From assembly GCA_003945285.1 (NCBI GenBank), contig AP019005.1:1364001-1428000 (forward strand): a stretch of 64,000 bases of DNA. Reading direction: 5' to 3'. Origin of the DNA: Hydrogenimonas sp. GTDB lineage: Bacteria; Campylobacterota; Campylobacteria; Campylobacterales; Hydrogenimonadaceae. The notes under the pieces were generated by a model. It had not been told where the DNA came from and made no database searches. It saw only the letters and a program-made list of their open reading frames with translations. Position numbers and translations under genes: made by a program. Positions 1 to 64,000 of this stretch are shown here, in pieces (position 1 is the first letter of the stretch; every line of letters begins with the position of its first letter).

Positions 1-41
1 CACAACTTCCACAAAAACAAGAAGCAAGGGACCATAAAGTA

Positions 42-698
42 ATGAAAATTCTACTACTTGAAGATGAGTATATGCTCAGAAAATCGATAAAAGAGCTGCT
101 CGAAGACAACGGCTATATCGTAGATGACTTTTCCGACGGCAAGGCGGTTCTGGATGAGACTTTCGACGGTACATACGACCTTTTGCTGGTAGATGTAAAC
201 GTACCGGGTATAGACGGTTTCGAGCTTCTGGAAAAGTTGCGCAAAAACGGGGTACAGACTCCGACAATCTTTATCACTTCACTTACCGAAATAGACAGTA
301 TAGAGCGCGGTTACAACCTTGGGTGCTGCGACTACATAAAAAAACCTTTCGATATGAAAGAGCTCAAACTCAGAGTCGCTACGGCGCTGAAACTCGCCTC
401 TTTGCGCTCAAACGAGGAGACTATCAAATTGCCGGGAGGCTACGAGTACAATGCCAACTCATTCACCCTCACGAAAGATGATCGGGAGGTGAATCTCTCT
501 AAAACCGAGAAGATGATACTCGACCTCTTCATCAAATACAAAAACCGGGTCGTAACGCCGGAGATGATTACGGAGTATGTATGGGAGGATTACGTCGACC
601 CGGCGAACGTAAGGGTACAGATAAACAATCTCAGAAAAAAGCTGAACAAAGATCTCATCAAAAACATCAGAGGCGTAGGATACAAGCTTGAAACTTGA
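42..698 (+). CDS. OmpR-family response regulator
   Basis: This 218-residue protein is a two-domain response regulator. The receiver domain covers about residues 1-118, with the acidic pair E7/D8, the phospho-acceptor D51 in LLLVDVNVPG, the switch residue T79 and K101 in YIKKPF. The C-terminal part, about 122-218, is a winged-helix DNA-binding domain of the OmpR/PhoB class, ending in the typical VRVQINNLRKKL and IRGVGYKLE segments. The ATG at 42 starts the conserved KILLLEDE strand. The gene overlaps the downstream histidine kinase by 11 bases, so the two form a cognate pair. The target genes are unknown; a secreted protein and a tetrahaem cytochrome lie just downstream, so they are possible targets, but this is only proximity. 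Confidence 0.93.
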   Translation: MKILLLEDEYMLRKSIKELLEDNGYIVDDFSDGKAVLDETFDGTYDLLLVDVNVPGIDGFELLEKLRKNGVQTPTIFITSLTEIDSIERGYNLGCCDYIKKPFDMKELKLRVATALKLASLRSNEETIKLPGGYEYNANSFTLTKDDREVNLSKTEKMILDLFIKYKNRVVTPEMITEYVWEDYVDPANVRVQINNLRKKLNKDLIKNIRGVGYKLET

Positions 699-1878
699 TA
701 TAAACGAGTACAGGTTTTCACTGAAATACTCCATCATCTATACTCTTATCGTAATGGCGATTCTGCTGGTTCCCTTCGCCATCTACGACAACTACACGTA
801 CAACCTCGAAGAGGTAAAAACCGAGATGGCTCTGAAAAAAAAGAGTATTCAGATAATCAACGAAATGGAGAGTTTCGACAGCAGGTACCAGAGCGCCTTC
901 ATATTCCCCAGATTCAAATCGTACCAGGCAGGCCTCTACGACAGAAACGGAAACCCCATCTTCACACTCATCAAAGAGCCCATTTCTGCCCTGAACCTGA
1001 AACAGGGGTATCACAAACTGGGGAACTACCGTTACTACGTCACGGAGTTTCCGGACGAAAACTACTTCGGAGCCAAATACCTGGTAACCGCTACCGAGTT
1101 CAATATCTATACGATACTCTTCAACATACTCATCATCTTTCTCTCCATTCTGGCCGTAACGTTTCTCTTCTCTTTCCTTATACTAAAAAACTTTTCCAGA
1201 CCATTCAAGGAGATAAACAGGGTCCTGGACGACTTCATAAAGGACTCCATGCACGAAATCAACACCCCGCTCTCCATCATCAACATTAATATAGATATGT
1301 TCACCGAGAAGTTCGGCAAAAACCGCCACCTCTCCCGAATAAAGTCGGCGGCGAAGATTCTCTCGTCACTCTACGACGATATGAACTACCTGATAAAAGA
1401 GCAGACAATCAACAAAACAGAAAAGAAGCGGATCAACTTCAGCAACTTTCTGAAAAAGTCGGCCGACTACTTCAAAGATATCGCCGAGCTCAAAGATATC
1501 ACCCTGAGCCTGGATATAGAAGATGAAATCTACATAGACTTCGTACCGACGAAACTTCAAAAGATAGTAGACAACAACCTATCCAACGCCATCAAATACT
1601 CCTATGAGGGGGGAGAGGTCATTTTGTCGCTGAAGCGAAAAGGCGACAAGATTGTTCTCGGGTTCAAAGATTACGGAATAGGCATAAAAGATACGCAGAA
1701 AATCTTCTCACGCTACTATAGGGAAGACAATACAAAAGGGGGCTTCGGCATCGGTCTCAACATCGTCGGCAAAATAGTCAACGAAGAGAAGATAGAGGTG
1801 AAAATCGTATCCGAACCTGAAAAAGGGAGCTACTTCGAGTATACATTTACAAACGACTCTAAAAAACCGGAAAAATAG
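688..1878 (+). CDS. Sensor histidine kinase, partner of the upstream regulator
   Basis: The 396-residue protein is an inner-membrane sensor kinase. Two hydrophobic segments (about residues 14-32 and 140-165) bracket a periplasmic sensor region of about 105 residues with no recognised fold. The H-box reads DSMHEINTPLS with the phosphorylated histidine at H189, and the ATP-binding domain shows the N-box NNLSNAIKYS, the G1 box DYGIGI and the G2 box GGFGIGLNIV. The only in-frame start near the regulator's end is TTG at 688, inside the regulator gene, which implies translational coupling. The H-box follows the second membrane segment almost directly, so there is little room for a HAMP linker. The signal is unknown. 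Confidence 0.92.
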   Translation: MKLDINEYRFSLKYSIIYTLIVMAILLVPFAIYDNYTYNLEEVKTEMALKKKSIQIINEMESFDSRYQSAFIFPRFKSYQAGLYDRNGNPIFTLIKEPISALNLKQGYHKLGNYRYYVTEFPDENYFGAKYLVTATEFNIYTILFNILIIFLSILAVTFLFSFLILKNFSRPFKEINRVLDDFIKDSMHEINTPLSIININIDMFTEKFGKNRHLSRIKSAAKILSSLYDDMNYLIKEQTINKTEKKRINFSNFLKKSADYFKDIAELKDITLSLDIEDEIYIDFVPTKLQKIVDNNLSNAIKYSYEGGEVILSLKRKGDKIVLGFKDYGIGIKDTQKIFSRYYREDNTKGGFGIGLNIVGKIVNEEKIEVKIVSEPEKGSYFEYTFTNDSKKPEK

Positions 1879-2073
1879 CACCTTCTCCCCTCACCCGCAG
1901 CACCCTCTCTCTCCACCGTAGCAAACTCCTCCGACAGCCCTTTCGAAAATAAATTTCCCTTATCCTATCTCTCTTTCTCAATAATATTATCTGTTTTTTA
2001 TCGGCATCTATTGACTTCTAACCTATATTAATACTAAACTTTTTCTGTTCCAAATTTAACAAAGGAGTAAGTT

Positions 2074-2724
2074 ATGAAGAGATTGTTCGCTTCAGCTTCA
2101 ATGCTGTTACTGGTTACCGCAGGTTCACTTCAGGCCCAGACACTCGAAGAGAGGGTAAGCGCCCTCGAAGCCCGGATGGACGCCATAGAGAGCAGAGTCG
2201 CCAGACTCGAAACCTTTCACCCCAACCGTGAGTTCACTATAACCCAGGGGAATTTCACACTTGATGAATTCAACTCGTATATCACAAATCTCGATGTCAA
2301 AGATGGTGAGTGGCTGTACGTAAAAAGTTCCGGGGATATTGATGGAGATGGACAGACAGACATATTGGAACTTTGTACTTCTGATCAACGCTTCACATCC
2401 CTCTTCGGCTACTACCTTAATGGAAATCCGGATGATCCTTTTGGTCGGCAATATTATTTCAATGGAAATTCGGATAATGATTTGACATACAATAAAAATA
2501 ATTTCACACAGAGTAACTTTGTTACTGATTGGAGAATTGCCACCCACATACTTGTAAACTCGTTGCAAAACGAACGTTTAAGAATGAAAGCCGATGGTCC
2601 AGGTGGTTCTTCTGAGGCCGATATTTTTTCAAGAAGCGGCCTTATCCACTTTTATACAAGTGGACCAGATTTCAAAGTGACATACAGAGCAGGCACTACA
2701 AGAATGGAAGCCTGCGGCTTCTAA
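2074..2724 (+). CDS. Secreted protein with short coiled coil and calcium-loop-like motif
   Basis: I do not recognise this 216-residue protein. It has a clear signal peptide (about residues 1-21, cleavage after LQA), then a short heptad-repeat coiled coil (about 24-46: LEERVSALEARMDAIESRVA) of the sort that trimerises surface or periplasmic proteins. At residues 88-96 it has DIDGDGQTD, which fits the DxDxDGxxD calcium loop seen in dockerins and thrombospondin type 3 repeats. Two cysteines (near residue 102 and close to the C-terminus) could form a disulfide. The start is supported by AAAGGAG nine bases upstream. The second half is visibly more A+T-rich than the flanking kinase genes. A periplasmic or surface role is likely; function unknown. 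Confidence 0.75.
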   Translation: MKRLFASASMLLLVTAGSLQAQTLEERVSALEARMDAIESRVARLETFHPNREFTITQGNFTLDEFNSYITNLDVKDGEWLYVKSSGDIDGDGQTDILELCTSDQRFTSLFGYYLNGNPDDPFGRQYYFNGNSDNDLTYNKNNFTQSNFVTDWRIATHILVNSLQNERLRMKADGPGGSSEADIFSRSGLIHFYTSGPDFKVTYRAGTTRMEACGF

Positions 2725-2741
2725 CCCGCTCTCCACATACT

Positions 2742-2768
2742 TCCACCGGGACCGCGGTCCGGGTGGAG
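2742..2768 (+). terminator. Strong hairpin after the secreted-protein gene
   Basis: An inverted repeat pairs TCCACC with GGTGGA and GGACC with GGTCC, 17 bases after the stop codon. There is no uninterrupted T-run after it, so intrinsic termination is uncertain; it may only protect the transcript end. Confidence 0.4.
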
Positions 2769-2821
2769 GAAAACATCTTTCTTAAAATTTTTCCGAAATT
2801 CTTTAGGTTATTTCACGTTGT

Positions 2822-2853
2822 TTTACACAGTTTTTACACTACTATGTAATAAT
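2822..2853 (+). promoter_or_regulatory. Cytochrome promoter with shared TTTACACAG element
   Basis: The 17-base string TTTACACAGTTTTTACA at 2822-2838 recurs exactly at 11888-11904, upstream of the paralogous tetrahaem gene at 11954. A TAATAAT stretch (2847-2853) sits at the same distance as the TACAAT -10 box of the other gene. This points to a common activator or repressor site for the two cytochromes. The regulator is not identified. Confidence 0.55.
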
Positions 2854-2884
2854 CGAGTCAGAGAAGTCAAAAAAAGGGGACGAA

Positions 2885-3577
2885 ATGAAAACAAAGTTGT
2901 TTGTAGGACTGGGGGTTACTTTCTTTATAGTATCAAGTTTATCCGGCTCAATAATACGCTCAAAGCACGACTTGGGTAATGGAGCCGGTGGTGACAACGC
3001 AGAAGCATGTGTCTATTGTCATACTCCTCACGCTTCTAATGTGGACTTCACAAATGTCCCTCTCTGGAACAAGCCCTCCACCGGAACTACTTTTACCATG
3101 TATGGAGCAAGTGCAGAAGGTGTTCCAGGTAAAACAATAGCCGGAACTGAAACCGATGCATCGCCGTCCGGAGCAACGCTGGCATGTCTAAGCTGTCATG
3201 ATGGTGTAAGTGCCATTAACTCGGTTGTAAATGCTCCAGGTTCTGGAGGATACAATCTAAATGGAACACTAATCGGATTCAACGACCCAACTTATCAAGA
3301 AAGAATGGGTACCAGCAATGTAAGAGCTGTTGGAGCTTTTGGCGATCTTACAAATGACCATCCTGTCTCCATTCCATATGTAGAAGGTGCCGCAAGTCTA
3401 AAGCCGAAAAATACCCAAATCAGCGGTTGGCAAGGAGCAACAACCATTAATGATTTGCTAAGAGATGGGAAAGTACAATGTGTGAGCTGTCACGATCCTC
3501 ACTATCCGAACTGGGGTACATTCCGTAGAACAAGCAATAATGGCAGTGAACTCTGCAAAACCTGCCACGACAAATAA
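2885..3577 (+). CDS. Secreted tetrahaem c-type cytochrome
   Basis: The 230-residue protein has a signal peptide (about 1-21) and four CXXCH haem-attachment sites: CVYCH (42-46), CLSCH (101-105), CVSCH (199-203) and CKTCH (224-228). Extra histidines that could be distal ligands occur in SKHDL, CHTPH, NDHPV and CHDPH. It is a paralog of the tetrahaem proteins at 11954 and 13992, sharing the order SKHDL, YCHTPH, PLWNK, CLSCHDGVSA, NDHPVSI, SLKP, CHDPH, CHDK; identity to the 11954 protein is high by eye. Size and haem number resemble the Geobacter filament-forming cytochrome OmcE, but I cannot confirm homology. Likely periplasmic or extracellular electron carrier. It stands alone between a regulated promoter and a hairpin. 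Confidence 0.9.
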   Translation: MKTKLFVGLGVTFFIVSSLSGSIIRSKHDLGNGAGGDNAEACVYCHTPHASNVDFTNVPLWNKPSTGTTFTMYGASAEGVPGKTIAGTETDASPSGATLACLSCHDGVSAINSVVNAPGSGGYNLNGTLIGFNDPTYQERMGTSNVRAVGAFGDLTNDHPVSIPYVEGAASLKPKNTQISGWQGATTINDLLRDGKVQCVSCHDPHYPNWGTFRRTSNNGSELCKTCHDK

Positions 3578-3590
3578 CACTCTCCAAAAA

Positions 3591-3616
3591 TCGGACTCTC
3601 CAAAAAGAGGGTCCGA
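3591..3616 (+). terminator. Hairpin after the tetrahaem cytochrome gene
   Basis: TCGGACTCTC pairs with GAGGGTCCGA (one mismatch) around a CAAAAA loop, 13 bases after the stop codon. No T-run follows, so it is a weak intrinsic terminator candidate. Confidence 0.4.
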
Positions 3617-3650
3617 CTCAATCCAGCATCTCAAAACAGAATAAAACGCC

Positions 3651-3902
3651 ACTACCCACTACCCACTACCCACTACCCACTACCCACTACCCACTACCCA
3701 CTACCCACTACCCACTACCCACTACCCACTACCCACTACCCACTACCCACTACCCACTACCCACTACCCACTACCCACTACCCACTACCCACTACCCACT
3801 ACCAGCTGCAAACTGCAAACTGCAAACTGCAAACTGCAAACTGCAAACTGCAAACTAAAAATTAAAAACTAAAAACTAAAAATTAAAAATTAAAAATTAA
3901 AA
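3651..3902. repeat. 36-unit heptanucleotide array with three unit types in one register
   Basis: The tract is exactly 36 seven-base units. Units 1-22 read ACTACCC (the last with a junction base A), units 23-29 read ACTGCAA (the first GCTGCAA), and units 30-36 read ACTAAAA or ATTAAAA. The trinucleotide ACT (or GCT/ATT) falls every seven bases across all three blocks, so the unit types share a register. The array is lost at about 3903 by one extra A. It begins 73 bases after the cytochrome stop and ends about 40 bases before the metY promoter region. It has no long open reading frame. The rest of the 3578-4019 gap holds the hairpin and promoter listed separately. Confidence 0.97.
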
Positions 3903-3940
3903 AATTGGGAGAATTTTCCTAGATGGCATCTTATTCTTAT

Positions 3941-3953
3941 TAATCTCTATCGA
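3941..3953 (+). promoter_or_regulatory. Candidate operator upstream of metY
   Basis: The 13-mer TAATCTCTATCGA lies directly upstream of the metY -35 box. Its exact reverse complement occurs at 6744-6756 in the promoter region of the DUF2061-cysH operon. Two copies at the two sulfur promoters suggest a shared regulator, most simply the Rrf2 protein encoded at 5287. Confidence 0.5.
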
Positions 3954-3958
3954 TATAC

Positions 3959-3987
3959 TTGACATTGTTCTCTTTTTCTATTACAAT
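3959..3987 (+). promoter_or_regulatory. Sigma70-type promoter of metY
   Basis: TTGACA (3959-3964) and TACAAT (3982-3987) are separated by 17 bases, a near-consensus promoter. Transcription would start near 3994, giving a leader of about 26 bases before the ATG at 4020. Confidence 0.75.
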
Positions 3988-4019
3988 TTCAGATATCAAC
4001 AATTTCAAAGGACTTGAAG

Positions 4020-5285
4020 ATGAGAGAGCAGACACTTGCACTTCACTACGGATACAATAAAGACGAATACAAAACCATGGCTGTTCCGGTCTACCAGACT
4101 ACGGCGTACGACTTCGAGACTGCCGAAAGGGCTGCCAACCTCTTTGCGCTCAAAGAGCTGGGGCCTATCTATACGAGACTCAACAACCCTACAACCGAAG
4201 TTCTTGAAAACAGAATCGCGGCCATAGAAAAGGGTGCGGCGGCCATCGCCACTTCGAGCGGTCAGGCGGCCATCTTCTATGCGGTGGCGAATCTGGCCGA
4301 AGCGGGCGACAATATCGTCGTAGCAAAAAAGATATACGGCGGGGCTACAACGCTTCTTACACATACGGTGAAGCGTTTCGGTATAGAGGCCAGAATCTTC
4401 GACAGCGACACTGCCGGCGATCTCGAAGAGCTTATCGACGATAAGACCAAAGCGATCTTTTTCGAATCGCTCTCCAATCCCCAGATAGCGGTTGCCGATG
4501 TCGACAGGATCGTCGAAATAGCGAGAAAGCACAACGTCGTCACCATATGCGACAACACCGTAGCCACACCTATCATATTCAACCCGCTCGCTCACGGTGT
4601 AGATGTGGTTGTCCACAGTGCCAGCAAATATATCAACGGCCAGGGTACGGCTATAGGTGGTCTTATAGTGGAGAGCAAAGAGCTCAACGAAAAGCTCATC
4701 GGGAACGAAAAATACCCGCAGTTCAACGAGCCCGACGAGAGCTACCACGGTCTGGTTTACGCCGACCTTCCTTTCCCTATATTCACCCTAAGGGTGCGGC
4801 TCTCGCTCATTCGCGACATCGGCGCTGCGCCCGCACCCTTCAACTCATGGCTGCATATCCAGGGGCTGGAGACTCTGGCCATAAGAATAAAAGAGCACTC
4901 AAGAAACGCTCTCAAGATCGCGGAGTTCCTCGAAAAGCATCCGAAAGTGCTCAAAGTAAACTACCCCGGCCTCCAGAGCGATGCCAACCACGAGAAGGCC
5001 GAGCGATACTTTAGAGACGGCATGGCTTCCGGTCTCGTAAGCTTCGATGTGGGAGATCTGGAGTATGCCAAAAAGATTCTGGACAAGACAAAACTCTTCA
5101 GTGTCGTGGTCAACATAGGTGACTCCAAATCGATAATCACCCATCCGGCCAGCACCACACACCAGCAGTTGAGCGCGGAGGAGCTCGAAGAGGCAGGAGT
5201 CACTCCAGGGCTGGTAAGGCTGAGTGTAGGGCTTGAAGACTACAACGATCTCATCGAAGATCTGAAACAGGCGATGGAGAGCTGA
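4020..5285 (+). CDS. metY: O-acetylhomoserine sulfhydrylase (PLP-dependent)
   Basis: The enzyme joins sulfide to O-acetylhomoserine to give homocysteine in the cytoplasm. The 421-residue length and sequence fit the Cys/Met-metabolism PLP family: the cofactor lysine is K203 in VHSASKYINGQGTAIGG, with TSSGQAA and VTICDNTVATP around the active site. The long form and the early MREQTLALHYGY segment fit the MetY (direct sulfhydrylation) branch better than cystathionine gamma-synthase. A TTG six bases upstream is in frame, but the AAAGGA at 4007-4012 spaces correctly to the ATG at 4020. Only one base separates its stop from the Rrf2 regulator start, so the two are co-transcribed. Confidence 0.9.
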   Translation: MREQTLALHYGYNKDEYKTMAVPVYQTTAYDFETAERAANLFALKELGPIYTRLNNPTTEVLENRIAAIEKGAAAIATSSGQAAIFYAVANLAEAGDNIVVAKKIYGGATTLLTHTVKRFGIEARIFDSDTAGDLEELIDDKTKAIFFESLSNPQIAVADVDRIVEIARKHNVVTICDNTVATPIIFNPLAHGVDVVVHSASKYINGQGTAIGGLIVESKELNEKLIGNEKYPQFNEPDESYHGLVYADLPFPIFTLRVRLSLIRDIGAAPAPFNSWLHIQGLETLAIRIKEHSRNALKIAEFLEKHPKVLKVNYPGLQSDANHEKAERYFRDGMASGLVSFDVGDLEYAKKILDKTKLFSVVVNIGDSKSIITHPASTTHQQLSAEELEEAGVTPGLVRLSVGLEDYNDLIEDLKQAMES

Positions 5286-5286
5286 A

Positions 5287-5703
5287 ATGACCCTGCTCTC
5301 CTCCAAGGGTACATACGGCCTGCTGGCGATGTATGAACTCTCCAAAGAGTATCAGTTCAACAAGCCGGTAAAGATCCGCGACATTGCGGAGAGAGCCGGC
5401 ATACCGCAGAACTACCTGGAGCAGCTGCTCAACGGACTGAAAAAAGATGGTTTTGTAAAGAGTACCAGGGGGGCCTACGGAGGCTACATGCTTGCCGCCG
5501 ACCCTGCCGATATACGCGTACTGGATCTGCTGAAATCACTGGAGGGTGAGTTGAAGATAACGGAGACCGCTACGCAAAACAGTGTACTGGAGCTCTTCTT
5601 CGAGGATGCCGAAGAGAGACTCGAGAAGATTTTCGACATATCTCTCGACGATTTCGGGCTATATGAGCAGAAGCTCTCCAAGCAGCTCTGCTACACAATA
5701 TAA
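5287..5703 (+). CDS. Rrf2-family transcription regulator, CymR-like
   Basis: The 138-residue protein has the Rrf2 winged helix (about residues 1-82; SSKGTYGLLAMYELS, IRDIAERAGIPQNYLEQLL, STRGAYGGYMLA). It lacks the three clustered cysteines that hold the Fe-S cluster in IscR and NsrR; its only cysteine is near the C-terminus (QLCYTI). Length and lack of cluster resemble Bacillus CymR, the cysteine-metabolism repressor that acts in complex with CysK. Here cysK is the next gene and metY the previous one, so control of sulfur assimilation in response to cysteine supply is a reasonable inference. The 13-bp motif at 3941 and 6744 is a candidate binding site. Confidence 0.85.
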   Translation: MTLLSSKGTYGLLAMYELSKEYQFNKPVKIRDIAERAGIPQNYLEQLLNGLKKDGFVKSTRGAYGGYMLAADPADIRVLDLLKSLEGELKITETATQNSVLELFFEDAEERLEKIFDISLDDFGLYEQKLSKQLCYTI

Positions 5704-5779
5704 AACCCGGACCGGACTACCCTATTTCCGGTATCGGGCCAAATGCCGACGCTTCGGCGCCGGATAAAAAGGAGATTTC

Positions 5780-6700
5780 ATGAACTATGCGAAAGATGTA
5801 ACGGACCTCATAGGAAACACCCCGCTGGTAAAACTGAGAGGGGCATCACGGCAGAGCGGGGCTCTGGTGCTGGGAAAGTGTGAGTTTATGAATCCTACAA
5901 GCTCCGTCAAAGACCGGATCGGCGCGAATATGATAGAAAAGGCGATCGAAAAAGGGGTTATAGGCAAAGATACCGTTCTCATAGAGCCCACCAGCGGAAA
6001 CACCGGTATAGCCCTTGCCTCCGTCGCGGCCGCGAAGGGGATAAGACTCATACTCACGATGCCCTCGTCGATGAGCATGGAGCGAAGGCAGTTGCTTGCG
6101 GCGCTAGGTGCCGAACTGGTTCTTACCGAACCCGCGAAAGGTATGGCCGGAGCCGTGGAGAAGGCGAGGGAGATTGCCGAAGAGCTGGATAACGCCGTTA
6201 TATTGCAGCAGTTTGAAAATCCGGCCAACCCGGAGATCCATATAAAAACGACGGCACAGGAGATCCTGCGGGATACCGATGGAAAGATCGACATATTCGT
6301 AGCGGGGGTTGGAACCGGGGGGACCATCACCGGAGTCGGAAGAGTATTAAAAGAGTACAATCCCGACATCAGAGTCATAGCGGTGGAACCGCAAAACTCC
6401 CCGGTCCTGGAGGGCGGGAAGCCGGGCCCTCACAAGATTCAGGGGATCGGCGCGGGCTTCATACCGAAGATTCTCGATACGCAGATATACGACGAGATCA
6501 TACCGGTCGCCGATGAGACAGCTCTGGCCGCCGCAGCCGATCTGGCGAAGAGTGAAGGTCTTCTGGTGGGAGTATCCTCCGGGGCCAACGTTCATGCGGC
6601 TGCACTCGTGGCAGGAAGGGAAGAGAACAGGGGCAAAACGGTCGTTACGATGCTCAACGATACGGGAGAGCGATACCTGAGCAGCGGGCTTTTCGGATAG
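5780..6700 (+). CDS. cysK: Cysteine synthase A (O-acetylserine sulfhydrylase)
   Basis: The 306-residue PLP enzyme makes cysteine from O-acetylserine and sulfide. The cofactor lysine is K44 in [11 protein letters not shown], followed by the substrate loop [12 protein letters not shown] and the phosphate-binding loop [13 protein letters not shown]; the length is typical of CysK. AAAAGGAG sits just before the ATG. The 76-base gap after the regulator gene contains small GC-rich inverted repeats around CCGACGCTTCGG that might attenuate transcription. The stop codon lies inside the loop of the terminator, so the coding region and terminator overlap. By analogy with Bacillus the protein might also act as co-repressor with the Rrf2 protein; this is inference. 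Confidence 0.95.
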
Positions 6701-6724
6701 CCTGCCGAAAGCCCGTTTTTTTTT
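6685..6724 (+). terminator. Intrinsic terminator overlapping the cysK stop
   Basis: CGGGCTTTTCGG pairs with CCGAAAGCCCG and is followed by nine T. The cysK TAG (6698-6700) is in the loop. Confidence 0.9.
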
Positions 6725-6734
6725 GCCTCTATTC

Positions 6735-6756
6735 TTGACTATTTCGATAGAGATTA
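6735..6756 (+). promoter_or_regulatory. Candidate control region of the cysHDN operon
   Basis: TTGACT at 6735-6740 could be a -35 box; TCGATAGAGATTA at 6744-6756 is the exact reverse complement of the 13-mer at the metY promoter. The best -10 candidate (TAATAC, 6762-6767) is too far (21 bases), so the promoter itself is uncertain. The motif would overlap the promoter spacer, as expected for a repressor site. Confidence 0.45.
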
Positions 6757-6782
6757 TTCACTAATACCGCGCATAAGCGTAA

Positions 6783-6876
6783 TATCCTCCCGAATCTGCG
6801 ATTTCGCGGCTTTGGGGAGGTACGGGGGAGGCTTCCCCCGCCAAAGCCCGGGCACTGTCCTGGCTTTACGTAAGAT
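6783..6876 (-). repeat. Diverged copy of the 48-kb palindromic element
   Basis: Read on the minus strand, this leader segment aligns through its length with the unit repeated at 48.2-48.5 kb: TTACGTAAAG, a GGGC palindrome, CTTTGGCGGGG, a C-rich arm, AAAGC, then CGAAATCGCAGATT. It can fold into strong hairpins (CGGGGGAGGCTTCCCCCG on the plus strand). It lies between the cysHDN promoter region and the first gene, so it would be in the mRNA leader. Confidence 0.65.
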
Positions 6877-6904
6877 CAGTAATATTCAACAGAGGAAACA
6901 TGCC

Positions 6905-7132
6905 ATGCATGAGAAACCGTACAGAAGTGTAGTCAAAACCATTTCATGGAGGGCCCTCGGCACTCTGGATACCGTAATCATCTCATATGTTATCACCGGC
7001 AGCCTCGGAATGGCTGCATCCATCGGGGGAATAGAGCTGATTACGAAGATGGTTCTCTACTATTTTCACGAAAGAGCCTGGAACAGAATACCTCTGGGCA
7101 GGGTGCCGAAAGAGCCCGAATATCATATATAG
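6905..7132 (+). CDS. DUF2061 small membrane protein
   Basis: The 75-residue protein matches the DUF2061 family pattern: RSVVKTISWRALGTLDTVIISYVITG, GGIELITKMVLYYFHERAWN. It has about two hydrophobic segments. Family members commonly lie next to sulfate-assimilation genes, and this one starts the cysH-cysD-cysN operon, eight bases before cysH. Biochemical role unknown. GAGGAAA at 6892-6898 favours ATG 6905 over the out-of-frame ATG at 6900. Confidence 0.85.
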   Translation: MHEKPYRSVVKTISWRALGTLDTVIISYVITGSLGMAASIGGIELITKMVLYYFHERAWNRIPLGRVPKEPEYHI

Positions 7133-7140
7133 GAGACTTT

Positions 7141-7869
7141 ATGAACAGAGAGGTCAAAGAGATAATAAAAGAGTACAACGACAGATATAAAAAGAGTTCG
7201 GCCGACGATCTGCTCCGTTTTTTTCTCGATCGATACGCAGGGAGAACGGTCCTTGCGACGAGCTTCGGGGCGGAAGATCAGGTGCTTACACATATGGCGG
7301 TCGCCATCGATCCCGACATAGAGATCTTCACGCTGGATACCGGGAGGCTTCCGGAGGAGACCTACAGGGTTTGGGAGAGGACTGAGCGGCGCTACGGGAT
7401 AGGCATAAATGCCTACTACCCCGACAGAAGCGCTCTTGAAAGCCTTGTCGCAAGAGACGGGATAAACGGCTTTTACGAGAGTATAGAGAAGAGGAAGGAG
7501 TGCTGCAGGGTGAGAAAGACGGAGCAGTTGAAACGCGCACTCGACGGTAAAGCCGCATGGATCACCGGCTTGAGGCGTGAGCAGTCCGTTACGAGACAGA
7601 GCGCACAACCCGTCGAGTACGATGATACATTCGGACTCATAAAACTCAACCCGCTCATAGAGTGGAGTACCGGGGATGTGTGGAGATATATCAGGGAGAA
7701 CGACATTCCATATAACGAACTCCACGACAGGGGATACCCGAGCATAGGCTGCGCACCGTGTACCCGCGCTGTAGCGGAAGGCGAAGATATAAGAGGCGGA
7801 AGATGGTGGTGGGAGAGCCCCGAACACAAAGAGTGTGGTCTGCACCTGAGAAAGGAGAGAGCGGTATGA
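7141..7869 (+). CDS. cysH: Adenylyl-sulfate (APS) reductase
   Basis: The 242-residue cytoplasmic enzyme reduces activated sulfate to sulfite. The PP-loop-related SFGAEDQVL segment is near the N-terminus. Two cysteine pairs, C121-C122 in KECCRVRK and C204/C207 in GCAPCTR, mark the [4Fe-4S]-containing, APS-specific type of CysH, and C232 in HKECGLH is the catalytic cysteine. The presence of the cluster and absence of an APS kinase gene nearby agree with direct APS reduction. ATG 7141 follows AGGAG; an in-frame upstream extension overlaps DUF2061 and is not needed. The stop overlaps the cysD start (ATGA). Confidence 0.93.
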
Positions 7870-8780
7870 TTGCGACAAAAGAGAGGTTGACACACCTTAA
7901 ACAGCTGGAGGCCGAGTCTATACACATATTGAGAGAGGTTGCCGCGGAGTTTGAAAACCCGGTCATGATGTACAGCATAGGTAAGGACAGCTCGGTAATG
8001 CTCCACCTGGCGATGAAAGCCTTCTATCCGGCGAAGCCGCCCTTCCCTCTTCTGCATGTCGACACGCTCTGGAAATTCAGGGAGATGATCGAATTCAGAG
8101 AGAGAAGGGTCAAAGAGCTGGGGGTAGATCTGGTGGTCCACACAAACCCTGAAGGGGTCGAGATGGGTATAAACCCGTTCATACACGGCAGCAAGCTCCA
8201 TACGGACATCATGAAGACGGAGGCGCTCAAGCAGGCTCTCAACAAGGGGGGTTACGATGCCGTAATAGGCGGTGCGAGGCGTGACGAAGAGAAGAGCCGG
8301 GCCAAGGAGCGCATCTTTTCATTCAGGGACAGGTTTCACAGGTGGGACCCCAAAAATCAGAGGCCGGAGCTCTGGAACATATACAATACGCGGATAAACA
8401 GAGGTGAGAGTGTGCGGGTTTTTCCCCTGAGCAACTGGACGGAACTCGATATCTGGCAGTACATCTACCTGGAGGAGATCCCCATAGTTCCGCTCTATTT
8501 CGCGAAAGAGCGGCCTATAGTGGATATAGAGGGCGCGAAGATCATGGTAGATGACGAGCGTATGCCCGAAGAGTTGAGAAAAAAGGCGAGAATGGAAAGG
8601 GTCCGTTTCAGGACGCTGGGGTGCTATCCGTTGACAGGGGCGGTAGAGTCGAACGCCTCCACTCTGCCCGAGATAATACAGGAGATGCTGCTTTCACGTA
8701 CAAGTGAACGGGAGGGCAGAGTAATAGACAAGGACCAGGAGGGCAGCATGGAGAAGAAAAAGATCGAAGGATATTTCTAA
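7866..8780 (+). CDS. cysD: Sulfate adenylyltransferase subunit 2
   Basis: CysD is the catalytic subunit of ATP sulfurylase; with the GTPase CysN it forms APS from sulfate and ATP. The 304-residue protein has the PP-loop [18 protein letters not shown], then [28 protein letters not shown], and the C-terminal GCYPLTGA and STLPEI segments typical of the family. It starts within the cysH stop (ATGA overlap) and its TAA overlaps the cysN ATG, so the three genes are translationally coupled. Confidence 0.96.
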
Positions 8781-10243
8781 TGAGCAGAAATCTTATAACG
8801 GAGAATATAGAGCGCTATCTGAAAGAGCACGAAAACAAGGAGCTTCTGCGTTTCATAACCTGCGGAAGTGTCGACGACGGGAAGAGCACGCTCATAGGCA
8901 GACTGCTTTACGACAGCAAAACGGTGCTTGAAGATCAGTTGAGCGCGCTTAAAAAAGAGAGCAGAAAGTTCGGTACTACGGGCGAAGAGATCGATTTCGC
9001 CCTTCTTATCGACGGCCTGCAGAGCGAACGCGAACAGGGTATCACGATAGATGTCGCATACAGATTTTTCGCAACCGACAGGCGAAAATATATAATCGCC
9101 GACACACCGGGCCATGAGCAGTATACTAGAAACATGGTTACAGGTGCGAGTACGGCGAATCTGGCGATAATTCTGATTGATGCCAGAAAAGGGGTACTGA
9201 CCCAGACCAGAAGACACGCATACATCGCATCGCTTCTCGGTATAAGGCATATAGTCGTTGCGATCAACAAGATGGATATAGTCGACTATTCGCAGGAGAG
9301 ATTCGAGAGTATAAAGAGTGATTTCGAAACTATGTATGAGAAACTCAGCGAGAGTCTTGTAAATGCCGTAGGAGAGAACGGGATAGCTGCGGCGACGGTA
9401 GATTTCATACCCATCAGCGCACTCAGAGGCGACAATGTGGTCGAGAGGAGCGAAAATATGCCCTGGTACGGCGGCAAAGCGCTTCTGGAGTTTCTCGACA
9501 GTGTCGAGATAGCCGAAGATATCAACCGGAGAGATTTCAGATTTCCGGTTCAGTATGTAAACAGGCCGAACCTGGACTTCAGAGGTTTCTGCGGAACCAT
9601 AGCGAGCGGCGGCATAAAAAGGGGGGATGAGATAACCGTACTTCCTTCAGGCAAGAGCAGCAGGGTAAAAGAGATCGTGGTTCCCTCCGCGGAGAGAGGG
9701 GGAGCGGCCCCGGAGACGATAGAGGAGGCTTTCGCACCGATGGCCGTGACTCTGACACTGGAGGATGAGATCGACATAAGCAGAGGAGATCTGATAATAA
9801 AGTCGGATGAAAAGCTGAAGACCTCCAACACGATAGAGGCGATGATAGTATGGATGGACGAAAAAGCGCTCGAAACGGGAAGAGAGTATGAGATAAAGAG
9901 AGCGACCACTTCGCTCAACGCGATCTTCGAGTCGGTCCGTTTCAAAAAAGATGTCAACAGTTGGGAGGAGATAGAGACCGATACTCTCCATCTAAACGAG
10001 ATCGGAAAGTGTGTTCTTACCCTGACGAGAGAGATCGCCTGCGATCCCTACGGCCTGATAAAAGGTACCGGCAGCTTCATAGTGATAGACAAGATAACCA
10101 ATCACACGGTAGCCGCCGGCATGATTATAGAGACTTCGCATACAGAGAGTGCCGGGCGGGTCTATACGGAGGCGGAGATCGAGCTTAACGCCTACATAAG
10201 AAAGCACTACCCTGAGTGGAGATGCGAAAAGATCGGGAACTGA
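8780..10243 (+). CDS. cysN: Sulfate adenylyltransferase subunit 1 (GTPase)
   Basis: The 487-residue protein is the regulatory GTPase of ATP sulfurylase. It shows G1 GSVDDGKSTLIGRLLYDS, the G2 region QGITIDVAYRFF, G3 DTPGHEQY and G4 NKMD, then EF-Tu-like beta-barrel domains. The protein ends after these domains, so it is a plain CysN without the fused CysC APS kinase, consistent with an APS-reducing pathway. It follows cysD with a one-base overlap. Confidence 0.95.
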   Translation: MSRNLITENIERYLKEHENKELLRFITCGSVDDGKSTLIGRLLYDSKTVLEDQLSALKKESRKFGTTGEEIDFALLIDGLQSEREQGITIDVAYRFFATDRRKYIIADTPGHEQYTRNMVTGASTANLAIILIDARKGVLTQTRRHAYIASLLGIRHIVVAINKMDIVDYSQERFESIKSDFETMYEKLSESLVNAVGENGIAAATVDFIPISALRGDNVVERSENMPWYGGKALLEFLDSVEIAEDINRRDFRFPVQYVNRPNLDFRGFCGTIASGGIKRGDEITVLPSGKSSRVKEIVVPSAERGGAAPETIEEAFAPMAVTLTLEDEIDISRGDLIIKSDEKLKTSNTIEAMIVWMDEKALETGREYEIKRATTSLNAIFESVRFKKDVNSWEEIETDTLHLNEIGKCVLTLTREIACDPYGLIKGTGSFIVIDKITNHTVAAGMIIETSHTESAGRVYTEAEIELNAYIRKHYPEWRCEKIGN

Positions 10244-10263
10244 CACGTTTAAAGGAGATTGAA

Positions 10264-11844
10264 ATGAGAGAGAGCAAAGCTGCCAGGGTCGAGAGAATAA
10301 AACGGGAAAAAGATGGGCTGGATGTACTGCAGAACATTTATGAATACGCAAACGAAAAGAGAGAGGTCGACCCGGAAGATATAGACAGGCTGAAATGGTA
10401 CGGGTTGTATACCCAGAACAGAAACCTTCAACCGGAAGATGACAGCAACCAGTATTTCATGCTTCGTGTAAAGATCGAAAACGGACTCCTGGGCAGGGAG
10501 CAGATCAAAACATTGGCGGATATCTCCCTGCGTTACGCAAAAGGATCGGCAGACTTCACCACCCGCCAGGATCTTCAGTTTCACTGGATTTTGATGAAGG
10601 ATCTTCCGTCTATATTCGAAACGCTCGAAAAAGCGGGGCTGACTACACGTCTGGCCGCCGGGGACGTAGTCAGAAATACGGTAACCTGCCCGCTAAACGG
10701 AAAGTCCGGCAGCGAAATTGCGGATGTAAGCGGCATCGTGAAAAGAATCAACACCCTTTTCGACGAGAACAGGGAGTTCAGCAACCTGCCGAGGAAGTTC
10801 AAAATAGGAGTCAGCGGCTGCGGATCTCACTGTATGCCGCACGAAATTCAGGATCTCAGCTTCGTAGCGGCCCGAAAGAGCGGTTCGAAACTCCGTTTTG
10901 CGGTTTATGCAGGCGGAGGATTGGCGAGCAATCGACGTTTCGCCGACTTTCTGGGTTTTACGGAGGAGGAGCATATCATACCGCTGTGCGAAACCGTGGT
11001 CTCGATATTCAGAGATTTCGGCAACCGCGAGAAGAGGAACAGGGCCAGACTCGGCCATCTGATCAGAGAGTGGGGAGTCGAAAAGTTCATACAAAAACTT
11101 CAGGAGTTGAGCGGTATTGAACTTTCAAAAGGAACACCTCCGGCAATAACCCCGGCCAAAAAGCGGCACCACTGCGGCATAATTCCTTCCGAAAAGGCGG
11201 GTTTGAGCCATATAGGGTGTGCACTTTTCGGCGGCGTAATGGGCGGGGAGAGGCTTCTGCGGCTTTACGAACTGCTATATAAATACGGTATAGAGGAGAT
11301 TAGGTCGACGACAAAGCAGAACTTCATCATAACCGACGTTCCGGAGTGCCGCATAAAAGAGATATGCGACGAGTTGGAAAAGTTGAAGATCAACCCGTAC
11401 CCTTCGGCGTTTAGAACACGCACAACCGCATGTACCGGTCTTGACTTCTGTAAATTCGCGATTAGTGAAACCAAAAGCGTGGCCGAAGATGTCGCCCTAT
11501 ACCTTGAAAACAGGTTTCCCGCATTCAAAGAGCCTGTTACAATCAGCGTCAACGGCTGCCCCAACTCGTGCGCACACCCCTGCATAGCTGACATCGGCTT
11601 GAGTGGGGCAACCTTTAAAAGAGATGGGAAAAGCCATAGAGGGTTCGAACTGCTGGTAGGGGGGAAACTTGAGGGAAAAGAGAGCCGGTTCTCGAAAAGG
11701 ACGGGTGTACTGCTTACGCACAAAGAGGTTCCCGGTTATATTGAGAATATGGTGGAGAGTTATCTGCGGAGCGGATATGCAACTTTTACGGAGTTCCTTT
11801 CCAAAGAGGAGTTTTTGCCTATATATAATGTTATAGAGGCGTGA
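10264..11844 (+). CDS. Ferredoxin-type nitrite/sulfite reductase (siroheme)
   Basis: The 526-residue protein belongs to the sirohaem/[4Fe-4S] nitrite and sulfite reductase family. The cofactor cysteines are C390 and C396 (CTGLDFC, CX5C) and C432 and C436 (NGCPNSC, CX3C). The earlier half holds RQDLQFHW and GVSGCGSHCMPHEIQDL. Given its place at the end of the cysH-cysD-cysN operon, sulfite reduction to sulfide is the more likely role, but nitrite reduction cannot be ruled out from sequence. The ATG at 10264 has AAAGGAG eight bases upstream; an in-frame ATG at 10216 lies within cysN and is less likely. Confidence 0.9.
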   Translation: MRESKAARVERIKREKDGLDVLQNIYEYANEKREVDPEDIDRLKWYGLYTQNRNLQPEDDSNQYFMLRVKIENGLLGREQIKTLADISLRYAKGSADFTTRQDLQFHWILMKDLPSIFETLEKAGLTTRLAAGDVVRNTVTCPLNGKSGSEIADVSGIVKRINTLFDENREFSNLPRKFKIGVSGCGSHCMPHEIQDLSFVAARKSGSKLRFAVYAGGGLASNRRFADFLGFTEEEHIIPLCETVVSIFRDFGNREKRNRARLGHLIREWGVEKFIQKLQELSGIELSKGTPPAITPAKKRHHCGIIPSEKAGLSHIGCALFGGVMGGERLLRLYELLYKYGIEEIRSTTKQNFIITDVPECRIKEICDELEKLKINPYPSAFRTRTTACTGLDFCKFAISETKSVAEDVALYLENRFPAFKEPVTISVNGCPNSCAHPCIADIGLSGATFKRDGKSHRGFELLVGGKLEGKESRFSKRTGVLLTHKEVPGYIENMVESYLRSGYATFTEFLSKEEFLPIYNVIEA

Positions 11845-11887
11845 TTCTACACAACACTCATCTTTTGGAAGAGTAAATTACTTTAAA

Positions 11888-11932
11888 TTTACACAGTTTT
11901 TACATACTCTTGCTACAATTAAACTGTGTAAA
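11888..11932 (+). promoter_or_regulatory. Cytochrome promoter with 12-bp inverted repeat
   Basis: TTTACACAGTTT (11888-11899) and its exact reverse complement AAACTGTGTAAA (11921-11932) flank a TACAAT -10 box (11914-11919). No good -35 box is present, which fits a promoter that needs an activator, or a repressor that binds across the -10. The left arm and the following bases are shared exactly with 2822-2838. Confidence 0.6.
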
Positions 11933-11953
11933 CAAAAACTACAGGAGGATATC

Positions 11954-12700
11954 ATGAAGATGAATCATATAGCGAAGATAGCTGCCGCCGCCCTGCTCAC
12001 TTTCGGAGCAACAGCTGCGATGGCTGTAATCACAGGAAGTAAACACGACCTTTCCGCAACAGGTGGTGGTACTATCAAGGCAACTGCAGGACAGAACAAT
12101 GACGAAATCTGCGTCTACTGCCATACACCTCACGCCGCCAACACCGACTTTACAGGTGCTCCCCTGTGGAACAAAGCGACTCCCGGCGGAACATTCACAA
12201 TGTACGGCGCTGCTGCGGCCGGTACAGCAGGGCAGACTATAGCAGGTACCGCAACAGAGGCTCAGCCAAGCGCACCTTCACTCGCATGTCTGAGCTGCCA
12301 TGACGGCGTAAGTGCAATCAACTCTATCGTAAACGCTCCCGGTTCAGGCGGATACGTTGCAGGTGGTCAGAATGTGGCATTCGGTACAGCCGCAGCCGGT
12401 ACAGCTGTCACTATGCCTGCAGGTGTAACACAAATCGGAACCGACCTTACAAACGACCACCCTGTATCAATCACTTATGTAGAGGGAGCAGCAAGCCTCA
12501 AGCCTGTTTCTACAGCAATTACCGGGTGGAGCGGTGCAACCACTATCGCCGGTCTTCTTAGAAACGGTAAAGTTGAGTGTGGAAGCTGTCACGATCCCCA
12601 CCTTGGTGAAAGTGATACATTCCTCAGAAGAAACAAAGCTACAGTCGGCGAAGCGAGTAACAAAGGCAGTGCAGTCTGTCTGACATGCCACGACAAGTAA
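11954..12700 (+). CDS. Secreted tetrahaem c-type cytochrome, paralog of 2885
   Basis: The 248-residue protein has a signal peptide (about 1-25, ending AMA) and four CXXCH sites in the order CVYCH, CLSCH, CGSCH, CLTCH. It closely matches the protein at 2885 in the ordered motifs GSKHDLS, CVYCHTPHA, APLWNKATP, CLSCHDGVSAINS, TNDHPVSI, EGAASLKP, CHDPH, CHDK. The mature protein is rich in Ala, Gly and Thr. It forms its own transcription unit (inverted-repeat promoter, strong RBS AGGAGG, terminator), which suggests it may be made in larger amounts than the downstream operon. Predicted role: periplasmic or extracellular electron carrier. Filament formation like Geobacter OmcE is possible but unproven. 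Confidence 0.92.
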   Translation: MKMNHIAKIAAAALLTFGATAAMAVITGSKHDLSATGGGTIKATAGQNNDEICVYCHTPHAANTDFTGAPLWNKATPGGTFTMYGAAAAGTAGQTIAGTATEAQPSAPSLACLSCHDGVSAINSIVNAPGSGGYVAGGQNVAFGTAAAGTAVTMPAGVTQIGTDLTNDHPVSITYVEGAASLKPVSTAITGWSGATTIAGLLRNGKVECGSCHDPHLGESDTFLRRNKATVGEASNKGSAVCLTCHDK

Positions 12701-12713
12701 GCGCTACAAACTG

Positions 12714-12753
12714 AAAAAATGGGAACGGTCTTTTGGCCGGGCCCATTTTTTTT
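12714..12753 (+). terminator. Intrinsic terminator of the tetrahaem gene
   Basis: AAAAAATGGG pairs with CCCATTTTTTTT, with an inner GGTC/GGCC stem; the eight-T run follows directly. It separates the 11954 gene from the following operon. Confidence 0.85.
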
Positions 12754-12850
12754 GCAGGTAGAATTGTCATGGGAAATCGAGATTTCTCAGAACAATTTTA
12801 CACGACAGACGGTTGTATACAGAGACGTACAACTGCCCACTACACGCCGA

Positions 12851-12879
12851 TTGCCTTGAAAACCATTCTTTGATATAAT
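12851..12879 (+). promoter_or_regulatory. Promoter of the NHL-cytochrome-porin operon
   Basis: TTGCCT (12851-12856) and TATAAT (12874-12879) are 17 bases apart, and the -10 is extended (TGA before TATAAT). A short inverted repeat, GTTGTA (12812-12817) and TACAAC (12828-12833), lies just upstream and might bind a regulator. Confidence 0.7.
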
Positions 12880-12916
12880 AAGCTGAAATCATAATTAGAC
12901 AAATGAGGGTTTGACT

Positions 12917-14011
12917 TTGAAAAGAACACTGCTGCTTCCATTATCCATCTTTTTTATTGCACTCTTCTATGGCGGGTGCGCGCAAAAAAATGCCGAAGAG
13001 ATTCGCATAATAATGCCGCCGCCGCCTGAGGAGCCGAGACTCTTTTATGTAGAGAGCCTGCGAGGAGAAGCCAGCTTCAAAGAGACGAAAGTACTGGACG
13101 CTCTTATCGGTAAAGAGAGCAAGGGCGTAGGGAAAAACCTTTTCAAACCCTACGGTGTAGCGGCCGAAGGAGATATCGTCTATGTTACTGATACTGCTAT
13201 CGGACTTGTATTCGCGATAGACAAGCCGAACAAGAAAGTTACATTTCTGGGGGACAGGCCTCCCGGTAAGCTGGCTCTCCCGGTAAGCATTGCAATAGGG
13301 AAAAACGGTTCAATTTATGTCTCCGACTCGAAGCTGAAAAAGGTTTTCGGTTACCGCAAGAGCGGTGCCCTCTTTTTTGCCCTTGGTGAAAAGGGGGAGT
13401 TCAGGCGGCCGTCCGGTATTGCGATCAACGAAAAGCTTAACAGGCTCTATGTCGTTGATACCAAAGCACACAATGTAAAAGTGTATGATTTGCTAAAAGG
13501 AGAGCTGCTTTTTGAATTCGGTAAAAGAGGCGTCGAAGAGGGTGAATTCAACTTCCCGACAAATATTGCCGTCGATCACAGGAACGACAATGTCGCGGTT
13601 GTCGATACCCAAAATTTCAGAGTACAGATATTTGACAAAGACGGGAACTTCCTGAGTAAATTCGGCCGACTGGGCGACAAGCCCGGAATGTTCTCCCGTC
13701 CGAAAGGGATCGGTATTGACTCCGAAGGGCACATCTATGTCTCCGATGCGGCATTCAACAACGTCCAGATCTTCGATGACAAGGGAAATATTCTGCTCTA
13801 TTTCGGAGGCGCTGGTTTCGGGCCGTCACAGTTCTACCTGCCGGCCGGAGTTTATGTAGATGAAAACGACCGTGTCTATGTTGTCGATTCGTTCAATGCA
13901 CGGGTACAGATATACCAGTATGTGAGTGAACGATGGAAGAAAAAGCATCCGGACGAGTATCGGAAGCTCAAGATGATCGAGGTCGAAAAAGATGAAGAGA
14001 AGAGCAATTAA
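12917..14011 (+). CDS. NHL-repeat lipoprotein
   Basis: The 364-residue protein has a lipoprotein signal ending in FYGGC (lipidated C21), then a proline-rich stretch (IIMPPPPEEP) and about six NHL-type repeats with the pattern P-x-G-(I/V)-A ... (I/V)YVxDxxxxxVxIF, expected to fold as a six-bladed beta-propeller. NHL propellers usually bind proteins or other ligands. TTG 17 at 12917 is chosen because GAGGG lies seven bases upstream; TTG at 12911 is too close to it. It overlaps the next gene by 20 bases. A second NHL protein lies at 17419. Likely anchored to the outer membrane and acting in assembly or docking of the cytochromes; this is inference from neighbours. Confidence 0.85.
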   Translation: MKRTLLLPLSIFFIALFYGGCAQKNAEEIRIIMPPPPEEPRLFYVESLRGEASFKETKVLDALIGKESKGVGKNLFKPYGVAAEGDIVYVTDTAIGLVFAIDKPNKKVTFLGDRPPGKLALPVSIAIGKNGSIYVSDSKLKKVFGYRKSGALFFALGEKGEFRRPSGIAINEKLNRLYVVDTKAHNVKVYDLLKGELLFEFGKRGVEEGEFNFPTNIAVDHRNDNVAVVDTQNFRVQIFDKDGNFLSKFGRLGDKPGMFSRPKGIGIDSEGHIYVSDAAFNNVQIFDDKGNILLYFGGAGFGPSQFYLPAGVYVDENDRVYVVDSFNARVQIYQYVSERWKKKHPDEYRKLKMIEVEKDEEKSN

Positions 14012-14681
14012 AACCCTACTCTCTCTATCTATCTTTGCAGTCACATCGACTGCAGGAGCAATCACGATAGGTGAAGAGCAGAGCGGCATATATCAGACCA
14101 AGCACAATCTTTTGAGGGGCATTGTTCTGCCAAAAGGCACAGAGGAGCCTGAACTATGTATATGGTGCCATATTCCGCATGATTCTCTCAGCGGAGACAC
14201 CAGCACGCCGAAATGGCTTAAGTATACATCCGACGAATCGTCATTCAACGTATACGGAATAGACTCGAACGCCACATCCGGATCCGGCAAGCCTATGCCC
14301 GATGTCATGGTCAGGGTCTGCCTAACCTGCCATGACGGTGTAAACGCTCCCGATATCGCCCTATTTTCCGAATCGGCCCCTCAGAAATTCAATAACAATA
14401 CAGCTTCACTCAGCACCGACCCTATATCAAAAGATGCATTCGTGCACAGCCATCCGGTAGGCAAAGAGTACGCACCATACAGTCCGGGCGGGAACAGGGC
14501 AAGCCTGAGGCCCGAGTCCCATATTCTGAAAGACTGGATAGGGGCTAAAACCATTCAGGACCTGGTATCGGAAGGCGTTGTAGGGTGCACCAGCTGCCAC
14601 GATCCACATACGACCAACGCACAATTTTTGAGAACCAGAAACAGTGACAGCAAACTGTGTAAGGGCTGTCACAATAAATAA
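13992..14681 (+). CDS. Secreted tetrahaem c-type cytochrome, diverged paralog
   Basis: The 229-residue protein has a signal peptide (about 1-23) and four CXXCH sites: CIWCH, CLTCH, CTSCH, CKGCH. It keeps the family order TKHNL, WCHIPH, CLTCHDGV, HSHPVG, SLRPESH, CHDPH, CHNK but is clearly further from the 2885 and 11954 proteins than they are from each other. It begins inside the NHL gene and is the second gene of the conduit operon, so it may be the periplasmic partner of the porin while the other two serve elsewhere. Distal haem ligands are probably the extra histidines, as in other bis-histidine multihaem cytochromes. Confidence 0.9.
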   Translation: MKRRAIKTLLSLSIFAVTSTAGAITIGEEQSGIYQTKHNLLRGIVLPKGTEEPELCIWCHIPHDSLSGDTSTPKWLKYTSDESSFNVYGIDSNATSGSGKPMPDVMVRVCLTCHDGVNAPDIALFSESAPQKFNNNTASLSTDPISKDAFVHSHPVGKEYAPYSPGGNRASLRPESHILKDWIGAKTIQDLVSEGVVGCTSCHDPHTTNAQFLRTRNSDSKLCKGCHNK

Positions 14682-14708
14682 TCCTCCGACAAAAAAGGAA
14701 AAGCGTAC

Positions 14709-15659
14709 ATGAAAAAGTTTATATTTTTATTCATCTCTCTAACTGCAGTATATCTATTTGCCTCATCGGATACGAATACGACCGGGAAGAACGGGGTGGT
14801 TGCTACAGTCAACGGATACAATATAACAAAGGCGGAGCTCGACAGGCAGGTCGGTATATTGATGCCCCGAAGTTTCTTCCACTCTACGGTAACACCGGAA
14901 AAGCTGAAAGAGGTTGAAAAAGATGCGCTCAAAGAGCTTGTAAAAAAGCATCTTCTCCTACAGTATGCAAAAAAGAGAGGATATAAAATCCCAGACTCCA
15001 TAGTCGAAAGGGAGGAGAAAAAGATAAAAAAGGCTTTCGGCTCCCAAGAGAGATTTGAAGCCGCTCTGAAGCGTTCAAACCTCACCTATGACGAGTTCAA
15101 AAAAGAGCTGCTAAACGATCTACTTATGCAGAAGCTCTACGACAAGGAGATCAAAACCGACCTGACCGAAGAGGATCTGAAAGAGTATTATGAGAAAAAC
15201 AAATATAAGTTCAAAGTGCCCGAGAAGATAAAGGTCAGAATAATATACGTTAGAAACGATCCGACAGACCCCAAGGGGCACGAAAAGGCACTCAAAAGGG
15301 CCCAAGAGGCACTTGATAAGATAAAAAACGGCGAAAATTTCGCGGATATAGCTTCAAAATATTCCAATGCGATGAGCCGCATAAAGGGTGGCGATATGGG
15401 TTTCGTTCACAAAGGGATGCTGGATGAACCTATAGAGAAGGTGGCCTACTCGCTAAAAAAAGGCGAAGTGAGCGATATCGTGGAGACGCCGAAAGGTTTC
15501 TATATTATCAAGCTCGAGGAGATATCCCCCGCTGTACAATTAGATTTTGACCAGGTTAAAGAGAACTTGAAAAAAGAGCTCAAAAGCAAGTATGAAAACA
15601 GGAAGCTTGAGGCTATTTTGAAGCAGATGAGGCAGAGTGCCGAAATCAAATACAACTAA
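14709..15659 (+). CDS. Periplasmic parvulin-type peptidyl-prolyl isomerase
   Basis: The 316-residue protein has a signal peptide (about 1-18), a SurA/PrsA-like N-terminal chaperone region (VNGYNITKAELDRQV...) and a rotamase domain at about residues 172-272 with KVRIIYVR, FADIASKYSNAMSRIKGGDMGFVHKG (in segments) and VETPKGFYIIKLEE. Such proteins help outer-membrane and secreted proteins fold. It lies between a tetrahaem cytochrome and a beta-barrel gene, so it probably assists their maturation. Secreted cytochrome and porin clusters of Geobacter also carry such isomerases, as I recall. No catalytic assignment beyond the domain is possible here. Confidence 0.9.
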   Translation: MKKFIFLFISLTAVYLFASSDTNTTGKNGVVATVNGYNITKAELDRQVGILMPRSFFHSTVTPEKLKEVEKDALKELVKKHLLLQYAKKRGYKIPDSIVEREEKKIKKAFGSQERFEAALKRSNLTYDEFKKELLNDLLMQKLYDKEIKTDLTEEDLKEYYEKNKYKFKVPEKIKVRIIYVRNDPTDPKGHEKALKRAQEALDKIKNGENFADIASKYSNAMSRIKGGDMGFVHKGMLDEPIEKVAYSLKKGEVSDIVETPKGFYIIKLEEISPAVQLDFDQVKENLKKELKSKYENRKLEAILKQMRQSAEIKYN

Positions 15660-15674
15660 TACCGGTCGAGAGTC

Positions 15675-17405
15675 ATGAAGAGAAGATTTCTTGTCTCCCT
15701 GCTCACAATCACGGCGCTTCCCGCTCTACTCTGTGCCGACTACACCAGAGGAGTCTACGGAAAGCTCGAATATGTTCTGATGCACGACAACGTAAGCGAC
15801 AAATACAACAGTACAGACAGAAAATCGTTTGTGCAGAACTATCAGATCGGATATGAAAGCTATATATACAGTCCAAGGCTTTTGACTTACGATCTGGGAT
15901 TCTCTTTCTACGTCGACAACACAACATCTGATGTCAATAACAACGGCTCCTCTACAAAAAGCGAAAACGAAACAAAACATACCAACTACAAAGCTTACCT
16001 TCATTTCTTGAAAAAAGCCGACTATCCGTTTACAGTCTACTATGAGAAGATAGACTCCCCGCTATGGAGTACGTCACCTGGCGGCACTACTCTTGTAACG
16101 TATAAAACCGACAAAAGCGGCATATACGGCAGAGTAAAGACGGATCTTTTCAACCTCAGTTATGAGTATAGAGAGTCGAAGACGGAAAAAACCGAATCTT
16201 TTGCCTATGAAAACGGGGATTCGAAGAGATTCGCATTAGGCATTAATAAGCAGTTGGATGAGAACAGAACAGCCAGTTTCAACTACAGCCACGAGATCAG
16301 AAACTACTACAGGACCGACTTGGGACTGAACTACACGGATAGCTGGAATGACGTCATAGACAGTGCCGTAGCGACATACTCGTGGTTAATCTCCAAGAGA
16401 CTGGCATTCTCAAGCGCGGTCAACTACCTGAAAAACGATTATCTCGATTATCAGAACCTGACAGGAACCGTATCGCTTAACTGGACACCCAGCAAAAAAC
16501 ACTCCGAGACTTTTTCCATAGTTGCCGACAATACGAAAACAAAAGAGGGTACCAATACGTTTGTATCGCTGAATGAGAGCGGGAACTACAAGTTCTCAAA
16601 AAGCTTCTCCACCAACCACGGGTTCCAGATATACAATGCCAGCGGCAACCTATACAATATGACATTGGCAAGCGCAACCCTCGGTTCCAACTATTTAAAA
16701 GAGTTTTCCGAGACTCTTTCCACGTCATTCGGACTATCCGTAACCGGACGTGCCGAAAAATACGACTACAGTGACCAGAACGTTACCATTAGAGACCGAA
16801 ACATGTTCTCCTACACTCTCTCAACCAGTACAACGAAACAGTTTCCCGAGGGTAGGTCAAACCTATCGGCCGGACTATCCTACTATCAACTCATCTCAAC
16901 GACCGACGACGCCACACAGCGCATAACCGCAAACACCATATATAACAAAAAATTCACTGATCAGCTATCCTATTATCTGAAAATGTACGGTACTTTCGAC
17001 AAAAACACCTACACAGCCGCCGATAACAACGAAACCACAAGAACGACAAACATCTTTAGTGTAGACAACGCCCTCAACTACTGGAGAGCTGTCGGCTATA
17101 ACGGCAAGATGACTCTGAAAGCCGGTGTTGTGTACTCTGTGGGTACTTATGCCAACAGGACAAACCCATACGGTACCTTCACTTTCTTCTACATGTTAAG
17201 GAGAGACCTGATGTTCAAGACACTCGCACGGGTCTCGAGCGATACGGCATACAACGTAACATCATATACCGGATCTACCGATCTGATTTATAGAATAAGA
17301 AAGATAGAGATGAGAACCGGCATACAGATGTCAAGGCAGACGGGTGGAGGCTTCGGTGAGAGAAACCACATAAACTACTACTTCAGAATAAGCAGAAAAT
17401 TATAA
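15675..17405 (+). CDS. Outer-membrane beta-barrel protein
   Basis: The 576-residue protein has a signal peptide (about 1-21, LLCA|D) and then almost only alternating amphipathic strands rich in Tyr, Ser, Thr and Asn, with repeated patterns such as YQIGYESYIYSP and LTYDLGFSFYVDN. It ends in a strand with aromatic residues (NYYFRISRKL). This composition is typical of outer-membrane barrels; I estimate more than 20 strands. It has no CXXC of the MtrB type and no haem motif. Within an operon of multihaem cytochromes and NHL proteins, it is the likely porin that houses a cytochrome across the outer membrane. No named family was recognised. Confidence 0.82.
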   Translation: MKRRFLVSLLTITALPALLCADYTRGVYGKLEYVLMHDNVSDKYNSTDRKSFVQNYQIGYESYIYSPRLLTYDLGFSFYVDNTTSDVNNNGSSTKSENETKHTNYKAYLHFLKKADYPFTVYYEKIDSPLWSTSPGGTTLVTYKTDKSGIYGRVKTDLFNLSYEYRESKTEKTESFAYENGDSKRFALGINKQLDENRTASFNYSHEIRNYYRTDLGLNYTDSWNDVIDSAVATYSWLISKRLAFSSAVNYLKNDYLDYQNLTGTVSLNWTPSKKHSETFSIVADNTKTKEGTNTFVSLNESGNYKFSKSFSTNHGFQIYNASGNLYNMTLASATLGSNYLKEFSETLSTSFGLSVTGRAEKYDYSDQNVTIRDRNMFSYTLSTSTTKQFPEGRSNLSAGLSYYQLISTTDDATQRITANTIYNKKFTDQLSYYLKMYGTFDKNTYTAADNNETTRTTNIFSVDNALNYWRAVGYNGKMTLKAGVVYSVGTYANRTNPYGTFTFFYMLRRDLMFKTLARVSSDTAYNVTSYTGSTDLIYRIRKIEMRTGIQMSRQTGGGFGERNHINYYFRISRKL

Positions 17406-17418
17406 AGGGAGAACCCTC

Positions 17419-18426
17419 ATGAAACGCTCTATATGCTATGCCCTGTTCCTGTTTCTGACGGCCACATCACTTCATGCCGGCAACGGACCGGTTTGGCCTC
17501 AACCTCCGGAAGAGGCCAGAATAAAGTTTGAAAAAAAGATTACCAATGCCGAAGATCTAAACATCAAAAAGGGTTTTTTCTCAAAGATATGGGACTTTTT
17601 TGCAGGCTCCGAAGATACAGAGCTTATAAAGCCTTTCGGCATACATGTCGACGGCGGTAAGATATATGTGACCGATATTGGGCTCTCTAGCCTGGTGATT
17701 TTTGACAAAGACAATAATAAAGTACGGGTGATCCAGGGGTTCAAGTCGGAAAAATTCTCTTACCCGGTAGATGTAGCTACAGATGCTAAAGGAAATATCT
17801 ATTTGACCGATTCTGTCAAAAAGGCTGTATATGTCTTTAACAAAGAGGGAATAGCGTTGAAAAAAATCGGTTCGGAAAACGTTTTCAAAAGGCCTACCGG
17901 AATCGCGATTGACAAAAAAAGGGGGATCCTCTACGTTAGCGATACACTCTCTTCACAGATAAAAAGATTTTCGCTAAGGGAGAGTAGAGAGCTTGAGCCT
18001 GTAGGGTCGCACGGAAATCTGCCGGATCAGTTCAACAGGCCGACATTCATAACCGTAGATGAGGATGGGAGGCTCTATGTATGCGACTCCATGAACTTCA
18101 AAATAAAGATATTCGATAAAAACGGTAAATTCGACAGTGCTTTCGGCAGACTTGGAAACACTATCGGAAGTTTTGCCAGTCCCAGAGGGGTTGCTGTTGA
18201 CAGGGAGGGTAATATATATGTAACCGATACTCTCTTCAATGCGGTCCAGATATTCGACCAGAAAGGCAACCTTCTTCTGGTTTTCGGTTCCAAGGGAACC
18301 GGGGACGGTGAGTTCTACGGACCGGAAGATATAGCTATATCCAAGGATGGAAGGGCCTATGTAACCGACTCATATAATATGAGGATTGAGCTTTTCGACA
18401 TTTTAGGTTATAATAAAAACAAATGA
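17419..18426 (+). CDS. Periplasmic NHL-repeat protein
   Basis: The 335-residue protein has a signal peptide (about 1-20, LHA|G), the segment VWPQPPEEARIKFEKKI that often precedes this type of propeller, and about six NHL repeats (IHVDGGKIYVTDIGLSSLVIF, VDVATDAKGNIYLTDS and similar). Unlike the NHL protein at 12917 it has no lipobox cysteine, so it is likely soluble in the periplasm or secreted. The two are paralogs in one operon, on either side of the cytochrome, isomerase and barrel genes. It ends ten bases before the large cytochrome ATG. Proposed role: scaffold or docking protein; inference only. Confidence 0.85.
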   Translation: MKRSICYALFLFLTATSLHAGNGPVWPQPPEEARIKFEKKITNAEDLNIKKGFFSKIWDFFAGSEDTELIKPFGIHVDGGKIYVTDIGLSSLVIFDKDNNKVRVIQGFKSEKFSYPVDVATDAKGNIYLTDSVKKAVYVFNKEGIALKKIGSENVFKRPTGIAIDKKRGILYVSDTLSSQIKRFSLRESRELEPVGSHGNLPDQFNRPTFITVDEDGRLYVCDSMNFKIKIFDKNGKFDSAFGRLGNTIGSFASPRGVAVDREGNIYVTDTLFNAVQIFDQKGNLLLVFGSKGTGDGEFYGPEDIAISKDGRAYVTDSYNMRIELFDILGYNKNK

Positions 18427-18436
18427 GGTGATGATC

Positions 18437-20548
18437 ATGGGAAAACTATCGTTTGGATTGTTATCGGTATCACTGTTGACACTCACCTGCTCTTACGGAA
18501 CCATTCTTAATACCAAGCACAATCTCTCCGCATCGGGTATGGGTACGATAAAAGCTACAAGTGAACAGGAGGTATGTGTATTTTGCCATATACCCCACAA
18601 TGCGCAACCGGGTAAACCTCTTTGGAATAGAGCCATGCCCACCTCCTCGTACATAATGTACGAGAGTGAATATCTCAAGCGCACCAACTATCCTCTCCCC
18701 GCCGACCTGGGAATTACGGAAGGTACTCCCGGATCGCTATCGAGGCAGTGCCTCAGCTGCCATGACGGTACAGTAGCCGTAGGATCTATCTATATGGTCA
18801 GGGGGACGGTACTTGGTAACACCCTGATAGATATGACCGGAGTGGGGTTGGACGGAATGATGCCGATCGATGCAAACGGTTTCATAGGGACAGACCTCAC
18901 AATTCACCACCCCGTTGGAATAGAGTATGACCCAGCCAACGTAAAAAATTTCGATATCGGAAGTAAAACTATAGAGCTCAAAACCGTCCCGGACGCACCG
19001 CTTAAACTCTATACATATAACGGTAAAAAGTATGTAGAGTGCGCATCCTGTCACGATCCGCACCTTGAGAGCTTCAAATTTTTGAGAGTCCATAACAGTC
19101 CCAACAACGCGGTTAATGTCAAGAACACATGCACTTCATGCCATGACAAAAACCCGGGTACAACTCTGCCCACCGTACATGAAATTGCAACCTCCACATA
19201 TCTGGACCAGGCGGTAAAAGATAGATACAACGGCGGCGGAACAGTAACCGTAGCGGACCTCTACTGCGCAAACTGCCATACTCCGCATAACGGCGAAGGG
19301 AAACCCTATCTGCTCAGAAAGGTAGAGCAGAATACATGCTACATGGGAGCTGCCGGCACAAGATCTACCGCACCGTGCCACGGAACGGGAACAACATGGG
19401 CCGGAAACGATATAGAGTCGGTCCTCAACCGCCCGTTTTCACACCCGGTCAATACAATTGACGGTGTGCATACCAATTTCGATACCCTCTACGGATACGG
19501 CTCCAGCGAAACAGACCCTGCCGCAAGCCACAGTGTCAAGTGGAGCGACTCCAAACATGCCGAGTGTATGGACTGCCACAACCAGCACAGAGCCGGAGGA
19601 AACAACCACATAGGTACCCAGAGCGCCAGTGCGACAAAATGGTATCCTGATACACCGTCAAATGCCGTTTCCGATGTACTTAGAAACGTACAGGGTGTGG
19701 AGCCGACATGGCCAGCAAGATGGACCCAGCCGACATCATTCACTACACTTGCCTCATCTACCAAAGAGTACCAGATCTGTCTCAAATGCCACTCCTACTG
19801 GGCTCTTGGTCCCACACTGGCACAGCAGGCAGGCAAAGTCGCTACCGGTGCTACTGACAACTGGATAGATGTCGAAGGTGTAAGGGCTACCGACCAGGCG
19901 TTTGAGTTCAATCCCAACAACAAATCCGCCCACCCTGTTGTTATGGCCCTAAACGATATGCCCGGCTCCTACGAACCAAAAGCCGTAAGAGTCGAAGCGC
20001 TTCTCTACCCGTGGAATCAGAATCCGGGAACACAGACAATGTACTGTGCAGACTGCCACGGTGCCGACAATGAAGATAGCGGAGATCCCAAAGGGCCACA
20101 CGGTTCCAGTTACAACTTCATGCTAAAAGGACCCAACAAGTACTGGCCCACGAAGCCGGACGGAACGCTATTTTCCACCGGCGACATACAGACCGACGGA
20201 AGCGTTCCGGACCTCTTTTGCGCAAACTGCCACAACCTCAACTACCCGCACAAACAGTGGTGGTGGAGAATGGCAAGGATCGATATAGCGTGCATACAGT
20301 GCCATGTCGCCGTTCCTCACGGGTCACCGGTATCCAGGCTTATCGGTTACGCAAACTTTCCTGAGCCTTACAACTATAACGGGAACTCTCTCGTAATATA
20401 CGGCTACAAAAAGGCGAATCCGCAAGGCAACTACGCTTCAAGCAACGTATATGCTCCCGGCTGCGGCGGAGGCGGATGCCACGGCAGACAAGACTACCCA
20501 TATGCCGACAACGGGGCAGGATATGATCCTGTTGACCCGCTTCCTTAA
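18437..20548 (+). CDS. Large secreted multihaem cytochrome (10-12 haem sites)
   Basis: The 703-residue protein has a signal peptide (about 1-21) and ten canonical sites in this order: CVFCH, CLSCH, CASCH, CTSCH, CANCH, CMDCH, CLKCH, CADCH, CANCH, CIQCH. Two further non-standard sites are visible: CYMGAAGTRSTAPCH (CX12CH) between the fifth and sixth, and CGGGGCH (CX4CH) near the C-terminus. Up to 12 haems are therefore possible. The N-terminal 230 residues repeat the tetrahaem plan of the small paralogs (TKHNLS, FCHIPHN, PLWN, CLSCHDG, IHHPVG, CHDPH), so the protein looks like a tetrahaem unit with an added multihaem tail. ATG 18437 is chosen from GAGG eight bases upstream. Likely outer-membrane or extracellular. 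Confidence 0.9.
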   Translation: MGKLSFGLLSVSLLTLTCSYGTILNTKHNLSASGMGTIKATSEQEVCVFCHIPHNAQPGKPLWNRAMPTSSYIMYESEYLKRTNYPLPADLGITEGTPGSLSRQCLSCHDGTVAVGSIYMVRGTVLGNTLIDMTGVGLDGMMPIDANGFIGTDLTIHHPVGIEYDPANVKNFDIGSKTIELKTVPDAPLKLYTYNGKKYVECASCHDPHLESFKFLRVHNSPNNAVNVKNTCTSCHDKNPGTTLPTVHEIATSTYLDQAVKDRYNGGGTVTVADLYCANCHTPHNGEGKPYLLRKVEQNTCYMGAAGTRSTAPCHGTGTTWAGNDIESVLNRPFSHPVNTIDGVHTNFDTLYGYGSSETDPAASHSVKWSDSKHAECMDCHNQHRAGGNNHIGTQSASATKWYPDTPSNAVSDVLRNVQGVEPTWPARWTQPTSFTTLASSTKEYQICLKCHSYWALGPTLAQQAGKVATGATDNWIDVEGVRATDQAFEFNPNNKSAHPVVMALNDMPGSYEPKAVRVEALLYPWNQNPGTQTMYCADCHGADNEDSGDPKGPHGSSYNFMLKGPNKYWPTKPDGTLFSTGDIQTDGSVPDLFCANCHNLNYPHKQWWWRMARIDIACIQCHVAVPHGSPVSRLIGYANFPEPYNYNGNSLVIYGYKKANPQGNYASSNVYAPGCGGGGCHGRQDYPYADNGAGYDPVDPLP

Positions 20549-21041
20549 AAAAAAAGCGTGGCTCTTTGCACTTTTGCTGACGGCCACGCTGACCACAGCC
20601 TCAGAAACTGGTTCCGGCCCCGAAAACCGTATAGAAAACACCATACTCTCATACAACCGTGCACTTATAGAGGCTGCGAAAGATCCGAACTTTCTGAAAG
20701 ATTTCAGCGACAAGAGCAGATTCGAGCCTTTCGCGGAGGAAAAAGTTGCACAAAAGCTCTATATTTGGATAAAATCCTGGCATGAAAACAATCTCTACAT
20801 GGATGCGGAGCTTCTCGAGATCGAATTCGAAAAAGTCGATATTACCGATAAAAAGGCCGAGGTTTCTACCAGGGAGATATGGAAATACCGCTACTTCCGG
20901 CATGTAGATATTAACAGGACCACAGAGGCTTGGCCTCCGGCGAAGATCTATTATAAAGTGAAGTATCTTTTGAATTTTACCGACGGCAACTGGAAGATCG
21001 AGAGTATAAAAGTGCTCTCGGAAAGAGAAGAGAAACTTTAA
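20523..21041 (+). CDS. Small secreted protein, possibly NTF2-like fold
   Basis: The 172-residue protein has a signal peptide (about 1-24: RFLKKKAWLFALLLTATL) and a mature part of about 145 residues. The pattern of a helix with YNRALIEAAKDPNF followed by paired strands (DAELLEIEFEKVDI, KAEVSTREIWKYRY, YKVKYLLNF, WKIESIKVLSE) suggests an NTF2/SnoaL-like alpha+beta fold, but I do not recognise the family. Its ATG lies inside the cytochrome gene (26-base overlap), so it is tightly coupled to it and probably serves the same complex. It has no cysteine and no haem motif. Confidence 0.7.
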   Translation: MILLTRFLKKKAWLFALLLTATLTTASETGSGPENRIENTILSYNRALIEAAKDPNFLKDFSDKSRFEPFAEEKVAQKLYIWIKSWHENNLYMDAELLEIEFEKVDITDKKAEVSTREIWKYRYFRHVDINRTTEAWPPAKIYYKVKYLLNFTDGNWKIESIKVLSEREEKL

Positions 21042-21453
21042 AAGAGTTTGATTAAGCTTTACCTTAACTCAAAATTTGACAACTACGGGGATTAGGCTGG
21101 AGAAATATCGTTCAAAAAAACGTTATTTGCCCACCGCGGGACGTAGAAGAGGTCAGTTTTTTTGGAGATTTTACGTCGGGAGAGGGTTGATACCGTTTTA
21201 GATGAAGATTTTGCGCAAGGTTATACATTAAACCAAAATAAAAATTCTCTACTGATACAGTTTTGTCTTGCAATGCTTACCTGTAAAGCTATAGAGTACA
21301 TATTAACGCTTCCGAAATGGTTAGTATTCTGCCGAAAAACTGTTAAAAGGCTTATTGTTACAGCTCTTTTCCGGTATGCCTAATAAGCCATTTCCGAGAC
21401 GGTTCAAAAAATGCCGATGCCACGAGCATAGAAAAAACAACAAAAGGGGACTT
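21042..21453. other. Intergenic region before ccsBA
   Basis: No gene is supported. A 73-codon reading frame at 21162-21383 has no good ribosome site and no recognisable composition. AAAAGGGGAC at 21441-21450 is the ribosome binding site of ccsBA. No convincing promoter or terminator was found. Confidence 0.6.
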
Positions 21454-24400
21454 ATGAACAAAATTATAAAGTCGGTCTGGTCACTGCTGATATCTATGAA
21501 AACCATGGTGACCTTGACACTCATCTTCGCAATCACCATCGCTGTAGCCACTTTCATAGAGAATGACTACGGCATAGAGACGTCGTGGGCTCTCGTCTAC
21601 GGGGCAAGATGGTTCGAGATTCTCCAGCTGCTACTCGCTGTGAATCTTATCGGCAATATTATCCGCTTCAAGCTATACAAACTGAAAAAGCTTCCAGCTT
21701 TCATTTTTCACGTAGGTTTTCTGGTAATTCTCCTCGGTTCCGCGATGACCCGCTATATGGGATATGAAGGCATACTGCACATACGTGAGGGGAACAGCGA
21801 AAACCGTATGCTCTCGGCAGACTCTTTTGTTCAGGTGACAGCCACTACAAAAGACGGAAAGATCGTACATGAAGAGAAGAAAATCTTTATCTCGGCCATC
21901 GGCGGCAACGACTTCGACATCTCTTTGGAAGTCGATGGGAAACCGCTTCACGTCAAGTATAAGAAGTTCATAAAAGATGCGGTTCAGACTGCAGTGGAAG
22001 ATCCCAACGGGAAGCCTATGGTGGTCTATACCGTCGTGACACCCTCCGGCCCGGAAAAATATTTCCTGCAAAAAGGTGAATATACCGATCTCGGCCCCTA
22101 TGTCATGCTGTTTGGAGATAATGAACCAGGGCCGATAAAAAAACCGTATATTCATATTTTTATGAAAAACGGCAAATTCTTCTTCAAATCCAACATCGAT
22201 ATAGGATGGTTCAAGATGCAGGATCAGAGCAAAGGTATCTTCAAGGCCTATGAAGAGCACCCTTTCAAAGCGAAGATGATGTATCTTGTAAACGGTATAC
22301 AGATGGTACCGCAGATGACATTGACAAAAGGTGTCAAAAAGCTTGTTCCGCTGGCAGAATATGAAAACAGAATGAACCTCAAAATGGACAATCCCCTGTC
22401 AGCGCTCGTCGTAGAGGTTGAGTATGACGGAAAGAGGAAAGATGTTGCGTTAATGGGTATGGGCAAGCGCTACAAAGGCTTTACCGAAAATGTAGACTTC
22501 GGCGACATCAAAGTAGCACTGGAGTGGGGCTCCAAAGAGATAGAGCTCCCCTTCTACCTCTATCTTCAAAAATTTGTCATGGAGAAGTACCCCGGCTCCA
22601 TGAGCCCCTCTTCATACGAGAGCCACGTTATACTTTACGACGAGAAAAACGGAGTGAAAATGCCATACAGAATCTACATGAACAACACTCTGGAGTACGG
22701 CGGATTCAAATTCTTCCAATCCAGCTACGACCAGGATGAGAAGGGTACCGTTCTCTCAGTTAACCATGACCCGGGAAAATGGCCTACATATATTGGATAT
22801 ATTCTGCTTTCACTGGGACTTTTCCTGAACCTGTTCAACCCTTACAGCCGTTTCGGCAAACTATCTAGAATCCGCTACATAGAGAATGTAAAAGGTGGTA
22901 CCGCGGCAGCGGTGACAGCCATACTGCTTGTTCTCTCTGGAAACAATCTCATAGCGGCACAGAACCATGCCGGGCACAACCATGAAGTGTTAGATATGGA
23001 GAAGATTATAGAAACGGTCAAGAAGATAGACAGAAAACATGCCGACAACTTCGGCTCCATTCTACTTCAAGGCCCGGACGGAAGGATCAAGCCGATCGAT
23101 TCCGCCGCTATAGATATTCTGAATAAAATTCACGGCTCGGACAAGATGCTTGGGCTTACACACAATCAGATAATCCTGGGGATGGCGACCAAACCTTCAT
23201 ACTGGAAGCGTATCAAACTGATCAAGGTTAAACATCCGGAAGTCAAAAGGCTTTTGGGCATATCTCCAGATGAAAAGTATTTCGCTTTCATAGACATATT
23301 CGATAAAAACGGAAACTACAAACTCCAAAAGGCTGTAGAAGAGGCTTCCAGGAAAAGACCTGCTGAACGGGGCACATTCGACAAGGAGCTCCTCAAAGTA
23401 GATGAACGGCTCAATATCGCCTATATAGTCTTTACCGGGGACTTTATGAAGGTATTCCCTCTTAAAGACCACCCAAATAAAAAGTGGTACGCTCCCGCAG
23501 AAGCTCTTAAGACATTCCCTCCCGCAGAGGCTAACGAAATAAGAAAGATACTGGAGAAAAATTTCGAAGGTCTTAACAGAGGGCTACAGACCGGAGACTG
23601 GAGCCTGGCCGATGAGGCCGTCGATGAAATCAAAGCCTACCAGGCCAGATACGGAGCGGATATCATACCGCCAAAAAGTCGTGTTGAGGCTGAACTGCTC
23701 TATAATAAGCTTGACCTCTTCAACCGGTTGGTGCCTGTCTATCTTCTTTCAGGGCTGATCCTTCTGTTCCTCATTTTCCTGAGGCTTGTCCGTCCAGGCC
23801 TAAATCTAAAAACTCCTACCCGGATAGTGGTCGCCATCCTGGTTGTGGCATTTATCGCACATACATTCAACCTTGGACTTAGATGGTATATTGCCGGGCA
23901 CGCTCCATGGAGCAACGGTTATGAAGCTATGCTCTACATATCCTGGGCTATAATCCTGTCAGGTATACTCTTTGCGAAACAATCCGAGTTTGCTGTATCT
24001 TCAACGGCTATATTCGCCGGAATTACGCTGTTTGTGGCACACCTGAGCTGGCTCGATCCACAGATTACGACCATGGTCCCGGTACTTAAATCCTACTGGC
24101 TTACGATACACGTTTCGGTCATTACGGCAAGCTACGGCTTTTTGGGCCTCAGTGCGCTGCTGGGGCTGATCGCTCTTGTACTATATATTATGCTTGGCTT
24201 CAGCAAGGCAGAAGAGACGAAACGTCAGATTGTTCTGAACATCAAAGAGACCGCCAGAATCAATGAGATGTCGATGATTGTCGGTCTTTCACTTCTTACG
24301 GTAGGAAACTTCCTGGGAGGAGTGTGGGCGAACGAGTCTTGGGGACGCTACTGGGGATGGGACCCCAAAGAGACCTGGGCCCTGGTTACTATTCTTGTCT

Positions 24401-24681
24401 ATACGGCGGTTCTTCACCTAAGATTTGTTCCGAAACTATGGAATACATTCAATTTCACCGTACTTTCGGTAGTGGCGTACAGCTCCGTCATAATGACCTA
24501 CTTCGGCGTCAATTACTATCTCTCGGGACTCCACTCATACGCGGCAGGTGATCCGGTACCGGTACCTACATGGGTCTACTATGCTGTCGCTATCGTAGCC
24601 GCCCTTATTCTGGCTGCATACAGAAACGAAAGCCGCTTCGAAAAACTTCAAAAAGAGGTCCTTAAAAGGTCTTCCTCCTAG
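21454..24681 (+). CDS. ccsBA: Fused cytochrome c synthase CcsBA (system II)
   Basis: The 1075-residue membrane protein joins a ResB/CcsB-type N-terminal half to a CcsA/ResC C-terminal half, as is common in Campylobacterota. It moves haem to the periplasmic side and attaches it to cysteines of apocytochromes. The haem-handling WWD motif is at about residues 963-976 (WGRYWGWDPKETWAL), flanked by conserved histidines in AHTFNL, AHLSW and LTIHVS. Several transmembrane segments lie at both ends, with a large periplasmic domain between. ATG 21454 follows AAAAGGGGAC. It lies directly after the multihaem operon. Wolinella has CcsBA isoenzymes dedicated to unusual haem motifs, so this copy may serve the non-standard sites encoded nearby. 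Confidence 0.95.
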   Translation: MNKIIKSVWSLLISMKTMVTLTLIFAITIAVATFIENDYGIETSWALVYGARWFEILQLLLAVNLIGNIIRFKLYKLKKLPAFIFHVGFLVILLGSAMTRYMGYEGILHIREGNSENRMLSADSFVQVTATTKDGKIVHEEKKIFISAIGGNDFDISLEVDGKPLHVKYKKFIKDAVQTAVEDPNGKPMVVYTVVTPSGPEKYFLQKGEYTDLGPYVMLFGDNEPGPIKKPYIHIFMKNGKFFFKSNIDIGWFKMQDQSKGIFKAYEEHPFKAKMMYLVNGIQMVPQMTLTKGVKKLVPLAEYENRMNLKMDNPLSALVVEVEYDGKRKDVALMGMGKRYKGFTENVDFGDIKVALEWGSKEIELPFYLYLQKFVMEKYPGSMSPSSYESHVILYDEKNGVKMPYRIYMNNTLEYGGFKFFQSSYDQDEKGTVLSVNHDPGKWPTYIGYILLSLGLFLNLFNPYSRFGKLSRIRYIENVKGGTAAAVTAILLVLSGNNLIAAQNHAGHNHEVLDMEKIIETVKKIDRKHADNFGSILLQGPDGRIKPIDSAAIDILNKIHGSDKMLGLTHNQIILGMATKPSYWKRIKLIKVKHPEVKRLLGISPDEKYFAFIDIFDKNGNYKLQKAVEEASRKRPAERGTFDKELLKVDERLNIAYIVFTGDFMKVFPLKDHPNKKWYAPAEALKTFPPAEANEIRKILEKNFEGLNRGLQTGDWSLADEAVDEIKAYQARYGADIIPPKSRVEAELLYNKLDLFNRLVPVYLLSGLILLFLIFLRLVRPGLNLKTPTRIVVAILVVAFIAHTFNLGLRWYIAGHAPWSNGYEAMLYISWAIILSGILFAKQSEFAVSSTAIFAGITLFVAHLSWLDPQITTMVPVLKSYWLTIHVSVITASYGFLGLSALLGLIALVLYIMLGFSKAEETKRQIVLNIKETARINEMSMIVGLSLLTVGNFLGGVWANESWGRYWGWDPKETWALVTILVYTAVLHLRFVPKLWNTFNFTVLSVVAYSSVIMTYFGVNYYLSGLHSYAAGDPVPVPTWVYYAVAIVAALILAAYRNESRFEKLQKEVLKRSSS

Positions 24682-24739
24682 CAAAACCGATACCGGGGAA
24701 TTACCTCTTGTAACGACCCGGTATCATCATAACTATAAA

Positions 24740-24763
24740 CTGATGTTACGCAGTATATATCAG
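24740..24763. repeat. 24-base hairpin repeat, copy 1
   Basis: The unit starts CTGATGTTACGCA and ends ATATATCAG; the outer CTGAT and ATCAG pair. A second copy at 35367-35390 has the same length with CTGAC and GTCAG ends. The inner GTTACGCA is the sequence found at the ends of the 48-kb element. Confidence 0.6.
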
Positions 24764-24967
24764 TCATATGTATAATAAGATCAAATAAACGAAACCCTTC
24801 TCTTCCTTACAAAGACTAAAATCAGTTTCACATTGCCTTTCAAACGATAGCATTATGATTTTCGACATGTTAAACAGTTCAAAAATTGGCCTTTTTTGAT
24901 GCCGTAAGATTGCATTTAATTACCTAACATCTGAAGCATTTATCTGTTTATCAGATCGCTGCCGAAT

Positions 24968-25020
24968 CGACCGATTTATATAATTTCTTTATATAAATAT
25001 AGCTCGGTCGGCCATTTTTT
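24968..25020 (+). terminator. Long stem with T-run
   Basis: CGACCGA pairs with TCGGTCG, with an inner TTTATATAA/TTATATAAA stem, then GGCCATTTTTT. It could end ccsBA transcription, although it is about 290 bases from the ccsBA stop. Confidence 0.55.
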
Positions 25021-25150
25021 ATAGTATAATAACTTTGATTTTATTACTAGATTGTTTTTTTGAGAAATAAAAAAGCTGAATTCAATTCAACTGTTCTATT
25101 TCTCATTTTTCTTAACCAAAACCAATCTATACTTCTATAAAGGGGGTCAG

Positions 25151-25852
25151 GTGAAAAGGGTTTCAGTTATACTGTTGATTCTGCTATCTCCTCTGCTGCT
25201 TCAGGCATCGCCCAAGCTTGAATTCAAAGAGCGGCTTGTAAAATCGGCAACAGAAAAGGCAAAAAAGGGGGAGCCGCATGCACAATTCACACTAGGTGAG
25301 ATGTACTACCTCGGTTTTTTGGGTAAAAAAGATTATGAAAAGGCGATATACTGGTATGAAAAGGCAGCCGAAAACGGACATACGAAGGCGCAATTCAATT
25401 TGGGGTATATCTATTTTACAGGCAAAGGCGGCAATAAGGATTACAAGAAAGCTTTTGAATGGTTTCAACAGGCGGCCGAAGAGGGAGACCCGAAAGCGAT
25501 GCGCTATCTCGGTGAAATGTACTACAAGGGGCTGGGAGTCGAGAAGGACTATAAAAAAGCCTTCTATTGGTACAAAAAGACAGCTGACCTTGGTTATCCC
25601 AGAGCTCAGTTTCAGGTAGGGATGATGTACAGAAGAGGCCAAGGAGTCGAAAAAGATATTCACAAAGCCAAATACTATCTGAAGCGCTCCGCCATACAGA
25701 GCTGCGCCGAAGCGGAGATGGAGCTGGGAAAAATGTACCTCACCGGTGACGGTGTAGAGCAGGATGAACAGAAGGCGCTGAGACTTTTGAAAAAGGCACT
25801 GAAAGACGGTAAAAAAGAGGCTGCCGAATATCTAAAGAAGCTTCAGGAGTGA
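25151..25852 (+). CDS. Secreted Sel1-repeat protein
   Basis: The 233-residue protein has a signal peptide (about 1-19, LQA|S) followed by five or six Sel1-like (SLR) units of about 36 residues, each with the pattern A-x-x-x-L-G-x-M-Y-x-x-G-x-G-V-x-x-D-x-x-K-A-x-x-W-(Y/F)-x-x-A-A. Such solenoids mediate protein contacts. The start is GTG after AGGGGG. A convergent paralog lies at 25896. Both are exported and sit between the two cytochrome loci, so a role in cytochrome or envelope assembly is possible but unproven. A hairpin with GCCGGC arms (25857-25883) lies between the two stops. Confidence 0.88.
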   Translation: MKRVSVILLILLSPLLLQASPKLEFKERLVKSATEKAKKGEPHAQFTLGEMYYLGFLGKKDYEKAIYWYEKAAENGHTKAQFNLGYIYFTGKGGNKDYKKAFEWFQQAAEEGDPKAMRYLGEMYYKGLGVEKDYKKAFYWYKKTADLGYPRAQFQVGMMYRRGQGVEKDIHKAKYYLKRSAIQSCAEAEMELGKMYLTGDGVEQDEQKALRLLKKALKDGKKEAAEYLKKLQE

Positions 25853-25895
25853 GAATGCCGGCGAACGGCTGAATTCCGCCGGCTTAGCGGACGTA

Positions 25896-26666
25896 TCAGC
25901 CGGAGTGGCTCTCTTCGTAACCCGGAAGAGTCTCTTTTTTTATCACCACTTCCCAGCCGTATGTGTCCATTACCTTTTTGGCGTCCTGGTTTCCATTCAT
26001 ATAGGCCTCCTGCATCCACCTTTTCGCTTTTTTCATATCTTTATGTACCCCTTTGCCTGTCAGATACATCTGGCCAAGAAAAAACTGTGCACCGGCATGC
26101 CCCTGCTCGGCTGCTTTTTCAAAATACTCCTTCGCTTTTTTCAGATCGGTTTTTACCCCTTTGCCCTCATAGAACATTTCGCCGAGTCTGAAATTTGCCT
26201 GAGGATAACCCTCGTTAGCTCCCTGTGTATACCAATAGAGAGCTTTTGCATAGTCTATCTCGTTGTTCGGAACACCCTCTCCGTTGTAGTACATATCGCC
26301 CAGGTAGAGCATCGATTTCGGATCGTGTTGATCTGCGGCTTTTTGGAACCAATAGAGAGCCTTTTTGTAATCTTTCGGCGCACCCATACCGTTATGGAAC
26401 ATATAACCGAGATTGAACTGCGCCTTTTTGTGGCCCCTTTCAGCCGCCTCCAGGAAGTAGTATAGAGCCTTTTTGTAATCTTTCTTCATTCCGATGCCTA
26501 GATAGTTCATCTCTCCAAGTGCGAAAAGCGCATTCGGATCACCTTTTTGCGCAAGTTTGATTACGGAAGAGTACGCACGCTCGGTAAACGAACTCTTTGT
26601 CTCGGCATATAGTGTACCGGCCGCAATCAACAACGCGGCAGAAACAGATAGTGTCAATTTTTTCAT
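25896..26666 (-). CDS. Secreted Sel1-repeat protein, convergent paralog
   Basis: The 256-residue protein has a signal peptide (about 1-21, LYA|E) and about six Sel1-like repeats (ALGEMNYLGIGMKKDYKKAL, NLGYMFHNGMGAPKDYKKAL and similar). It is clearly related to the protein at 25151 and ends in a non-repeat tail (YGWEVVIKKETLPGYEESHSG). AGGAG precedes the ATG. The two genes point toward each other, as expected for an inverted duplication. Function unknown. Confidence 0.88.
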   Translation of the reverse strand: MKKLTLSVSAALLIAAGTLYAETKSSFTERAYSSVIKLAQKGDPNALFALGEMNYLGIGMKKDYKKALYYFLEAAERGHKKAQFNLGYMFHNGMGAPKDYKKALYWFQKAADQHDPKSMLYLGDMYYNGEGVPNNEIDYAKALYWYTQGANEGYPQANFRLGEMFYEGKGVKTDLKKAKEYFEKAAEQGHAGAQFFLGQMYLTGKGVHKDMKKAKRWMQEAYMNGNQDAKKVMDTYGWEVVIKKETLPGYEESHSG

Positions 26667-26690
26667 TCCTGTTCTCCTAATCTATTTTAA

Positions 26691-26780
26691 CTGATGTTAC
26701 GCAAAAATTGTTTCCGAAGCCGTCGCAATGCTCCAATTAAAAACAGGTGATATCGGCGTAGAACCCTTGCGTAACATCAG
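26691..26780. repeat. 90-bp element with perfect 14-bp inverted ends
   Basis: CTGATGTTACGCAA (26691-26704) and its exact reverse complement (26767-26780) bound a 62-base centre without an open reading frame. The ends belong to the same family as those at 48.2-48.5 kb. The rest of the 26667-27003 gap shows nothing else that I can support. Confidence 0.7.
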
Positions 26781-27003
26781 AACGGATCTGAATAGTCAAA
26801 TTTTACCTAAATAAATAGAACATCTGTAAAAAACGGATCGATATATACAGTAGTTTACAAGACTGGGTCAAGAAGATTCTATACTCCTTCCATAATGGAC
26901 AATACGCTGAATATTGTTACTCTGCTTACCTGTATACTGTAATATAACCGGACATTTTTCAAATACCGTTATCAATTGCGTGCAGCGAATCTTCTTCGAA
27001 TAT

Positions 27004-28023
27004 CTATTTCTTATGGCAACGCTTACACCACAACATAGTCCCCTTTCCCATATATCCTCTCAGCATAAATCCGTTATTGGAGACATGAGGGTTATGACAG
27101 CTTATGCAACTCAACTCTCTTCCATCCTCGCTGGTTGGGTCTTTGACACCTTTTGTTGGATGAGATTTTCCTGAAAAAGTTCTTACGACATGGCCTCTGT
27201 CTTTTTTGTCGGTATGGCAGGAGGTACATAGATACCATACATTTTTCCTCAAAAATTTATTGCTTATATTCGATCCGTGGGGATCATGACACCTGTTACA
27301 CCTGCCGTTATCTACAGGTTCGTGCCTGTAGTTCTCACTGTAGAATTTCTTTTTGAACTCTTTATGGCATGAAAAACATCTATCTGCGACCGGGTCGGGT
27401 GATATATATTTTGACTGCCCCCTGTATTTCCTGTTGAATCTACCGGTTTCACCAGTATGGCAGCTTGTCGCACAGAGCCAATTGGCTGCAGGCGCATGTA
27501 GAAATTTGTCCGTTGTTATCGGATAGTGGCAGCTATAACAGTTCGAATCGGTTATATTTTCAAATGCGACACCCTCCTCTTCGTTCATGTTCATATTATG
27601 GCACCCTGAGCAAACTTTCTCCTTTTCTGTTTTATGGAAAAACTGTTTATGGAAAAATCTTGTGGAGTATTTGAACTTTTTATCAATAAGTGAACCCCGG
27701 TATACCGTTCTCACAGCTTTGAACAGACTCCTGTTTCGGTTGAAAACTTCCACTGCAATTTTATTGACCCCTTCGTACAACTCTATGGTGAAACAGAAAA
27801 ATTTTTTCTCTTTCGGTATAGTACGTTCAACGATCTCACCGTCACCTACCCTGACAGTAACACCGGTCGCACCACTCTCTTTCAAATCAATAACCACCGC
27901 GGCATACCTTGACATATAGATATCCTGGCCGTAAGGTTTTAGCAGCTCTATACCGGTATCTGCGGCCGCCAAATCTCCTACCGTGGCTATAAAAACCAGA
28001 ATCGCCGCTAATAGCTTTTTCAT
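27004..28023 (-). CDS. Secreted octahaem cytochrome with N-terminal beta domain
   Basis: The 339-residue protein has a signal peptide (about 1-21), an N-terminal domain of about 100 residues that looks like a beta-sandwich (strands around MSRYAAVVIDLKES, VTVRVGDGEIVE, NKIAVEVFN), then haem sites CSGCH, CYSCH, CATSCH (CX3CH), CFSCH, CNRCH, CTSCH, CISCH and CKRCH: seven canonical and one variant. It is a paralog of the upstream gene at 28023. Its ATG overlaps that gene's stop (TAATG), with a strong GGGGGGAGG site before it. An in-frame upstream ATG is rejected because the strong site points to 28023. Last gene of the cytochrome operon. Likely a periplasmic carrier. Confidence 0.9.
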   Translation of the reverse strand: MKKLLAAILVFIATVGDLAAADTGIELLKPYGQDIYMSRYAAVVIDLKESGATGVTVRVGDGEIVERTIPKEKKFFCFTIELYEGVNKIAVEVFNRNRSLFKAVRTVYRGSLIDKKFKYSTRFFHKQFFHKTEKEKVCSGCHNMNMNEEEGVAFENITDSNCYSCHYPITTDKFLHAPAANWLCATSCHTGETGRFNRKYRGQSKYISPDPVADRCFSCHKEFKKKFYSENYRHEPVDNGRCNRCHDPHGSNISNKFLRKNVWYLCTSCHTDKKDRGHVVRTFSGKSHPTKGVKDPTSEDGRELSCISCHNPHVSNNGFMLRGYMGKGTMLWCKRCHKK

Positions 28024-29087
28024 TATCCTCCCCCCTCGGATAATGTTATACAAACATTTTCTATACCTCTATATTTTTCACGAAGAAGATATGGCCTGTC
28101 AGACGAGTGCGGATCGTGACAGGTGATACAGACAAAACTCCCTTCGGCAAATTTTCGATCTATCTTCTCTCCCTGCAGATACTTTTTTTTAAATATCTCT
28201 ATATACTTTCTTTTGGAGCTTTTGTCGGCATGGCAGGAGGTGCATAGAGCCCAAACTTTTTCGCGCAGAAAATTCTTGTTAACGTCGGAGGAGTGTGGGT
28301 TGTGACATAAATTACACTTCCCTGCACCCACAGGGTCGTGTATATATCTCTTCGAGTTCCATTTCTTGTTGTTCTTTTTATGACACTTGAAGCACGTATC
28401 GCCTATCGGGTCAGGATAGAGGAACTTCGATCTCCCGCTATACTTTCTGTTTTTGACACCGGTTTTCCCATTGTGACACGGTAGACAGATAAAATTAACG
28501 GTCGGTGCATGGGCATATTTTTTGTAAAGCAGAGATTGGTGACACTCGAAGCAGTTGGACTCTGATATATCGTAAAATGCAACACCCGGTTCCTCGTTAA
28601 CACTCATATCGTGGCACAGGTCACACCTCTTTTCATTTTTCTCGTTATGAAAAAATTTTTTTTCGAACCCTGGCGGCACCACTCTATAGTATTTGGATAA
28701 AAAAGCCCGCCTGAATATCTTCACTTTCCGCTTGGCGACCAGCTTACCATCTTTGAAGGCTTCCGCTCTTATTGAGTGTTCCCCGAAGGAGAACCTGAAA
28801 AGGTAGTGATAGACATCTCTATCCTCTTCTGTTCTTATCACGGCCCTCTCGTTTTCACTGCTGTAGAGTTTTATGGTATCGACCCTATCGAGGTCGATAC
28901 CTATTGAAACGTCTATATACTCCTCCTCGTAAACACCCTTGTCGAAAGGCTGAATTATGGAGAGTATATCTGGTGATACTGCCGTATCAGACTGCTCTTT
29001 CACAACCTCTGATGCATAGATTGCAGTCGAATAGGATGCAAAAAGAAGAATAATCAACAACAATTCCGCTATTATCTTCTTTTGCAT
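28023..29087 (-). CDS. Secreted heptahaem cytochrome with lost terminal haem site
   Basis: The 354-residue protein has a signal peptide (about 1-25), an N-terminal beta domain of about 110 residues like its paralog at 27004 and seven CXXCH sites: CDLCH, CFECH, CLPCH, CFKCH, CNLCH, CTSCH, CITCH. Where the paralog has its last site (WCKRCHKK) this protein ends VCITLSEGGG: the first cysteine is kept but the second cysteine and histidine are absent. The first haem sites are spaced as in the paralog. It follows the 12-haem gene by ten bases and is coupled to the next gene. Proposed as a periplasmic electron carrier. Confidence 0.88.
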   Translation of the reverse strand: MQKKIIAELLLIILLFASYSTAIYASEVVKEQSDTAVSPDILSIIQPFDKGVYEEEYIDVSIGIDLDRVDTIKLYSSENERAVIRTEEDRDVYHYLFRFSFGEHSIRAEAFKDGKLVAKRKVKIFRRAFLSKYYRVVPPGFEKKFFHNEKNEKRCDLCHDMSVNEEPGVAFYDISESNCFECHQSLLYKKYAHAPTVNFICLPCHNGKTGVKNRKYSGRSKFLYPDPIGDTCFKCHKKNNKKWNSKRYIHDPVGAGKCNLCHNPHSSDVNKNFLREKVWALCTSCHADKSSKRKYIEIFKKKYLQGEKIDRKFAEGSFVCITCHDPHSSDRPYLLREKYRGIENVCITLSEGGG

Positions 29088-29096
29088 CGTTTCACC

Positions 29097-30653
29097 CTAC
29101 TTTTTAAATACTTCTTCACTTAACTTGTTTTTCTGCTCAACCCTGTCGTACTCATACTTCTTGTGACACGCAGGCTGACAGGATCCTCCCGACTTCGTAC
29201 CTACATATCTCATCGGGAACTTGATACCGCCGAACTCCGTATATCTCCTGATCAGGTGAGGGTATTTGGAGGCATGCTCGTCGTGACATACACGGCATGC
29301 CCTACCCTTCTTACTGGCGACATGCAGATAGTGAAGATTCACATCTCCGTCACGGAACTTGGTAATCTTGTCGTTTTCGGTAAGTTTCGTCGAGAACTTC
29401 TCCGGTTTATGACATTTGAAACAGATAAAATCCTTGCCCTTTTTCTTGAGATCGGTATAGAAGTCCGTAGTATAGGATCTTCTGAGAATACTGAAATGGT
29501 TGGATCCGTGCGGGTTGTGACAGGCGGCACAACCACCCTCTTTTCTTACATCTTTTATAGGCTTGTGCCAGTTTGGATTCTGTTTCAGATGCTCGGCCAT
29601 ATTCATGAGAAGGTAACCGTCTTCATCCGACTTGACCTCTTTGTTATGGCAGGTCAGACACATCTTCACCTGCTGCTTTCTCAAGATACCCTTATGGTTG
29701 GTCGAGTGCGGATCGTGACACTCCAGGCACTTGTTTTTGGAATCAGTTATAGCACCGTGCTTATATTTGACCTCTTTGATCCACTTCTGCATATCGACAT
29801 GCTTCTCCAGCTTCGAGTGGCAGTCGAGGCAGAGGTTCATCTTGCCGTCATCTTTTAATAGCTTTTTAAAGCTTGCGGAGTGCGGCTCGTGACACTCGAC
29901 GCAGCTCTTCTCAGCCGGTTTGTGCTTGAACGCACCGTTCATGTTTACGGTTACCTTGATCTTCCTCTTGTTGCCGGGCTCGTGGCACTTCAGGCAGAGA
30001 TTGTTCACGGATTCTGCCTTGAGAAGATTTTTGGCATTGGACTGGTGGGGATCGTGACAATCCAGGCATCTCCCCTGTTTTACAGGTTTATGGTTGTACT
30101 TTTTGCTATATCTGACTTTATGGCATTTGTAACAGAGCTCTTCAATATTTTTCGTAATGAGTTTGCCAGGCTTTGCCCCGGCCGAAACATGACAGAGTTC
30201 ACACGCACCCATTTTGAACGGGGGGTGGAGTACTTTTTTCAGCGGCTTGAACTTCTGGGGGAGATCTTCCAGCTTCATGAGCTTGGCGACTCTGGCATTA
30301 GTCTTCGTATGTTTCAGCTTTATCTCTTCTTCAAGCTTCTGTTTCGTTATCTCCAGGGCCTCTTGTGTCTTTTTCCTTATTTCAAACAGCTTCTCTTTCT
30401 TTTTTACCGTTATTCCTTTACCGATCTCTTCGGCTATTTTGGTTACATTGACCTCTTTAAGCTCCTCTTCGCTGATTTCGGCATGGGTTGGAAAATATTC
30501 GTGCGGGCCCTCTTTGATACCGAACAGAATACTTTTAAATATACTTTCCGTTCTTTCAATCTTTTTTACAACGTCTACCGTCGTCACAATATAGAGCCCC
30601 GCCCCTGCAACGATCAGAAACACCGTTAGAAAAACGATATCTTTTATTTTCAT
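29097..30653 (-). CDS. Membrane-anchored 12-haem cytochrome
   Basis: The 518-residue protein has one N-terminal hydrophobic segment (about residues 5-23), most likely an uncleaved anchor, then a charged, partly coiled region (about 60-125), then eleven CXXCH sites (CELCH, CYKCH, CLDCH, CLKCH, CVECH, CLDCH, CLECH, CLTCH, CAACH, CFKCH, CRVCH) and one CX3CH (CQPACH). CHDPH/CHEPH/CHNPH patterns are typical of doubled-CXXCH proteins. It shares the anchor, the LPQxFxPLxK linker and the first three haem sites with the small protein at 30684. The second ATG (30653) is chosen because AAAGG lies seven bases upstream. Likely carries electrons from the inner membrane across the periplasm. Confidence 0.9.
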   Translation of the reverse strand: MKIKDIVFLTVFLIVAGAGLYIVTTVDVVKKIERTESIFKSILFGIKEGPHEYFPTHAEISEEELKEVNVTKIAEEIGKGITVKKKEKLFEIRKKTQEALEITKQKLEEEIKLKHTKTNARVAKLMKLEDLPQKFKPLKKVLHPPFKMGACELCHVSAGAKPGKLITKNIEELCYKCHKVRYSKKYNHKPVKQGRCLDCHDPHQSNAKNLLKAESVNNLCLKCHEPGNKRKIKVTVNMNGAFKHKPAEKSCVECHEPHSASFKKLLKDDGKMNLCLDCHSKLEKHVDMQKWIKEVKYKHGAITDSKNKCLECHDPHSTNHKGILRKQQVKMCLTCHNKEVKSDEDGYLLMNMAEHLKQNPNWHKPIKDVRKEGGCAACHNPHGSNHFSILRRSYTTDFYTDLKKKGKDFICFKCHKPEKFSTKLTENDKITKFRDGDVNLHYLHVASKKGRACRVCHDEHASKYPHLIRRYTEFGGIKFPMRYVGTKSGGSCQPACHKKYEYDRVEQKNKLSEEVFKK

Positions 30654-30683
30654 CCCCATACCTTTTTCAATTTTTCAAAACTC

Positions 30684-31193
30684 TTAATATTCGAACTTTC
30701 CTACAGGACACTCTGTGGCGGTAGCCTTCTTCCTTATCAAATGCTCTTTGGGAGCATGGTGAGGATTGTGGCATTTGTTACAGTTTATATTTCTGTCCGG
30801 TTTCTCCTCAGGAATGTGACACTTATAGCAAAGTGCCTGGACTGTAGGTGTGAGTATTGCTGCAGGCTTCGACCTTTTGGGTGCGTGGCAAACTTGGCAG
30901 GCTCCCATGATGAACGGTGGATGCTTGTATTTATTCAACGGTCTAAACTCCTGTGGCAGCTCGTCTATATCTACCGTGTTGCTACTTCCTGTATGATTCT
31001 TTATATAATCTATACTCACCTCACGTTCCATAAAGAAGGGATGGGCCCCTTCGGCAATATTATGCATTATGTTTTTGTTTACTTTCACCAGTTTTGAAAA
31101 ATTTACACCGCTCATGGCGAAAACTCCCAATGCCAGAACTATGACCAAACCGCCGATAAGGAGCATCTGTTTCCTATTCTGTCTATCTATCAT
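30684..31193 (-). CDS. Membrane-anchored trihaem cytochrome, short paralog
   Basis: The 169-residue protein has an N-terminal anchor (about residues 9-29), the same LPQEFRPLNKYKHPPF linker as its larger neighbour and three CXXCH sites: CQVCH, CYKCH, CNKCH. Where the larger protein has a fourth site (LCLKCH) this one ends ECPVGKFEY: one cysteine is kept, but the second cysteine and the histidine are missing. It looks like a shortened duplicate of the first part of the 12-haem protein. The ATG at 31193 follows GAAGGAG, which lies just after the stop of the NapC-type gene. Probably takes electrons from the NapC-type protein. Confidence 0.85.
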   Translation of the reverse strand: MIDRQNRKQMLLIGGLVIVLALGVFAMSGVNFSKLVKVNKNIMHNIAEGAHPFFMEREVSIDYIKNHTGSSNTVDIDELPQEFRPLNKYKHPPFIMGACQVCHAPKRSKPAAILTPTVQALCYKCHIPEEKPDRNINCNKCHNPHHAPKEHLIRKKATATECPVGKFEY

Positions 31194-31204
31194 AATCCGC
31201 TCCT

Positions 31205-31921
31205 TCACTCATGTTCTGCAGTAGAATGTGTTTCGGCCGCTTCTTCACTCTCTTCTTCGCTTTCAACTTCCGCAGCGGCATAATTGGGCTTGTCACGCTT
31301 GTAGTTGTAGTAGGCTTCATCATAAACCGTTCCAATCTTTTCAAGCTCCTTGCCGAGCTCATAGTGGCCGACATACTTGTGGCAGTCCACACACATCGCC
31401 TTCACACGTTCATGGTCAACTTCGACTTGCAGTTTGCCGGAGAAATAAGCTTTATGAGCGAGATAAGCCTTCTTGTTCGGCTTGGTCGCATTCAAGAGGT
31501 TCTCATGACAGTGGAGGCAACTGCTGTCGTAAAGGAAGTTTCTCCTCTCTTCCCTCTTCTCCTCCCAGTCTATCCTATACGTATCAACCGTAATCTCTGT
31601 AACGACATCATGAATACCGGTTCTGACCTTTTGCACAAGGTATCCCAGTGTTGAACTGTGCGGCAGGTGACAGTCCGTACATCTGGCAACGAAGCCTGTT
31701 TTACCGAAGCCGCCGTGCACACTGTTCAGGTATGCGTTGGCCATAGGTTTCATGGAGTGACAGGAACTGCAGAAGTTTACAGCCGAAGTCTCCTTCACCG
31801 CCACTGTCGTTATAAACGCTATTACCAGACCTACCAGTGTAAATATTACAGCAAGTCCGACAAGCATCTTCTTACTCGGTTTGGATCCATCCATGTTTGA
31901 CCCGTTGTTCTCTACATTCAC
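31205..31921 (-). CDS. NapC/NirT-family tetrahaem quinol dehydrogenase
   Basis: The 238-residue protein has one N-terminal membrane helix (about residues 19-42) and four CXXCH sites: CSSCHSM, CTDCHLPH, CLHCH and CVDCHKYVGHYE. The first-site context NFCSSCHSMKPM fits NapC/NirT/NrfH quinol-oxidising cytochromes, which pass electrons from the quinol pool to periplasmic partners. The C-terminus has an acidic tail (EVESEEESEEAAE). No nitrate, nitrite or TMAO reductase gene is near; the partners in the operon are other multihaem cytochromes. It is first in the operon. GTG 31921 is preceded by GAGGAGAG; an ATG nine codons in is an alternative start. Confidence 0.92.
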   Translation of the reverse strand: MNVENNGSNMDGSKPSKKMLVGLAVIFTLVGLVIAFITTVAVKETSAVNFCSSCHSMKPMANAYLNSVHGGFGKTGFVARCTDCHLPHSSTLGYLVQKVRTGIHDVVTEITVDTYRIDWEEKREERRNFLYDSSCLHCHENLLNATKPNKKAYLAHKAYFSGKLQVEVDHERVKAMCVDCHKYVGHYELGKELEKIGTVYDEAYYNYKRDKPNYAAAEVESEEESEEAAETHSTAEHE

Positions 31922-32531
31922 GCCTCTCTCCTCTTTTTTAATGTATGTTTGTTTGTGCCGTCTAAGACCGCCAAAAGCCAGGAATCATAATAGTGACCGG
32001 CCCGGCTATGACGCATCCCACCCTTGTACCGGAAAGCTGAAATTATAATTTAACATCATAATTAGCAGTCCTTCCTCAAGATTGGGTTTGATTATAAAGG
32101 GAGTTTTATTAAATTGTAATTAAAAGATAATCTTTCGGATTTATTTTTTTCTAAAAAATGAATTTGGATAATCTTTCCTAATAGGAATTGTGTATATCAT
32201 AAAAATTTTATATATTAAAAAGAGTAATGTAAAAATAGTGTAAAAATTTAGGCTGCTAAATAATTTATCAATAGTGTCGATATCTATCGCAGGATTCTAT
32301 AGGGTATAAAGTGCCGTTTTCCTGTTAATATCATATTGATCTTATTTTAAATCTTTTTTTAAAGGTGATACAGCCCTTTAAATAATTTAATTTGAATCTA
32401 TAATTCAAGTTTGCCGAACAACATAAATGATATACTGGCAATACTATGTTGCATAACATACAGTTCCTGAATATGGAGCAATCTGTATGACGGGATGTAC
32501 ACATCAAACCAAACCATAAGGGAATGCCTGT
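31922..32531. other. A+T-rich divergent intergenic region
   Basis: This gap separates the minus-strand cytochrome operon from the plus-strand c553 gene and must hold both promoters. It includes a 13-base palindrome AAAGATAATCTTT (32123-32135), with GATAATCTTTC repeated about 42 bases later, and the palindromes listed at 32392-32460. I could not fix the minus-strand promoter. No gene is supported. Confidence 0.6.
32392..32460 (+). promoter_or_regulatory. c553 promoter with two palindromes
   Basis: An extended -10 (TG at 32428-32429 before TATACT, 32431-32436) gives a start near 32443. TTGAAT (32392-32397) and ATTCAA (32403-32408) form an upstream palindrome; TATGTT and AACATA (32445-32460) form another at the predicted transcription start, where a repressor could act. 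No clear -35 box. Confidence 0.45.
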
Positions 32532-32843
32532 ATGAGTAGACTGTTAATGACTTCTTTATTGCTTATATCTTCACTCTATGCATCGGAAGGAGAGGAGATT
32601 TTTAATAAAATATGTTTTATCTGCCATGGTAAACATGCTGAAAAAAGCTCTTTGGGTGTCAGCAAGGTCATTGCGGGATGGAAAGCCGAAAAAATAGTAG
32701 AAAAACTAAAAGAGTACAGATCGGGAAATCTGAATCAGTACGGGTTCGGAAATATGATGAGAAACCGTGCCACAAAGCTTACTGACGCACAGATGAGAGC
32801 TGTAGCCGAATATATTGAATCTCTCGGTAAGCAGAAGAAGTAG
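32532..32843 (+). CDS. Monohaem cytochrome c, c553-like
   Basis: The 103-residue protein has a signal peptide (about 1-17, LYA|S) and a single CFICH haem site near the mature N-terminus. A methionine pair in GFGNMMRNRAT is the likely sixth ligand, and the C-terminal helix DAQMRAVAEYIESLGKQ is typical of class I cytochromes. Size and motif order fit the small c553-type carriers that feed cbb3 oxidases or peroxidases in Campylobacterota. It is monocistronic with a palindrome-containing promoter. Confidence 0.9.
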   Translation: MSRLLMTSLLLISSLYASEGEEIFNKICFICHGKHAEKSSLGVSKVIAGWKAEKIVEKLKEYRSGNLNQYGFGNMMRNRATKLTDAQMRAVAEYIESLGKQKK

Positions 32844-32902
32844 TCTGCTTTTACACCAATACCCGCTTTTTCATAAATCAAGGTAGAAGATATTACACAA
32901 AT

Positions 32903-32930
32903 CCCCGGCAAAGCCCGGGCTTTGCCGGGG
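32903..32930. repeat. 28-bp perfect palindrome
   Basis: CCCCGGCAAAGCCC is followed directly by its exact reverse complement. The core resembles the GGGCAAAGCCC palindromes of the 48-kb element. It may act as a terminator for the c553 gene, but no T-run follows. Confidence 0.7.
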
Positions 32931-33070
32931 ATAGCTCCTCTCACTCATTCTCCAAAAGATACTGTACGGCAACATAAGTTTTCACAACCCACATCACCGC
33001 TCAAACCACACTCTCGGAAGATTTCAGTGACTTCTCTCTTCATAAAGGCCTGAAGTTCGGACCGCAGCGG

Positions 33071-33254
33071 TTCAAACAGGTACAAATTGGTTTGAGACCA
33101 TTCCGGCACTTGCGCTCAGACTGTCTCAGATAAATTTGGGGCGCACCCGTCAGATGCGTCGACGGCTTTCCCCAAAGTGCACGGCTGCAATGATCTTAAC
33201 AAGTTCTTTTTATCTCTATTTCGAGATTTGGGTTTTTGGTCTATAATCGAAGAG
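33071..33254. repeat. TIR element family, copy A
   Basis: It shares with copies at 48581 and 57237 the core CCCGTCAG(A/G)TGCGTCGACGG, then (C/T)TTTCC, ACGGCTGCAA and a right end CGAGATTTGGG. The left inverted end is degenerate in this copy. Confidence 0.75.
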
Positions 33255-33339
33255 ATACATTGTTTTGATATAATATCTGCAACTCCGTTTCCCTCCTTCC
33301 CCATAGGATATGGGAACCATAAAGAAAGGTAACCAGTTA

Positions 33340-33717
33340 ATGAAAAAGACCGCTCTTGTTTTAACTCTTCTGGCAGCATCTCTCTTCGCAGAAAAGGCAG
33401 ATGTACTGGATGTAAAAATCAAAAAGAGTTACGGCGGCAGCTATATTGCCGATGTAAAGATTCGCCATCACGACAAGGATTTCAAAGATTTTGTCAGCGA
33501 GTGGGAGATACTCGATCAGAACAGAAAACCCATATCGGTACGGCTGGAGTTCGAACCCAAAACCGGCAAAGAGATTTTTGAGTCGGAACTGATAGGGTTT
33601 AGAATCCCCAAAGGGGCTACAGAGCTTATCTTCAGAGCCAAATGTTCAAAAGACGGATTCGGCGGCAAAGAGTACATTTTGGATCTCTCAAAGGTCGACC
33701 TCAACAGTTCCTACTGA
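33340..33717 (+). CDS. Small secreted protein of unknown function
   Basis: The 125-residue protein has a signal peptide (about 1-17, LFA|E) and a mature part of about 108 residues made mainly of short beta-strands (ADVLDVKIKKSYGGSYIADV, LRFRAKCSKDGFGGKEYILD-like segments). It has one cysteine and a His-His pair (RHHDKD). I recognise no family. The ATG at 33340 is chosen because it starts the signal peptide; AAAGG lies ten bases upstream. Confidence 0.7.
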   Translation: MKKTALVLTLLAASLFAEKADVLDVKIKKSYGGSYIADVKIRHHDKDFKDFVSEWEILDQNRKPISVRLEFEPKTGKEIFESELIGFRIPKGATELIFRAKCSKDGFGGKEYILDLSKVDLNSSY

Positions 33718-33849
33718 TTACAGGTTGAGGCCGAAGATAAGACTGCTGTGTCACTACCGCAGAAAGTGGGTAATATCATTAATTTAAATATTATCTAAAG
33801 GGAATATGACTACACTACACCAACCAAAACAACTTACGGAGGAAAATCG

Positions 33850-34695
33850 ATGAAGAAGATCTATCTAGGTGCGGCTATTGCCGGGCTTCTATTTATAGGC
33901 TGCGGCGACAAGCACGAAGATAAAACCGAAAAGCCGAAGGTAATGCCGAAAGAGGTCGAAGAGAGTACGGCCTCGGCCCCGGCAGCCGAAGAGATTTACG
34001 GTGTACCGGCACAGGAGAGCAGCGTACAGGAGCAGCCCAACCCCCACCAGCAGCAGCCTGGTGTAAAAGAGGGTAAAGTTGTGGAAACCATGGATGCCGG
34101 CGTATATACATATGCAAAGATCAATGACGGAAACGCCGAGTACTGGATAGCAGGCCCTAAAACTCCTCTGAAAGTAGGAGAAAAGGTCTCCTTCGCACCG
34201 CAGATGTGGATGGAGAACTTCCCAAGCAAGACGCTGAACCGCACATTCGACAAAATACTCTTTGTCGCCGTAATAGCCCCGCTGAAGGGTGAATCTGTGC
34301 ACAACTGCGAAAACTGCGGTCCAGACAAAAAGGTCGCTGCCGAAGATAAAAGCGGTGAAAGCTCATCTTCTATATCGGTCGAGAAGGCTGAAGGCGGCTA
34401 CACCGTCGCCGAAATTTTTTCCAAGAGTGCCGATCTGAAAAACAAGGTAGTCAAAGTCAACGGCAAGGTTACCAAAGTGGTTAGAGGAGTTATGGGGAAA
34501 GACTGGGTACATATCCGGGACGGCAGTGCGGCTGACGGGCAGGACGATCTCGTAGTCACTTCACCTTCGGCAGATGTGAAAGAGGGCGACACTGTTACTG
34601 TTACAGGAACCGTTAAAACCGATGTGGATTTCGGATACGGATACTTCTACCCGGTCCTGATCGAAGAGGCAAAATTCAATAAACTAAACTCGTAA
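33850..34695 (+). CDS. Lipoprotein with two OB-fold-like regions
   Basis: The 281-residue protein has a lipobox LLFIGC (lipidated C18) followed by a low-complexity charged and Pro/Gln-rich linker (to about 70). Two similar regions follow: GKVVETMDAGVYTYAKINDG with WIAGP and VGEKVSF, and LKNKVVKVNGKVTKVVRGVM with WVHIRDGS and EGDTVTVTGTV. Both look like small OB-fold barrels of the kind found in periplasmic proteins linked to cytochrome and nitrite reductase systems (NrfJ-like). Between them lies CENCG, a possible metal or redox pair. Membrane-anchored; function inferred only from similarity of pattern. Confidence 0.75.
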   Translation: MKKIYLGAAIAGLLFIGCGDKHEDKTEKPKVMPKEVEESTASAPAAEEIYGVPAQESSVQEQPNPHQQQPGVKEGKVVETMDAGVYTYAKINDGNAEYWIAGPKTPLKVGEKVSFAPQMWMENFPSKTLNRTFDKILFVAVIAPLKGESVHNCENCGPDKKVAAEDKSGESSSSISVEKAEGGYTVAEIFSKSADLKNKVVKVNGKVTKVVRGVMGKDWVHIRDGSAADGQDDLVVTSPSADVKEGDTVTVTGTVKTDVDFGYGYFYPVLIEEAKFNKLNS

Positions 34696-34705
34696 CAATA
34701 GACGC

Positions 34706-34726
34706 TTTCCGGGCTAAGCCCGGAAA
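34706..34726. repeat. 21-bp palindrome
   Basis: TTTCCGGGCT and AGCCCGGAAA flank a single central A. It lies just after the lipoprotein gene and has the same GGGCTAAGCCC core as sequences at 48.5 kb. It may stabilise or terminate the transcript. Confidence 0.6.
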
Positions 34727-34782
34727 ACCGTTTCAAAACGTTGCCCTACTACAGGAAGTTGTTTTCTCAATCGGCATAACAT

Positions 34783-35304
34783 TTACAGAAGCTCATCCAG
34801 AAGCCTCTCTACCGAAACTCCTCTCTTCTTAGCTTCATCCATAAGTTTCCTGCCGGTTTCGAAAGGAAGGTACATCAGAGCTCTCCAATCTTCATGCTCC
34901 TCTTCCCTCATTTTGTCGTAAAGCCTCTGCATCTCGACTCTCTTCTCTTTCTCAACAGGACTTCTTATAGATTTGTACTCGACAAGTTCCCCATCTTTGT
35001 ATACACCTGAAACTTCGGCATAAACCCAGTAATATCCCCTGTCTTTACGCAAATTCTTGACATAGCCGCTCCAGCTCTTTTGGGCTTTGATGGTATCCCA
35101 TAGCTCTTTATAGACAGATTTCGGCATATCGGGATGGCGTAGAATGTTGTGCGGCCGACCTATCAGCTCTTCGCTGCTGTAGCCGGAAATTTTTGCAAAC
35201 GTATCGTTTACATATGTAATTACACCTTTCAGATCGGTTCTGGAGATTATCACCTCATCTTCGGGTACTTCAGTCTCTATAAACATATCGAACGTAATAT
35301 CCAT
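34783..35304 (-). CDS. PAS-domain energy-taxis sensor, CetB/Aer-like
   Basis: The 173-residue cytoplasmic protein has one PAS domain (about 14-120) with ISRTDLKGVITYVNDTFAKISGY, PHNILRHPDMPKSVY and YYWVYAEVSGVY, the pattern of flavin-binding Aer-type PAS domains. The rest is a short helical tail with no methyl-accepting or kinase domain. In Campylobacter the stand-alone PAS protein CetB works with the transducer CetA in energy taxis; the match in size and motifs suggests the same here. No cetA-like gene lies in the window, so the assignment is moderate. It is monocistronic. Confidence 0.8.
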   Translation of the reverse strand: MDITFDMFIETEVPEDEVIISRTDLKGVITYVNDTFAKISGYSSEELIGRPHNILRHPDMPKSVYKELWDTIKAQKSWSGYVKNLRKDRGYYWVYAEVSGVYKDGELVEYKSIRSPVEKEKRVEMQRLYDKMREEEHEDWRALMYLPFETGRKLMDEAKKRGVSVERLLDELL

Positions 35305-35366
35305 CCTGGCCCCTTTTTATACCGTTCCCTATATCTTATCTCTCGGACATCATCCGAATATTATCG

Positions 35367-35390
35367 CTGACCTTACGCAAAATATGTCAG
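35367..35390. repeat. 24-base hairpin repeat, copy 2
   Basis: It starts CTGACCTTACGCA and ends ATATGTCAG. Compared with copy 1 at 24740, the paired outer base changes from T-A to C-G on both sides, so pairing is kept. Confidence 0.6.
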
Positions 35391-35473
35391 CCCTTGGAAC
35401 ATACGGCTTTTTTCATACACTCAACGGATAATTATATCTTTTTTGTTTTGAATCGGATTTGACGTGAGTCAAC

Positions 35474-35497
35474 ATAAAAGGCGGCTTCACGGCCGCC
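35474..35497 (-). terminator. Intrinsic terminator of the gap operon
   Basis: On the minus strand GGCGGC pairs with GCCGCC around a short loop, followed by TTTTAT. It lies 24 bases after the gap stop codon. Confidence 0.8.
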
Positions 35498-35521
35498 TCG
35501 AAAGGAAGAAAGGTATTGAGA

Positions 35522-36517
35522 TCAGTAAGTGCAGACAAAGTGCATCATATCTACCATGCGGCAGCTGTAACCCCATTCGTTATCGTACCAGGCTATGACC
35601 TTGACGGTTCTCTCACCTACGACACGGGTAAGATCCGGTACGAATGTACAGCTGTAGGAAGAGCCAATGAAGTCGCTTGAGACCCTTTTGTCGTTATCTA
35701 TCTCGATAAGACCCTTGAAGCCCTCTTCGGATGCCTTTACAAACGCTTCGTTCACACTCTCGACACTTATATCTTTTTTCAGGTTGACAGTCAGATCCAC
35801 CACAGATACATCCGCCGTCGGAACACGCATCGCAAAACCGTTGAGATTGCCCTTCAGGTGCGGCATCACCAGGCCGATAGCCTTCGCAGCTCCGGTCGAT
35901 GTGGGTATCATATTCATAGCGGCGGCACGGGCTCGGCGGAAATCTTTCTTATGTTTTACATCGAGCAGGTTCTGGTCGTTGGTGTAGGAGTGTACGGTGG
36001 TCATAAGACCGTTTTCTATACCGAAAGCGTCATCGAGAACTTTACATACCGGGGCAAGTGCGTTTGTCGTACAGCTTGCATTCGAGACTATCGCCTCACC
36101 GCTGTAGCTGTCGGTATTTATATTCATGACATATGTCGGTGTATCATCTTTTGCAGGCGCGCTCAGCACCACTTTTTTTACGCTACCCTTAAGATGTTTT
36201 CCTGCCGTCTCTGTCGTCAAAAAGACTCCCGTACACTCGGCGACCACCTCCGCACCGACCGAACCGAAATCGAGCTTCTCTATGTCGCGTTCGCTGAACA
36301 TTCTGACCGGCTTTCCGGCTATCTCTATAGTCTTATCGTCTATCACCCTGGCATCTATTCCGCGGTGTACCGTGTCATATTTTAGAAGATATTCGAGCAT
36401 ATCCGGTTTTGCCGTAGTATTGATCGCCACGAGCTCCATATCGTCACGTTCCATCACTATCTTTATAACGCAAAGACCGATACGACCGGTTCCGTTTACC
36501 GCAACTTTGACTGCCAT
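35522..36517 (-). CDS. gap: Glyceraldehyde-3-phosphate dehydrogenase
   Basis: The 331-residue cytoplasmic enzyme shows the NAD-binding start VAVNGTGRIG, the catalytic cysteine in SNASCTTNALAP, and the HSYTNDQNLLD and NEWGYSCRMVD segments. It interconverts glyceraldehyde-3-phosphate and 1,3-bisphosphoglycerate; in autotrophic Campylobacterota it would mainly run toward sugar synthesis. ATG 36517 is chosen because AAGGAG overlaps the in-frame GTG at 36523. It follows ackA by 43 bases on the same strand and is followed by a terminator. Confidence 0.96.
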   Translation of the reverse strand: MAVKVAVNGTGRIGLCVIKIVMERDDMELVAINTTAKPDMLEYLLKYDTVHRGIDARVIDDKTIEIAGKPVRMFSERDIEKLDFGSVGAEVVAECTGVFLTTETAGKHLKGSVKKVVLSAPAKDDTPTYVMNINTDSYSGEAIVSNASCTTNALAPVCKVLDDAFGIENGLMTTVHSYTNDQNLLDVKHKKDFRRARAAAMNMIPTSTGAAKAIGLVMPHLKGNLNGFAMRVPTADVSVVDLTVNLKKDISVESVNEAFVKASEEGFKGLIEIDNDKRVSSDFIGSSYSCTFVPDLTRVVGERTVKVIAWYDNEWGYSCRMVDMMHFVCTY

Positions 36518-36560
36518 CTGCACTCCTTGAAGTTTTTTTTTACAAGTTCTTTTAAACGGA

Positions 36561-37685
36561 TTATAACCGACCGTCGCTTAAAAGTGCTTCGGTCTCCCTG
36601 GCGATCTGCAGCTCTTCGTCCGTCTTGATCACAAAAATCCGGGAACGGCTTGTGTCTTTGGAGATGTCGGTCTCCCCTGCTCTGTTTTTGGCCATATCCA
36701 GTTCGATCCCCAGATTTTCCAGACCGCTACATACCATCTCTCTTATCTTTGGGCTGTTCTCCCCTATTCCGGCAGTAAAGACAACCGCGTCAACCCTACC
36801 CAAAAGAGCGAAGTAGGCACCTATATATTTTCTGACTCTTCTGCTGTATATCTTCAAAGCCGTCTGCGCCTCGGCCGACTTGTCTGCTGCCGACTTTTCG
36901 ACTTCACGCATATCGTTGTATCCGCAAAGCCCCTTCAGTCCGCTCTCCTTGTTGAGTATCTTCCCGGCATCCACTCCTTTCTCTTCAAGGAAAAGCGGAA
37001 TCTCCGGGTCCAGGTCTCCGCATCTGGTACCCATAACCAGACCCTCCAGCGGTGTGAAGCCCATAGAGGTATCGATGCTGCGCCCATTCTCGATTGCGCA
37101 TGCACTGGCTCCGTTTCCAAGATGCAGTGTTATGACATTCAGCGACTCCCTTGGACGTCCGAGAAGCTTGGCGGCCTCTGCGAAGATATATGAGTGTGAT
37201 GTTCCGTGAAAGCCGTAGCGCCTTATACCGTAGCTGCTATATAGTTCAAGCGGTATCGCATACAAAAAGGCCTCTTTGGGCATACTCTGGTGAAAAGCTG
37301 TATCAAAAACCGCTACCTGCGGAACATCCGGAGCGATTTTGCGCATCGTAAGAATACCCTCTATATTTGCCGGATTGTGCAGCGGGGCAAGGGGTATGAG
37401 CTCCCGCAGGGCTTCTATCACCTTCTCATCGACCAAAACCGGATCGGTAAACTTTTCACCTCCATGAACAACCCTGTGTCCCACCGCATCCAGAGAGTCG
37501 AAAGAGCCGACAACGCCGCTGCTTCGAAGCCTCTTCCCGACTACTTTCAACGCTTCCATATGGTTTTTTATGCCGCTTTCGGACTCTCCTATACGCTCCA
37601 CGGCCCCGTAAGCAACCTGCTTTTCATCGACAAAAAGTCTATACTTAAGCGAAGAGCTTCCGGCGTTCAGAACAAGCACCTTCAT
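36561..37685 (-). CDS. ackA: Acetate kinase
   Basis: The 374-residue enzyme converts acetyl phosphate and ADP to acetate and ATP, or the reverse. The signatures are VLNAGSSSLKYRLF at the N-terminus, FDTAFHQSMP and GFHGTSHSY in the middle, and FTAGIGENSPKIRE near the C-terminus. It is slightly shorter than typical 395-400-residue enzymes. The ATG at 37685 overlaps the pta stop (ATGA), so the two enzymes of the Pta-AckA pathway are translated together. Confidence 0.95.
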   Translation of the reverse strand: MKVLVLNAGSSSLKYRLFVDEKQVAYGAVERIGESESGIKNHMEALKVVGKRLRSSGVVGSFDSLDAVGHRVVHGGEKFTDPVLVDEKVIEALRELIPLAPLHNPANIEGILTMRKIAPDVPQVAVFDTAFHQSMPKEAFLYAIPLELYSSYGIRRYGFHGTSHSYIFAEAAKLLGRPRESLNVITLHLGNGASACAIENGRSIDTSMGFTPLEGLVMGTRCGDLDPEIPLFLEEKGVDAGKILNKESGLKGLCGYNDMREVEKSAADKSAEAQTALKIYSRRVRKYIGAYFALLGRVDAVVFTAGIGENSPKIREMVCSGLENLGIELDMAKNRAGETDISKDTSRSRIFVIKTDEELQIARETEALLSDGRL

Positions 37686-39763
37686 GAGCTGCCCGCCTGA
37701 ATCGCTGTTATCGCCACGGTGCTGACTATATCTTCCACGCTGCATCCGCGGCTCAGGTCGTTGACAGGTTTTTTCAGACCCTGGAGTACCGGCCCTATGG
37801 CTATCGCTCCCGTCGAACGCTGTACCGCTTTGTAGGTGTTGTTACCTGTATTAAGGTCCGGGAAGATGAAGACGGTCGCCCTTCCTGCCACTCTGCTTCC
37901 GGGCAGTTTCCTGCGCGCCACCTCCGGATCTACGGCCGCATCATACTGCATGGGCCCCTCGATCAAAATGTCCGGACGCATCTTTTTGGCTATCTCCGTA
38001 GCTTTGCGCACCTTCTCCACATCGGCCCCCTTCCCACTCTCCCCGGTTGAGTAGGAGAGCATGGCCACACGAGGCTCTATGCCGAACGCTTTTGCCGTAT
38101 CGGCCGAAGAGAGCGCTATCTGTGCGAGCTCCTCGGGGTTCGGGTCGGGCACTATGGCGCAGTCGCCGTATACGAGCACCTTCGTATCCAGGCACATGAA
38201 AAAGATGCTCGAAACAATATCTATACCGGGTCTGGTCTTTATGATCTGAAGGGCCGGTAGAACGGTCTCCCTGGTCGTATGCGTCGCACCGGAAACCATT
38301 CCGTCCGCCAACCCCTCGTATACCATCATCGTTGCGAAATATGTGAAGTTCCGCATAGTCTCTTCAGCACTCTGGGGAGTTGCGCCCTTCTCTTTTCTCA
38401 GCTCGTAGAAGCGGTGTGCGAACTCTTCCCTGTATTCGCTCGTCGACGGGTCCAGAAAGGCCGCTTTCCCGAGATCTATACCGAGTATGCCCGCTCTGTT
38501 CAGAACTCTCTCTCTTTCACCCAGAAGTGTAATTTTCGCTATATCTCTGCGCATCACTATCTCCGCCGCCTGCAGAATCCTGTCGTCTTCGCTCTCCGGC
38601 AGTACGATCCGCCTCTGTGCGGCCGCCGCCGAAGCGTATATCCTGTGCAGAAACATCGCCGGAGTGACTATGTCGGTATCCGCCTGCGCAAGCGACCTCT
38701 CAATCAATGCGGAGTCTACATATCGGGCGAAATGGCCGAGCGCGAGCGCAATCTTTCTTCCGTGCCTTGGGGTCAGCTTCGCTTCGGAACCCTGAACCTT
38801 CATCGCAAGCTCCATAGTGTCGCTCTTAGCGGCTATTACAGCTATCCTGAAATTCTCATCTCTTCTTAGAAGCTCCATTATGTTTTCGGCCGGCTCCAAA
38901 TCTCCTCCTATGACCAGCGCCGAGGCCGCGGGAAAGACCGGAGAGTTGTTCGCGGCATATAACGCCAGGAGTATATCACTCCGATCGGCAGGGACGATCA
39001 CCAGATCTCCGTCCGAAAGCCTCTCGAGAAAATGTTCCGGCCGCATGGCGGCCACAAGGGGTCTGTTTATGGTCCGCTCAAGCTGTTTCGAACTCTTCAG
39101 TATCAGTACCTTCGCATCCGCAGCCTCCAGCAGATCGAGTATCGTCGGTCTGTCTAGCTCCGGTTCGTAAGGTATGGGAAAGCATGGTATACCCCTCTTT
39201 TCACCGATCTTTTTGAGACTGCACGAAAGGGGGTCTGAAACATGGTTTATAAAAAAAGCGAGCGGCTCTACACCCTCCTCTCTCATGGTCCGGCTCCAGA
39301 GCTCTATCTCCTCCTGCGCATCCGAAAGGGGCCTCTCTTTCGCACTCACCACACCGGCTACCGGGGATGAAAGGTTTATGGCTATTTTGAGATTCAGATC
39401 GAAGTCCGCCATCTCCCTGAGCCGCTCATCCGCGAATCCGGCACACAAAACGAAGTCGTAACTCCTCTTCAGGGCTTCATAACGCTCTATTATCACCTCA
39501 TAGAGCCTCTCCTCGTCGCCCTCGGCAAGAAATCTCTCCGCCTCTTTCCGGGTGAGGGCCCACGCCTCGTCACTTTTTTCTTTGAGATCGAAAACCTCTC
39601 TGACCGTCTCTATATCCTCATCTTTTGCGGATGATTCGACAATCGGTTTGAAAAAAGCGATACGTTTGTAGCCTCTTCTGAGAATCTCCATAAGTCCGAG
39701 CGCAACGAAGAGTGTTCCGGCATGTGGCTCCTTCGACAGTACAAACAGAGATCTCGTTTTCAT
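37682..39763 (-). CDS. pta: Phosphate acetyltransferase, long two-domain form
   Basis: The 693-residue protein has the full-length plan: an N-terminal regulatory part related to BioD-like P-loop proteins (SLFVLSKEPHAGTLFVALGL), a DRTGG-type middle region, and the C-terminal catalytic domain from about residue 365 (RRIVLPESEDDRILQAAE, GMVSGATHTT, ILIEGPMQYDAA, LNTGNNTYKA). It converts acetyl-CoA and phosphate to acetyl phosphate. The typical P-loop lysine (GKT/S) is not seen at the N-terminus. ATG 39763 follows GAAGGAG; the TTG five codons upstream overlaps that site and is less likely. Confidence 0.95.
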   Translation of the reverse strand: MKTRSLFVLSKEPHAGTLFVALGLMEILRRGYKRIAFFKPIVESSAKDEDIETVREVFDLKEKSDEAWALTRKEAERFLAEGDEERLYEVIIERYEALKRSYDFVLCAGFADERLREMADFDLNLKIAINLSSPVAGVVSAKERPLSDAQEEIELWSRTMREEGVEPLAFFINHVSDPLSCSLKKIGEKRGIPCFPIPYEPELDRPTILDLLEAADAKVLILKSSKQLERTINRPLVAAMRPEHFLERLSDGDLVIVPADRSDILLALYAANNSPVFPAASALVIGGDLEPAENIMELLRRDENFRIAVIAAKSDTMELAMKVQGSEAKLTPRHGRKIALALGHFARYVDSALIERSLAQADTDIVTPAMFLHRIYASAAAAQRRIVLPESEDDRILQAAEIVMRRDIAKITLLGERERVLNRAGILGIDLGKAAFLDPSTSEYREEFAHRFYELRKEKGATPQSAEETMRNFTYFATMMVYEGLADGMVSGATHTTRETVLPALQIIKTRPGIDIVSSIFFMCLDTKVLVYGDCAIVPDPNPEELAQIALSSADTAKAFGIEPRVAMLSYSTGESGKGADVEKVRKATEIAKKMRPDILIEGPMQYDAAVDPEVARRKLPGSRVAGRATVFIFPDLNTGNNTYKAVQRSTGAIAIGPVLQGLKKPVNDLSRGCSVEDIVSTVAITAIQAGSS

Positions 39764-39774
39764 CGCCTTCTCCT

Positions 39775-41259
39775 TCAAAATTTACAGACCATCTTCCCAA
39801 AAAGAGCTCCCGTCTTTGAAAAGTCGGCAAACTCCCTTCTGAACTCCAGGCGCTTCTCTCTCTTCATTGCACTCATCCGCCCGAGAAGAGCTCTGAACGC
39901 TTCGAGTGCAGCTTCGTCGTAAAGATCGGGCTGCCGCTCCAACGACTTCAGATGTTCGCTCTGCACATCCAGGTCCTGGTGCTTTCCCAAAATGGTCTGT
40001 ATCGACTTCACCCTCTGCATCATCTGCCTGTAGGCCTCTTCATCGAAAATCGGGGAGAAAAACTCCATCATGTAGCGCAGCTTTTTTATATCTATGCGAA
40101 TCTCATGATACCGATGCGCAGGTGACTCTTCATCTATGCGGCTCCCCTTTTTGAGAATCTTGGCATAACGTAGCCTAAGCGCTTTTTTGACCGGAAGGAT
40201 AACCGGGGTCGCAGCCTCCGGAGAGAGCCCCTCTTCCGACGGAGTTTCGGCAAACTTCCCAAGCTCTTCGATCTCCCTGCAGAAAGCTTCACCTAAGAGG
40301 AAATCGTGAAGCCTCTTCCTCTCGCTCTTCTGCCTGGAGATCAGATGCCGCTCCAGCCTATCCAGCGCGTCATGGAGTCTTTTGGGCAACATCTCTCTGA
40401 AACCTTCGATCTCTTCGATATAGACATCCATATCTCGCATCTCTCCCGTCACTCTCATCAAAGAGGCGACTCTCTCTTTGTGCCTTTGGAGCCAGAGAGG
40501 GTCGAAGAGCCCATCCAACTGCGAAAAGAGAGCGCGCATCTTGCGCATCGCCACCCTCAACTGGTGGAGCCGTTCGGGGTCCTGCGACCCTTCAAGAATT
40601 GCCGCCCTGTTGGAGTGTACCGTTTTCACGAGGGAGTAGATAATCGCTTTGAGTGCATGTGCACCGCTCTCGTACGGGCCGAAGCCGACACTGACCGAAG
40701 CTTTCAGAAACTCTCCTCTTTTATCTACCTCTTTCAGAAGTTCTGAAAGCGGGCTCTCTATCGGCGGTATTTTCATCCGCCTGGAGATGGCGCCGTTTGT
40801 AAAAGATGTGTCACCGGTAACTTCGGAGACCAGGATACTCCTGAAAATCTCCGGAAGTTTAAATCTCTCGGCATCTGATTTGCGGGCAAATTCAACCTCC
40901 AGGATATTGAGACCTTTAAGCGGCTTTTTGAAGCTGTCGAGTTCGAAGGTGAGCCCTTCCATACTGAAGACGTAGCGTCTCTTCCTTATGACACCGCCGC
41001 TGTTTCTGTGAAAAGCTTCATCGAATATCTCTTTGGTGATAGGCTCCTCGCTCTCCTCCCTCACCAGACCGCTTCCGCGCTTGACTGTTCGTGTATATAC
41101 GCGGCCGCAACGCCTGTAACGGACCGCTTCGCCTTCTCTTGCGACGAGATAGAACTGCACGATAGAGTAGGATCTGAAGTGTATGGAGTCTCTTTTGAGA
41201 AAACGCTTCATGGAGCAGGGGTATAGCACGAATCTGCGTTCGATTTCCAAATGTTTCAT
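39775..41259 (-). CDS. CYTH-CHAD domain protein
   Basis: The 494-residue protein has an N-terminal CYTH-like domain with the EIERRF signature (ExExR instead of the usual ExExK) and a C-terminal CHAD domain (about 200-480) rich in histidine and arginine, with HQLRVAMRKMRALFSQL, IRIDIKKLRYMMEFF and LGKHQDLDVQSE. CYTH domains bind triphosphate or polyphosphate, and CHAD domains bind polyphosphate. A role in inorganic polyphosphate binding or turnover is likely. It is the first gene before pta-ackA-gap (12-base gap to pta), linking polyphosphate to acetyl-phosphate/ATP enzymes. Confidence 0.88.
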   Translation of the reverse strand: MKHLEIERRFVLYPCSMKRFLKRDSIHFRSYSIVQFYLVAREGEAVRYRRCGRVYTRTVKRGSGLVREESEEPITKEIFDEAFHRNSGGVIRKRRYVFSMEGLTFELDSFKKPLKGLNILEVEFARKSDAERFKLPEIFRSILVSEVTGDTSFTNGAISRRMKIPPIESPLSELLKEVDKRGEFLKASVSVGFGPYESGAHALKAIIYSLVKTVHSNRAAILEGSQDPERLHQLRVAMRKMRALFSQLDGLFDPLWLQRHKERVASLMRVTGEMRDMDVYIEEIEGFREMLPKRLHDALDRLERHLISRQKSERKRLHDFLLGEAFCREIEELGKFAETPSEEGLSPEAATPVILPVKKALRLRYAKILKKGSRIDEESPAHRYHEIRIDIKKLRYMMEFFSPIFDEEAYRQMMQRVKSIQTILGKHQDLDVQSEHLKSLERQPDLYDEAALEAFRALLGRMSAMKREKRLEFRREFADFSKTGALFGKMVCKF

Positions 41260-41280
41260 AAAGAGGATTCTACCATGTTG

Positions 41281-41289
41281 TGTTATAAT
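41281..41289 (+). promoter_or_regulatory. Extended -10 promoter before the DUF234-like gene
   Basis: TGTTATAAT is a consensus extended -10 (TGnTATAAT). No good -35 box is visible. Transcription would start near 41296, after the last in-frame stop and before the unusual start region. Confidence 0.6.
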
Positions 41290-41321
41290 AAACCCACAAA
41301 CGAACCGAAGGAAAGAGAGAG

Positions 41322-42212
41322 ATAGAAAAGTTCCGCTATTTTTACAGCCATTTCCCCCATCTGGAGATAGAGCATCTCATAGAGTACTATGCCGTCTTCG
41401 GAGGTCTTGAAGAGCATCTCACCCTAAACTTCAGCGACTCGCTGGAATCTTCCGTAAAAGCTTCGATACTGGAGCGCTACACCTTTTTGAAAACCAAAGT
41501 TTTACCCCCTCCCTGCCATGAACCGAAAAACAGAAGGCTGCTCAAAGCGGTCGCCGTCTCGGACGGAAAGGCGATAAACGTATTTCGTCGCGCAGGATTG
41601 AACAGAGGCGACGGATACTCCACCTGCAGTGAAATGAGGAGGATCGGCATACTCTACGAAGAGCACTCGAGAGAGAGCATGCCTCCCGCGGTACCGGGTG
41701 CGAAAAAGAGAAAAGAGGAGCGCGGCTACACCGTACAGCCGAAGATCAGATTCGTACACCCCTTTCACAGATTCTGGTACACCTTCGTCGAGCCTCACGC
41801 CGAAGAGATTGAAAAAGGCGACTACCGCGACTTTTTCGAAGATATGCGAAACTCTTTCGACAGGTATGTCAGTTTTACCTTCGAAGATCTCTCCAACGCC
41901 CTGATAAAGAGAGCTTTCGAGACGGAAGACCCCATCTTTGAAAAGGGGAACTACTGGGACAGGCACAACGAGTTCGACCTTGTAGCCAGAACCAGGGACG
42001 AGAGGGTGATAGTGGGAGAGTGCAAATGGAAAGGGCACAAGATCTGCAAAAGTCAGGTAAGCAAGCTCAGGTCGAAATGTGAGCGCTCCGGCCTGAAACC
42101 GGACTACCTCGCCCTCTTTTCGAAGAGCGGTTTCAGCAAAGAGCTCAAAGGCTCGGACGACCCGAATCTTCTCTGTTTCGACCTGGAGGATTTCGAAAGG
42201 CTTCTGGCATGA
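41322..42212 (+). CDS. DUF234-like protein with PD-(D/E)XK-type motif and no standard start codon
   Basis: The coding frame continues well upstream of the first ATG (41487). From 41322 it reads IEKFRYFYSHFPHLEIEHLI, then EYYAVFGGLE, which looks like a genuine protein N-terminus. There is no ATG, GTG or TTG in frame between the upstream stop (TAA, 41289-41291) and 41487. The ATA at 41322 has GAAGGAAAGAGAG before it, so ATA may be the start. The 296-residue product has a C-terminal region with NEFDLVARTRDERVIVGECK: the D and the ECK fit a restriction-nuclease-like PD-(D/E)XK site, as in DUF234. It overlaps the kinase gene (ATGA). Function unknown. Confidence 0.65.
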   Translation: MEKFRYFYSHFPHLEIEHLIEYYAVFGGLEEHLTLNFSDSLESSVKASILERYTFLKTKVLPPPCHEPKNRRLLKAVAVSDGKAINVFRRAGLNRGDGYSTCSEMRRIGILYEEHSRESMPPAVPGAKKRKEERGYTVQPKIRFVHPFHRFWYTFVEPHAEEIEKGDYRDFFEDMRNSFDRYVSFTFEDLSNALIKRAFETEDPIFEKGNYWDRHNEFDLVARTRDERVIVGECKWKGHKICKSQVSKLRSKCERSGLKPDYLALFSKSGFSKELKGSDDPNLLCFDLEDFERLLA

Positions 42213-43243
42213 ACGAATTCAGCCTCCCATCCTCAATGAAAGAGGGCGAAAAAGAGACGCTTCTGACGCAGTTGGAGAGTCTGATCGAACAGACTTACAA
42301 CGTAGAGAAGGAGTATATAGCCCTTACAAACTCCTATAACCAGCTCCAAGCTCTCATAAAACAGATCATAGAGGTGCTGCCCAACGCTCTCTGGGTACTG
42401 AACGAAGACGGCTCCATATTTTTGCACAACAGCGAAGCCGAAAGGCTTGACGGGCTGCTGGAGCTGATCGACCTTGCGTCCAAAGAGGCCGAGATCCCAT
42501 TCAAGGAGCGTTTTTTTCTGGTGAAAATATCGACGAGCGAATCGAAAAGAATCGTCAGTGCGACCGATATAACCGAACAGAAGAGAAGAGAGAGGCTCGC
42601 TTCGATGGGTCAGATGGCGGCACACCTGGCACACGAGATAAGAAACCCGATCGGCTCCATAGCTCTTCTGGTCTCCTCTCTTTCTAAGCGTGTGGTTCCG
42701 AAAAACCGGCCGATTGTGGATGAGATAAAGCGCTCTCTCTTCAGGGTGGAGAGAATAATCAAAAGTACGCTGATGTACTCAAAGGGTGTAAATCCTGTCA
42801 TCTCGACGATTCCGCTTGAGAGGATAGAGAGGGAGTGCCGCGCGGCGGTGGACTCCTACAGTTACACAAAGCCGATCACCTTCCATTACGACTTCGTACC
42901 GGCCACACTCGAGGCCGATTTGAACCTCCTCTCCCTTGCGCTGCAGAATTTCATCTTCAATGCAATCGATGCCGTAGACCAGAGCGACGACGAGAGCGGG
43001 GATGTCTGGATAAGATGCGTGGATGATGGGGAGTTTTTGTCGTTTCATATCGAAGACAGCGGTACCCCGCTGGAAGATAGCGACAGAATCTTTGAAGCGT
43101 TCTACACCACCAAGACCAAAGGCAACGGCCTCGGCATGGCTCTCGCGCGTCAGATCGTAGAGGCCCACAAGGGAGAGATAGTCGTACAGAAAGAGCCGAA
43201 GCGGTTCACGATCATCCTGCCGAAGAGAGAACCCTCGACGTAA
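42209..43243 (+). CDS. flgS: NtrB-type sensor histidine kinase, probably FlgS
   Basis: The 344-residue protein is soluble (no membrane segment). It has an N-terminal coiled coil and PAS-like region, then the dimerisation domain with HLAHEIRNPIGSIALL (H142) and an ATPase domain with NFIFNAIDAV, EDSGTP and TKGNGLGMALARQI. This arrangement and the H-box closely resemble FlgS, the cytoplasmic kinase that, with FlgR, drives sigma54-dependent flagellar genes in Campylobacter and Helicobacter. No flgR or flagellar gene is in the window, so the name is a best guess. It overlaps the upstream gene by four bases and converges with the EAL/HDOD gene, leaving a six-base gap. Confidence 0.75.
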   Translation: MNEFSLPSSMKEGEKETLLTQLESLIEQTYNVEKEYIALTNSYNQLQALIKQIIEVLPNALWVLNEDGSIFLHNSEAERLDGLLELIDLASKEAEIPFKERFFLVKISTSESKRIVSATDITEQKRRERLASMGQMAAHLAHEIRNPIGSIALLVSSLSKRVVPKNRPIVDEIKRSLFRVERIIKSTLMYSKGVNPVISTIPLERIERECRAAVDSYSYTKPITFHYDFVPATLEADLNLLSLALQNFIFNAIDAVDQSDDESGDVWIRCVDDGEFLSFHIEDSGTPLEDSDRIFEAFYTTKTKGNGLGMALARQIVEAHKGEIVVQKEPKRFTIILPKREPST

Positions 43244-43249
43244 CCTTTG

Positions 43250-44500
43250 TCAAACCGTCTCCAACTCTTCGTCCAGTCTGTTTACAGCAGCCGTTGTCTC
43301 CAGAATCAGCCTGTCGTAATCCTCCCTCTTTATACCGTAATGGTTCAAAAAGAGATCTATAGCGGGCTGGTTGCACTTCTCTATAGACTCTACGAACATA
43401 TAGACATGTGCAAACTTCCCCTTTCTGTGAAGAAGAGCCGCTTTTATATCATCGGAGATATTAAACTCACTGAGTATCTTCTCCATAGGTGCGTGCATCA
43501 CTACATCAAGCAGAGAGAGCGCACCTACGAAATGGGCCTCATCGAGCTCTCTTCTGGAAGCGTCAGGATACATCAGTTTCCATGTGCCACGCATCAGCTC
43601 CATACGGTTTTTCGCCATCAGAGCGAGTGGTGTCGTACCCTGTTTTCCGCCGACCGACTGGGCGTAGATGATCATCATGAGCCACTGCGCCACATTGTGT
43701 CTGCCCAGAAGCAGTATCACCTCCTGAATGGAAGATATCTCCCGCGCCAGAGAGAGAGCAGCGGAGTTTACATATCTCAACAGCTGCAGAGAGAGGGCGC
43801 TATGCTCTTCAAGATAGGAGGCGATCTCCCCGGCTTCGGCATTTGATATGAGAAGATTGTAGGCTTTTATAACGCTTCTGTAGTGCGGATCTATCTTCTG
43901 CTGTTTCAAAACCTCGGGCTTGGCGAAGAAGTAGCCCTGAAATTTGTCGAAACCGCTGTCTTCACAAAACTGCGCCGTCTGCGGAGACTCGACTTTGGTG
44001 GCGATGAGCTGCGGCTCATACGCTTTTACTCTTCGCAGCAGATCCTGAAACCTCTCCTTCGGGCTCCTGTCGACATCTATTTTGATATAGCTGAAGTATG
44101 GAAGCAGCGGTCCCACCCTCCGCATTATCTCCTCGTCCAAAACGGTGTCGTTCAAGGCTATCTGAAACCCTCTTCTTCTAAGCTCCAGAACTCTTTTGGC
44201 TATTGCCATATCGAACCGCATGGAGGGCAGAACCGAAAAGACAAATATATCTTTCGGCATATCGAGAATCAGATCGTTGAAGAGAAACTCTCTCTCCACC
44301 CTTACGAACGCTCTGTAGGAGCCCAGGATCTCTTTGACCCCGAACCGGTTCATCACATTGGTCAGTACGGAGACGGTGGCGAAACGGCCGGGCGCATCGC
44401 CGGCGGAACGCTTCTCATCTCTGAAGAAGAGGTCATAGGCAAAAATTCGTCTCTTTTCATCGAGAATGGGCTGTCTGCCCAGCAGATGGTATTCGGACAT
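43250..44500 (-). CDS. EAL-HDOD domain protein, degenerate EAL
   Basis: The 416-residue protein has an N-terminal EAL-like domain (about 1-205) beginning LGRQPILDEKRRIFAYDLFFRD, where the signature glutamate is replaced (YDL instead of EAL-type), and lacking several metal ligands; it is unlikely to cleave cyclic di-GMP. A C-terminal HDOD domain (about 205-400; SLQLLRYVNSAALSLAREI, VILLLGRHNVAQWLMM) follows. Proteins of this YuxH-like class are signalling adaptors. GAGGG lies eight bases before the ATG. Confidence 0.88.
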   Translation of the reverse strand: MSEYHLLGRQPILDEKRRIFAYDLFFRDEKRSAGDAPGRFATVSVLTNVMNRFGVKEILGSYRAFVRVEREFLFNDLILDMPKDIFVFSVLPSMRFDMAIAKRVLELRRRGFQIALNDTVLDEEIMRRVGPLLPYFSYIKIDVDRSPKERFQDLLRRVKAYEPQLIATKVESPQTAQFCEDSGFDKFQGYFFAKPEVLKQQKIDPHYRSVIKAYNLLISNAEAGEIASYLEEHSALSLQLLRYVNSAALSLAREISSIQEVILLLGRHNVAQWLMMIIYAQSVGGKQGTTPLALMAKNRMELMRGTWKLMYPDASRRELDEAHFVGALSLLDVVMHAPMEKILSEFNISDDIKAALLHRKGKFAHVYMFVESIEKCNQPAIDLFLNHYGIKREDYDRLILETTAAVNRLDEELETV

Positions 44501-44556
44501 TGAAAATCCCTCATCGATATATCGCTATAGCAATATCGACCACCTTTTAACAAGTT

Positions 44557-47500
44557 TTATGCCGAGGCGAAGACTTCGACCTCCTCCAGCCGCTCCAGCG
44601 CCGCTTTTATCTGCTCATCTACGAAAACCGACGACTCTATCTCAACCTCCTGAAGCTTCGAACTAAGAAGAAGCTTCAGCGGTTTTCTCCCCGGATGTGA
44701 GCGGGCCAGCCTGTATATCTCTTCCAGAATACGCATCTTTTCGTGACTTAGATCGAGCCGCACAATCATGGGCTCCTCCGGCTTTTCGACCATCCTGGTA
44801 TCTACCTTCTCTTTCCGGCACGCCTTAAGCTCCAGTATCTTGTGGACTCTCATGCGGGTAAAGTCGCCGTCCCTGCTTATGGAGACCTTGAAACCGACAG
44901 GTTCGTCCAGATCCATCTTCTCGAGCTGCTCCAACTGCCGCTCGAAAAGCGTTATCTCTATGTTCCCGTGGAGGTCCATCACATTGGCGATTCCGAACCT
45001 GTTGCCCTTCTTGCTTATCTTGGTCACAACCTCCTCCACCTTGCCTATAAGCAGAGCGCCGGACCCATCCTCTATCTGGTCTATATCCGATGAGAGAGTG
45101 TACTCTATTTTCGAAAGCTCCTCCCTGAAACGGTCGAGCGGATGGCCGGAGACATAAAAGCCCAGAGACTCTTTCTCGAGTTCGAGTATACTCTTCTGGT
45201 CATACTCATCCATCGGAACGATCTCCACCTTTACGCTGACCATCTCCTCTGCATCCCCGAAGAGCGATCCCACGGCCATCTGCTGCGCCCTGGCCGATTC
45301 GTGCATCGCCTCTATTATCGCTTCGATCGACTCCAGCAGAGCGCGTCTGCTATATCCGAAGCCGTCAAGCGCACCCGCTTTGATCATAGACTCTATGACC
45401 TTCTTGTTGACCTTCTGGGTGTCGATACGCGAGACAAAATCGTCCAGGGACTCGAAAGAGCCCTCCTCTCTGGCCTTCAATATCGCGTTTACGGCGGCAT
45501 CCCCCACGCCTTTGATCGCCCCGAGACCGAAAAGGATTACATCCTTCCCCTTTTCCGAATCTCTGTCCGGTGTGAACTCCAGAGCCGAACGGTTTATATC
45601 GGGTGCCAGAAGCTCTATACCCAGCCTCTTGGTCTCATCTATATACTTGACCACTTTGTCCGTATTGTCTTTTTCGCTTGTCAGCAGTGCCGCCATGAAT
45701 TCGGCCGGATAGTGGGTCTTCAGGTATGCCGTCTGGTATGTGACCATCGCATATGCGGCGGAGTGGGACTTATTGAAGCCGTAACCGGCGAACTTCTCGA
45801 TAAGATCGAAGAGTTCTGCCGCCTTGTCGTAGTCGAGCCCCTGATCTTTGGCCCCCTGGGCGAATTCGCTCTTGTACTTCTGCATGAGGTCGAACTTCTT
45901 CTTACCCATCGCACGACGGACGATATCGGCTTTACCCAGACTGAAGCCGCCTATCGTCTGGACTATCTGCATAACCTGCTCCTGGTATACGATGACTCCG
46001 TATGTGGGCTTCAGTATCTCTTCGAGCTGCGGGAACATGTATGTGATCTGCTGGCGGCCGTGCTTTCTCTCTATGAAATCGTCGAGCATACCGGACTCCA
46101 TCGGCCCCGGACGGTAGAGTGCAAGCACCGCCACAAGATCTTCGAAGTTGTCCGGTTTCAGCTTGGAGTTGAGCTGCTGCATACCTCCAGATTCGATCTG
46201 GAACATTCCGACCGTTTCGCCGCTTCTAATCGTCTCATACACCTTTTTGTCATCGACCGGCATATTGTCGAGATCTATCTTGACGCCGTGTCTCTTCTCA
46301 ATCAGCTTGACCGCATTATCGATGACCGTCAATGTCTTGAGGCCGAGAAAGTCGAACTTGATAAGGTCGACATCCTCCAGGAAGTTCAGCGAATACTGGG
46401 TAACCAGCGTCTCTTCACCGGAGGGCTTGTAGAGAGGTGTTTTGTGCCACAGCTCCTCGTTCGAAATGACCACGCCGGCGGCATGCATCCCGGCATTTCT
46501 CTTGAGCCCTTCGAGTGCAAGCGCGAATCTCCAGACACGTGCAGCCGTAGGGTTGGTCTCTATGAGCTCCCGCAGTTTCGGCTCCTTCTGGAAGGCACCG
46601 GGCTTGAAGCCCTCCTCCCCCTCTCTCCCTTTGCCGTTGAGGGTGATCCCCAGCTCGTCCGGTATGAGCTTGGCCATTTTGTCCGCTTCGGCATAGCTTA
46701 CACCCAGAACCCTCGCTACATCGCGTATGACTCCCTTGGCGAGGAGCGAACCGAACGTTATGACCTGGGCGACATTGTAGCGGCCGTACTTCTCGACTAC
46801 ATAATCTATGATCTCCCCTCTTCGCGCCTGGCAGAAGTCCATATCGATATCGGGCATACTTACACGCTCCGGGTTCAGGAAGCGCTCGAAGAGAAGGTCA
46901 TACTTCATCGGGTCGATGTTCGTGATACCCAGCGAGTAGGCGACAAGGCTTCCGGCGGCCGACCCCCGCCCCGGACCGACGGGAATTCCCCGCTCTTTGG
47001 CCTCTCTTACGAAATCCCAGACTATCAGCATGTAGCCCGGAAACTTCATCTGGTTTATTATACGCATCTCAGTTTCGAGACGCTCCCTGTACTCCCCATG
47101 CTTCTGCGGATCTACGAACTTCAGCCTCTCTTCCAGCCCCCTCCTGCACTCGTGCACGAAGAGCGCTTCGTCGTTTGCGAAGCTGTTCTGCTCATCGGGC
47201 TCGGGAACGCTCAGACCCACATTGGCCGCATATTCGCGGGCAAATTTGAAATTTGGTGGAGTAGGGTTGCCGAGGTCGAGCTCCAGGTTGCACTTTTCGG
47301 CAATCTCCTGTGTACTCTCCAGCGCTTCGGGTATGTCGGCATAAAGGGCCGCCATCTCTTCCGGAGACTTCAGGTAGAACTCGTGGACGGAGTGCCTCAG
47401 CCTGTCCGGATCGTCATAGAGTTTGTTCATCGCGATACACATGAACGCCTCATGGGCCTCCGCATCATCCGGGTAGAGGTAGTGTGTATCGTTTGTGGCT

Positions 47501-48126
47501 ACGATCTTGATGCCGGTCTCCAGGCTCAATCTTATGACATGCTCGTCTATGGAGTGCTGATCCCCTATTCCGTGGCGCATCAGCTCCAGGTAGAAGTCGT
47601 CGCCGAAAATCTCTCTATACTCCAGCGCCACCTCTTTCGCCCTCTCGTAACCGAGCGCCCCGAACTTGACATTTCTTTCACTCAGATTAAGATGCCAGTT
47701 CACCTCCCCCTGAAGACAGGCGGATGAGCAGATAAGCCCCTCGCTATGCTCTCTCAGAATCTTCTTGTTTATTCTCGGATAGTAGTAGAAGCCGTTGATG
47801 TACGCTTGCGAACTTAGATACATCAGGTTTTTGTAGCCTGTTTCGTTTTTGGCATAGAGGCAGAGGTGAAAACGCTGCCGCGTACTCTTGTCACCTATAT
47901 CGTCATGGTTGTGAATATAGGCTTCCATCCCGATAATCGGCTTGATGCCCTCTCTTTTCATCTGCTGGTAGAAATCGATGGCTCCGAACATGTTGCCGTG
48001 GTCCGTAATGGCGACAGACTCCATTCCCAGCTCTTTCAGACGTCCGGCAAGCTTCGATATCTTGTTCGCACCGTCAAGCAGTGAATATTCGGTATGCAGA
48101 TGTAGATGGGTAAAAGCAGGTCTCAT
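44557..48126 (-). CDS. dnaE: DNA polymerase III alpha subunit
   Basis: The 1189-residue replicative polymerase starts with a PHP domain (FTHLHLHTEYSLLDGA), then the catalytic palm with PDIDMDFCQARRGE (the acidic metal-binding residues), fingers with GRGSAAGSLVAYSLGI, the helix-hairpin-helix region (ALDGFGYSRRALLESI) and a C-terminal OB domain (LLIGKVEEVVTKISKKG). Length and domain order fit the proteobacterial DnaE1 type. ATG 48126 follows AAGGAG; an in-frame extension reaching 48273 runs into repeat DNA and is rejected. Confidence 0.97.
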   Translation of the reverse strand: MRPAFTHLHLHTEYSLLDGANKISKLAGRLKELGMESVAITDHGNMFGAIDFYQQMKREGIKPIIGMEAYIHNHDDIGDKSTRQRFHLCLYAKNETGYKNLMYLSSQAYINGFYYYPRINKKILREHSEGLICSSACLQGEVNWHLNLSERNVKFGALGYERAKEVALEYREIFGDDFYLELMRHGIGDQHSIDEHVIRLSLETGIKIVATNDTHYLYPDDAEAHEAFMCIAMNKLYDDPDRLRHSVHEFYLKSPEEMAALYADIPEALESTQEIAEKCNLELDLGNPTPPNFKFAREYAANVGLSVPEPDEQNSFANDEALFVHECRRGLEERLKFVDPQKHGEYRERLETEMRIINQMKFPGYMLIVWDFVREAKERGIPVGPGRGSAAGSLVAYSLGITNIDPMKYDLLFERFLNPERVSMPDIDMDFCQARRGEIIDYVVEKYGRYNVAQVITFGSLLAKGVIRDVARVLGVSYAEADKMAKLIPDELGITLNGKGREGEEGFKPGAFQKEPKLRELIETNPTAARVWRFALALEGLKRNAGMHAAGVVISNEELWHKTPLYKPSGEETLVTQYSLNFLEDVDLIKFDFLGLKTLTVIDNAVKLIEKRHGVKIDLDNMPVDDKKVYETIRSGETVGMFQIESGGMQQLNSKLKPDNFEDLVAVLALYRPGPMESGMLDDFIERKHGRQQITYMFPQLEEILKPTYGVIVYQEQVMQIVQTIGGFSLGKADIVRRAMGKKKFDLMQKYKSEFAQGAKDQGLDYDKAAELFDLIEKFAGYGFNKSHSAAYAMVTYQTAYLKTHYPAEFMAALLTSEKDNTDKVVKYIDETKRLGIELLAPDINRSALEFTPDRDSEKGKDVILFGLGAIKGVGDAAVNAILKAREEGSFESLDDFVSRIDTQKVNKKVIESMIKAGALDGFGYSRRALLESIEAIIEAMHESARAQQMAVGSLFGDAEEMVSVKVEIVPMDEYDQKSILELEKESLGFYVSGHPLDRFREELSKIEYTLSSDIDQIEDGSGALLIGKVEEVVTKISKKGNRFGIANVMDLHGNIEITLFERQLEQLEKMDLDEPVGFKVSISRDGDFTRMRVHKILELKACRKEKVDTRMVEKPEEPMIVRLDLSHEKMRILEEIYRLARSHPGRKPLKLLLSSKLQEVEIESSVFVDEQIKAALERLEEVEVFASA

Positions 48127-48207
48127 TAAAACTCCTTGGCCACCGCTTGAATAGTAGGATAAGTCTACACCATATGGAGTTAGAGAATGATAAACCGGGG
48201 AGAGACC

Positions 48208-48514
48208 ATTAATGTTACGCAAAGCTTGGGCAAAGCCCAAGCTTTGGCGGGGACTGTCCGTCCCCTGCACCACCCTAAAGCTTCGAAATCACAGATTTCG
48301 AGATGACGCTTCTCTTGTGACGTAACGCCGTTTTCTCTCAGATACTACGTAAAGTCGGGCAAAGCCCAAGCTTTGGCGGGGACCGTCCGTCCCCTGCACC
48401 ACCCTAAAGCTTCGAAATCACAGATTTCGAGATGACGCTTCGCTTGTGACGTAACGCCGTTTCTCTCAGATACTACGTAAAGTCGGGCTAAGCCAAGCTT
48501 TGCGTAACATCAAT
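48208..48514. repeat. Palindromic element with 18-bp perfect inverted ends and tandem unit
   Basis: ATGTTACGCAAAGCTTGG (48212-48229) and its exact reverse complement (48493-48510) bound the element; with one mismatch the ends extend to 22 bases. Inside, a unit of about 129 bases starting GGGCAAAGCCC at 48228 recurs at 48357 and a third start occurs at 48485. Each unit has GGGGAC/GTCCCC and CGAAATC/GATTTCG stems. No open reading frame. Confidence 0.9.
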
Positions 48515-48537
48515 GAGGCTAAAAAAGCCTCTCTTTT
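48515..48537 (+). terminator. Small terminator-like hairpin
   Basis: GAGGCT pairs with AGCCTC around a five-A loop, followed by TCTTTT. The gene it would serve on the plus strand is unclear. Confidence 0.5.
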
Positions 48538-48580
48538 ATCCGATAGTTAATATAATGGGCAACTCCCGTCCATATGGCAT

Positions 48581-48754
48581 CTATGCCCAAATCTCTAAAT
48601 TAGAATAGTTTGAAATCGTTGCGATGCTTGCGGTCAGGCGGTTTCGGGAAAATTTGAGGCGCACCCGTCAGGTGCGTCGACGGTTTTCCCAAAAGCGCAC
48701 GGCTGCAACGGTCGTGACGAGCTCTTCTATCTCTATTTCGAGATTTGGGCTATA
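48581..48754. repeat. TIR element family, copy B
   Basis: The best-preserved copy: GCCCAAATCTC (48585-48595) and GAGATTTGGGC (48740-48750) are perfect inverted ends, extending imperfectly on both sides (CTAT...ATAG). The core CCCGTCAGGTGCGTCGACGG matches copies A and C. No open reading frame conserved as such. Confidence 0.8.
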
Positions 48755-48779
48755 GGCCTTTACGATCGAAAGGATTGAT

Positions 48780-49499
48780 ATGATCAATACCATACTGTTT
48801 GTTGCCGTAATAGTTCTCATGCTTATCCTGTTCGCCCTGCTGGTTGTAATTCTTCTCGAGTATAGAGCGAAAAAGTCGTATGACCACTACATCATGGAGA
48901 GCGGGAACGTCGAAGAGGAGCTGTCGCAGGCGGCAAAAAGAGAAGAGGCGGAAGGGGGATACAGGGAGATAGAAAGGGCGATACCCTCTCCCCGGGAGCA
49001 GGAGCGCAGCGTAGAGGAGATCGTGAGAGATACCGTTTCCGAAATCGAGCCTCAGACCGCAAATGAGCCGCAGGAGAGCGCAACCCGGTTCAAACAGTTC
49101 CCGCAGAAAGAGAGCCGGGAGAGAGAGAACAACCCGGCAGTTGAAGAGATACTGCACAGAAGTTACAAACCTTTCACGCACGATCGTCTTGTCGAAACGA
49201 TGGGCCTTAGCGCACAGGAGGCCGACGAGTTCGTACTGGAGCTGATACATCAGCTGGAGGATGCCATAGTGGAGCTTGACGGAAAGATAGAGGCGGAGGA
49301 TTTCGACGAAGTAGAACATATCACCCACGGACTCAAAGGGGCCGCTCTGAATATAGGCTCTGGCGGTGTCGCAGATATTTTGGTAGACTACAATAACGAG
49401 ATGAAAAACGGAGGGGATCCGGAGAGAGCCTCTGCATACCAGGAGCTTCTAAGACGCGCCGTAAGCGATCTCAAAATCGAGTATTCACAGGTAGCATAA
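48780..49499 (+). CDS. Membrane-anchored Hpt-domain protein
   Basis: The 239-residue protein has one N-terminal membrane helix (about residues 4-27), a long charged, probably disordered linker (about 30-120) and a C-terminal four-helix Hpt domain with the phosphorylatable H183 in EHITHGLKGAALNIG. Hpt domains relay phosphate between receivers. No receiver or hybrid kinase is adjacent, so the partner is unknown. It ends one base before aroK, suggesting co-transcription. Confidence 0.85.
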   Translation: MINTILFVAVIVLMLILFALLVVILLEYRAKKSYDHYIMESGNVEEELSQAAKREEAEGGYREIERAIPSPREQERSVEEIVRDTVSEIEPQTANEPQESATRFKQFPQKESRERENNPAVEEILHRSYKPFTHDRLVETMGLSAQEADEFVLELIHQLEDAIVELDGKIEAEDFDEVEHITHGLKGAALNIGSGGVADILVDYNNEMKNGGDPERASAYQELLRRAVSDLKIEYSQVA

Positions 49500-50018
49500 A
49501 TGCAGAAAAACATCCTTCTCATAGGATTTATGGGTGTAGGTAAAGGCGCTCTCGCCAGAGAGCTGGTCAGATGCGACAGCAGTCTCTACGCTCTCGATAC
49601 GGACGACATGATCGAGAGCTTGACCAATACGAAGATCAAGAAGATCTTCGCAACGGCCGGGGAGGAGGCCTTCAGGGCCCTGGAGCAGAAGACCGCCGAC
49701 TGGCTGGCCGAAAATGTACAAAATGCGGTCATCTCCACCGGCGGCGGATTCTACAAAGTCAGGAACATCGGGAGTATCGGCACGGTCGTCTACCTAAAAT
49801 CTGATTTCGACTCCATTTTAAAACGTATCATGGATGCTCCGAACGCAAAGAAAAAGCTAAAAAAACGCCCGCTTTTCCAGGATGTGGAGAGGGCCGAAAA
49901 GCTGTTTGAAGAGCGGTATGAGGCCTACGAAAAGGTGGCCGACATAGTTTTGGATGTTACAGGAAAAGAGCGTAGGAAGCTGGCGGAAGAGCTGTTGGAG
50001 ATGGTCAAAGCCGTGTAG
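49500..50018 (+). CDS. aroK: Shikimate kinase with altered P-loop
   Basis: The 172-residue enzyme phosphorylates shikimate in aromatic amino-acid synthesis. It has the DTDDMIES substrate motif, the STGGGFYKV glycine motif and RPLF in the lid region. The Walker A motif reads GFMGVGKGALAREL: the residue after the P-loop lysine is Gly, where Campylobacter and Helicobacter enzymes have Ser (a magnesium ligand). All other signatures are kept, so the gene seems functional, but the change is unusual. It follows the Hpt gene without a gap. Confidence 0.9.
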   Translation: MQKNILLIGFMGVGKGALARELVRCDSSLYALDTDDMIESLTNTKIKKIFATAGEEAFRALEQKTADWLAENVQNAVISTGGGFYKVRNIGSIGTVVYLKSDFDSILKRIMDAPNAKKKLKKRPLFQDVERAEKLFEERYEAYEKVADIVLDVTGKERRKLAEELLEMVKAV

Positions 50019-50101
50019 CGCACGGCGGTTCAAAAGAGATGCGGGGAGCGGCCGGCAAACCCGTAGACGAAGTTGTTACCTCTCCTCCAAGGCGCTGAGA
50101 T

Positions 50102-50124
50102 GGGGGCGAAAAGCCCCCTCTTTT
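50102..50124 (+). terminator. Intrinsic terminator of aroK
   Basis: GGGGGC pairs with GCCCCC around a GAAAA-type loop, followed by TCTTTT. It lies between two convergent genes. Confidence 0.85.
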
Positions 50125-50675
50125 CAGCAGTAGTCCGCCAATAGCCCCTCTTTGAGAGAGAGGTATGTCTCCTCACCGACAAGTTTGCGGACGATCGCCA
50201 GACCGAAGCAGAGTGCGGTACCGGGACCGCGTGAGGTCATGACATTGCCGTCGATAACCACCTTCTCCTTGTCCGTATACCCCTCTTTTCCGATCTGCTC
50301 CTCTACACTCGGATAGCATGTATAGTGTTCCGGAAGCACACCGGCGGTTTTGAGCGCGAAAGGGGCGGCACATATGGCTCCGACCACCTTCTCTTTCTCC
50401 TTCATCTCCTTCAGAAGAGACTGAACCGTTTCGTTCTCGGCCAGTATGTGGGTTCCTTCCCATCCTCCGGGAAGTACAATCATATCGAGCTCGTCCGCGA
50501 CTACATATTTGATATCCGTGTCGGCCTTTACGGTTATCCCGTTGGCCCCTGTCACCAGCTCTTCGTTCACCCCCGCAACCACAACCTCTATACCGCCGCG
50601 GCGCATCACATCGATCAGGCTTACCGCCTCTATCTCCTCGAAACCCTTCGCCAATGGAACACAGACTTTAGCCAT
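50124..50675 (-). CDS. DJ-1/PfpI family protein
   Basis: The 183-residue cytoplasmic protein has the DJ-1/ThiJ/YajL pattern: VCVPLAKGFEEIEAVSLIDVMRRGG, LIVLPGG-like MIVLPGGWEGT, and the nucleophile elbow VGAICAAPFALKTAGVL with the reactive cysteine, plus GPGTALCFGLAIV. Such proteins act as stress-response or glycation-repair enzymes. AAGGAG is just before the ATG. It has no operon partner on the same strand within close range other than efp upstream. Confidence 0.92.
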   Translation of the reverse strand: MAKVCVPLAKGFEEIEAVSLIDVMRRGGIEVVVAGVNEELVTGANGITVKADTDIKYVVADELDMIVLPGGWEGTHILAENETVQSLLKEMKEKEKVVGAICAAPFALKTAGVLPEHYTCYPSVEEQIGKEGYTDKEKVVIDGNVMTSRGPGTALCFGLAIVRKLVGEETYLSLKEGLLADYC

Positions 50676-50733
50676 CTTGAAACTCCTTTTACCTCGGTGA
50701 TATGCTGCCTGAAGGCATACTGCAGACGACGAT

Positions 50734-51303
50734 CTATTTTACCTTGTCCAGATATTTCCCCTCTACCGTATCGACACGTATCTTGTCCCCCTCCAGTATG
50801 TGGTAGGGCACCTGCACAACCGCTCCGGTCTTCAGAGTCGCCGGTTTACGGCTTCCGCTCGATGTATCTCCTTTGAAGTTGGGAGGTGTCTCGACCACTT
50901 CGAGCTCGACGACCTGCGGAAGCTCGACGGTAATCGGTTTCCCGTTATGAAACAGTATATCCACCGTAAAGCCTTCATCCATGAATTTGATTACATCCTC
51001 ACCAACCTGCTCGTGGGTAAGGCCTATCTGCTCGTAAGTGGTTGTATCCATAAACTGCAGCATCTCGCCGTCGTCGTAAAGGTACTGCATAGTCTTCTGC
51101 TCGAGATTGGGTGTCTCGAACTTGTCGCCGGCATGTACCGTCTTCTCTATAACCCGCCCGGTCGAGAGAGATTTGATCTTTATGCGTACGAAGGCGGCCC
51201 CTTTTCCCGGTTTTACATGCTGGTACTCCACCACTCGGTAGGGCTGCCCGTCGATTTCGAGGCGGATCCCCTTTTTCAGATCGCTCATGCCGATTGTTGC
51301 CAT
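50734..51303 (-). CDS. efp: Elongation factor P
   Basis: The 189-residue factor rescues ribosomes stalled at polyproline. It shows the KOW-like N-terminal domain with [14 protein letters not shown], where K34 at the loop tip is the site of beta-lysylation in organisms with EpmA/EpmB, and two OB domains ending [18 protein letters not shown]. Full length. Confidence 0.97.
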
Positions 51304-51334
51304 AAATACTCCTGGTTTTTTTGGGTAATTTTAT

Positions 51335-51535
51335 CTAAAAAAACTTGGAAAAGAGGTAAAAGAGTATCGAGATGATTATAGATAGCAGAATGGATGTGGC
51401 AATGGGAATATAGAGTGTGAAGTTCTCTTTTTTTATAACTATATCTCCGGGCAGTCTCCCGAAAAAGGAGACAAATAGCCCGAATATTATCAATAGAAGC
51501 CCAAGACCGATAAGAATGCGGCCGATATCAGGCAT
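51335..51535 (-). CDS. DUF2905 small membrane protein
   Basis: The 66-residue protein has two membrane segments around a conserved LPGDIVIKKENFTLYIPI motif, which is the DUF2905 signature. Function unknown. It starts eight bases inside the end of the RND C-terminal gene, so it is probably translated from the efflux transcript. Confidence 0.88.
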   Translation of the reverse strand: MPDIGRILIGLGLLLIIFGLFVSFFGRLPGDIVIKKENFTLYIPIATSILLSIIISILFYLFSKFF

Positions 51536-53216
51536 CCTGTTTCAACGCCTCCGGATCCATCGCTTTGGCACGATACATCAGTACAGGTATGAATATCAGT
51601 GATACGGCTACCGCCGCCACGGTACCTGAGATCAGAGCGACTCCGAGGCCGCCGAATATCGGGTCGCTGGCAAGAAGTGCCGAACCGAGGATGATCGCGA
51701 TCGCGGTAAGCATGATCGGCTTCGCCCTGGTGGCACTCGCGACAGCTATCGCATGCTGCTTGTCGAACCCTTTTTCCACCATCAACGCCTTCGCGAAGTC
51801 TATAAGCAGAAGGGAGTTTCTAGAACTTATACCCATAAGCGCGATAAAGCCTATCAAAGATGTCGCCGTAAGGAAGAAGGTATGCTCCGTAACAAGGTCG
51901 GCAACCCAGTGCCCGACTATGACACCGATAATGGAGAGGAAGCTTCCCGCAAGCACTATTCCGCTGATGGTGAAGTTTTTGTAATAGACCACCAGAAGCA
52001 GGAATATCAGGATAAGCGCCGCTATGAAGGCTGCGCCCAGATCCCTGAAAGTATCGAGAGTGACCTTCATCTCCCCGTCCCATTTCAGATCGAACACTTC
52101 ACCGGTCTTTCTATCTTTGAGGCGTAGATTGAAAAGATAGTCCGTCGTAGTTATCTCATAATCCTTGGAGAGCTCCTCCATTATCTTTTCACGTGCATCT
52201 AGCAGAGGATAGACCTGCGACACAAGATCGGTCTCGGCCGTTACATTTATCATACGTCTCAGGTCTTTCTGCATCAGGGTGGGCGGTGCATCTATCTCCA
52301 CGACATCAACCAGCTCGTTTATCGGGACCAGCATACCCTTTTTGTTCATAAGTTTCAAAGAGGCCAGCTTCGTCTCCAGGGCGCGTCTGCTGTGATCGGC
52401 CAATCTTCTCGTTTTGTCGCTGAGCCTGACGAAGAGCCCGATCTGATCCGGGTAGTTACGGCTGTTTTTAGAAGCAACGACCATCCCCTCGAAGGCGAGA
52501 TACAAAATCTTGTTCACCTGCTCCACACTAAGCCCTGAGCGTGCAATCTTGTCCGAATTGGGTACCAGTTCGAACTTCTTGTATGGATCGTCGGCCATGA
52601 CGTTCACATCCACAAGTCCCTCGGTACTCTTGAATATTTTTGCGACCTTTTGGCTCAGAGCGTAGATGTGTTGATAGTTTTCTCCGTAAATTTCGGCGAC
52701 TACGGCAGCAAGTGTAGGGGGTCCGGCGGGCTGCTCCACCATCTCTATAACCGTACCCTCTTTCACCGCTTCACAGTTTGATTTTATGACCGGCCTGAGT
52801 CTGTGTACCATCATGAAAGAGGGCTCGTCACGCTCATGTTTATCCGTAAGGTTGACGACTATCTCCGCCTCGTTTTCGCTACTCTTGAAGCCGGAGCCTT
52901 TCACCATCCCGGCATAGTCGAGAGGGGCACCCTGCCCCAGATAGGCTTCGATATCTGTAACCTCCTTCTCTTTTTGGAGAATGGAGACTATACACTCGCT
53001 CACCTTTCTTGTCTCCTCTATGGAACTGTCGGTGGGAGCGTGTACATATATCGAAAAGGTATTGGCGCTTTTGCCCGGCAGCATCTTGGCGAGAACCACT
53101 TTGGTCGGAAGCATCATTATCGAACCGGCAAGCGCCGCAAGCGTAAGTCCGATCACAAGCCAGTGTTTGGCCTTGGAGCCGAGAATATTGTAAACGAAAG
53201 TCTCGAAGCGCTTCAC
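51528..53216 (-). CDS. RND efflux pump, C-terminal half (split gene)
   Basis: The 562-residue protein is the second half of an AcrB/CusA-type pump: TM7 near the N-terminus (KHWLVIGLTLAALAGSIMML), a periplasmic porter domain (about 40-370) and five more membrane segments at the C-terminus with LIGFIALMGISSRNSLLLIDFA and TRAKPIMLTAIAIILGSAL. Full pumps are about 1030 residues in one chain; here the break lies in the cytoplasmic link between TM6 and TM7. The GTG start overlaps the upstream stop (GTGA), so the halves are coupled and probably assemble together. Confidence 0.9.
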   Translation of the reverse strand: MKRFETFVYNILGSKAKHWLVIGLTLAALAGSIMMLPTKVVLAKMLPGKSANTFSIYVHAPTDSSIEETRKVSECIVSILQKEKEVTDIEAYLGQGAPLDYAGMVKGSGFKSSENEAEIVVNLTDKHERDEPSFMMVHRLRPVIKSNCEAVKEGTVIEMVEQPAGPPTLAAVVAEIYGENYQHIYALSQKVAKIFKSTEGLVDVNVMADDPYKKFELVPNSDKIARSGLSVEQVNKILYLAFEGMVVASKNSRNYPDQIGLFVRLSDKTRRLADHSRRALETKLASLKLMNKKGMLVPINELVDVVEIDAPPTLMQKDLRRMINVTAETDLVSQVYPLLDAREKIMEELSKDYEITTTDYLFNLRLKDRKTGEVFDLKWDGEMKVTLDTFRDLGAAFIAALILIFLLLVVYYKNFTISGIVLAGSFLSIIGVIVGHWVADLVTEHTFFLTATSLIGFIALMGISSRNSLLLIDFAKALMVEKGFDKQHAIAVASATRAKPIMLTAIAIILGSALLASDPIFGGLGVALISGTVAAVAVSLIFIPVLMYRAKAMDPEALKQDA

Positions 53217-54844
53217 TTGGCACCCCCTTCAGGCTGCGGATTCTCTTTGTTCCAATGGTGATGGTGGTGGTGGAAGTGCGGCTTCTTCAGAAGCCTGCGA
53301 CCCAGATATGGTGTAAATATATAGGCCACCACCAGTGACGCCACCAGGGCCACCGGAACGTTTTCGGGAATAGGCTTCATGAACTGGCCCATCATTCCGC
53401 CGACAAACGCCATCGGAACCATTGTAAGAATGATCGCCAGAGTCGCGATATTGGTAGGCGCGCCTATCTCGTCCGTCGCCTCCACCATGATCTCGTCCAT
53501 ATCCCTGTCTACAGCATCGTGTGCATGCAGATGCCTGTGTATATTCTCTATGACGATAATGGCGGCATCGACGAGAAGACCGAGTGAGAGCAGAAATGCG
53601 AACAGTGTAATCCTGTTTATGGTTTGACCCGACAGATAGGCTATAAAGAGGGTAATCGCCAATATCGCCGGAACGGTAAATGTGACGATAAGAGACTCTT
53701 TCCACCCCAGGAAAAAGACCAGCATGACGGCTATGATGGCTATAGTGATGAGAATATGATCTACAAGTTCATTGACCGCATCGTCTGCACGTTTGCCGTA
53801 GTCCCTGGTAATGACGTAACCTACGCCAAGTTCCTGAAGCTTCGGTTCCATCGCCTTTAGGTGCTCTTTTATACTATCTGATATAACGACGGCGTTCGAT
53901 CCTGCCAGTTTACCGAGTGTAAGTGTCACCGCATCATGCAGCCCGGAGAACTCTTCTCCTCTTTTTTCACTCATAAGAACTTTTTTGTAGTTTTGTATAT
54001 CGCTTCCGGCTGTAACCTCCGCCACATTTTTAAGATAGATAGGCGAACCCATATACTGGGCAACAATCAGGTTCTGAACGTCCTTTACGCTCTCGATGGC
54101 GTTTTTGACTCCGAAGATGACCAGTTTTCCCTCTTCGGTTCTCCCCTTGACATCCGGCACATTGACCGCCAGGGCTTTTATCGCCTGGACTATCTGCCCC
54201 AACGAGAGATGGTACCCGGAAAGCTTGCCGAGATCGACCTGTATGTTGTACTGCTCCCTGCTTCCCCCCTTGATCTCCGTCTTGGATACATTCTCGATGC
54301 GGTTTAGTCTCTGCTGGATATCTCGAACAAGTTTAAACAGATCGGTATCATCGATTTTGGACCCCGGTTTTCTATAGAAGTCTATCGTAACTATCGGAAT
54401 GTCTATATCGACATCGAAAGGCTTTACAAGCGGCTGCATGGCCCCCTTGGGCAGCAGGTCCATATTCTGCATAACCTTGTCGTATAGATTCAGGTTGGCC
54501 CGTTCTCTGTCTTCTCCGATATAGTACATGACATTCACGATTCCTACATTGGCCATAGCGATTCCGTAGATATGCTCTACACCCTTGATCTCCCTGATCT
54601 TCCGCTCAAGAGGATTGACAATAATATTCTCCACTTCACGGGGAGTGGCTCCGGGCATGGGCACGATGATGGTACCGCCGGCGACGGATATCTGCGGGTC
54701 CTCTTCTCTAGGCATGATCTCAAGCGAAATATACCCGATGATAAGTAGGAAGATACCCAGTACCGGTGTAAGCGGATTGTGCAGAAAAGTGCGGGCCAGT
54801 TTTCCCGCCACATCCCTGGGTTGATAGCTTTTACTCTCTTGCAT
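53213..54844 (-). CDS. RND efflux pump, N-terminal half with His-rich tail
   Basis: The 543-residue protein is the first half of an RND pump: TM1 near residue 25, the porter domain, then TM2-TM6 with LGLLVDAAIIVIENIHRHLH, the segment that carries proton-relay aspartates in TM4 of RND pumps. After TM6 it ends in KKPHFHHHHHHWNKE plus a short tail: seven histidines in eight residues on the cytoplasmic side. The porter sequence and MPREEDPQI segment place it closer to broad-substrate or uncharacterised pumps than to CusA. It follows the adaptor gene by ten bases. Confidence 0.9.
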   Translation of the reverse strand: MQESKSYQPRDVAGKLARTFLHNPLTPVLGIFLLIIGYISLEIMPREEDPQISVAGGTIIVPMPGATPREVENIIVNPLERKIREIKGVEHIYGIAMANVGIVNVMYYIGEDRERANLNLYDKVMQNMDLLPKGAMQPLVKPFDVDIDIPIVTIDFYRKPGSKIDDTDLFKLVRDIQQRLNRIENVSKTEIKGGSREQYNIQVDLGKLSGYHLSLGQIVQAIKALAVNVPDVKGRTEEGKLVIFGVKNAIESVKDVQNLIVAQYMGSPIYLKNVAEVTAGSDIQNYKKVLMSEKRGEEFSGLHDAVTLTLGKLAGSNAVVISDSIKEHLKAMEPKLQELGVGYVITRDYGKRADDAVNELVDHILITIAIIAVMLVFFLGWKESLIVTFTVPAILAITLFIAYLSGQTINRITLFAFLLSLGLLVDAAIIVIENIHRHLHAHDAVDRDMDEIMVEATDEIGAPTNIATLAIILTMVPMAFVGGMMGQFMKPIPENVPVALVASLVVAYIFTPYLGRRLLKKPHFHHHHHHWNKENPQPEGGAK

Positions 54845-54854
54845 ACTCTACCCT

Positions 54855-55646
54855 TTACTTGATGGTAACCTGGGCGTACATCCCCGGATAGACCCTGTAA
54901 CCTTTATAGTCGAAAGAGACCTTCATCTTGAACTGGTGGGTCATAGGGTTGGAGCTGGGAATTATCGCAAAAACCTTTCCCTCTCCCTTCAGATTTATGG
55001 ACGGAACCTCTATTATCACCCTCTTCCCTACTTCTACATCGACAAGATCGCTTTCCGATATCTCCGTAAGAATCTTCAGATCACTCAGGTCGGTAAGAAT
55101 TATAGCCGGCATGCCGGGCATCGCCATCTCTCCCGCTTTTATACGTTTTTCCACGACTACACCGTCGTTCGGGGCGCGCACATCCAGATATGCGTACTGG
55201 TTCAGAACCTCTTTCAGCTTGGCTTTGGCCTGTGCCACCTGCTTTTCCGCAATCTCTATCATCGCCTTGGTGTTTTCAGCCGCCAACTGAAGATTTTCCA
55301 ATTCGAACTTGGAGACCATACCCTTCTTGAAGAGTCGCTCATGGCGTGCCAGGTTGGTCAATATGTTGTTGTACTGGTTCCTGTTCATCTGCAGGGCCAA
55401 CTCCGCCTGGGATATAGCAAGCTCCACCTGCGATTTGGCACTGTCTATCTCCTTGGAGTCGATGGTATAGAGCAGCTGCCCCTTCTTCACTCTTTGACCC
55501 TCTACGACGTAAACCTTCTTGACAAACCCCATATAGCGGCTCGTCATCATCTTCTGATTGTCCGACACCACACTTCCGGTCAGTGTAAGTTCGGCAGCGA
55601 CAGCCGCCGCTGTCAGCATTACGATAAGAAGAACAATCTTTTTCAT
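54855..55646 (-). CDS. Periplasmic adaptor (membrane fusion protein) of RND pump
   Basis: The 263-residue protein has a signal peptide (about 1-18), a lipoyl-like half (GFVKKVYVVEGQRVKKGQLLY), a helical hairpin of about 80 residues, the second lipoyl half (DVRAPNDGVVVEKRIKAGE) and a beta-barrel domain ending in PGMYAQVTIK. It is short compared with typical 350-400-residue adaptors and seems to lack the final membrane-proximal domain. It links the inner-membrane pump to the TolC-like protein. Its start overlaps the TolC-like gene's stop (ATGA). Confidence 0.92.
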   Translation of the reverse strand: MKKIVLLIVMLTAAAVAAELTLTGSVVSDNQKMMTSRYMGFVKKVYVVEGQRVKKGQLLYTIDSKEIDSAKSQVELAISQAELALQMNRNQYNNILTNLARHERLFKKGMVSKFELENLQLAAENTKAMIEIAEKQVAQAKAKLKEVLNQYAYLDVRAPNDGVVVEKRIKAGEMAMPGMPAIILTDLSDLKILTEISESDLVDVEVGKRVIIEVPSINLKGEGKVFAIIPSSNPMTHQFKMKVSFDYKGYRVYPGMYAQVTIK

Positions 55647-57064
55647 AACATTCCTTTATTTATGATATTTTCTAGTTCAAAGACTTTGTTGTTCCTTGCA
55701 TTACGGGTTTCGGCAAGTTTCAAAACGGCCTGAATCTCTTCACTGTTCTTGATGAGAACGTCATTTATCGAAATCAGACCCTCTTTATAGCGGTTATAGT
55801 AGTTTTCATACACTTTTTTCATAAACCTCACCTTCTCTTTCAGAGACTTTATATCATATTCGCGGCTCTTTATTTCGGTGATAATCTTGTCTATTTTGAG
55901 AGCTATACCTTTTTTTGCAAGATCCACCTGGTGACGCGCTTTTAGGTTCTGTATTCTCGCTTTCTCATACTTAGACTTGTCTATCATGCCGTTGAAGATG
56001 TTCCACTTCAACTGCACCCCTACGGTATAGGCGTCTTTATCCGTAAAGTCGTTCATAAAGGTGTTGTCGGCGCTGCCGTACTCGGCAAAAGCGCCTATTT
56101 GCGGATAGTATGCAGCCTTCTCTACTCCGACAGCCAGTTCGGTCACCTCCAGCCCCATTCTCGCCTTTTGTATATCCAGGTTTCTGTTGACCATCTCCTC
56201 TTTGTCCATTACCGGCATGGGAACATCTTTGTCGGCGACAGAGACGGACTCAACCTTCTCGTCAAGAAGAAACGAGAGAAACTGGTAGGCAAGATCTCGA
56301 TTCAGTTTTGCCTGGTTGAGCATCCTCAGTACATCCGCTTTTTTTGACTTTACCTGCAGAAGATCTATATCTAGAGCATAACCCTCTTTTACCATATTGG
56401 CGACGGTATTCTCCAACTCTTGGACATTCTTCAGAATTATTTTAAGATTTCTTATATAGCTGTTGACAAGAGCGATATCGTAAAAGGTCTTTCTGGTCTG
56501 AAAAACCTTCTCGTTTATGATCTTCTGCTTGTCGAGCCTGCTCATATTCTCCATCTTGCGAGCTATCTGACCATATTTGTTGAGTTTACCGCCCACATAT
56601 AGCGGAACTTTATACTGTATCTTCTCCTGGAAGTGGTTTCTCGCTTCCGGGTAGTTTAGGTCATTCGGCGCGGTATCCAAAAGTTGATTCTGCATTGCCG
56701 GGTTTGACATGATAGAGGTGAACTGCCCGAAGTCACCTCCGGCCATTCCGAGTGCCTGCCCTACACCTCCCAGAAAATCTGAAAAACCGAAATCTCTAAA
56801 CGTAGCTTCCCTGCTTTGAAGCTTAAATCCGAATACATTACCGGCGTCGTTTGAACGCAAAGCGTTGATAATAATATCTGCGCTTCCGTAGTTGTAGCCC
56901 TCTGCAATGCGTACATCAAAACCTTTCATACGCACCTCGTCCTCGGCGACACGTATCTCGAGATTCTTTTTTTTGACCAATGCGAGTGCCTGATCGAGCG
57001 TTAGGTTCTTGTGTGCCGCGAACAGGGGCAAAGCAAGCAACAGTGCCACAGCCATCCTCTTCAT
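55643..57064 (-). CDS. TolC-like outer-membrane efflux protein
   Basis: The 473-residue protein has a signal peptide (about 1-16, LFA|A) and the OEP family plan: LTLDQALALVKKKNLEIRVAE at the start, long alpha-helical hairpins (KARIQNLKARHQVDLAKKGI, in repeats) and short barrel strands with IGAFAEYG. It is the first gene of the efflux operon (TolC-like, adaptor, split RND, DUF2905). AAAGGAG precedes the ATG. Confidence 0.92.
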   Translation of the reverse strand: MKRMAVALLLALPLFAAHKNLTLDQALALVKKKNLEIRVAEDEVRMKGFDVRIAEGYNYGSADIIINALRSNDAGNVFGFKLQSREATFRDFGFSDFLGGVGQALGMAGGDFGQFTSIMSNPAMQNQLLDTAPNDLNYPEARNHFQEKIQYKVPLYVGGKLNKYGQIARKMENMSRLDKQKIINEKVFQTRKTFYDIALVNSYIRNLKIILKNVQELENTVANMVKEGYALDIDLLQVKSKKADVLRMLNQAKLNRDLAYQFLSFLLDEKVESVSVADKDVPMPVMDKEEMVNRNLDIQKARMGLEVTELAVGVEKAAYYPQIGAFAEYGSADNTFMNDFTDKDAYTVGVQLKWNIFNGMIDKSKYEKARIQNLKARHQVDLAKKGIALKIDKIITEIKSREYDIKSLKEKVRFMKKVYENYYNRYKEGLISINDVLIKNSEEIQAVLKLAETRNARNNKVFELENIINKGML

Positions 57065-57236
57065 ATGCCGCTCCTTTGATGAAGAAATTGTTTTATTTTA
57101 CTGTAAAAACCGGAATAATACTATAAAAATTATTATTATAATTTTAATAAGGCATTTTTATTAAAAAGGCAAATGTCGGCTTATTGTACAGAGCCGGATC
57201 GTATAAAATCGGCAATATAACATAAAGTGTTAACGA

Positions 57237-57406
57237 TAACCCCTAAATCTCAAAATTGAACAGTTCGGAATTGTAGCGATACTTCTGATCAGGCGGTTTC
57301 GAAAAGTTTGGGGAGACCCCGTCAGGTGCGTCGACGGTTTTCCGGAAGATATACGCCTGCAATGACAGTGACGAGTTCATACACCCTGTTTCTGGATTTA
57401 GGGTTA
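57237..57406. repeat. TIR element family, copy C
   Basis: TAACCCCTAAATC (left) and GATTTAGGGTTA (right) are inverted ends with one extra C. The core CCCGTCAGGTGCGTCGACGG matches copies A and B, while the outer parts have diverged. Confidence 0.75.
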
Positions 57407-57461
57407 ACTTTGAATACTCTCTGAAATCATGCAAAATCGTTACGCAGTCTCATAATGGGGT

Positions 57462-57480
57462 GCGGGGTTAAACACCCCGC
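57462..57480 (-). terminator. GC-rich hairpin after serA
   Basis: GCGGGG pairs with CCCCGC around TTAAACA, 18 bases beyond the serA stop on the minus strand. No T-run follows on that strand, so it is a weak terminator candidate. Confidence 0.4.
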
Positions 57481-57498
57481 CGAAAAATCGGTGAAGAG

Positions 57499-59088
57499 TT
57501 AGAGGATTACATATTTTACATATACTGAAGCTTCAAGCGCATCCAGCTCACTAAGAACCTCTTCACTCACATCGTCATCTACGAGAATGACGGCAAGCGC
57601 CAGCCCTTTTTTTCTGTCTCTTCCAAGCCTGAAGTCGGAGATGTTCACATTGTGTCTTGCCAGTATCTGCCCTACGTCTCCGATAACCCCGGGGACATCC
57701 GTGTTTTTGAAGAGTATCATTCTCCCTTTAGGCTCTATATCGAGTGCGAAGCCGTTGATAGATACGATACGCTGAACATCATCGTTGAATATCGTTCCGG
57801 AAATCTCCGTCACCTCTTTTTCCGTGGTAAGTCGCAAGGTTATTTTGTTTTTGTACGCACCGGCGTTCGCAGAGCTCTCTTTTTGAATCTCTATGCCCCG
57901 CTCTTTTGCGACGAAATCGGCATTTACATAGTTGATCATTTCACCGAGCGCATCTTTGAGGGCTCCGACCGTTGCGAAGGTAGAGAGAGAGTCTACATAC
58001 TCTCCTATCCCCCCTTCGGTTGAGATCTTCAGAGATTTTATAGCACCCCTGTTCGCCTGGGCTGCGAGAAAACCGATTTTCTGCATCAGTTCAAGATAAG
58101 GCTTTACAAACTCCGGAATTTCATTCTCACGTATAGGAAGGTTCAGCGCATTGGGATAGCTTATACCGCGGGCCGCATCGAGAGCCTGCTGTGCAGCCTG
58201 TGTGGCAATTTTGTACTGCGACTCGTGGGTATTCGCCCCGAGATGGGGAGTGACCGTTACATTGTCGAGCTCGAGCAGAGGGTTGTCGGTCGCGGGCTCT
58301 TTCACGAATACATCTATACCGGCGAAACGGATTTTTCCGCTCTTGAGACCTTTGTAGAGTGCCTCTTCATCATAGAGTCCGCCGCGTGCGCAGTTTATCA
58401 GCACAACGCCCTCTTTCATCTTCTCTATCTCTTTTTCCCCGATCATTCCGATCGTTTCGTGTGTTTTGGGGGTATGAATGGTTATAATATCACAAGCGAG
58501 TATATCATCGAAATCGGTTGTATACTCTATCCCCAGATCGGTAGCCTTGGAGGGATCGATATAGGGATCGTATGCGACAACGTCCATCTCGAACGCTTTG
58601 GCTCTCTTTCCTACCCTGCTTCCGATATTGCCGAAGCCGATGATTCCGAGTCTTTTATCTTTCAGCTCGTAACCGTACCACTTCTCCCTCTTCCAGATGC
58701 GGTTGATTTTGAGATCGTTGTGAGCATATGGAAATGCCCTCATACATGAGAGCATATGGGACATGGTGAGCTCTACGGCAGCTATGGTGTTGGCTGTCGG
58801 GACGTTCATTACGATGATGCCTCTTTTGCTGCATCCATCCATATCCACATTGTCCACTCCGACACCGGCACGAACCAGTGCCTTGAGATTTTTGGCGGCC
58901 TGCAAAAACGCTTCGTTCACTTCGGTTGAACTTCTGGTAATTGCCACATCCGCCTGATCTATTACACCCAAAAGCTCATCTTTTGGAAGATCCGCCGCAT
59001 TTATGTAGTTTATATCCGGCTGCGATTCAAGAAGTTTCAAACCGCTTTCATGAATGTGGTCGCAAACCATAATCGTATGTTTTTGCAT
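57499..59088 (-). CDS. serA: D-3-phosphoglycerate dehydrogenase, long ACT form
   Basis: The 529-residue enzyme starts serine synthesis from 3-phosphoglycerate. The NAD-binding domain shows LGIIGFGNIGSRVGKRAKAF, with INCARGGLYDEEAL and the catalytic HLGANTHESQ. An allosteric substrate-binding domain (about 320-450) and a C-terminal ACT domain (about 455-529; VPGVIGDVGQILARHNVNI) complete the long form, which is usually serine-regulated. Last gene of the pheT-aroA-ispH-rpsA block. Confidence 0.96.
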   Translation of the reverse strand: MQKHTIMVCDHIHESGLKLLESQPDINYINAADLPKDELLGVIDQADVAITRSSTEVNEAFLQAAKNLKALVRAGVGVDNVDMDGCSKRGIIVMNVPTANTIAAVELTMSHMLSCMRAFPYAHNDLKINRIWKREKWYGYELKDKRLGIIGFGNIGSRVGKRAKAFEMDVVAYDPYIDPSKATDLGIEYTTDFDDILACDIITIHTPKTHETIGMIGEKEIEKMKEGVVLINCARGGLYDEEALYKGLKSGKIRFAGIDVFVKEPATDNPLLELDNVTVTPHLGANTHESQYKIATQAAQQALDAARGISYPNALNLPIRENEIPEFVKPYLELMQKIGFLAAQANRGAIKSLKISTEGGIGEYVDSLSTFATVGALKDALGEMINYVNADFVAKERGIEIQKESSANAGAYKNKITLRLTTEKEVTEISGTIFNDDVQRIVSINGFALDIEPKGRMILFKNTDVPGVIGDVGQILARHNVNISDFRLGRDRKKGLALAVILVDDDVSEEVLSELDALEASVYVKYVIL

Positions 59089-59089
59089 C

Positions 59090-59578
59090 CTAATCCTTTG
59101 TATATTTTTCTATTTCTGTCTTAACATCGTACTCACGGACCATTCTTACGATCCTACTCCGCTCGTCACTGTCAATATCGTGGAGAACCAGCACCGCTTC
59201 ACCTCTCTTTTTGAAGACGGAAAAATCGATTCCGTTGCGCTCAAAGAGCTGCTTTATACAGAACATCTTGTAGCTGTCGAGATTCCTCAGTATCAGTCGA
59301 AATGAAGTTTTCGGTTCAGGCCTCTTTTTGAGAGGAAGGGAAATCTCCATCTCGCTGACCGCATAGCTGTATGAAGGCTTTTTTCTGGAAGCCAGATCTT
59401 TGAGCCACTTTTTCGGCCCCTCGACACTTTTTGTCTCACCTGCGGGAGAGTGGAGATCATCTCCACCCCGGTGCAGCGTATCGTCGCTTACATTGGCATA
59501 TCTGTATAGCAGAATCAGCAGTATAAATACCGCCGTTGTTGAAACGATCCCGAAGAGGAGAATCAACAGGCGGTTCAT
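59090..59578 (-). CDS. Small membrane protein between rpsA and serA
   Basis: The 162-residue protein has one N-terminal membrane helix (about residues 5-25), a linker, and a small alpha/beta domain (about 88-160: SFRLILRNLDSYKMFCIKQ, GEAVLVLHDID, IVRMVREYDVKTEIEKY). A similar small gene lies at this place in C. jejuni as I recall. No family function known. Confidence 0.8.
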   Translation of the reverse strand: MNRLLILLFGIVSTTAVFILLILLYRYANVSDDTLHRGGDDLHSPAGETKSVEGPKKWLKDLASRKKPSYSYAVSEMEISLPLKKRPEPKTSFRLILRNLDSYKMFCIKQLFERNGIDFSVFKKRGEAVLVLHDIDSDERSRIVRMVREYDVKTEIEKYTKD

Positions 59579-59586
59579 TCAACCTC

Positions 59587-61251
59587 TTAGAGTTGATCTT
59601 TGATTATATCTCCGATTGTCAGCCGATCCTCACTGCTGTTTAGCTCGTTTATGACATCACGCTCTTTCTGTCTCTCGAGACGGCGTACGGAGAGTCTGAC
59701 TTTGTTGGAAGAGGGATCGAGCATTACGATCACCCCCTCTATTTCGTCACCTTTGTTAATCTCTTCCATATTCAAAGGAGCGACATCCTCTTTTCTGATA
59801 AGAGCATCTACACCGTTCTCTATTTCGACAAAGACACCGAAATCTTTCACATCACGTACTCTGCCTTTTACGATATCGCCGATTTTGTGCTCTTTCGCGA
59901 AGCGGTCGATAGGACTCTCCTCCAGCGCTTTTTTACTGAGGCTTATTCTCTCCTGCTTCGGATCGATCTTGATGATTTTCACCTCTACCTCGTCGCCTTT
60001 GGCTAGAAGATCTTTCGCTTTCCTGCCCTTCTCCCACGATACATCCTGGTTGTGAAGCAGCCCCTCCACCTTGCCTATGCGGACGAAAGCTCCGAAGTCG
60101 GTAAGTGTAGTAACGGTCCCCTTGACTACATCACCCTCTTTGTAGTTTTGCAGAAACTCCTCGAAAGGTTTTGGCTGAAGATTTTTGTATGAGACTCTGA
60201 GCCTGCGTGTTTCGGGGTTGATCTCGATAACCTCCACATCTATCTCGTCACCGACACTGAGGTAGTCTTTCGGGTTTTTTATATCTTTGTCCCAGGAGAC
60301 CTCGGAGACATGAAGGAACCCTTCGATATCGTTGCCCAGATCTACAAAGGCCCCGTAAGGCTCTATATTGCTGACGGTGACTTTGATTGCGTCCCCCTCT
60401 TCCAACTGCTCGATAATCTCTTCCCAGGGATCAGGCATGGTCTGTTTTATCGAGAGGGAGAGGTGTCTCTTCTTCGGATCGTAGGCTATCGCTTTTACCT
60501 CTACCTTGTCACCCTCTTTGTAAAGGGTGGCCGGGTTCACAGGCCCTTTGTAGCTTATTTCGCTGTAGTGGACAAGTCCTTCCACGCCCCCTACATCCAC
60601 GAACATCCCGTAGCTGGTTATTTTTTTGATGGTTCCTTCGACTACCTTACCCTCTTCCATCAACTTCTCGATAATCTCTTTACGCTCTTTGCGCAGGGTA
60701 TCGAGATACTTTCTTCTTGAAATAACGATGGAGTCACGCTCTTTGTCGAGCTTCAGAATAGTCGCTTTTATCTCTTTGCCGATCGGGTTCTTACCCATCG
60801 CGAAAGCTGCCTGACTCATAGGCATAAAGAACTCTATCTCATCACCGACGACGAAATATCCGCCTCTGTTTTTGCGGACCACTTTACCTTCGACAACCAT
60901 ATTTTCCGCATCTTCTTCATGCTCTTCAATGAACTTGCGCACATTGGCTTTGCGGATAGCTTTGAGATACGAAGCCTGCGGACGCTCGTTTCTGTAGCCG
61001 GTAATGACCACCGGAATAGTATCACCGACATTGAACTTGTATGTCCCGTCTTCGTTTCTCAACTCGTCAAGGTTGACGGCAGCCTCCTGCTTTCTTCCGA
61101 CATCTACAAGCGCCTGGTTATCGTTTTCGCGAATCTCTACAATTACACCGTCACTTATACTCCCGCCCTGCTCCTTTTTCTCATACGCGTCCAGCATCGA
61201 CGCGAAGTCTTCCTCCATGTTCTCAAACTCTTCCATTGAGGCCTTATCCAT
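59587..61251 (-). CDS. rpsA: 30S ribosomal protein S1
   Basis: The 554-residue protein contains six S1 RNA-binding repeats, e.g. GDEIEFFMPMSQ, VEGTIKKITSYGMFVDVGGVE, IKVTVSNIEPYGAFVDLGND, VVKGTVTTLTDFGAFVRIGKVE and VKGRVRDVKDFGVFVEIENG. It brings mRNA to the 30S subunit. Gene order ispH-rpsA-small gene-serA agrees with other Campylobacterota. Confidence 0.96.
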   Translation of the reverse strand: MDKASMEEFENMEEDFASMLDAYEKKEQGGSISDGVIVEIRENDNQALVDVGRKQEAAVNLDELRNEDGTYKFNVGDTIPVVITGYRNERPQASYLKAIRKANVRKFIEEHEEDAENMVVEGKVVRKNRGGYFVVGDEIEFFMPMSQAAFAMGKNPIGKEIKATILKLDKERDSIVISRRKYLDTLRKERKEIIEKLMEEGKVVEGTIKKITSYGMFVDVGGVEGLVHYSEISYKGPVNPATLYKEGDKVEVKAIAYDPKKRHLSLSIKQTMPDPWEEIIEQLEEGDAIKVTVSNIEPYGAFVDLGNDIEGFLHVSEVSWDKDIKNPKDYLSVGDEIDVEVIEINPETRRLRVSYKNLQPKPFEEFLQNYKEGDVVKGTVTTLTDFGAFVRIGKVEGLLHNQDVSWEKGRKAKDLLAKGDEVEVKIIKIDPKQERISLSKKALEESPIDRFAKEHKIGDIVKGRVRDVKDFGVFVEIENGVDALIRKEDVAPLNMEEINKGDEIEGVIVMLDPSSNKVRLSVRRLERQKERDVINELNSSEDRLTIGDIIKDQL

Positions 61252-61283
61252 ACCTGATTCCTTTTCCGATTTTAAATGCGCTA

Positions 61284-62114
61284 TTATACTTTAAATTCTC
61301 TTATTTTGCCAATAATCTTTTCGATTATCCACTCCGGAGTGGAAGCCCCCGCCGTTATTCCACACAGCTTTTTGTTTTCAAACCACTCTTTTCTCAACTC
61401 ATCCTCACTCTCTACATGGTACGAATCTTCACAAAAACTTTTGCATATAGAGTAGAGCTGTTTCGTGTTTGAAGACTGTTTGCCCCCTATAACAACCATC
61501 ACATCCGCTTTTTGCGCAAGCTCTCTTGCAGCATCCTGGTTTTCGAACGTTGCATTGCAGATCGTATTGAATACTCTCACCTCTTTGTGTCTCGGTACAA
61601 GGTAGTTTATGATCTTGTTGTAGACTTCGATCTTCCTGGTCGTCTGGGCCACCAGTGCGACTCTCTCTTTGAGTTGAAGTTTCATGACATCTTCTACATC
61701 GAGAACAGCATGAACCGGCCCTACGGCATAGCTCATAACACCCTTTATCTCGGGATGGTTCACATCTCCGAAGATCACTATGTCATACCCCTCTTTGCTC
61801 ATCTGCTCTACAATCTGCTGCGGCTTTGTAACGAACGGGCAGGTGGCATCGATTACTTTGCCCCCCTTCTCCTGAAGCTTTGCTAGATCGTTTTTCGGTA
61901 TTCCGTGTGTTCGTATAACCGTCGCCTGTCCAGGTCCGACCTCGTCGAGCGTATTTGCAAGTGAAACGTTGAAGTCTCTCTTCAGCCGCTCTATCTCCAT
62001 ATTGTTGTGTATGAGCGGGCCGAGCGTCGAGCTTCCGGGATTCTCCTCCGCGATCTTGATGGCCCTTTTCACTCCGAAGCAGAATCCGTAACTGCTCGCT
62101 ACCTCTATCTCCAT
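61284..62114 (-). CDS. ispH: 4-hydroxy-3-methylbut-2-enyl diphosphate reductase
   Basis: The 276-residue Fe-S enzyme makes IPP and DMAPP at the end of the MEP isoprenoid pathway. The three cluster cysteines are visible in [22 protein letters not shown] and [11 protein letters not shown], with the RTHGIPK and [11 protein letters not shown] segments. It overlaps aroA by ten bases. Confidence 0.97.
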
Positions 62115-63391
62115 TCCCTGACCTCCGTAATAGATCCAAGAAGCTCCACAAAGTTGGGAAACGACGTCTCAATGCAATCCGTATCTTTTATCGTGATCCC
62201 GGCAAGAAGCCCAGCTATCGCGAAACTCATCGCAATTCTGTGGTCACCGCAGCTGTCGATCTCCGCAGACTTCAGCTCCGAACCGACAATCGTATACCCG
62301 TCCTCCATCTCGCTGCAATCGACCCCGCACGCTTTGAGGGCGTTTATTACGCAGCTTATGCGGTCGGACTCCTTGACTCTGAGCTCCGCAGCGTTTCTGA
62401 CGACACTCTCACCCTCCGCCACGGCCATAGCGACAGAGAGAGCAGGAAGTTCGTCTATCAGCCACGAGATCTTTTCGCTTACCTCCACGGCTTCGAGCCT
62501 ACCGTCGTAGGTAACCGTTATATTGCCTATGGGTTCGTAACGGTTCTGCAGCTCCTCGAACTCGACACGGGCACCCATCTTCTGAAGAACCCTGTATGCC
62601 TCCGTTCTGGTCGGGTTGAGCGTAACATTCTCTATAACGACACGGCTCCCCGGCACGATCGCGGCGGCCACCGCAAAGAAGAATGCACTGGAAGGGTCCG
62701 CCGGTACTGTGATATCCAGCGGCTCCAGCGGCCTTATCATAGGCTCTACGGTAATGGTGTCCCAGCTCTCTATGTTCGCACCCATTCCGCGGAGCATCCT
62801 CTCCGTATGGTCGCGGCTCAGTTCCGGCTCGGTGTAGGTACATACATCATCGGCTCTCAGTGCGGCCAGAATCATGGCGCTCTTTACCTGGGCCGACGCG
62901 ATGGTACTTTCGTAATTGAACGATCTGAGCCTCTCCCCGCGAATACAGAGCGGAGCGAGATTACCCTCCTCCCTGCCGTCTATATGGGCACCGATCTGGC
63001 TAAGAGGCTCGGTTACTCTCTTCATGGGCCGTCTTCTCAGATACTTGTCGCCTGTCAGAACGAAGTGGCCCGGAGTGGAGCTCAAAAAGCCGCAAAAGAG
63101 CCTCATTGCCGTCCCGGAATTGCCGCAGTCGAGAACATTATCCGGCTCCCTGAGCTCTTCGGGAGGGGTTATCTTCAAGAGGTCGCCGTCATCCTCCACG
63201 TCGGCACCCAGCTGCTTTACGATCTCGAGCGTACAGAGAGTATCTTCGGCCCGGAGATAGTTACGTATCAGACTCGGCCTGTCGCTGAGAAGGGAGAAGA
63301 TGGCACAGCGGTGCGATATCGACTTGTCACTGGCGATCCTGTCGCACACAAGGTCGAAAGAGTCCGCTCTTTTTACTTCCAGCCGCTTCAT
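62105..63391 (-). CDS. aroA: 5-enolpyruvylshikimate-3-phosphate synthase
   Basis: The 428-residue enzyme adds enolpyruvate to shikimate-3-phosphate. Signatures include [14 protein letters not shown] near the start, [27 protein letters not shown], and [19 protein letters not shown] with [13 protein letters not shown]. The start overlaps the pheT stop by four bases. With aroK at 49500 the window carries two steps of the shikimate pathway at separate sites. Confidence 0.97.
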
Positions 63392-64000
63392 CTGAGTCTC
63401 GCATCACATCTTTTTTGCAGTCTCTCCAAAATCTCCTCCATCACACCATTGATCTCACTCTCTTCAAGCGCCCTTTCACGAGGAACTATTACGAATCTAA
63501 GAGTGAGACTCATATCTTCCCCCAGAGACTCATCCACATATCTGTCTATCGGGTAGAAATTTTCCACAACCGCCGGTAGATGGCCTTCAAGCGCGGCCCT
63601 TATCGCGGAGTACGGGGTACTTTGCGGTATTACTATACTCAAATCTCTATATATGGGGGTCAACTGCGATATACCTTCCGCCTTCTTCTCCCCGGGCTCC
63701 AGCGAAGCTATATCCAGCTGCGCAAAGAAGGTATCCGGAAGGTCGAACCGGTCTGCCACCTTTGGATGCAGCTTTGCCAAGGTTCCGATCTTTCTACCAT
63801 CTTTTACCATATCAGCGCACTGGTAGGGGTGCATCAGCGCATCCGGATTCTCGGTTTTTCGAAGTTCGAAAGATCCTATAACAGCCGAAAGCCTGGAGGC
63901 GAAAGACGGGAGGTCCATCATCCCCGGTTTCCCCGCATTGACTACACTGTCTGGCTCTCTCTCACCGCAAAATACGAAAAGAGCCTGCATGGTTTCGTTG
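63388..64000 (-). CDS. pheT: Phenylalanyl-tRNA synthetase beta subunit (partial)
   Basis: Only the C-terminal 203 codons are inside the window; the frame stays open through its edge at 64000, so the ATG at 63990 is internal. The visible part includes the end of the core ([44 protein letters not shown]) and the C-terminal ferredoxin-fold anticodon-binding domain ([44 protein letters not shown]). It heads the pheT-aroA-ispH-rpsA-serA block. Confidence 0.96.

Follow-up and report, generated by a model that had tools for sequence, protein, structure and literature searches.

Gene content of the locus

The window, a stretch of 64,000 nucleotides from Hydrogenimonas sp. (contig AP019005.1, positions 1,364,001 to 1,428,000), contains on its forward strand genes for an OmcE-like tetrahaem cytochrome, an NHL lipoprotein, a second tetrahaem cytochrome, a parvulin, an outer-membrane β-barrel, a second NHL protein, a multihaem cytochrome, a small exported protein, and a fused CcsBA haem lyase, in this order. 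The genes listed by the initial annotation between positions 11954 and 21041 were all recovered with their overlaps (tet2 overlaps the NHL1 gene by 20 bp, and the likely start of the small-protein gene, at 20523, lies inside the multihaem gene). The conserved unit runs past 21041, through CcsBA to 24681. The proteins encoded between 11954 and 21041 are predicted to be exported, as judged by eye from signal-like N-termini.

The first gene, tet1 (11954..12700, + strand), encodes a protein with four CXXCH motifs that is similar to the OmcE nanowire subunit (PDB 7TFS, E = 2.2e-22). The product of tet2 (13992..14681, + strand) also harbors four CXXCH motifs and matches the same structure with an E value of 6.3e-14, as do residues 8-221 of the multihaem cytochrome (18428..20548, + strand) with an E value of 1.7e-27. 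In each case, the homology spans the whole tetrahaem domain. As judged from these alignments, tet1, tet2, and the N-terminal quarter of the multihaem cytochrome are OmcE homologues. The eight haem ligands (the histidines of four CXXCH motifs and four distal histidines) are all retained in tet1, and the corresponding columns contain histidine in 82 to 84 of 84 sequences (27 to 28 of the 28 from Campylobacterota). The copies of tet1 that adjoin NHL1 in relatives are 55-91% identical, and tet2 is restricted to families f1 and f9 among the loci read. A third OmcE-like tetrahaem cytochrome with four CXXCH motifs, which belongs to the tet1 clade, is encoded at 2885..3577 (+ strand) and has homologues of 48-65% identity in loci L030, L031, and L034.

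The multihaem cytochrome, which resembles UetJ, combines the N-terminal OmcE-like tetrahaem domain with a C-terminal part carrying 6-8 haems, and is 52-83% identical to its homologues in relatives. The 10-12 haem sites proposed by the initial annotation correspond to 10 CXXCH motifs, a CX12CH motif (C304...C317-H318) present without exception in the homologues (10/10), and a C-terminal site that varies and reads CX4CH here. The structure model of this protein has a mean pLDDT of 29, so that its docking is a guess. We considered that the large cytochrome might be a fusion involving a recent local copy of tet1. This origin was rejected, since the N-domains form a clade of their own (100% SH-aLRT), apart from the Campylobacterota tetrahaem cytochromes. 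Beta- and gammaproteobacterial undecahaem proteins also have an OmcE-like N-domain.

NHL1 (12911..14011, + strand; start probably TTG at 12917) is predicted to be an NHL β-propeller lipoprotein (PF01436, E = 1e-31), with a lipobox-like YGGC motif identified by eye. The next gene after tet2 (14709..15659, + strand) encodes a putative periplasmic parvulin peptidyl-prolyl isomerase (PPIase) with a SurA-like N domain (PF13616, E = 2e-21; PF13624, E = 1e-18), comparable to UetB. NHL2, the second exported NHL protein (17419..18426, + strand; PF01436, E = 3e-35), occupies the same position, between the barrel and the multihaem cytochrome, in all loci read. The small exported protein (20523..21041, + strand) had no match in Pfam and NCBIfam searches, and eight homologues of 29-64% identity are encoded at the matching position. 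CcsBA (21454..24681, + strand) is a fused ResB-CcsA cytochrome c haem lyase (PF01578, E = 9e-42; PF05140, E = 2e-25); its open reading frame opens at 21355, with a likely start at 21454. The gene follows immediately in all loci whose contigs extend that far.

The outer-membrane β-barrel (15675..17405, + strand) is predicted to comprise 28 strands (AlphaFold2 model, mean pLDDT of 89.6). The best Foldseek match was MtrB (6r2q_B, E = 2.7e-9, TM-score of 0.41). Membership of the MtrB family was rejected owing to this TM-score and to the following matches, which were generic barrels and ushers. Comparison of profiles with the Uet-type barrels of Beta- and Gammaproteobacteria gave an E value of 8.5e-14, versus 0.11 for the reversed-profile control, supporting the grouping of the barrel with Uet-type barrels on the basis of sequence. 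An unrelated porin, which the initial annotation had named as an outcome that would undermine its proposal, is therefore not what was found. Kinship to the barrel of the Geobacter OmcE loci was downgraded, as the score (E = 4.5e-7) was no better than that of self-reversed controls.

Transcriptional organization

An intrinsic terminator, consisting of a strong hairpin followed by a T-run (12711..12752, + strand; fold of -23.7 kcal/mol), is located directly 3' to tet1 and separates this gene from the machinery operon. A similar hairpin and T-run are present in L025, L026, L030, and L031. Further downstream, an extended -10 promoter-like site (12851..12879, + strand; TTGCCT-17-TATAAT, 10/12) precedes the operon extending from NHL1 to the small protein, and the stretch TTTGATATAAT is retained in L025, L026, and L030. 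The near-palindrome located between the terminator and the promoter (12771..12788, no strand assigned) may be a regulator site; it occurs once in the window and is conserved with its flanks in L025 and L026. The separate control of tet1 proposed by the initial annotation is in agreement with the terminator and the promoter-like site, both found in close relatives, which support the assignment of tet1 to its own, putatively monocistronic, transcription unit.

Conservation of the locus in Campylobacterota

The same gene order, in which the second tetrahaem cytochrome is optional, was found in 10 of 397 Campylobacterota genomes, belonging to 6 of 68 genera. The block is thus conserved as a unit, a point that the initial annotation had proposed to check and on which it had considered that its idea might fall. 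The order is kept although the identity of the barrel falls to 20-31% across the six genera, indicating that it is shared above chance. The OmcE-like subunit was confined to the Campylobacterota genomes harboring the rest of the set, tet1, the barrel, and the multihaem cytochrome co-occurring.

On the opposite strand, an operon (27004..31921, - strand) encodes a NapC/NrfH-like tetrahaem cytochrome (PF03264, E = 2e-29) and cytochromes with 3, 11, 7, and 7 haems. Sulfurovum-like loci encode homologues of the 11- and 7/8-haem cytochromes upstream of tet1, as do Geobacter OmcE loci. The operon is a probable quinone-to-periplasm feed.

A putative nanowire system

Conservation of the block as a unit, membership of the tetrahaem cytochromes in the OmcE family, and the grouping of the barrel with Uet-type barrels together support a role of the locus in extracellular electron transfer. 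We propose, with a probability of about 0.7, that the locus encodes a cytochrome-nanowire system of the OmcE/Uet type with its assembly and feeding parts. The initial annotation had proposed a candidate electron-transfer conduit: extracellular electron transfer is retained, whereas a nanowire system accounts better than a conduit for the homology to OmcE. On the same ground, a polymerizing surface cytochrome with its assembly machinery is more likely than a static plug of the Mtr type.

In the proposed mechanism, tet1, the probable major subunit, would leave the cell by way of the large barrel or next to it and, like OmcE, would form a surface filament by head-to-tail polymerization. Secretin and pseudopilin genes are present in the genome; export therefore need not go through the barrel, and a claim of pilus-free export was dropped. 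The parvulin and the NHL propellers may aid folding, export, or anchoring, and CcsBA may ensure haem loading. The 10-12-haem protein could join the filament to the cell, with tet1 docking at one end and the additional haems reaching the barrel and the periplasm. The NapC/NrfH-like protein and the 11- and 7/8-haem cytochromes would shuttle electrons between the quinone pool and the base of the filament. Flow in either direction can be envisioned: electrons could be discharged onto a solid acceptor, as in Geobacter, or drawn from a solid donor, as proposed for Uet; polymerization, direction, and substrate are all inferred.

The main alternative is a static porin-cytochrome conduit of the Mtr/Pcc type, in which the 10-12-haem cytochrome would be lodged inside the barrel or on it, with the tetrahaem cytochromes as monomeric partners in the periplasm or at the surface and no filament formed. 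The size of the barrel, its best structural match, and the adjacency of the barrel, NHL, and multihaem genes are consistent with this arrangement, as is the description of Uet as a porin-multihaem complex. We nevertheless consider it unlikely: the solved structures nearest to tet1 are the OmcE filament and 9YUQ, in which a single cytochrome chain is present in 16 copies, tet1 and the barrel belong to separate transcription units, the similarity to MtrB is low, and the presence of three OmcE-like subunits in one genome is at least equally compatible with a surface polymer. It appears very improbable that the system acts only within the periplasm, as an electron buffer or in the respiration of a soluble substrate, with the barrel being an unrelated porin. 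Periplasmic multihaem enzymes are used by many Campylobacterota, but the barrel co-occurs with tet1 at a conserved position, tet1 is homologous to OmcE, and the combination of PPIase, NHL, and barrel genes is found again alongside OmcE-like genes in Nitrospirota and Betaproteobacteria.

The nanowire system would be compatible with inward operation, with Fe(II), sulfide minerals, metal, or a partner cell as the electron donor to nitrate or oxygen respiration. This direction is a serious possibility, falling somewhat short of an even bet. The closest gene-for-gene match is the Uet cluster of cathode- and iron-oxidizing bacteria, and autotrophic H2 oxidizers make up the likely host group. In contrast, the genes for the 11-haem and 8-haem cytochromes and CcsBA tie the locus equally to the OmcE loci of Geobacter, whose role is in Fe(III) reduction, and an undecahaem cytochrome has also been reported in a Mn-reducing Dechloromonas.

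More tentatively, and at rather unfavorable odds, Campylobacterota might make OmcE-type nanowires with a dedicated exporter, the UetJ-like 10-12-haem protein acting as a built-in electrical connector whose OmcE-like N-domain would hold a fixed place as the first (or last) subunit in the filament, and whose C-terminal haems would bridge the barrel to the periplasm. If so, Uet and the OmcE system would be a single machine, distributed over five phyla or more. The Campylobacterota of vents, which are major autotrophs, are known for using soluble or gaseous donors and acceptors. The locus suggests that some vent bacteria can exchange electrons with solids outside the cell; a nanowire system would put solid minerals or partner cells within reach of part of this group. 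The parvulin, the two NHL proteins, the barrel, and the large cytochrome constitute a small testable set for nanowire export and wiring to the cell.

Comparison with known systems

The literature searched, which covered the key papers in part, contained no earlier report of a counterpart in Campylobacterota, in agreement with the initial annotation; the OmcE and Uet gene sets were known, and their occurrence as such a locus in this phylum is new within that coverage.

The locus shares with MtrCAB/Pcc a large barrel, for which MtrB is the top Foldseek match, and multihaem cytochromes. It differs by the low TM-score, by the presence of NHL proteins and a parvulin, and by cytochromes that have no family assignment of the MtrA/OmaB type. 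For a decahaem cytochrome of the MtrA/DmsE family fitting the barrel, DmsE-family NCBIfam matches were far under the cut-off (35 versus 192 bits).

Shen and colleagues are said to have described in 2025 an osc cluster that assembles OmcS nanowires in Geobacter. This cluster is likewise reported to include a prolyl isomerase, a β-propeller, and an outer-membrane channel for nanowire assembly, although OmcS is a different, hexahaem cytochrome.

The Geobacter OmcE loci read were those of L142-L144, close relatives of G. sulfurreducens; the closest OmcE among the genomes searched shared 64% identity. These loci comprise an OmcE-family subunit with all eight histidines, an adjoining homologue of NHL1, and genes for a barrel, 9-11-haem and 8-haem cytochromes, and CcsB/CcsA, with counterparts here or at the locus of relatives. 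In contrast, neither a parvulin nor a 10-12-haem protein is encoded within about 10 kb, the barrel is larger (about 740 aa) and weakly alike, and CcsB and CcsA are split rather than fused. The parallel with Geobacter drawn by the initial annotation thus holds for the NHL protein, the barrel, and the multihaem cytochromes of the OmcE loci, though not for the parvulin.

The Uet (undecahaem electron transfer) cluster uetABCDEFGHIJ of Tenderiales and Gallionella (Eddie et al., 2022, as cited in PMC10734462 and PMC12575090) comprises the tetrahaem UetA, the PPIase UetB, the barrel UetC, the NHL proteins UetH/I, and the undecahaem UetJ, and is proposed to mediate inward electron flow in Tenderiales. 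Counterparts of UetA, UetB, UetC, and UetH/I are found together in the present locus, as is a large multihaem cytochrome with an OmcE-like N-domain; the order is comparable in the beta- and gammaproteobacterial loci, and the barrel profiles are related. The 18428 protein is similar to UetJ in size and homologous to it in the N-domain, but contains 10 CXXCH motifs, the CX12CH motif, and the variable site instead of 11 CXXCH motifs. Trihaem genes of the UetDEG type are absent from the Campylobacterota block (none between 11954 and 24681), the single 3-haem gene (30684-31208) belonging to a separate operon. The Campylobacterota locus adds the fused CcsBA, the small exported protein, and the 11-/8-haem cytochromes. 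Through shared parts, namely the OmcE domain of the large cytochrome together with the NHL, barrel, and CcsBA companions, the locus links two literatures, on OmcE nanowires and on the Uet uptake cluster. The Uet cluster, not named by the initial annotation, is the system to which the analogy applies best.

Gene content and transcription layout

The open reading frames of the initial annotation were confirmed in both existence and placement. Family scans assigned the products of the genes at 11954-12700 (tet1), 13992-14681 (tet2) and 18428-20548 (the large cytochrome) to the Paired_CXXCH cytochromes, those at 12911-14011 (NHL1) and 17419-18426 (NHL2) to the NHL propellers, and that at 14709-15659 to the parvulins with a SurA-like N domain. 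The same scans assigned no family to the barrel (15675-17405), predicted to contain 28 strands (mean pLDDT of 89.6), or to the small protein (20523-21041). A fused CcsBA cytochrome c synthase encoded just 3' of the block (21454-24681) belongs to the unit. Two Sel1-like repeat proteins are encoded in opposite orientation at 25151-26666, between CcsBA and a reverse cytochrome operon; similar pairs also follow CcsBA in loci L030 and L032.

The 3' side of tet1 carries a strong terminator (-23.7 kcal/mol), and the 5' side of NHL1 an extended -10 promoter-like site; both elements were found again in the closest relatives. Between them lies an inverted repeat or near-palindrome (12755-12800), GTAGAATTGTCATG(A/G)GAAATCG(A/C)GATTTCTCAGAACAATTTTAC, which is almost letter-identical in loci L025 and L026. 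Separate transcription of the putative subunit ahead of its presumed assembly operon would be the layout expected of a major filament protein. Upstream of an OmcE-like gene (2885-3577) are genes for a response regulator and a histidine kinase (42-1878), a pair that may regulate the system; pairs of this type adjoin OmcE-like genes in L030, L031 and L034.

Homology to OmcE

OmcE has been described as a tetrahaem filament in which one haem is ligated across subunits (PMC12307469; PMC12954529). The nearest solved structures were 9YUQ and OmcE (7TFS) for both tet1 (E-values of 3e-24 and 2e-22) and tet2 (2e-16 and 6e-14). 9YUQ, a putative multihaem cytochrome of 16 chains that is at least as near as OmcE to both proteins, may be another nanowire. 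For the large cytochrome, with 10-12 haems, OmcE was the sole strong match among solved structures (2e-27); since this match was confined to residues 8-221, the protein is an OmcE-like domain extended at the C-terminus by a further multihaem part. Each of the four CXXCH histidine columns and four distal histidine columns was conserved in 82-84 of 84 OmcE-like domains. In an 87-row tree, built by a quick method that leaves deep branches without resolution, the Campylobacterota tetrahaems formed one group (SH-aLRT of 90) and the N-domains of the large cytochromes a separate one (SH-aLRT of 100). Thus, the large protein is not a recent fusion with a local tetrahaem, and the paralogues arose within the phylum.

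Conservation in Campylobacterota

Within the genus of the genome under study, the barrel was present in 6 of 18 genomes, and among Campylobacterota in 10 of 397 (6 of 68 genera). The suggestion that the block might be conserved as a unit was borne out: across barrel loci of the six genera, the order tetrahaem - NHL1 - (tet2) - parvulin - barrel - NHL2 - multihaem - small protein - CcsBA was kept wherever the contig reached. At the most distant locus, barrel identity was down to 20%, indicating that this conservation is old. Tet1 was detected in 11 of the 397 genomes, the same set that gave strong multihaem matches; in the eleventh genome (G405), which is fragmented, the barrel was not found.

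In loci resembling those of Sulfurovum, a genus name that we infer, genes for 11-haem and 8-haem cytochromes immediately precede the tetrahaem gene. In the genome under study, this pair is located just left of the window (locus L009, 14124-16742), and paralogues are present at 27004-30659, behind a NapC/NrfH-like tetrahaem. Within the latter region, a 7-CXXCH cytochrome (28023-29087, reverse strand) ends in ...NVCITLSEGGG, and its neighbor (27004-28053) ends in a CXXCH site; a frameshift near the 3' end, which overlaps the next gene, may have removed the final haem site of the former.

Proposed electron path

The filament subunit would be exported and polymerised, with the large cytochrome acting as connector. 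Electrons would pass between quinone, the NapC-like protein, the 11-haem and 8-haem cytochromes, the filament base and the filament. Possible substrates or partners, in either direction, include elemental sulfur, Fe(III) or Mn(IV) oxides, sulfide minerals, cathodes and partner cells. The finding, observed as gene content, homology, ligand conservation, synteny and transcription layout, is real and merits further work.

Comparison with known systems

In the literature searched, neither OmcE nor Uet was reported from Campylobacterota, a negative result that does not prove absence. Scanning with the OmcE sequence identified 52 loci in Desulfuromonadia, Beta- and Gammaproteobacteria, Acidobacteriota, Nitrospirota and others. 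Geobacter-type loci have the order ccsB - ccsA - 9-11-haem - 8-haem - NHL - OmcE - (NHL) - barrel (ca. 740 aa). Beta-proteobacterial and Nitrospirota loci comprise NHL - tetrahaem - parvulin - large barrel-like protein - ... - NHL - multihaem with an OmcE-like N-domain. The latter arrangement is the published Uet cluster, written uetABCDEFGHIJ (PMC12575090) and described as encoding a tetrahaem (UetA), a PPIase (UetB), a barrel (UetC), trihaems (UetDEG), NHL proteins (UetHI) and an undecahaem (UetJ) (PMC10734462). In some Gamma- and Acidobacteria (L068, L071, L078, L081), OmcE-like genes adjoin genes for cytochromes with 18 to 24 CXXCH motifs, and NHL and undecahaem genes are also present, a further arrangement of the same parts. 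The Campylobacterota barrel profile matched the beta/gamma/Nitrospirota barrel profile with an E-value of 8.5e-14 (0.11 for the reversed-profile control) and the Geobacter barrels more weakly (4.5e-7). The Campylobacterota locus shares the parvulin and large multihaem with Uet, and CcsBA and the 11- and 8-haem cytochromes with Geobacter OmcE loci. Thus, it combines parts of both. The system is not categorically new but a variant, in Campylobacterota, of the OmcE/Uet type.
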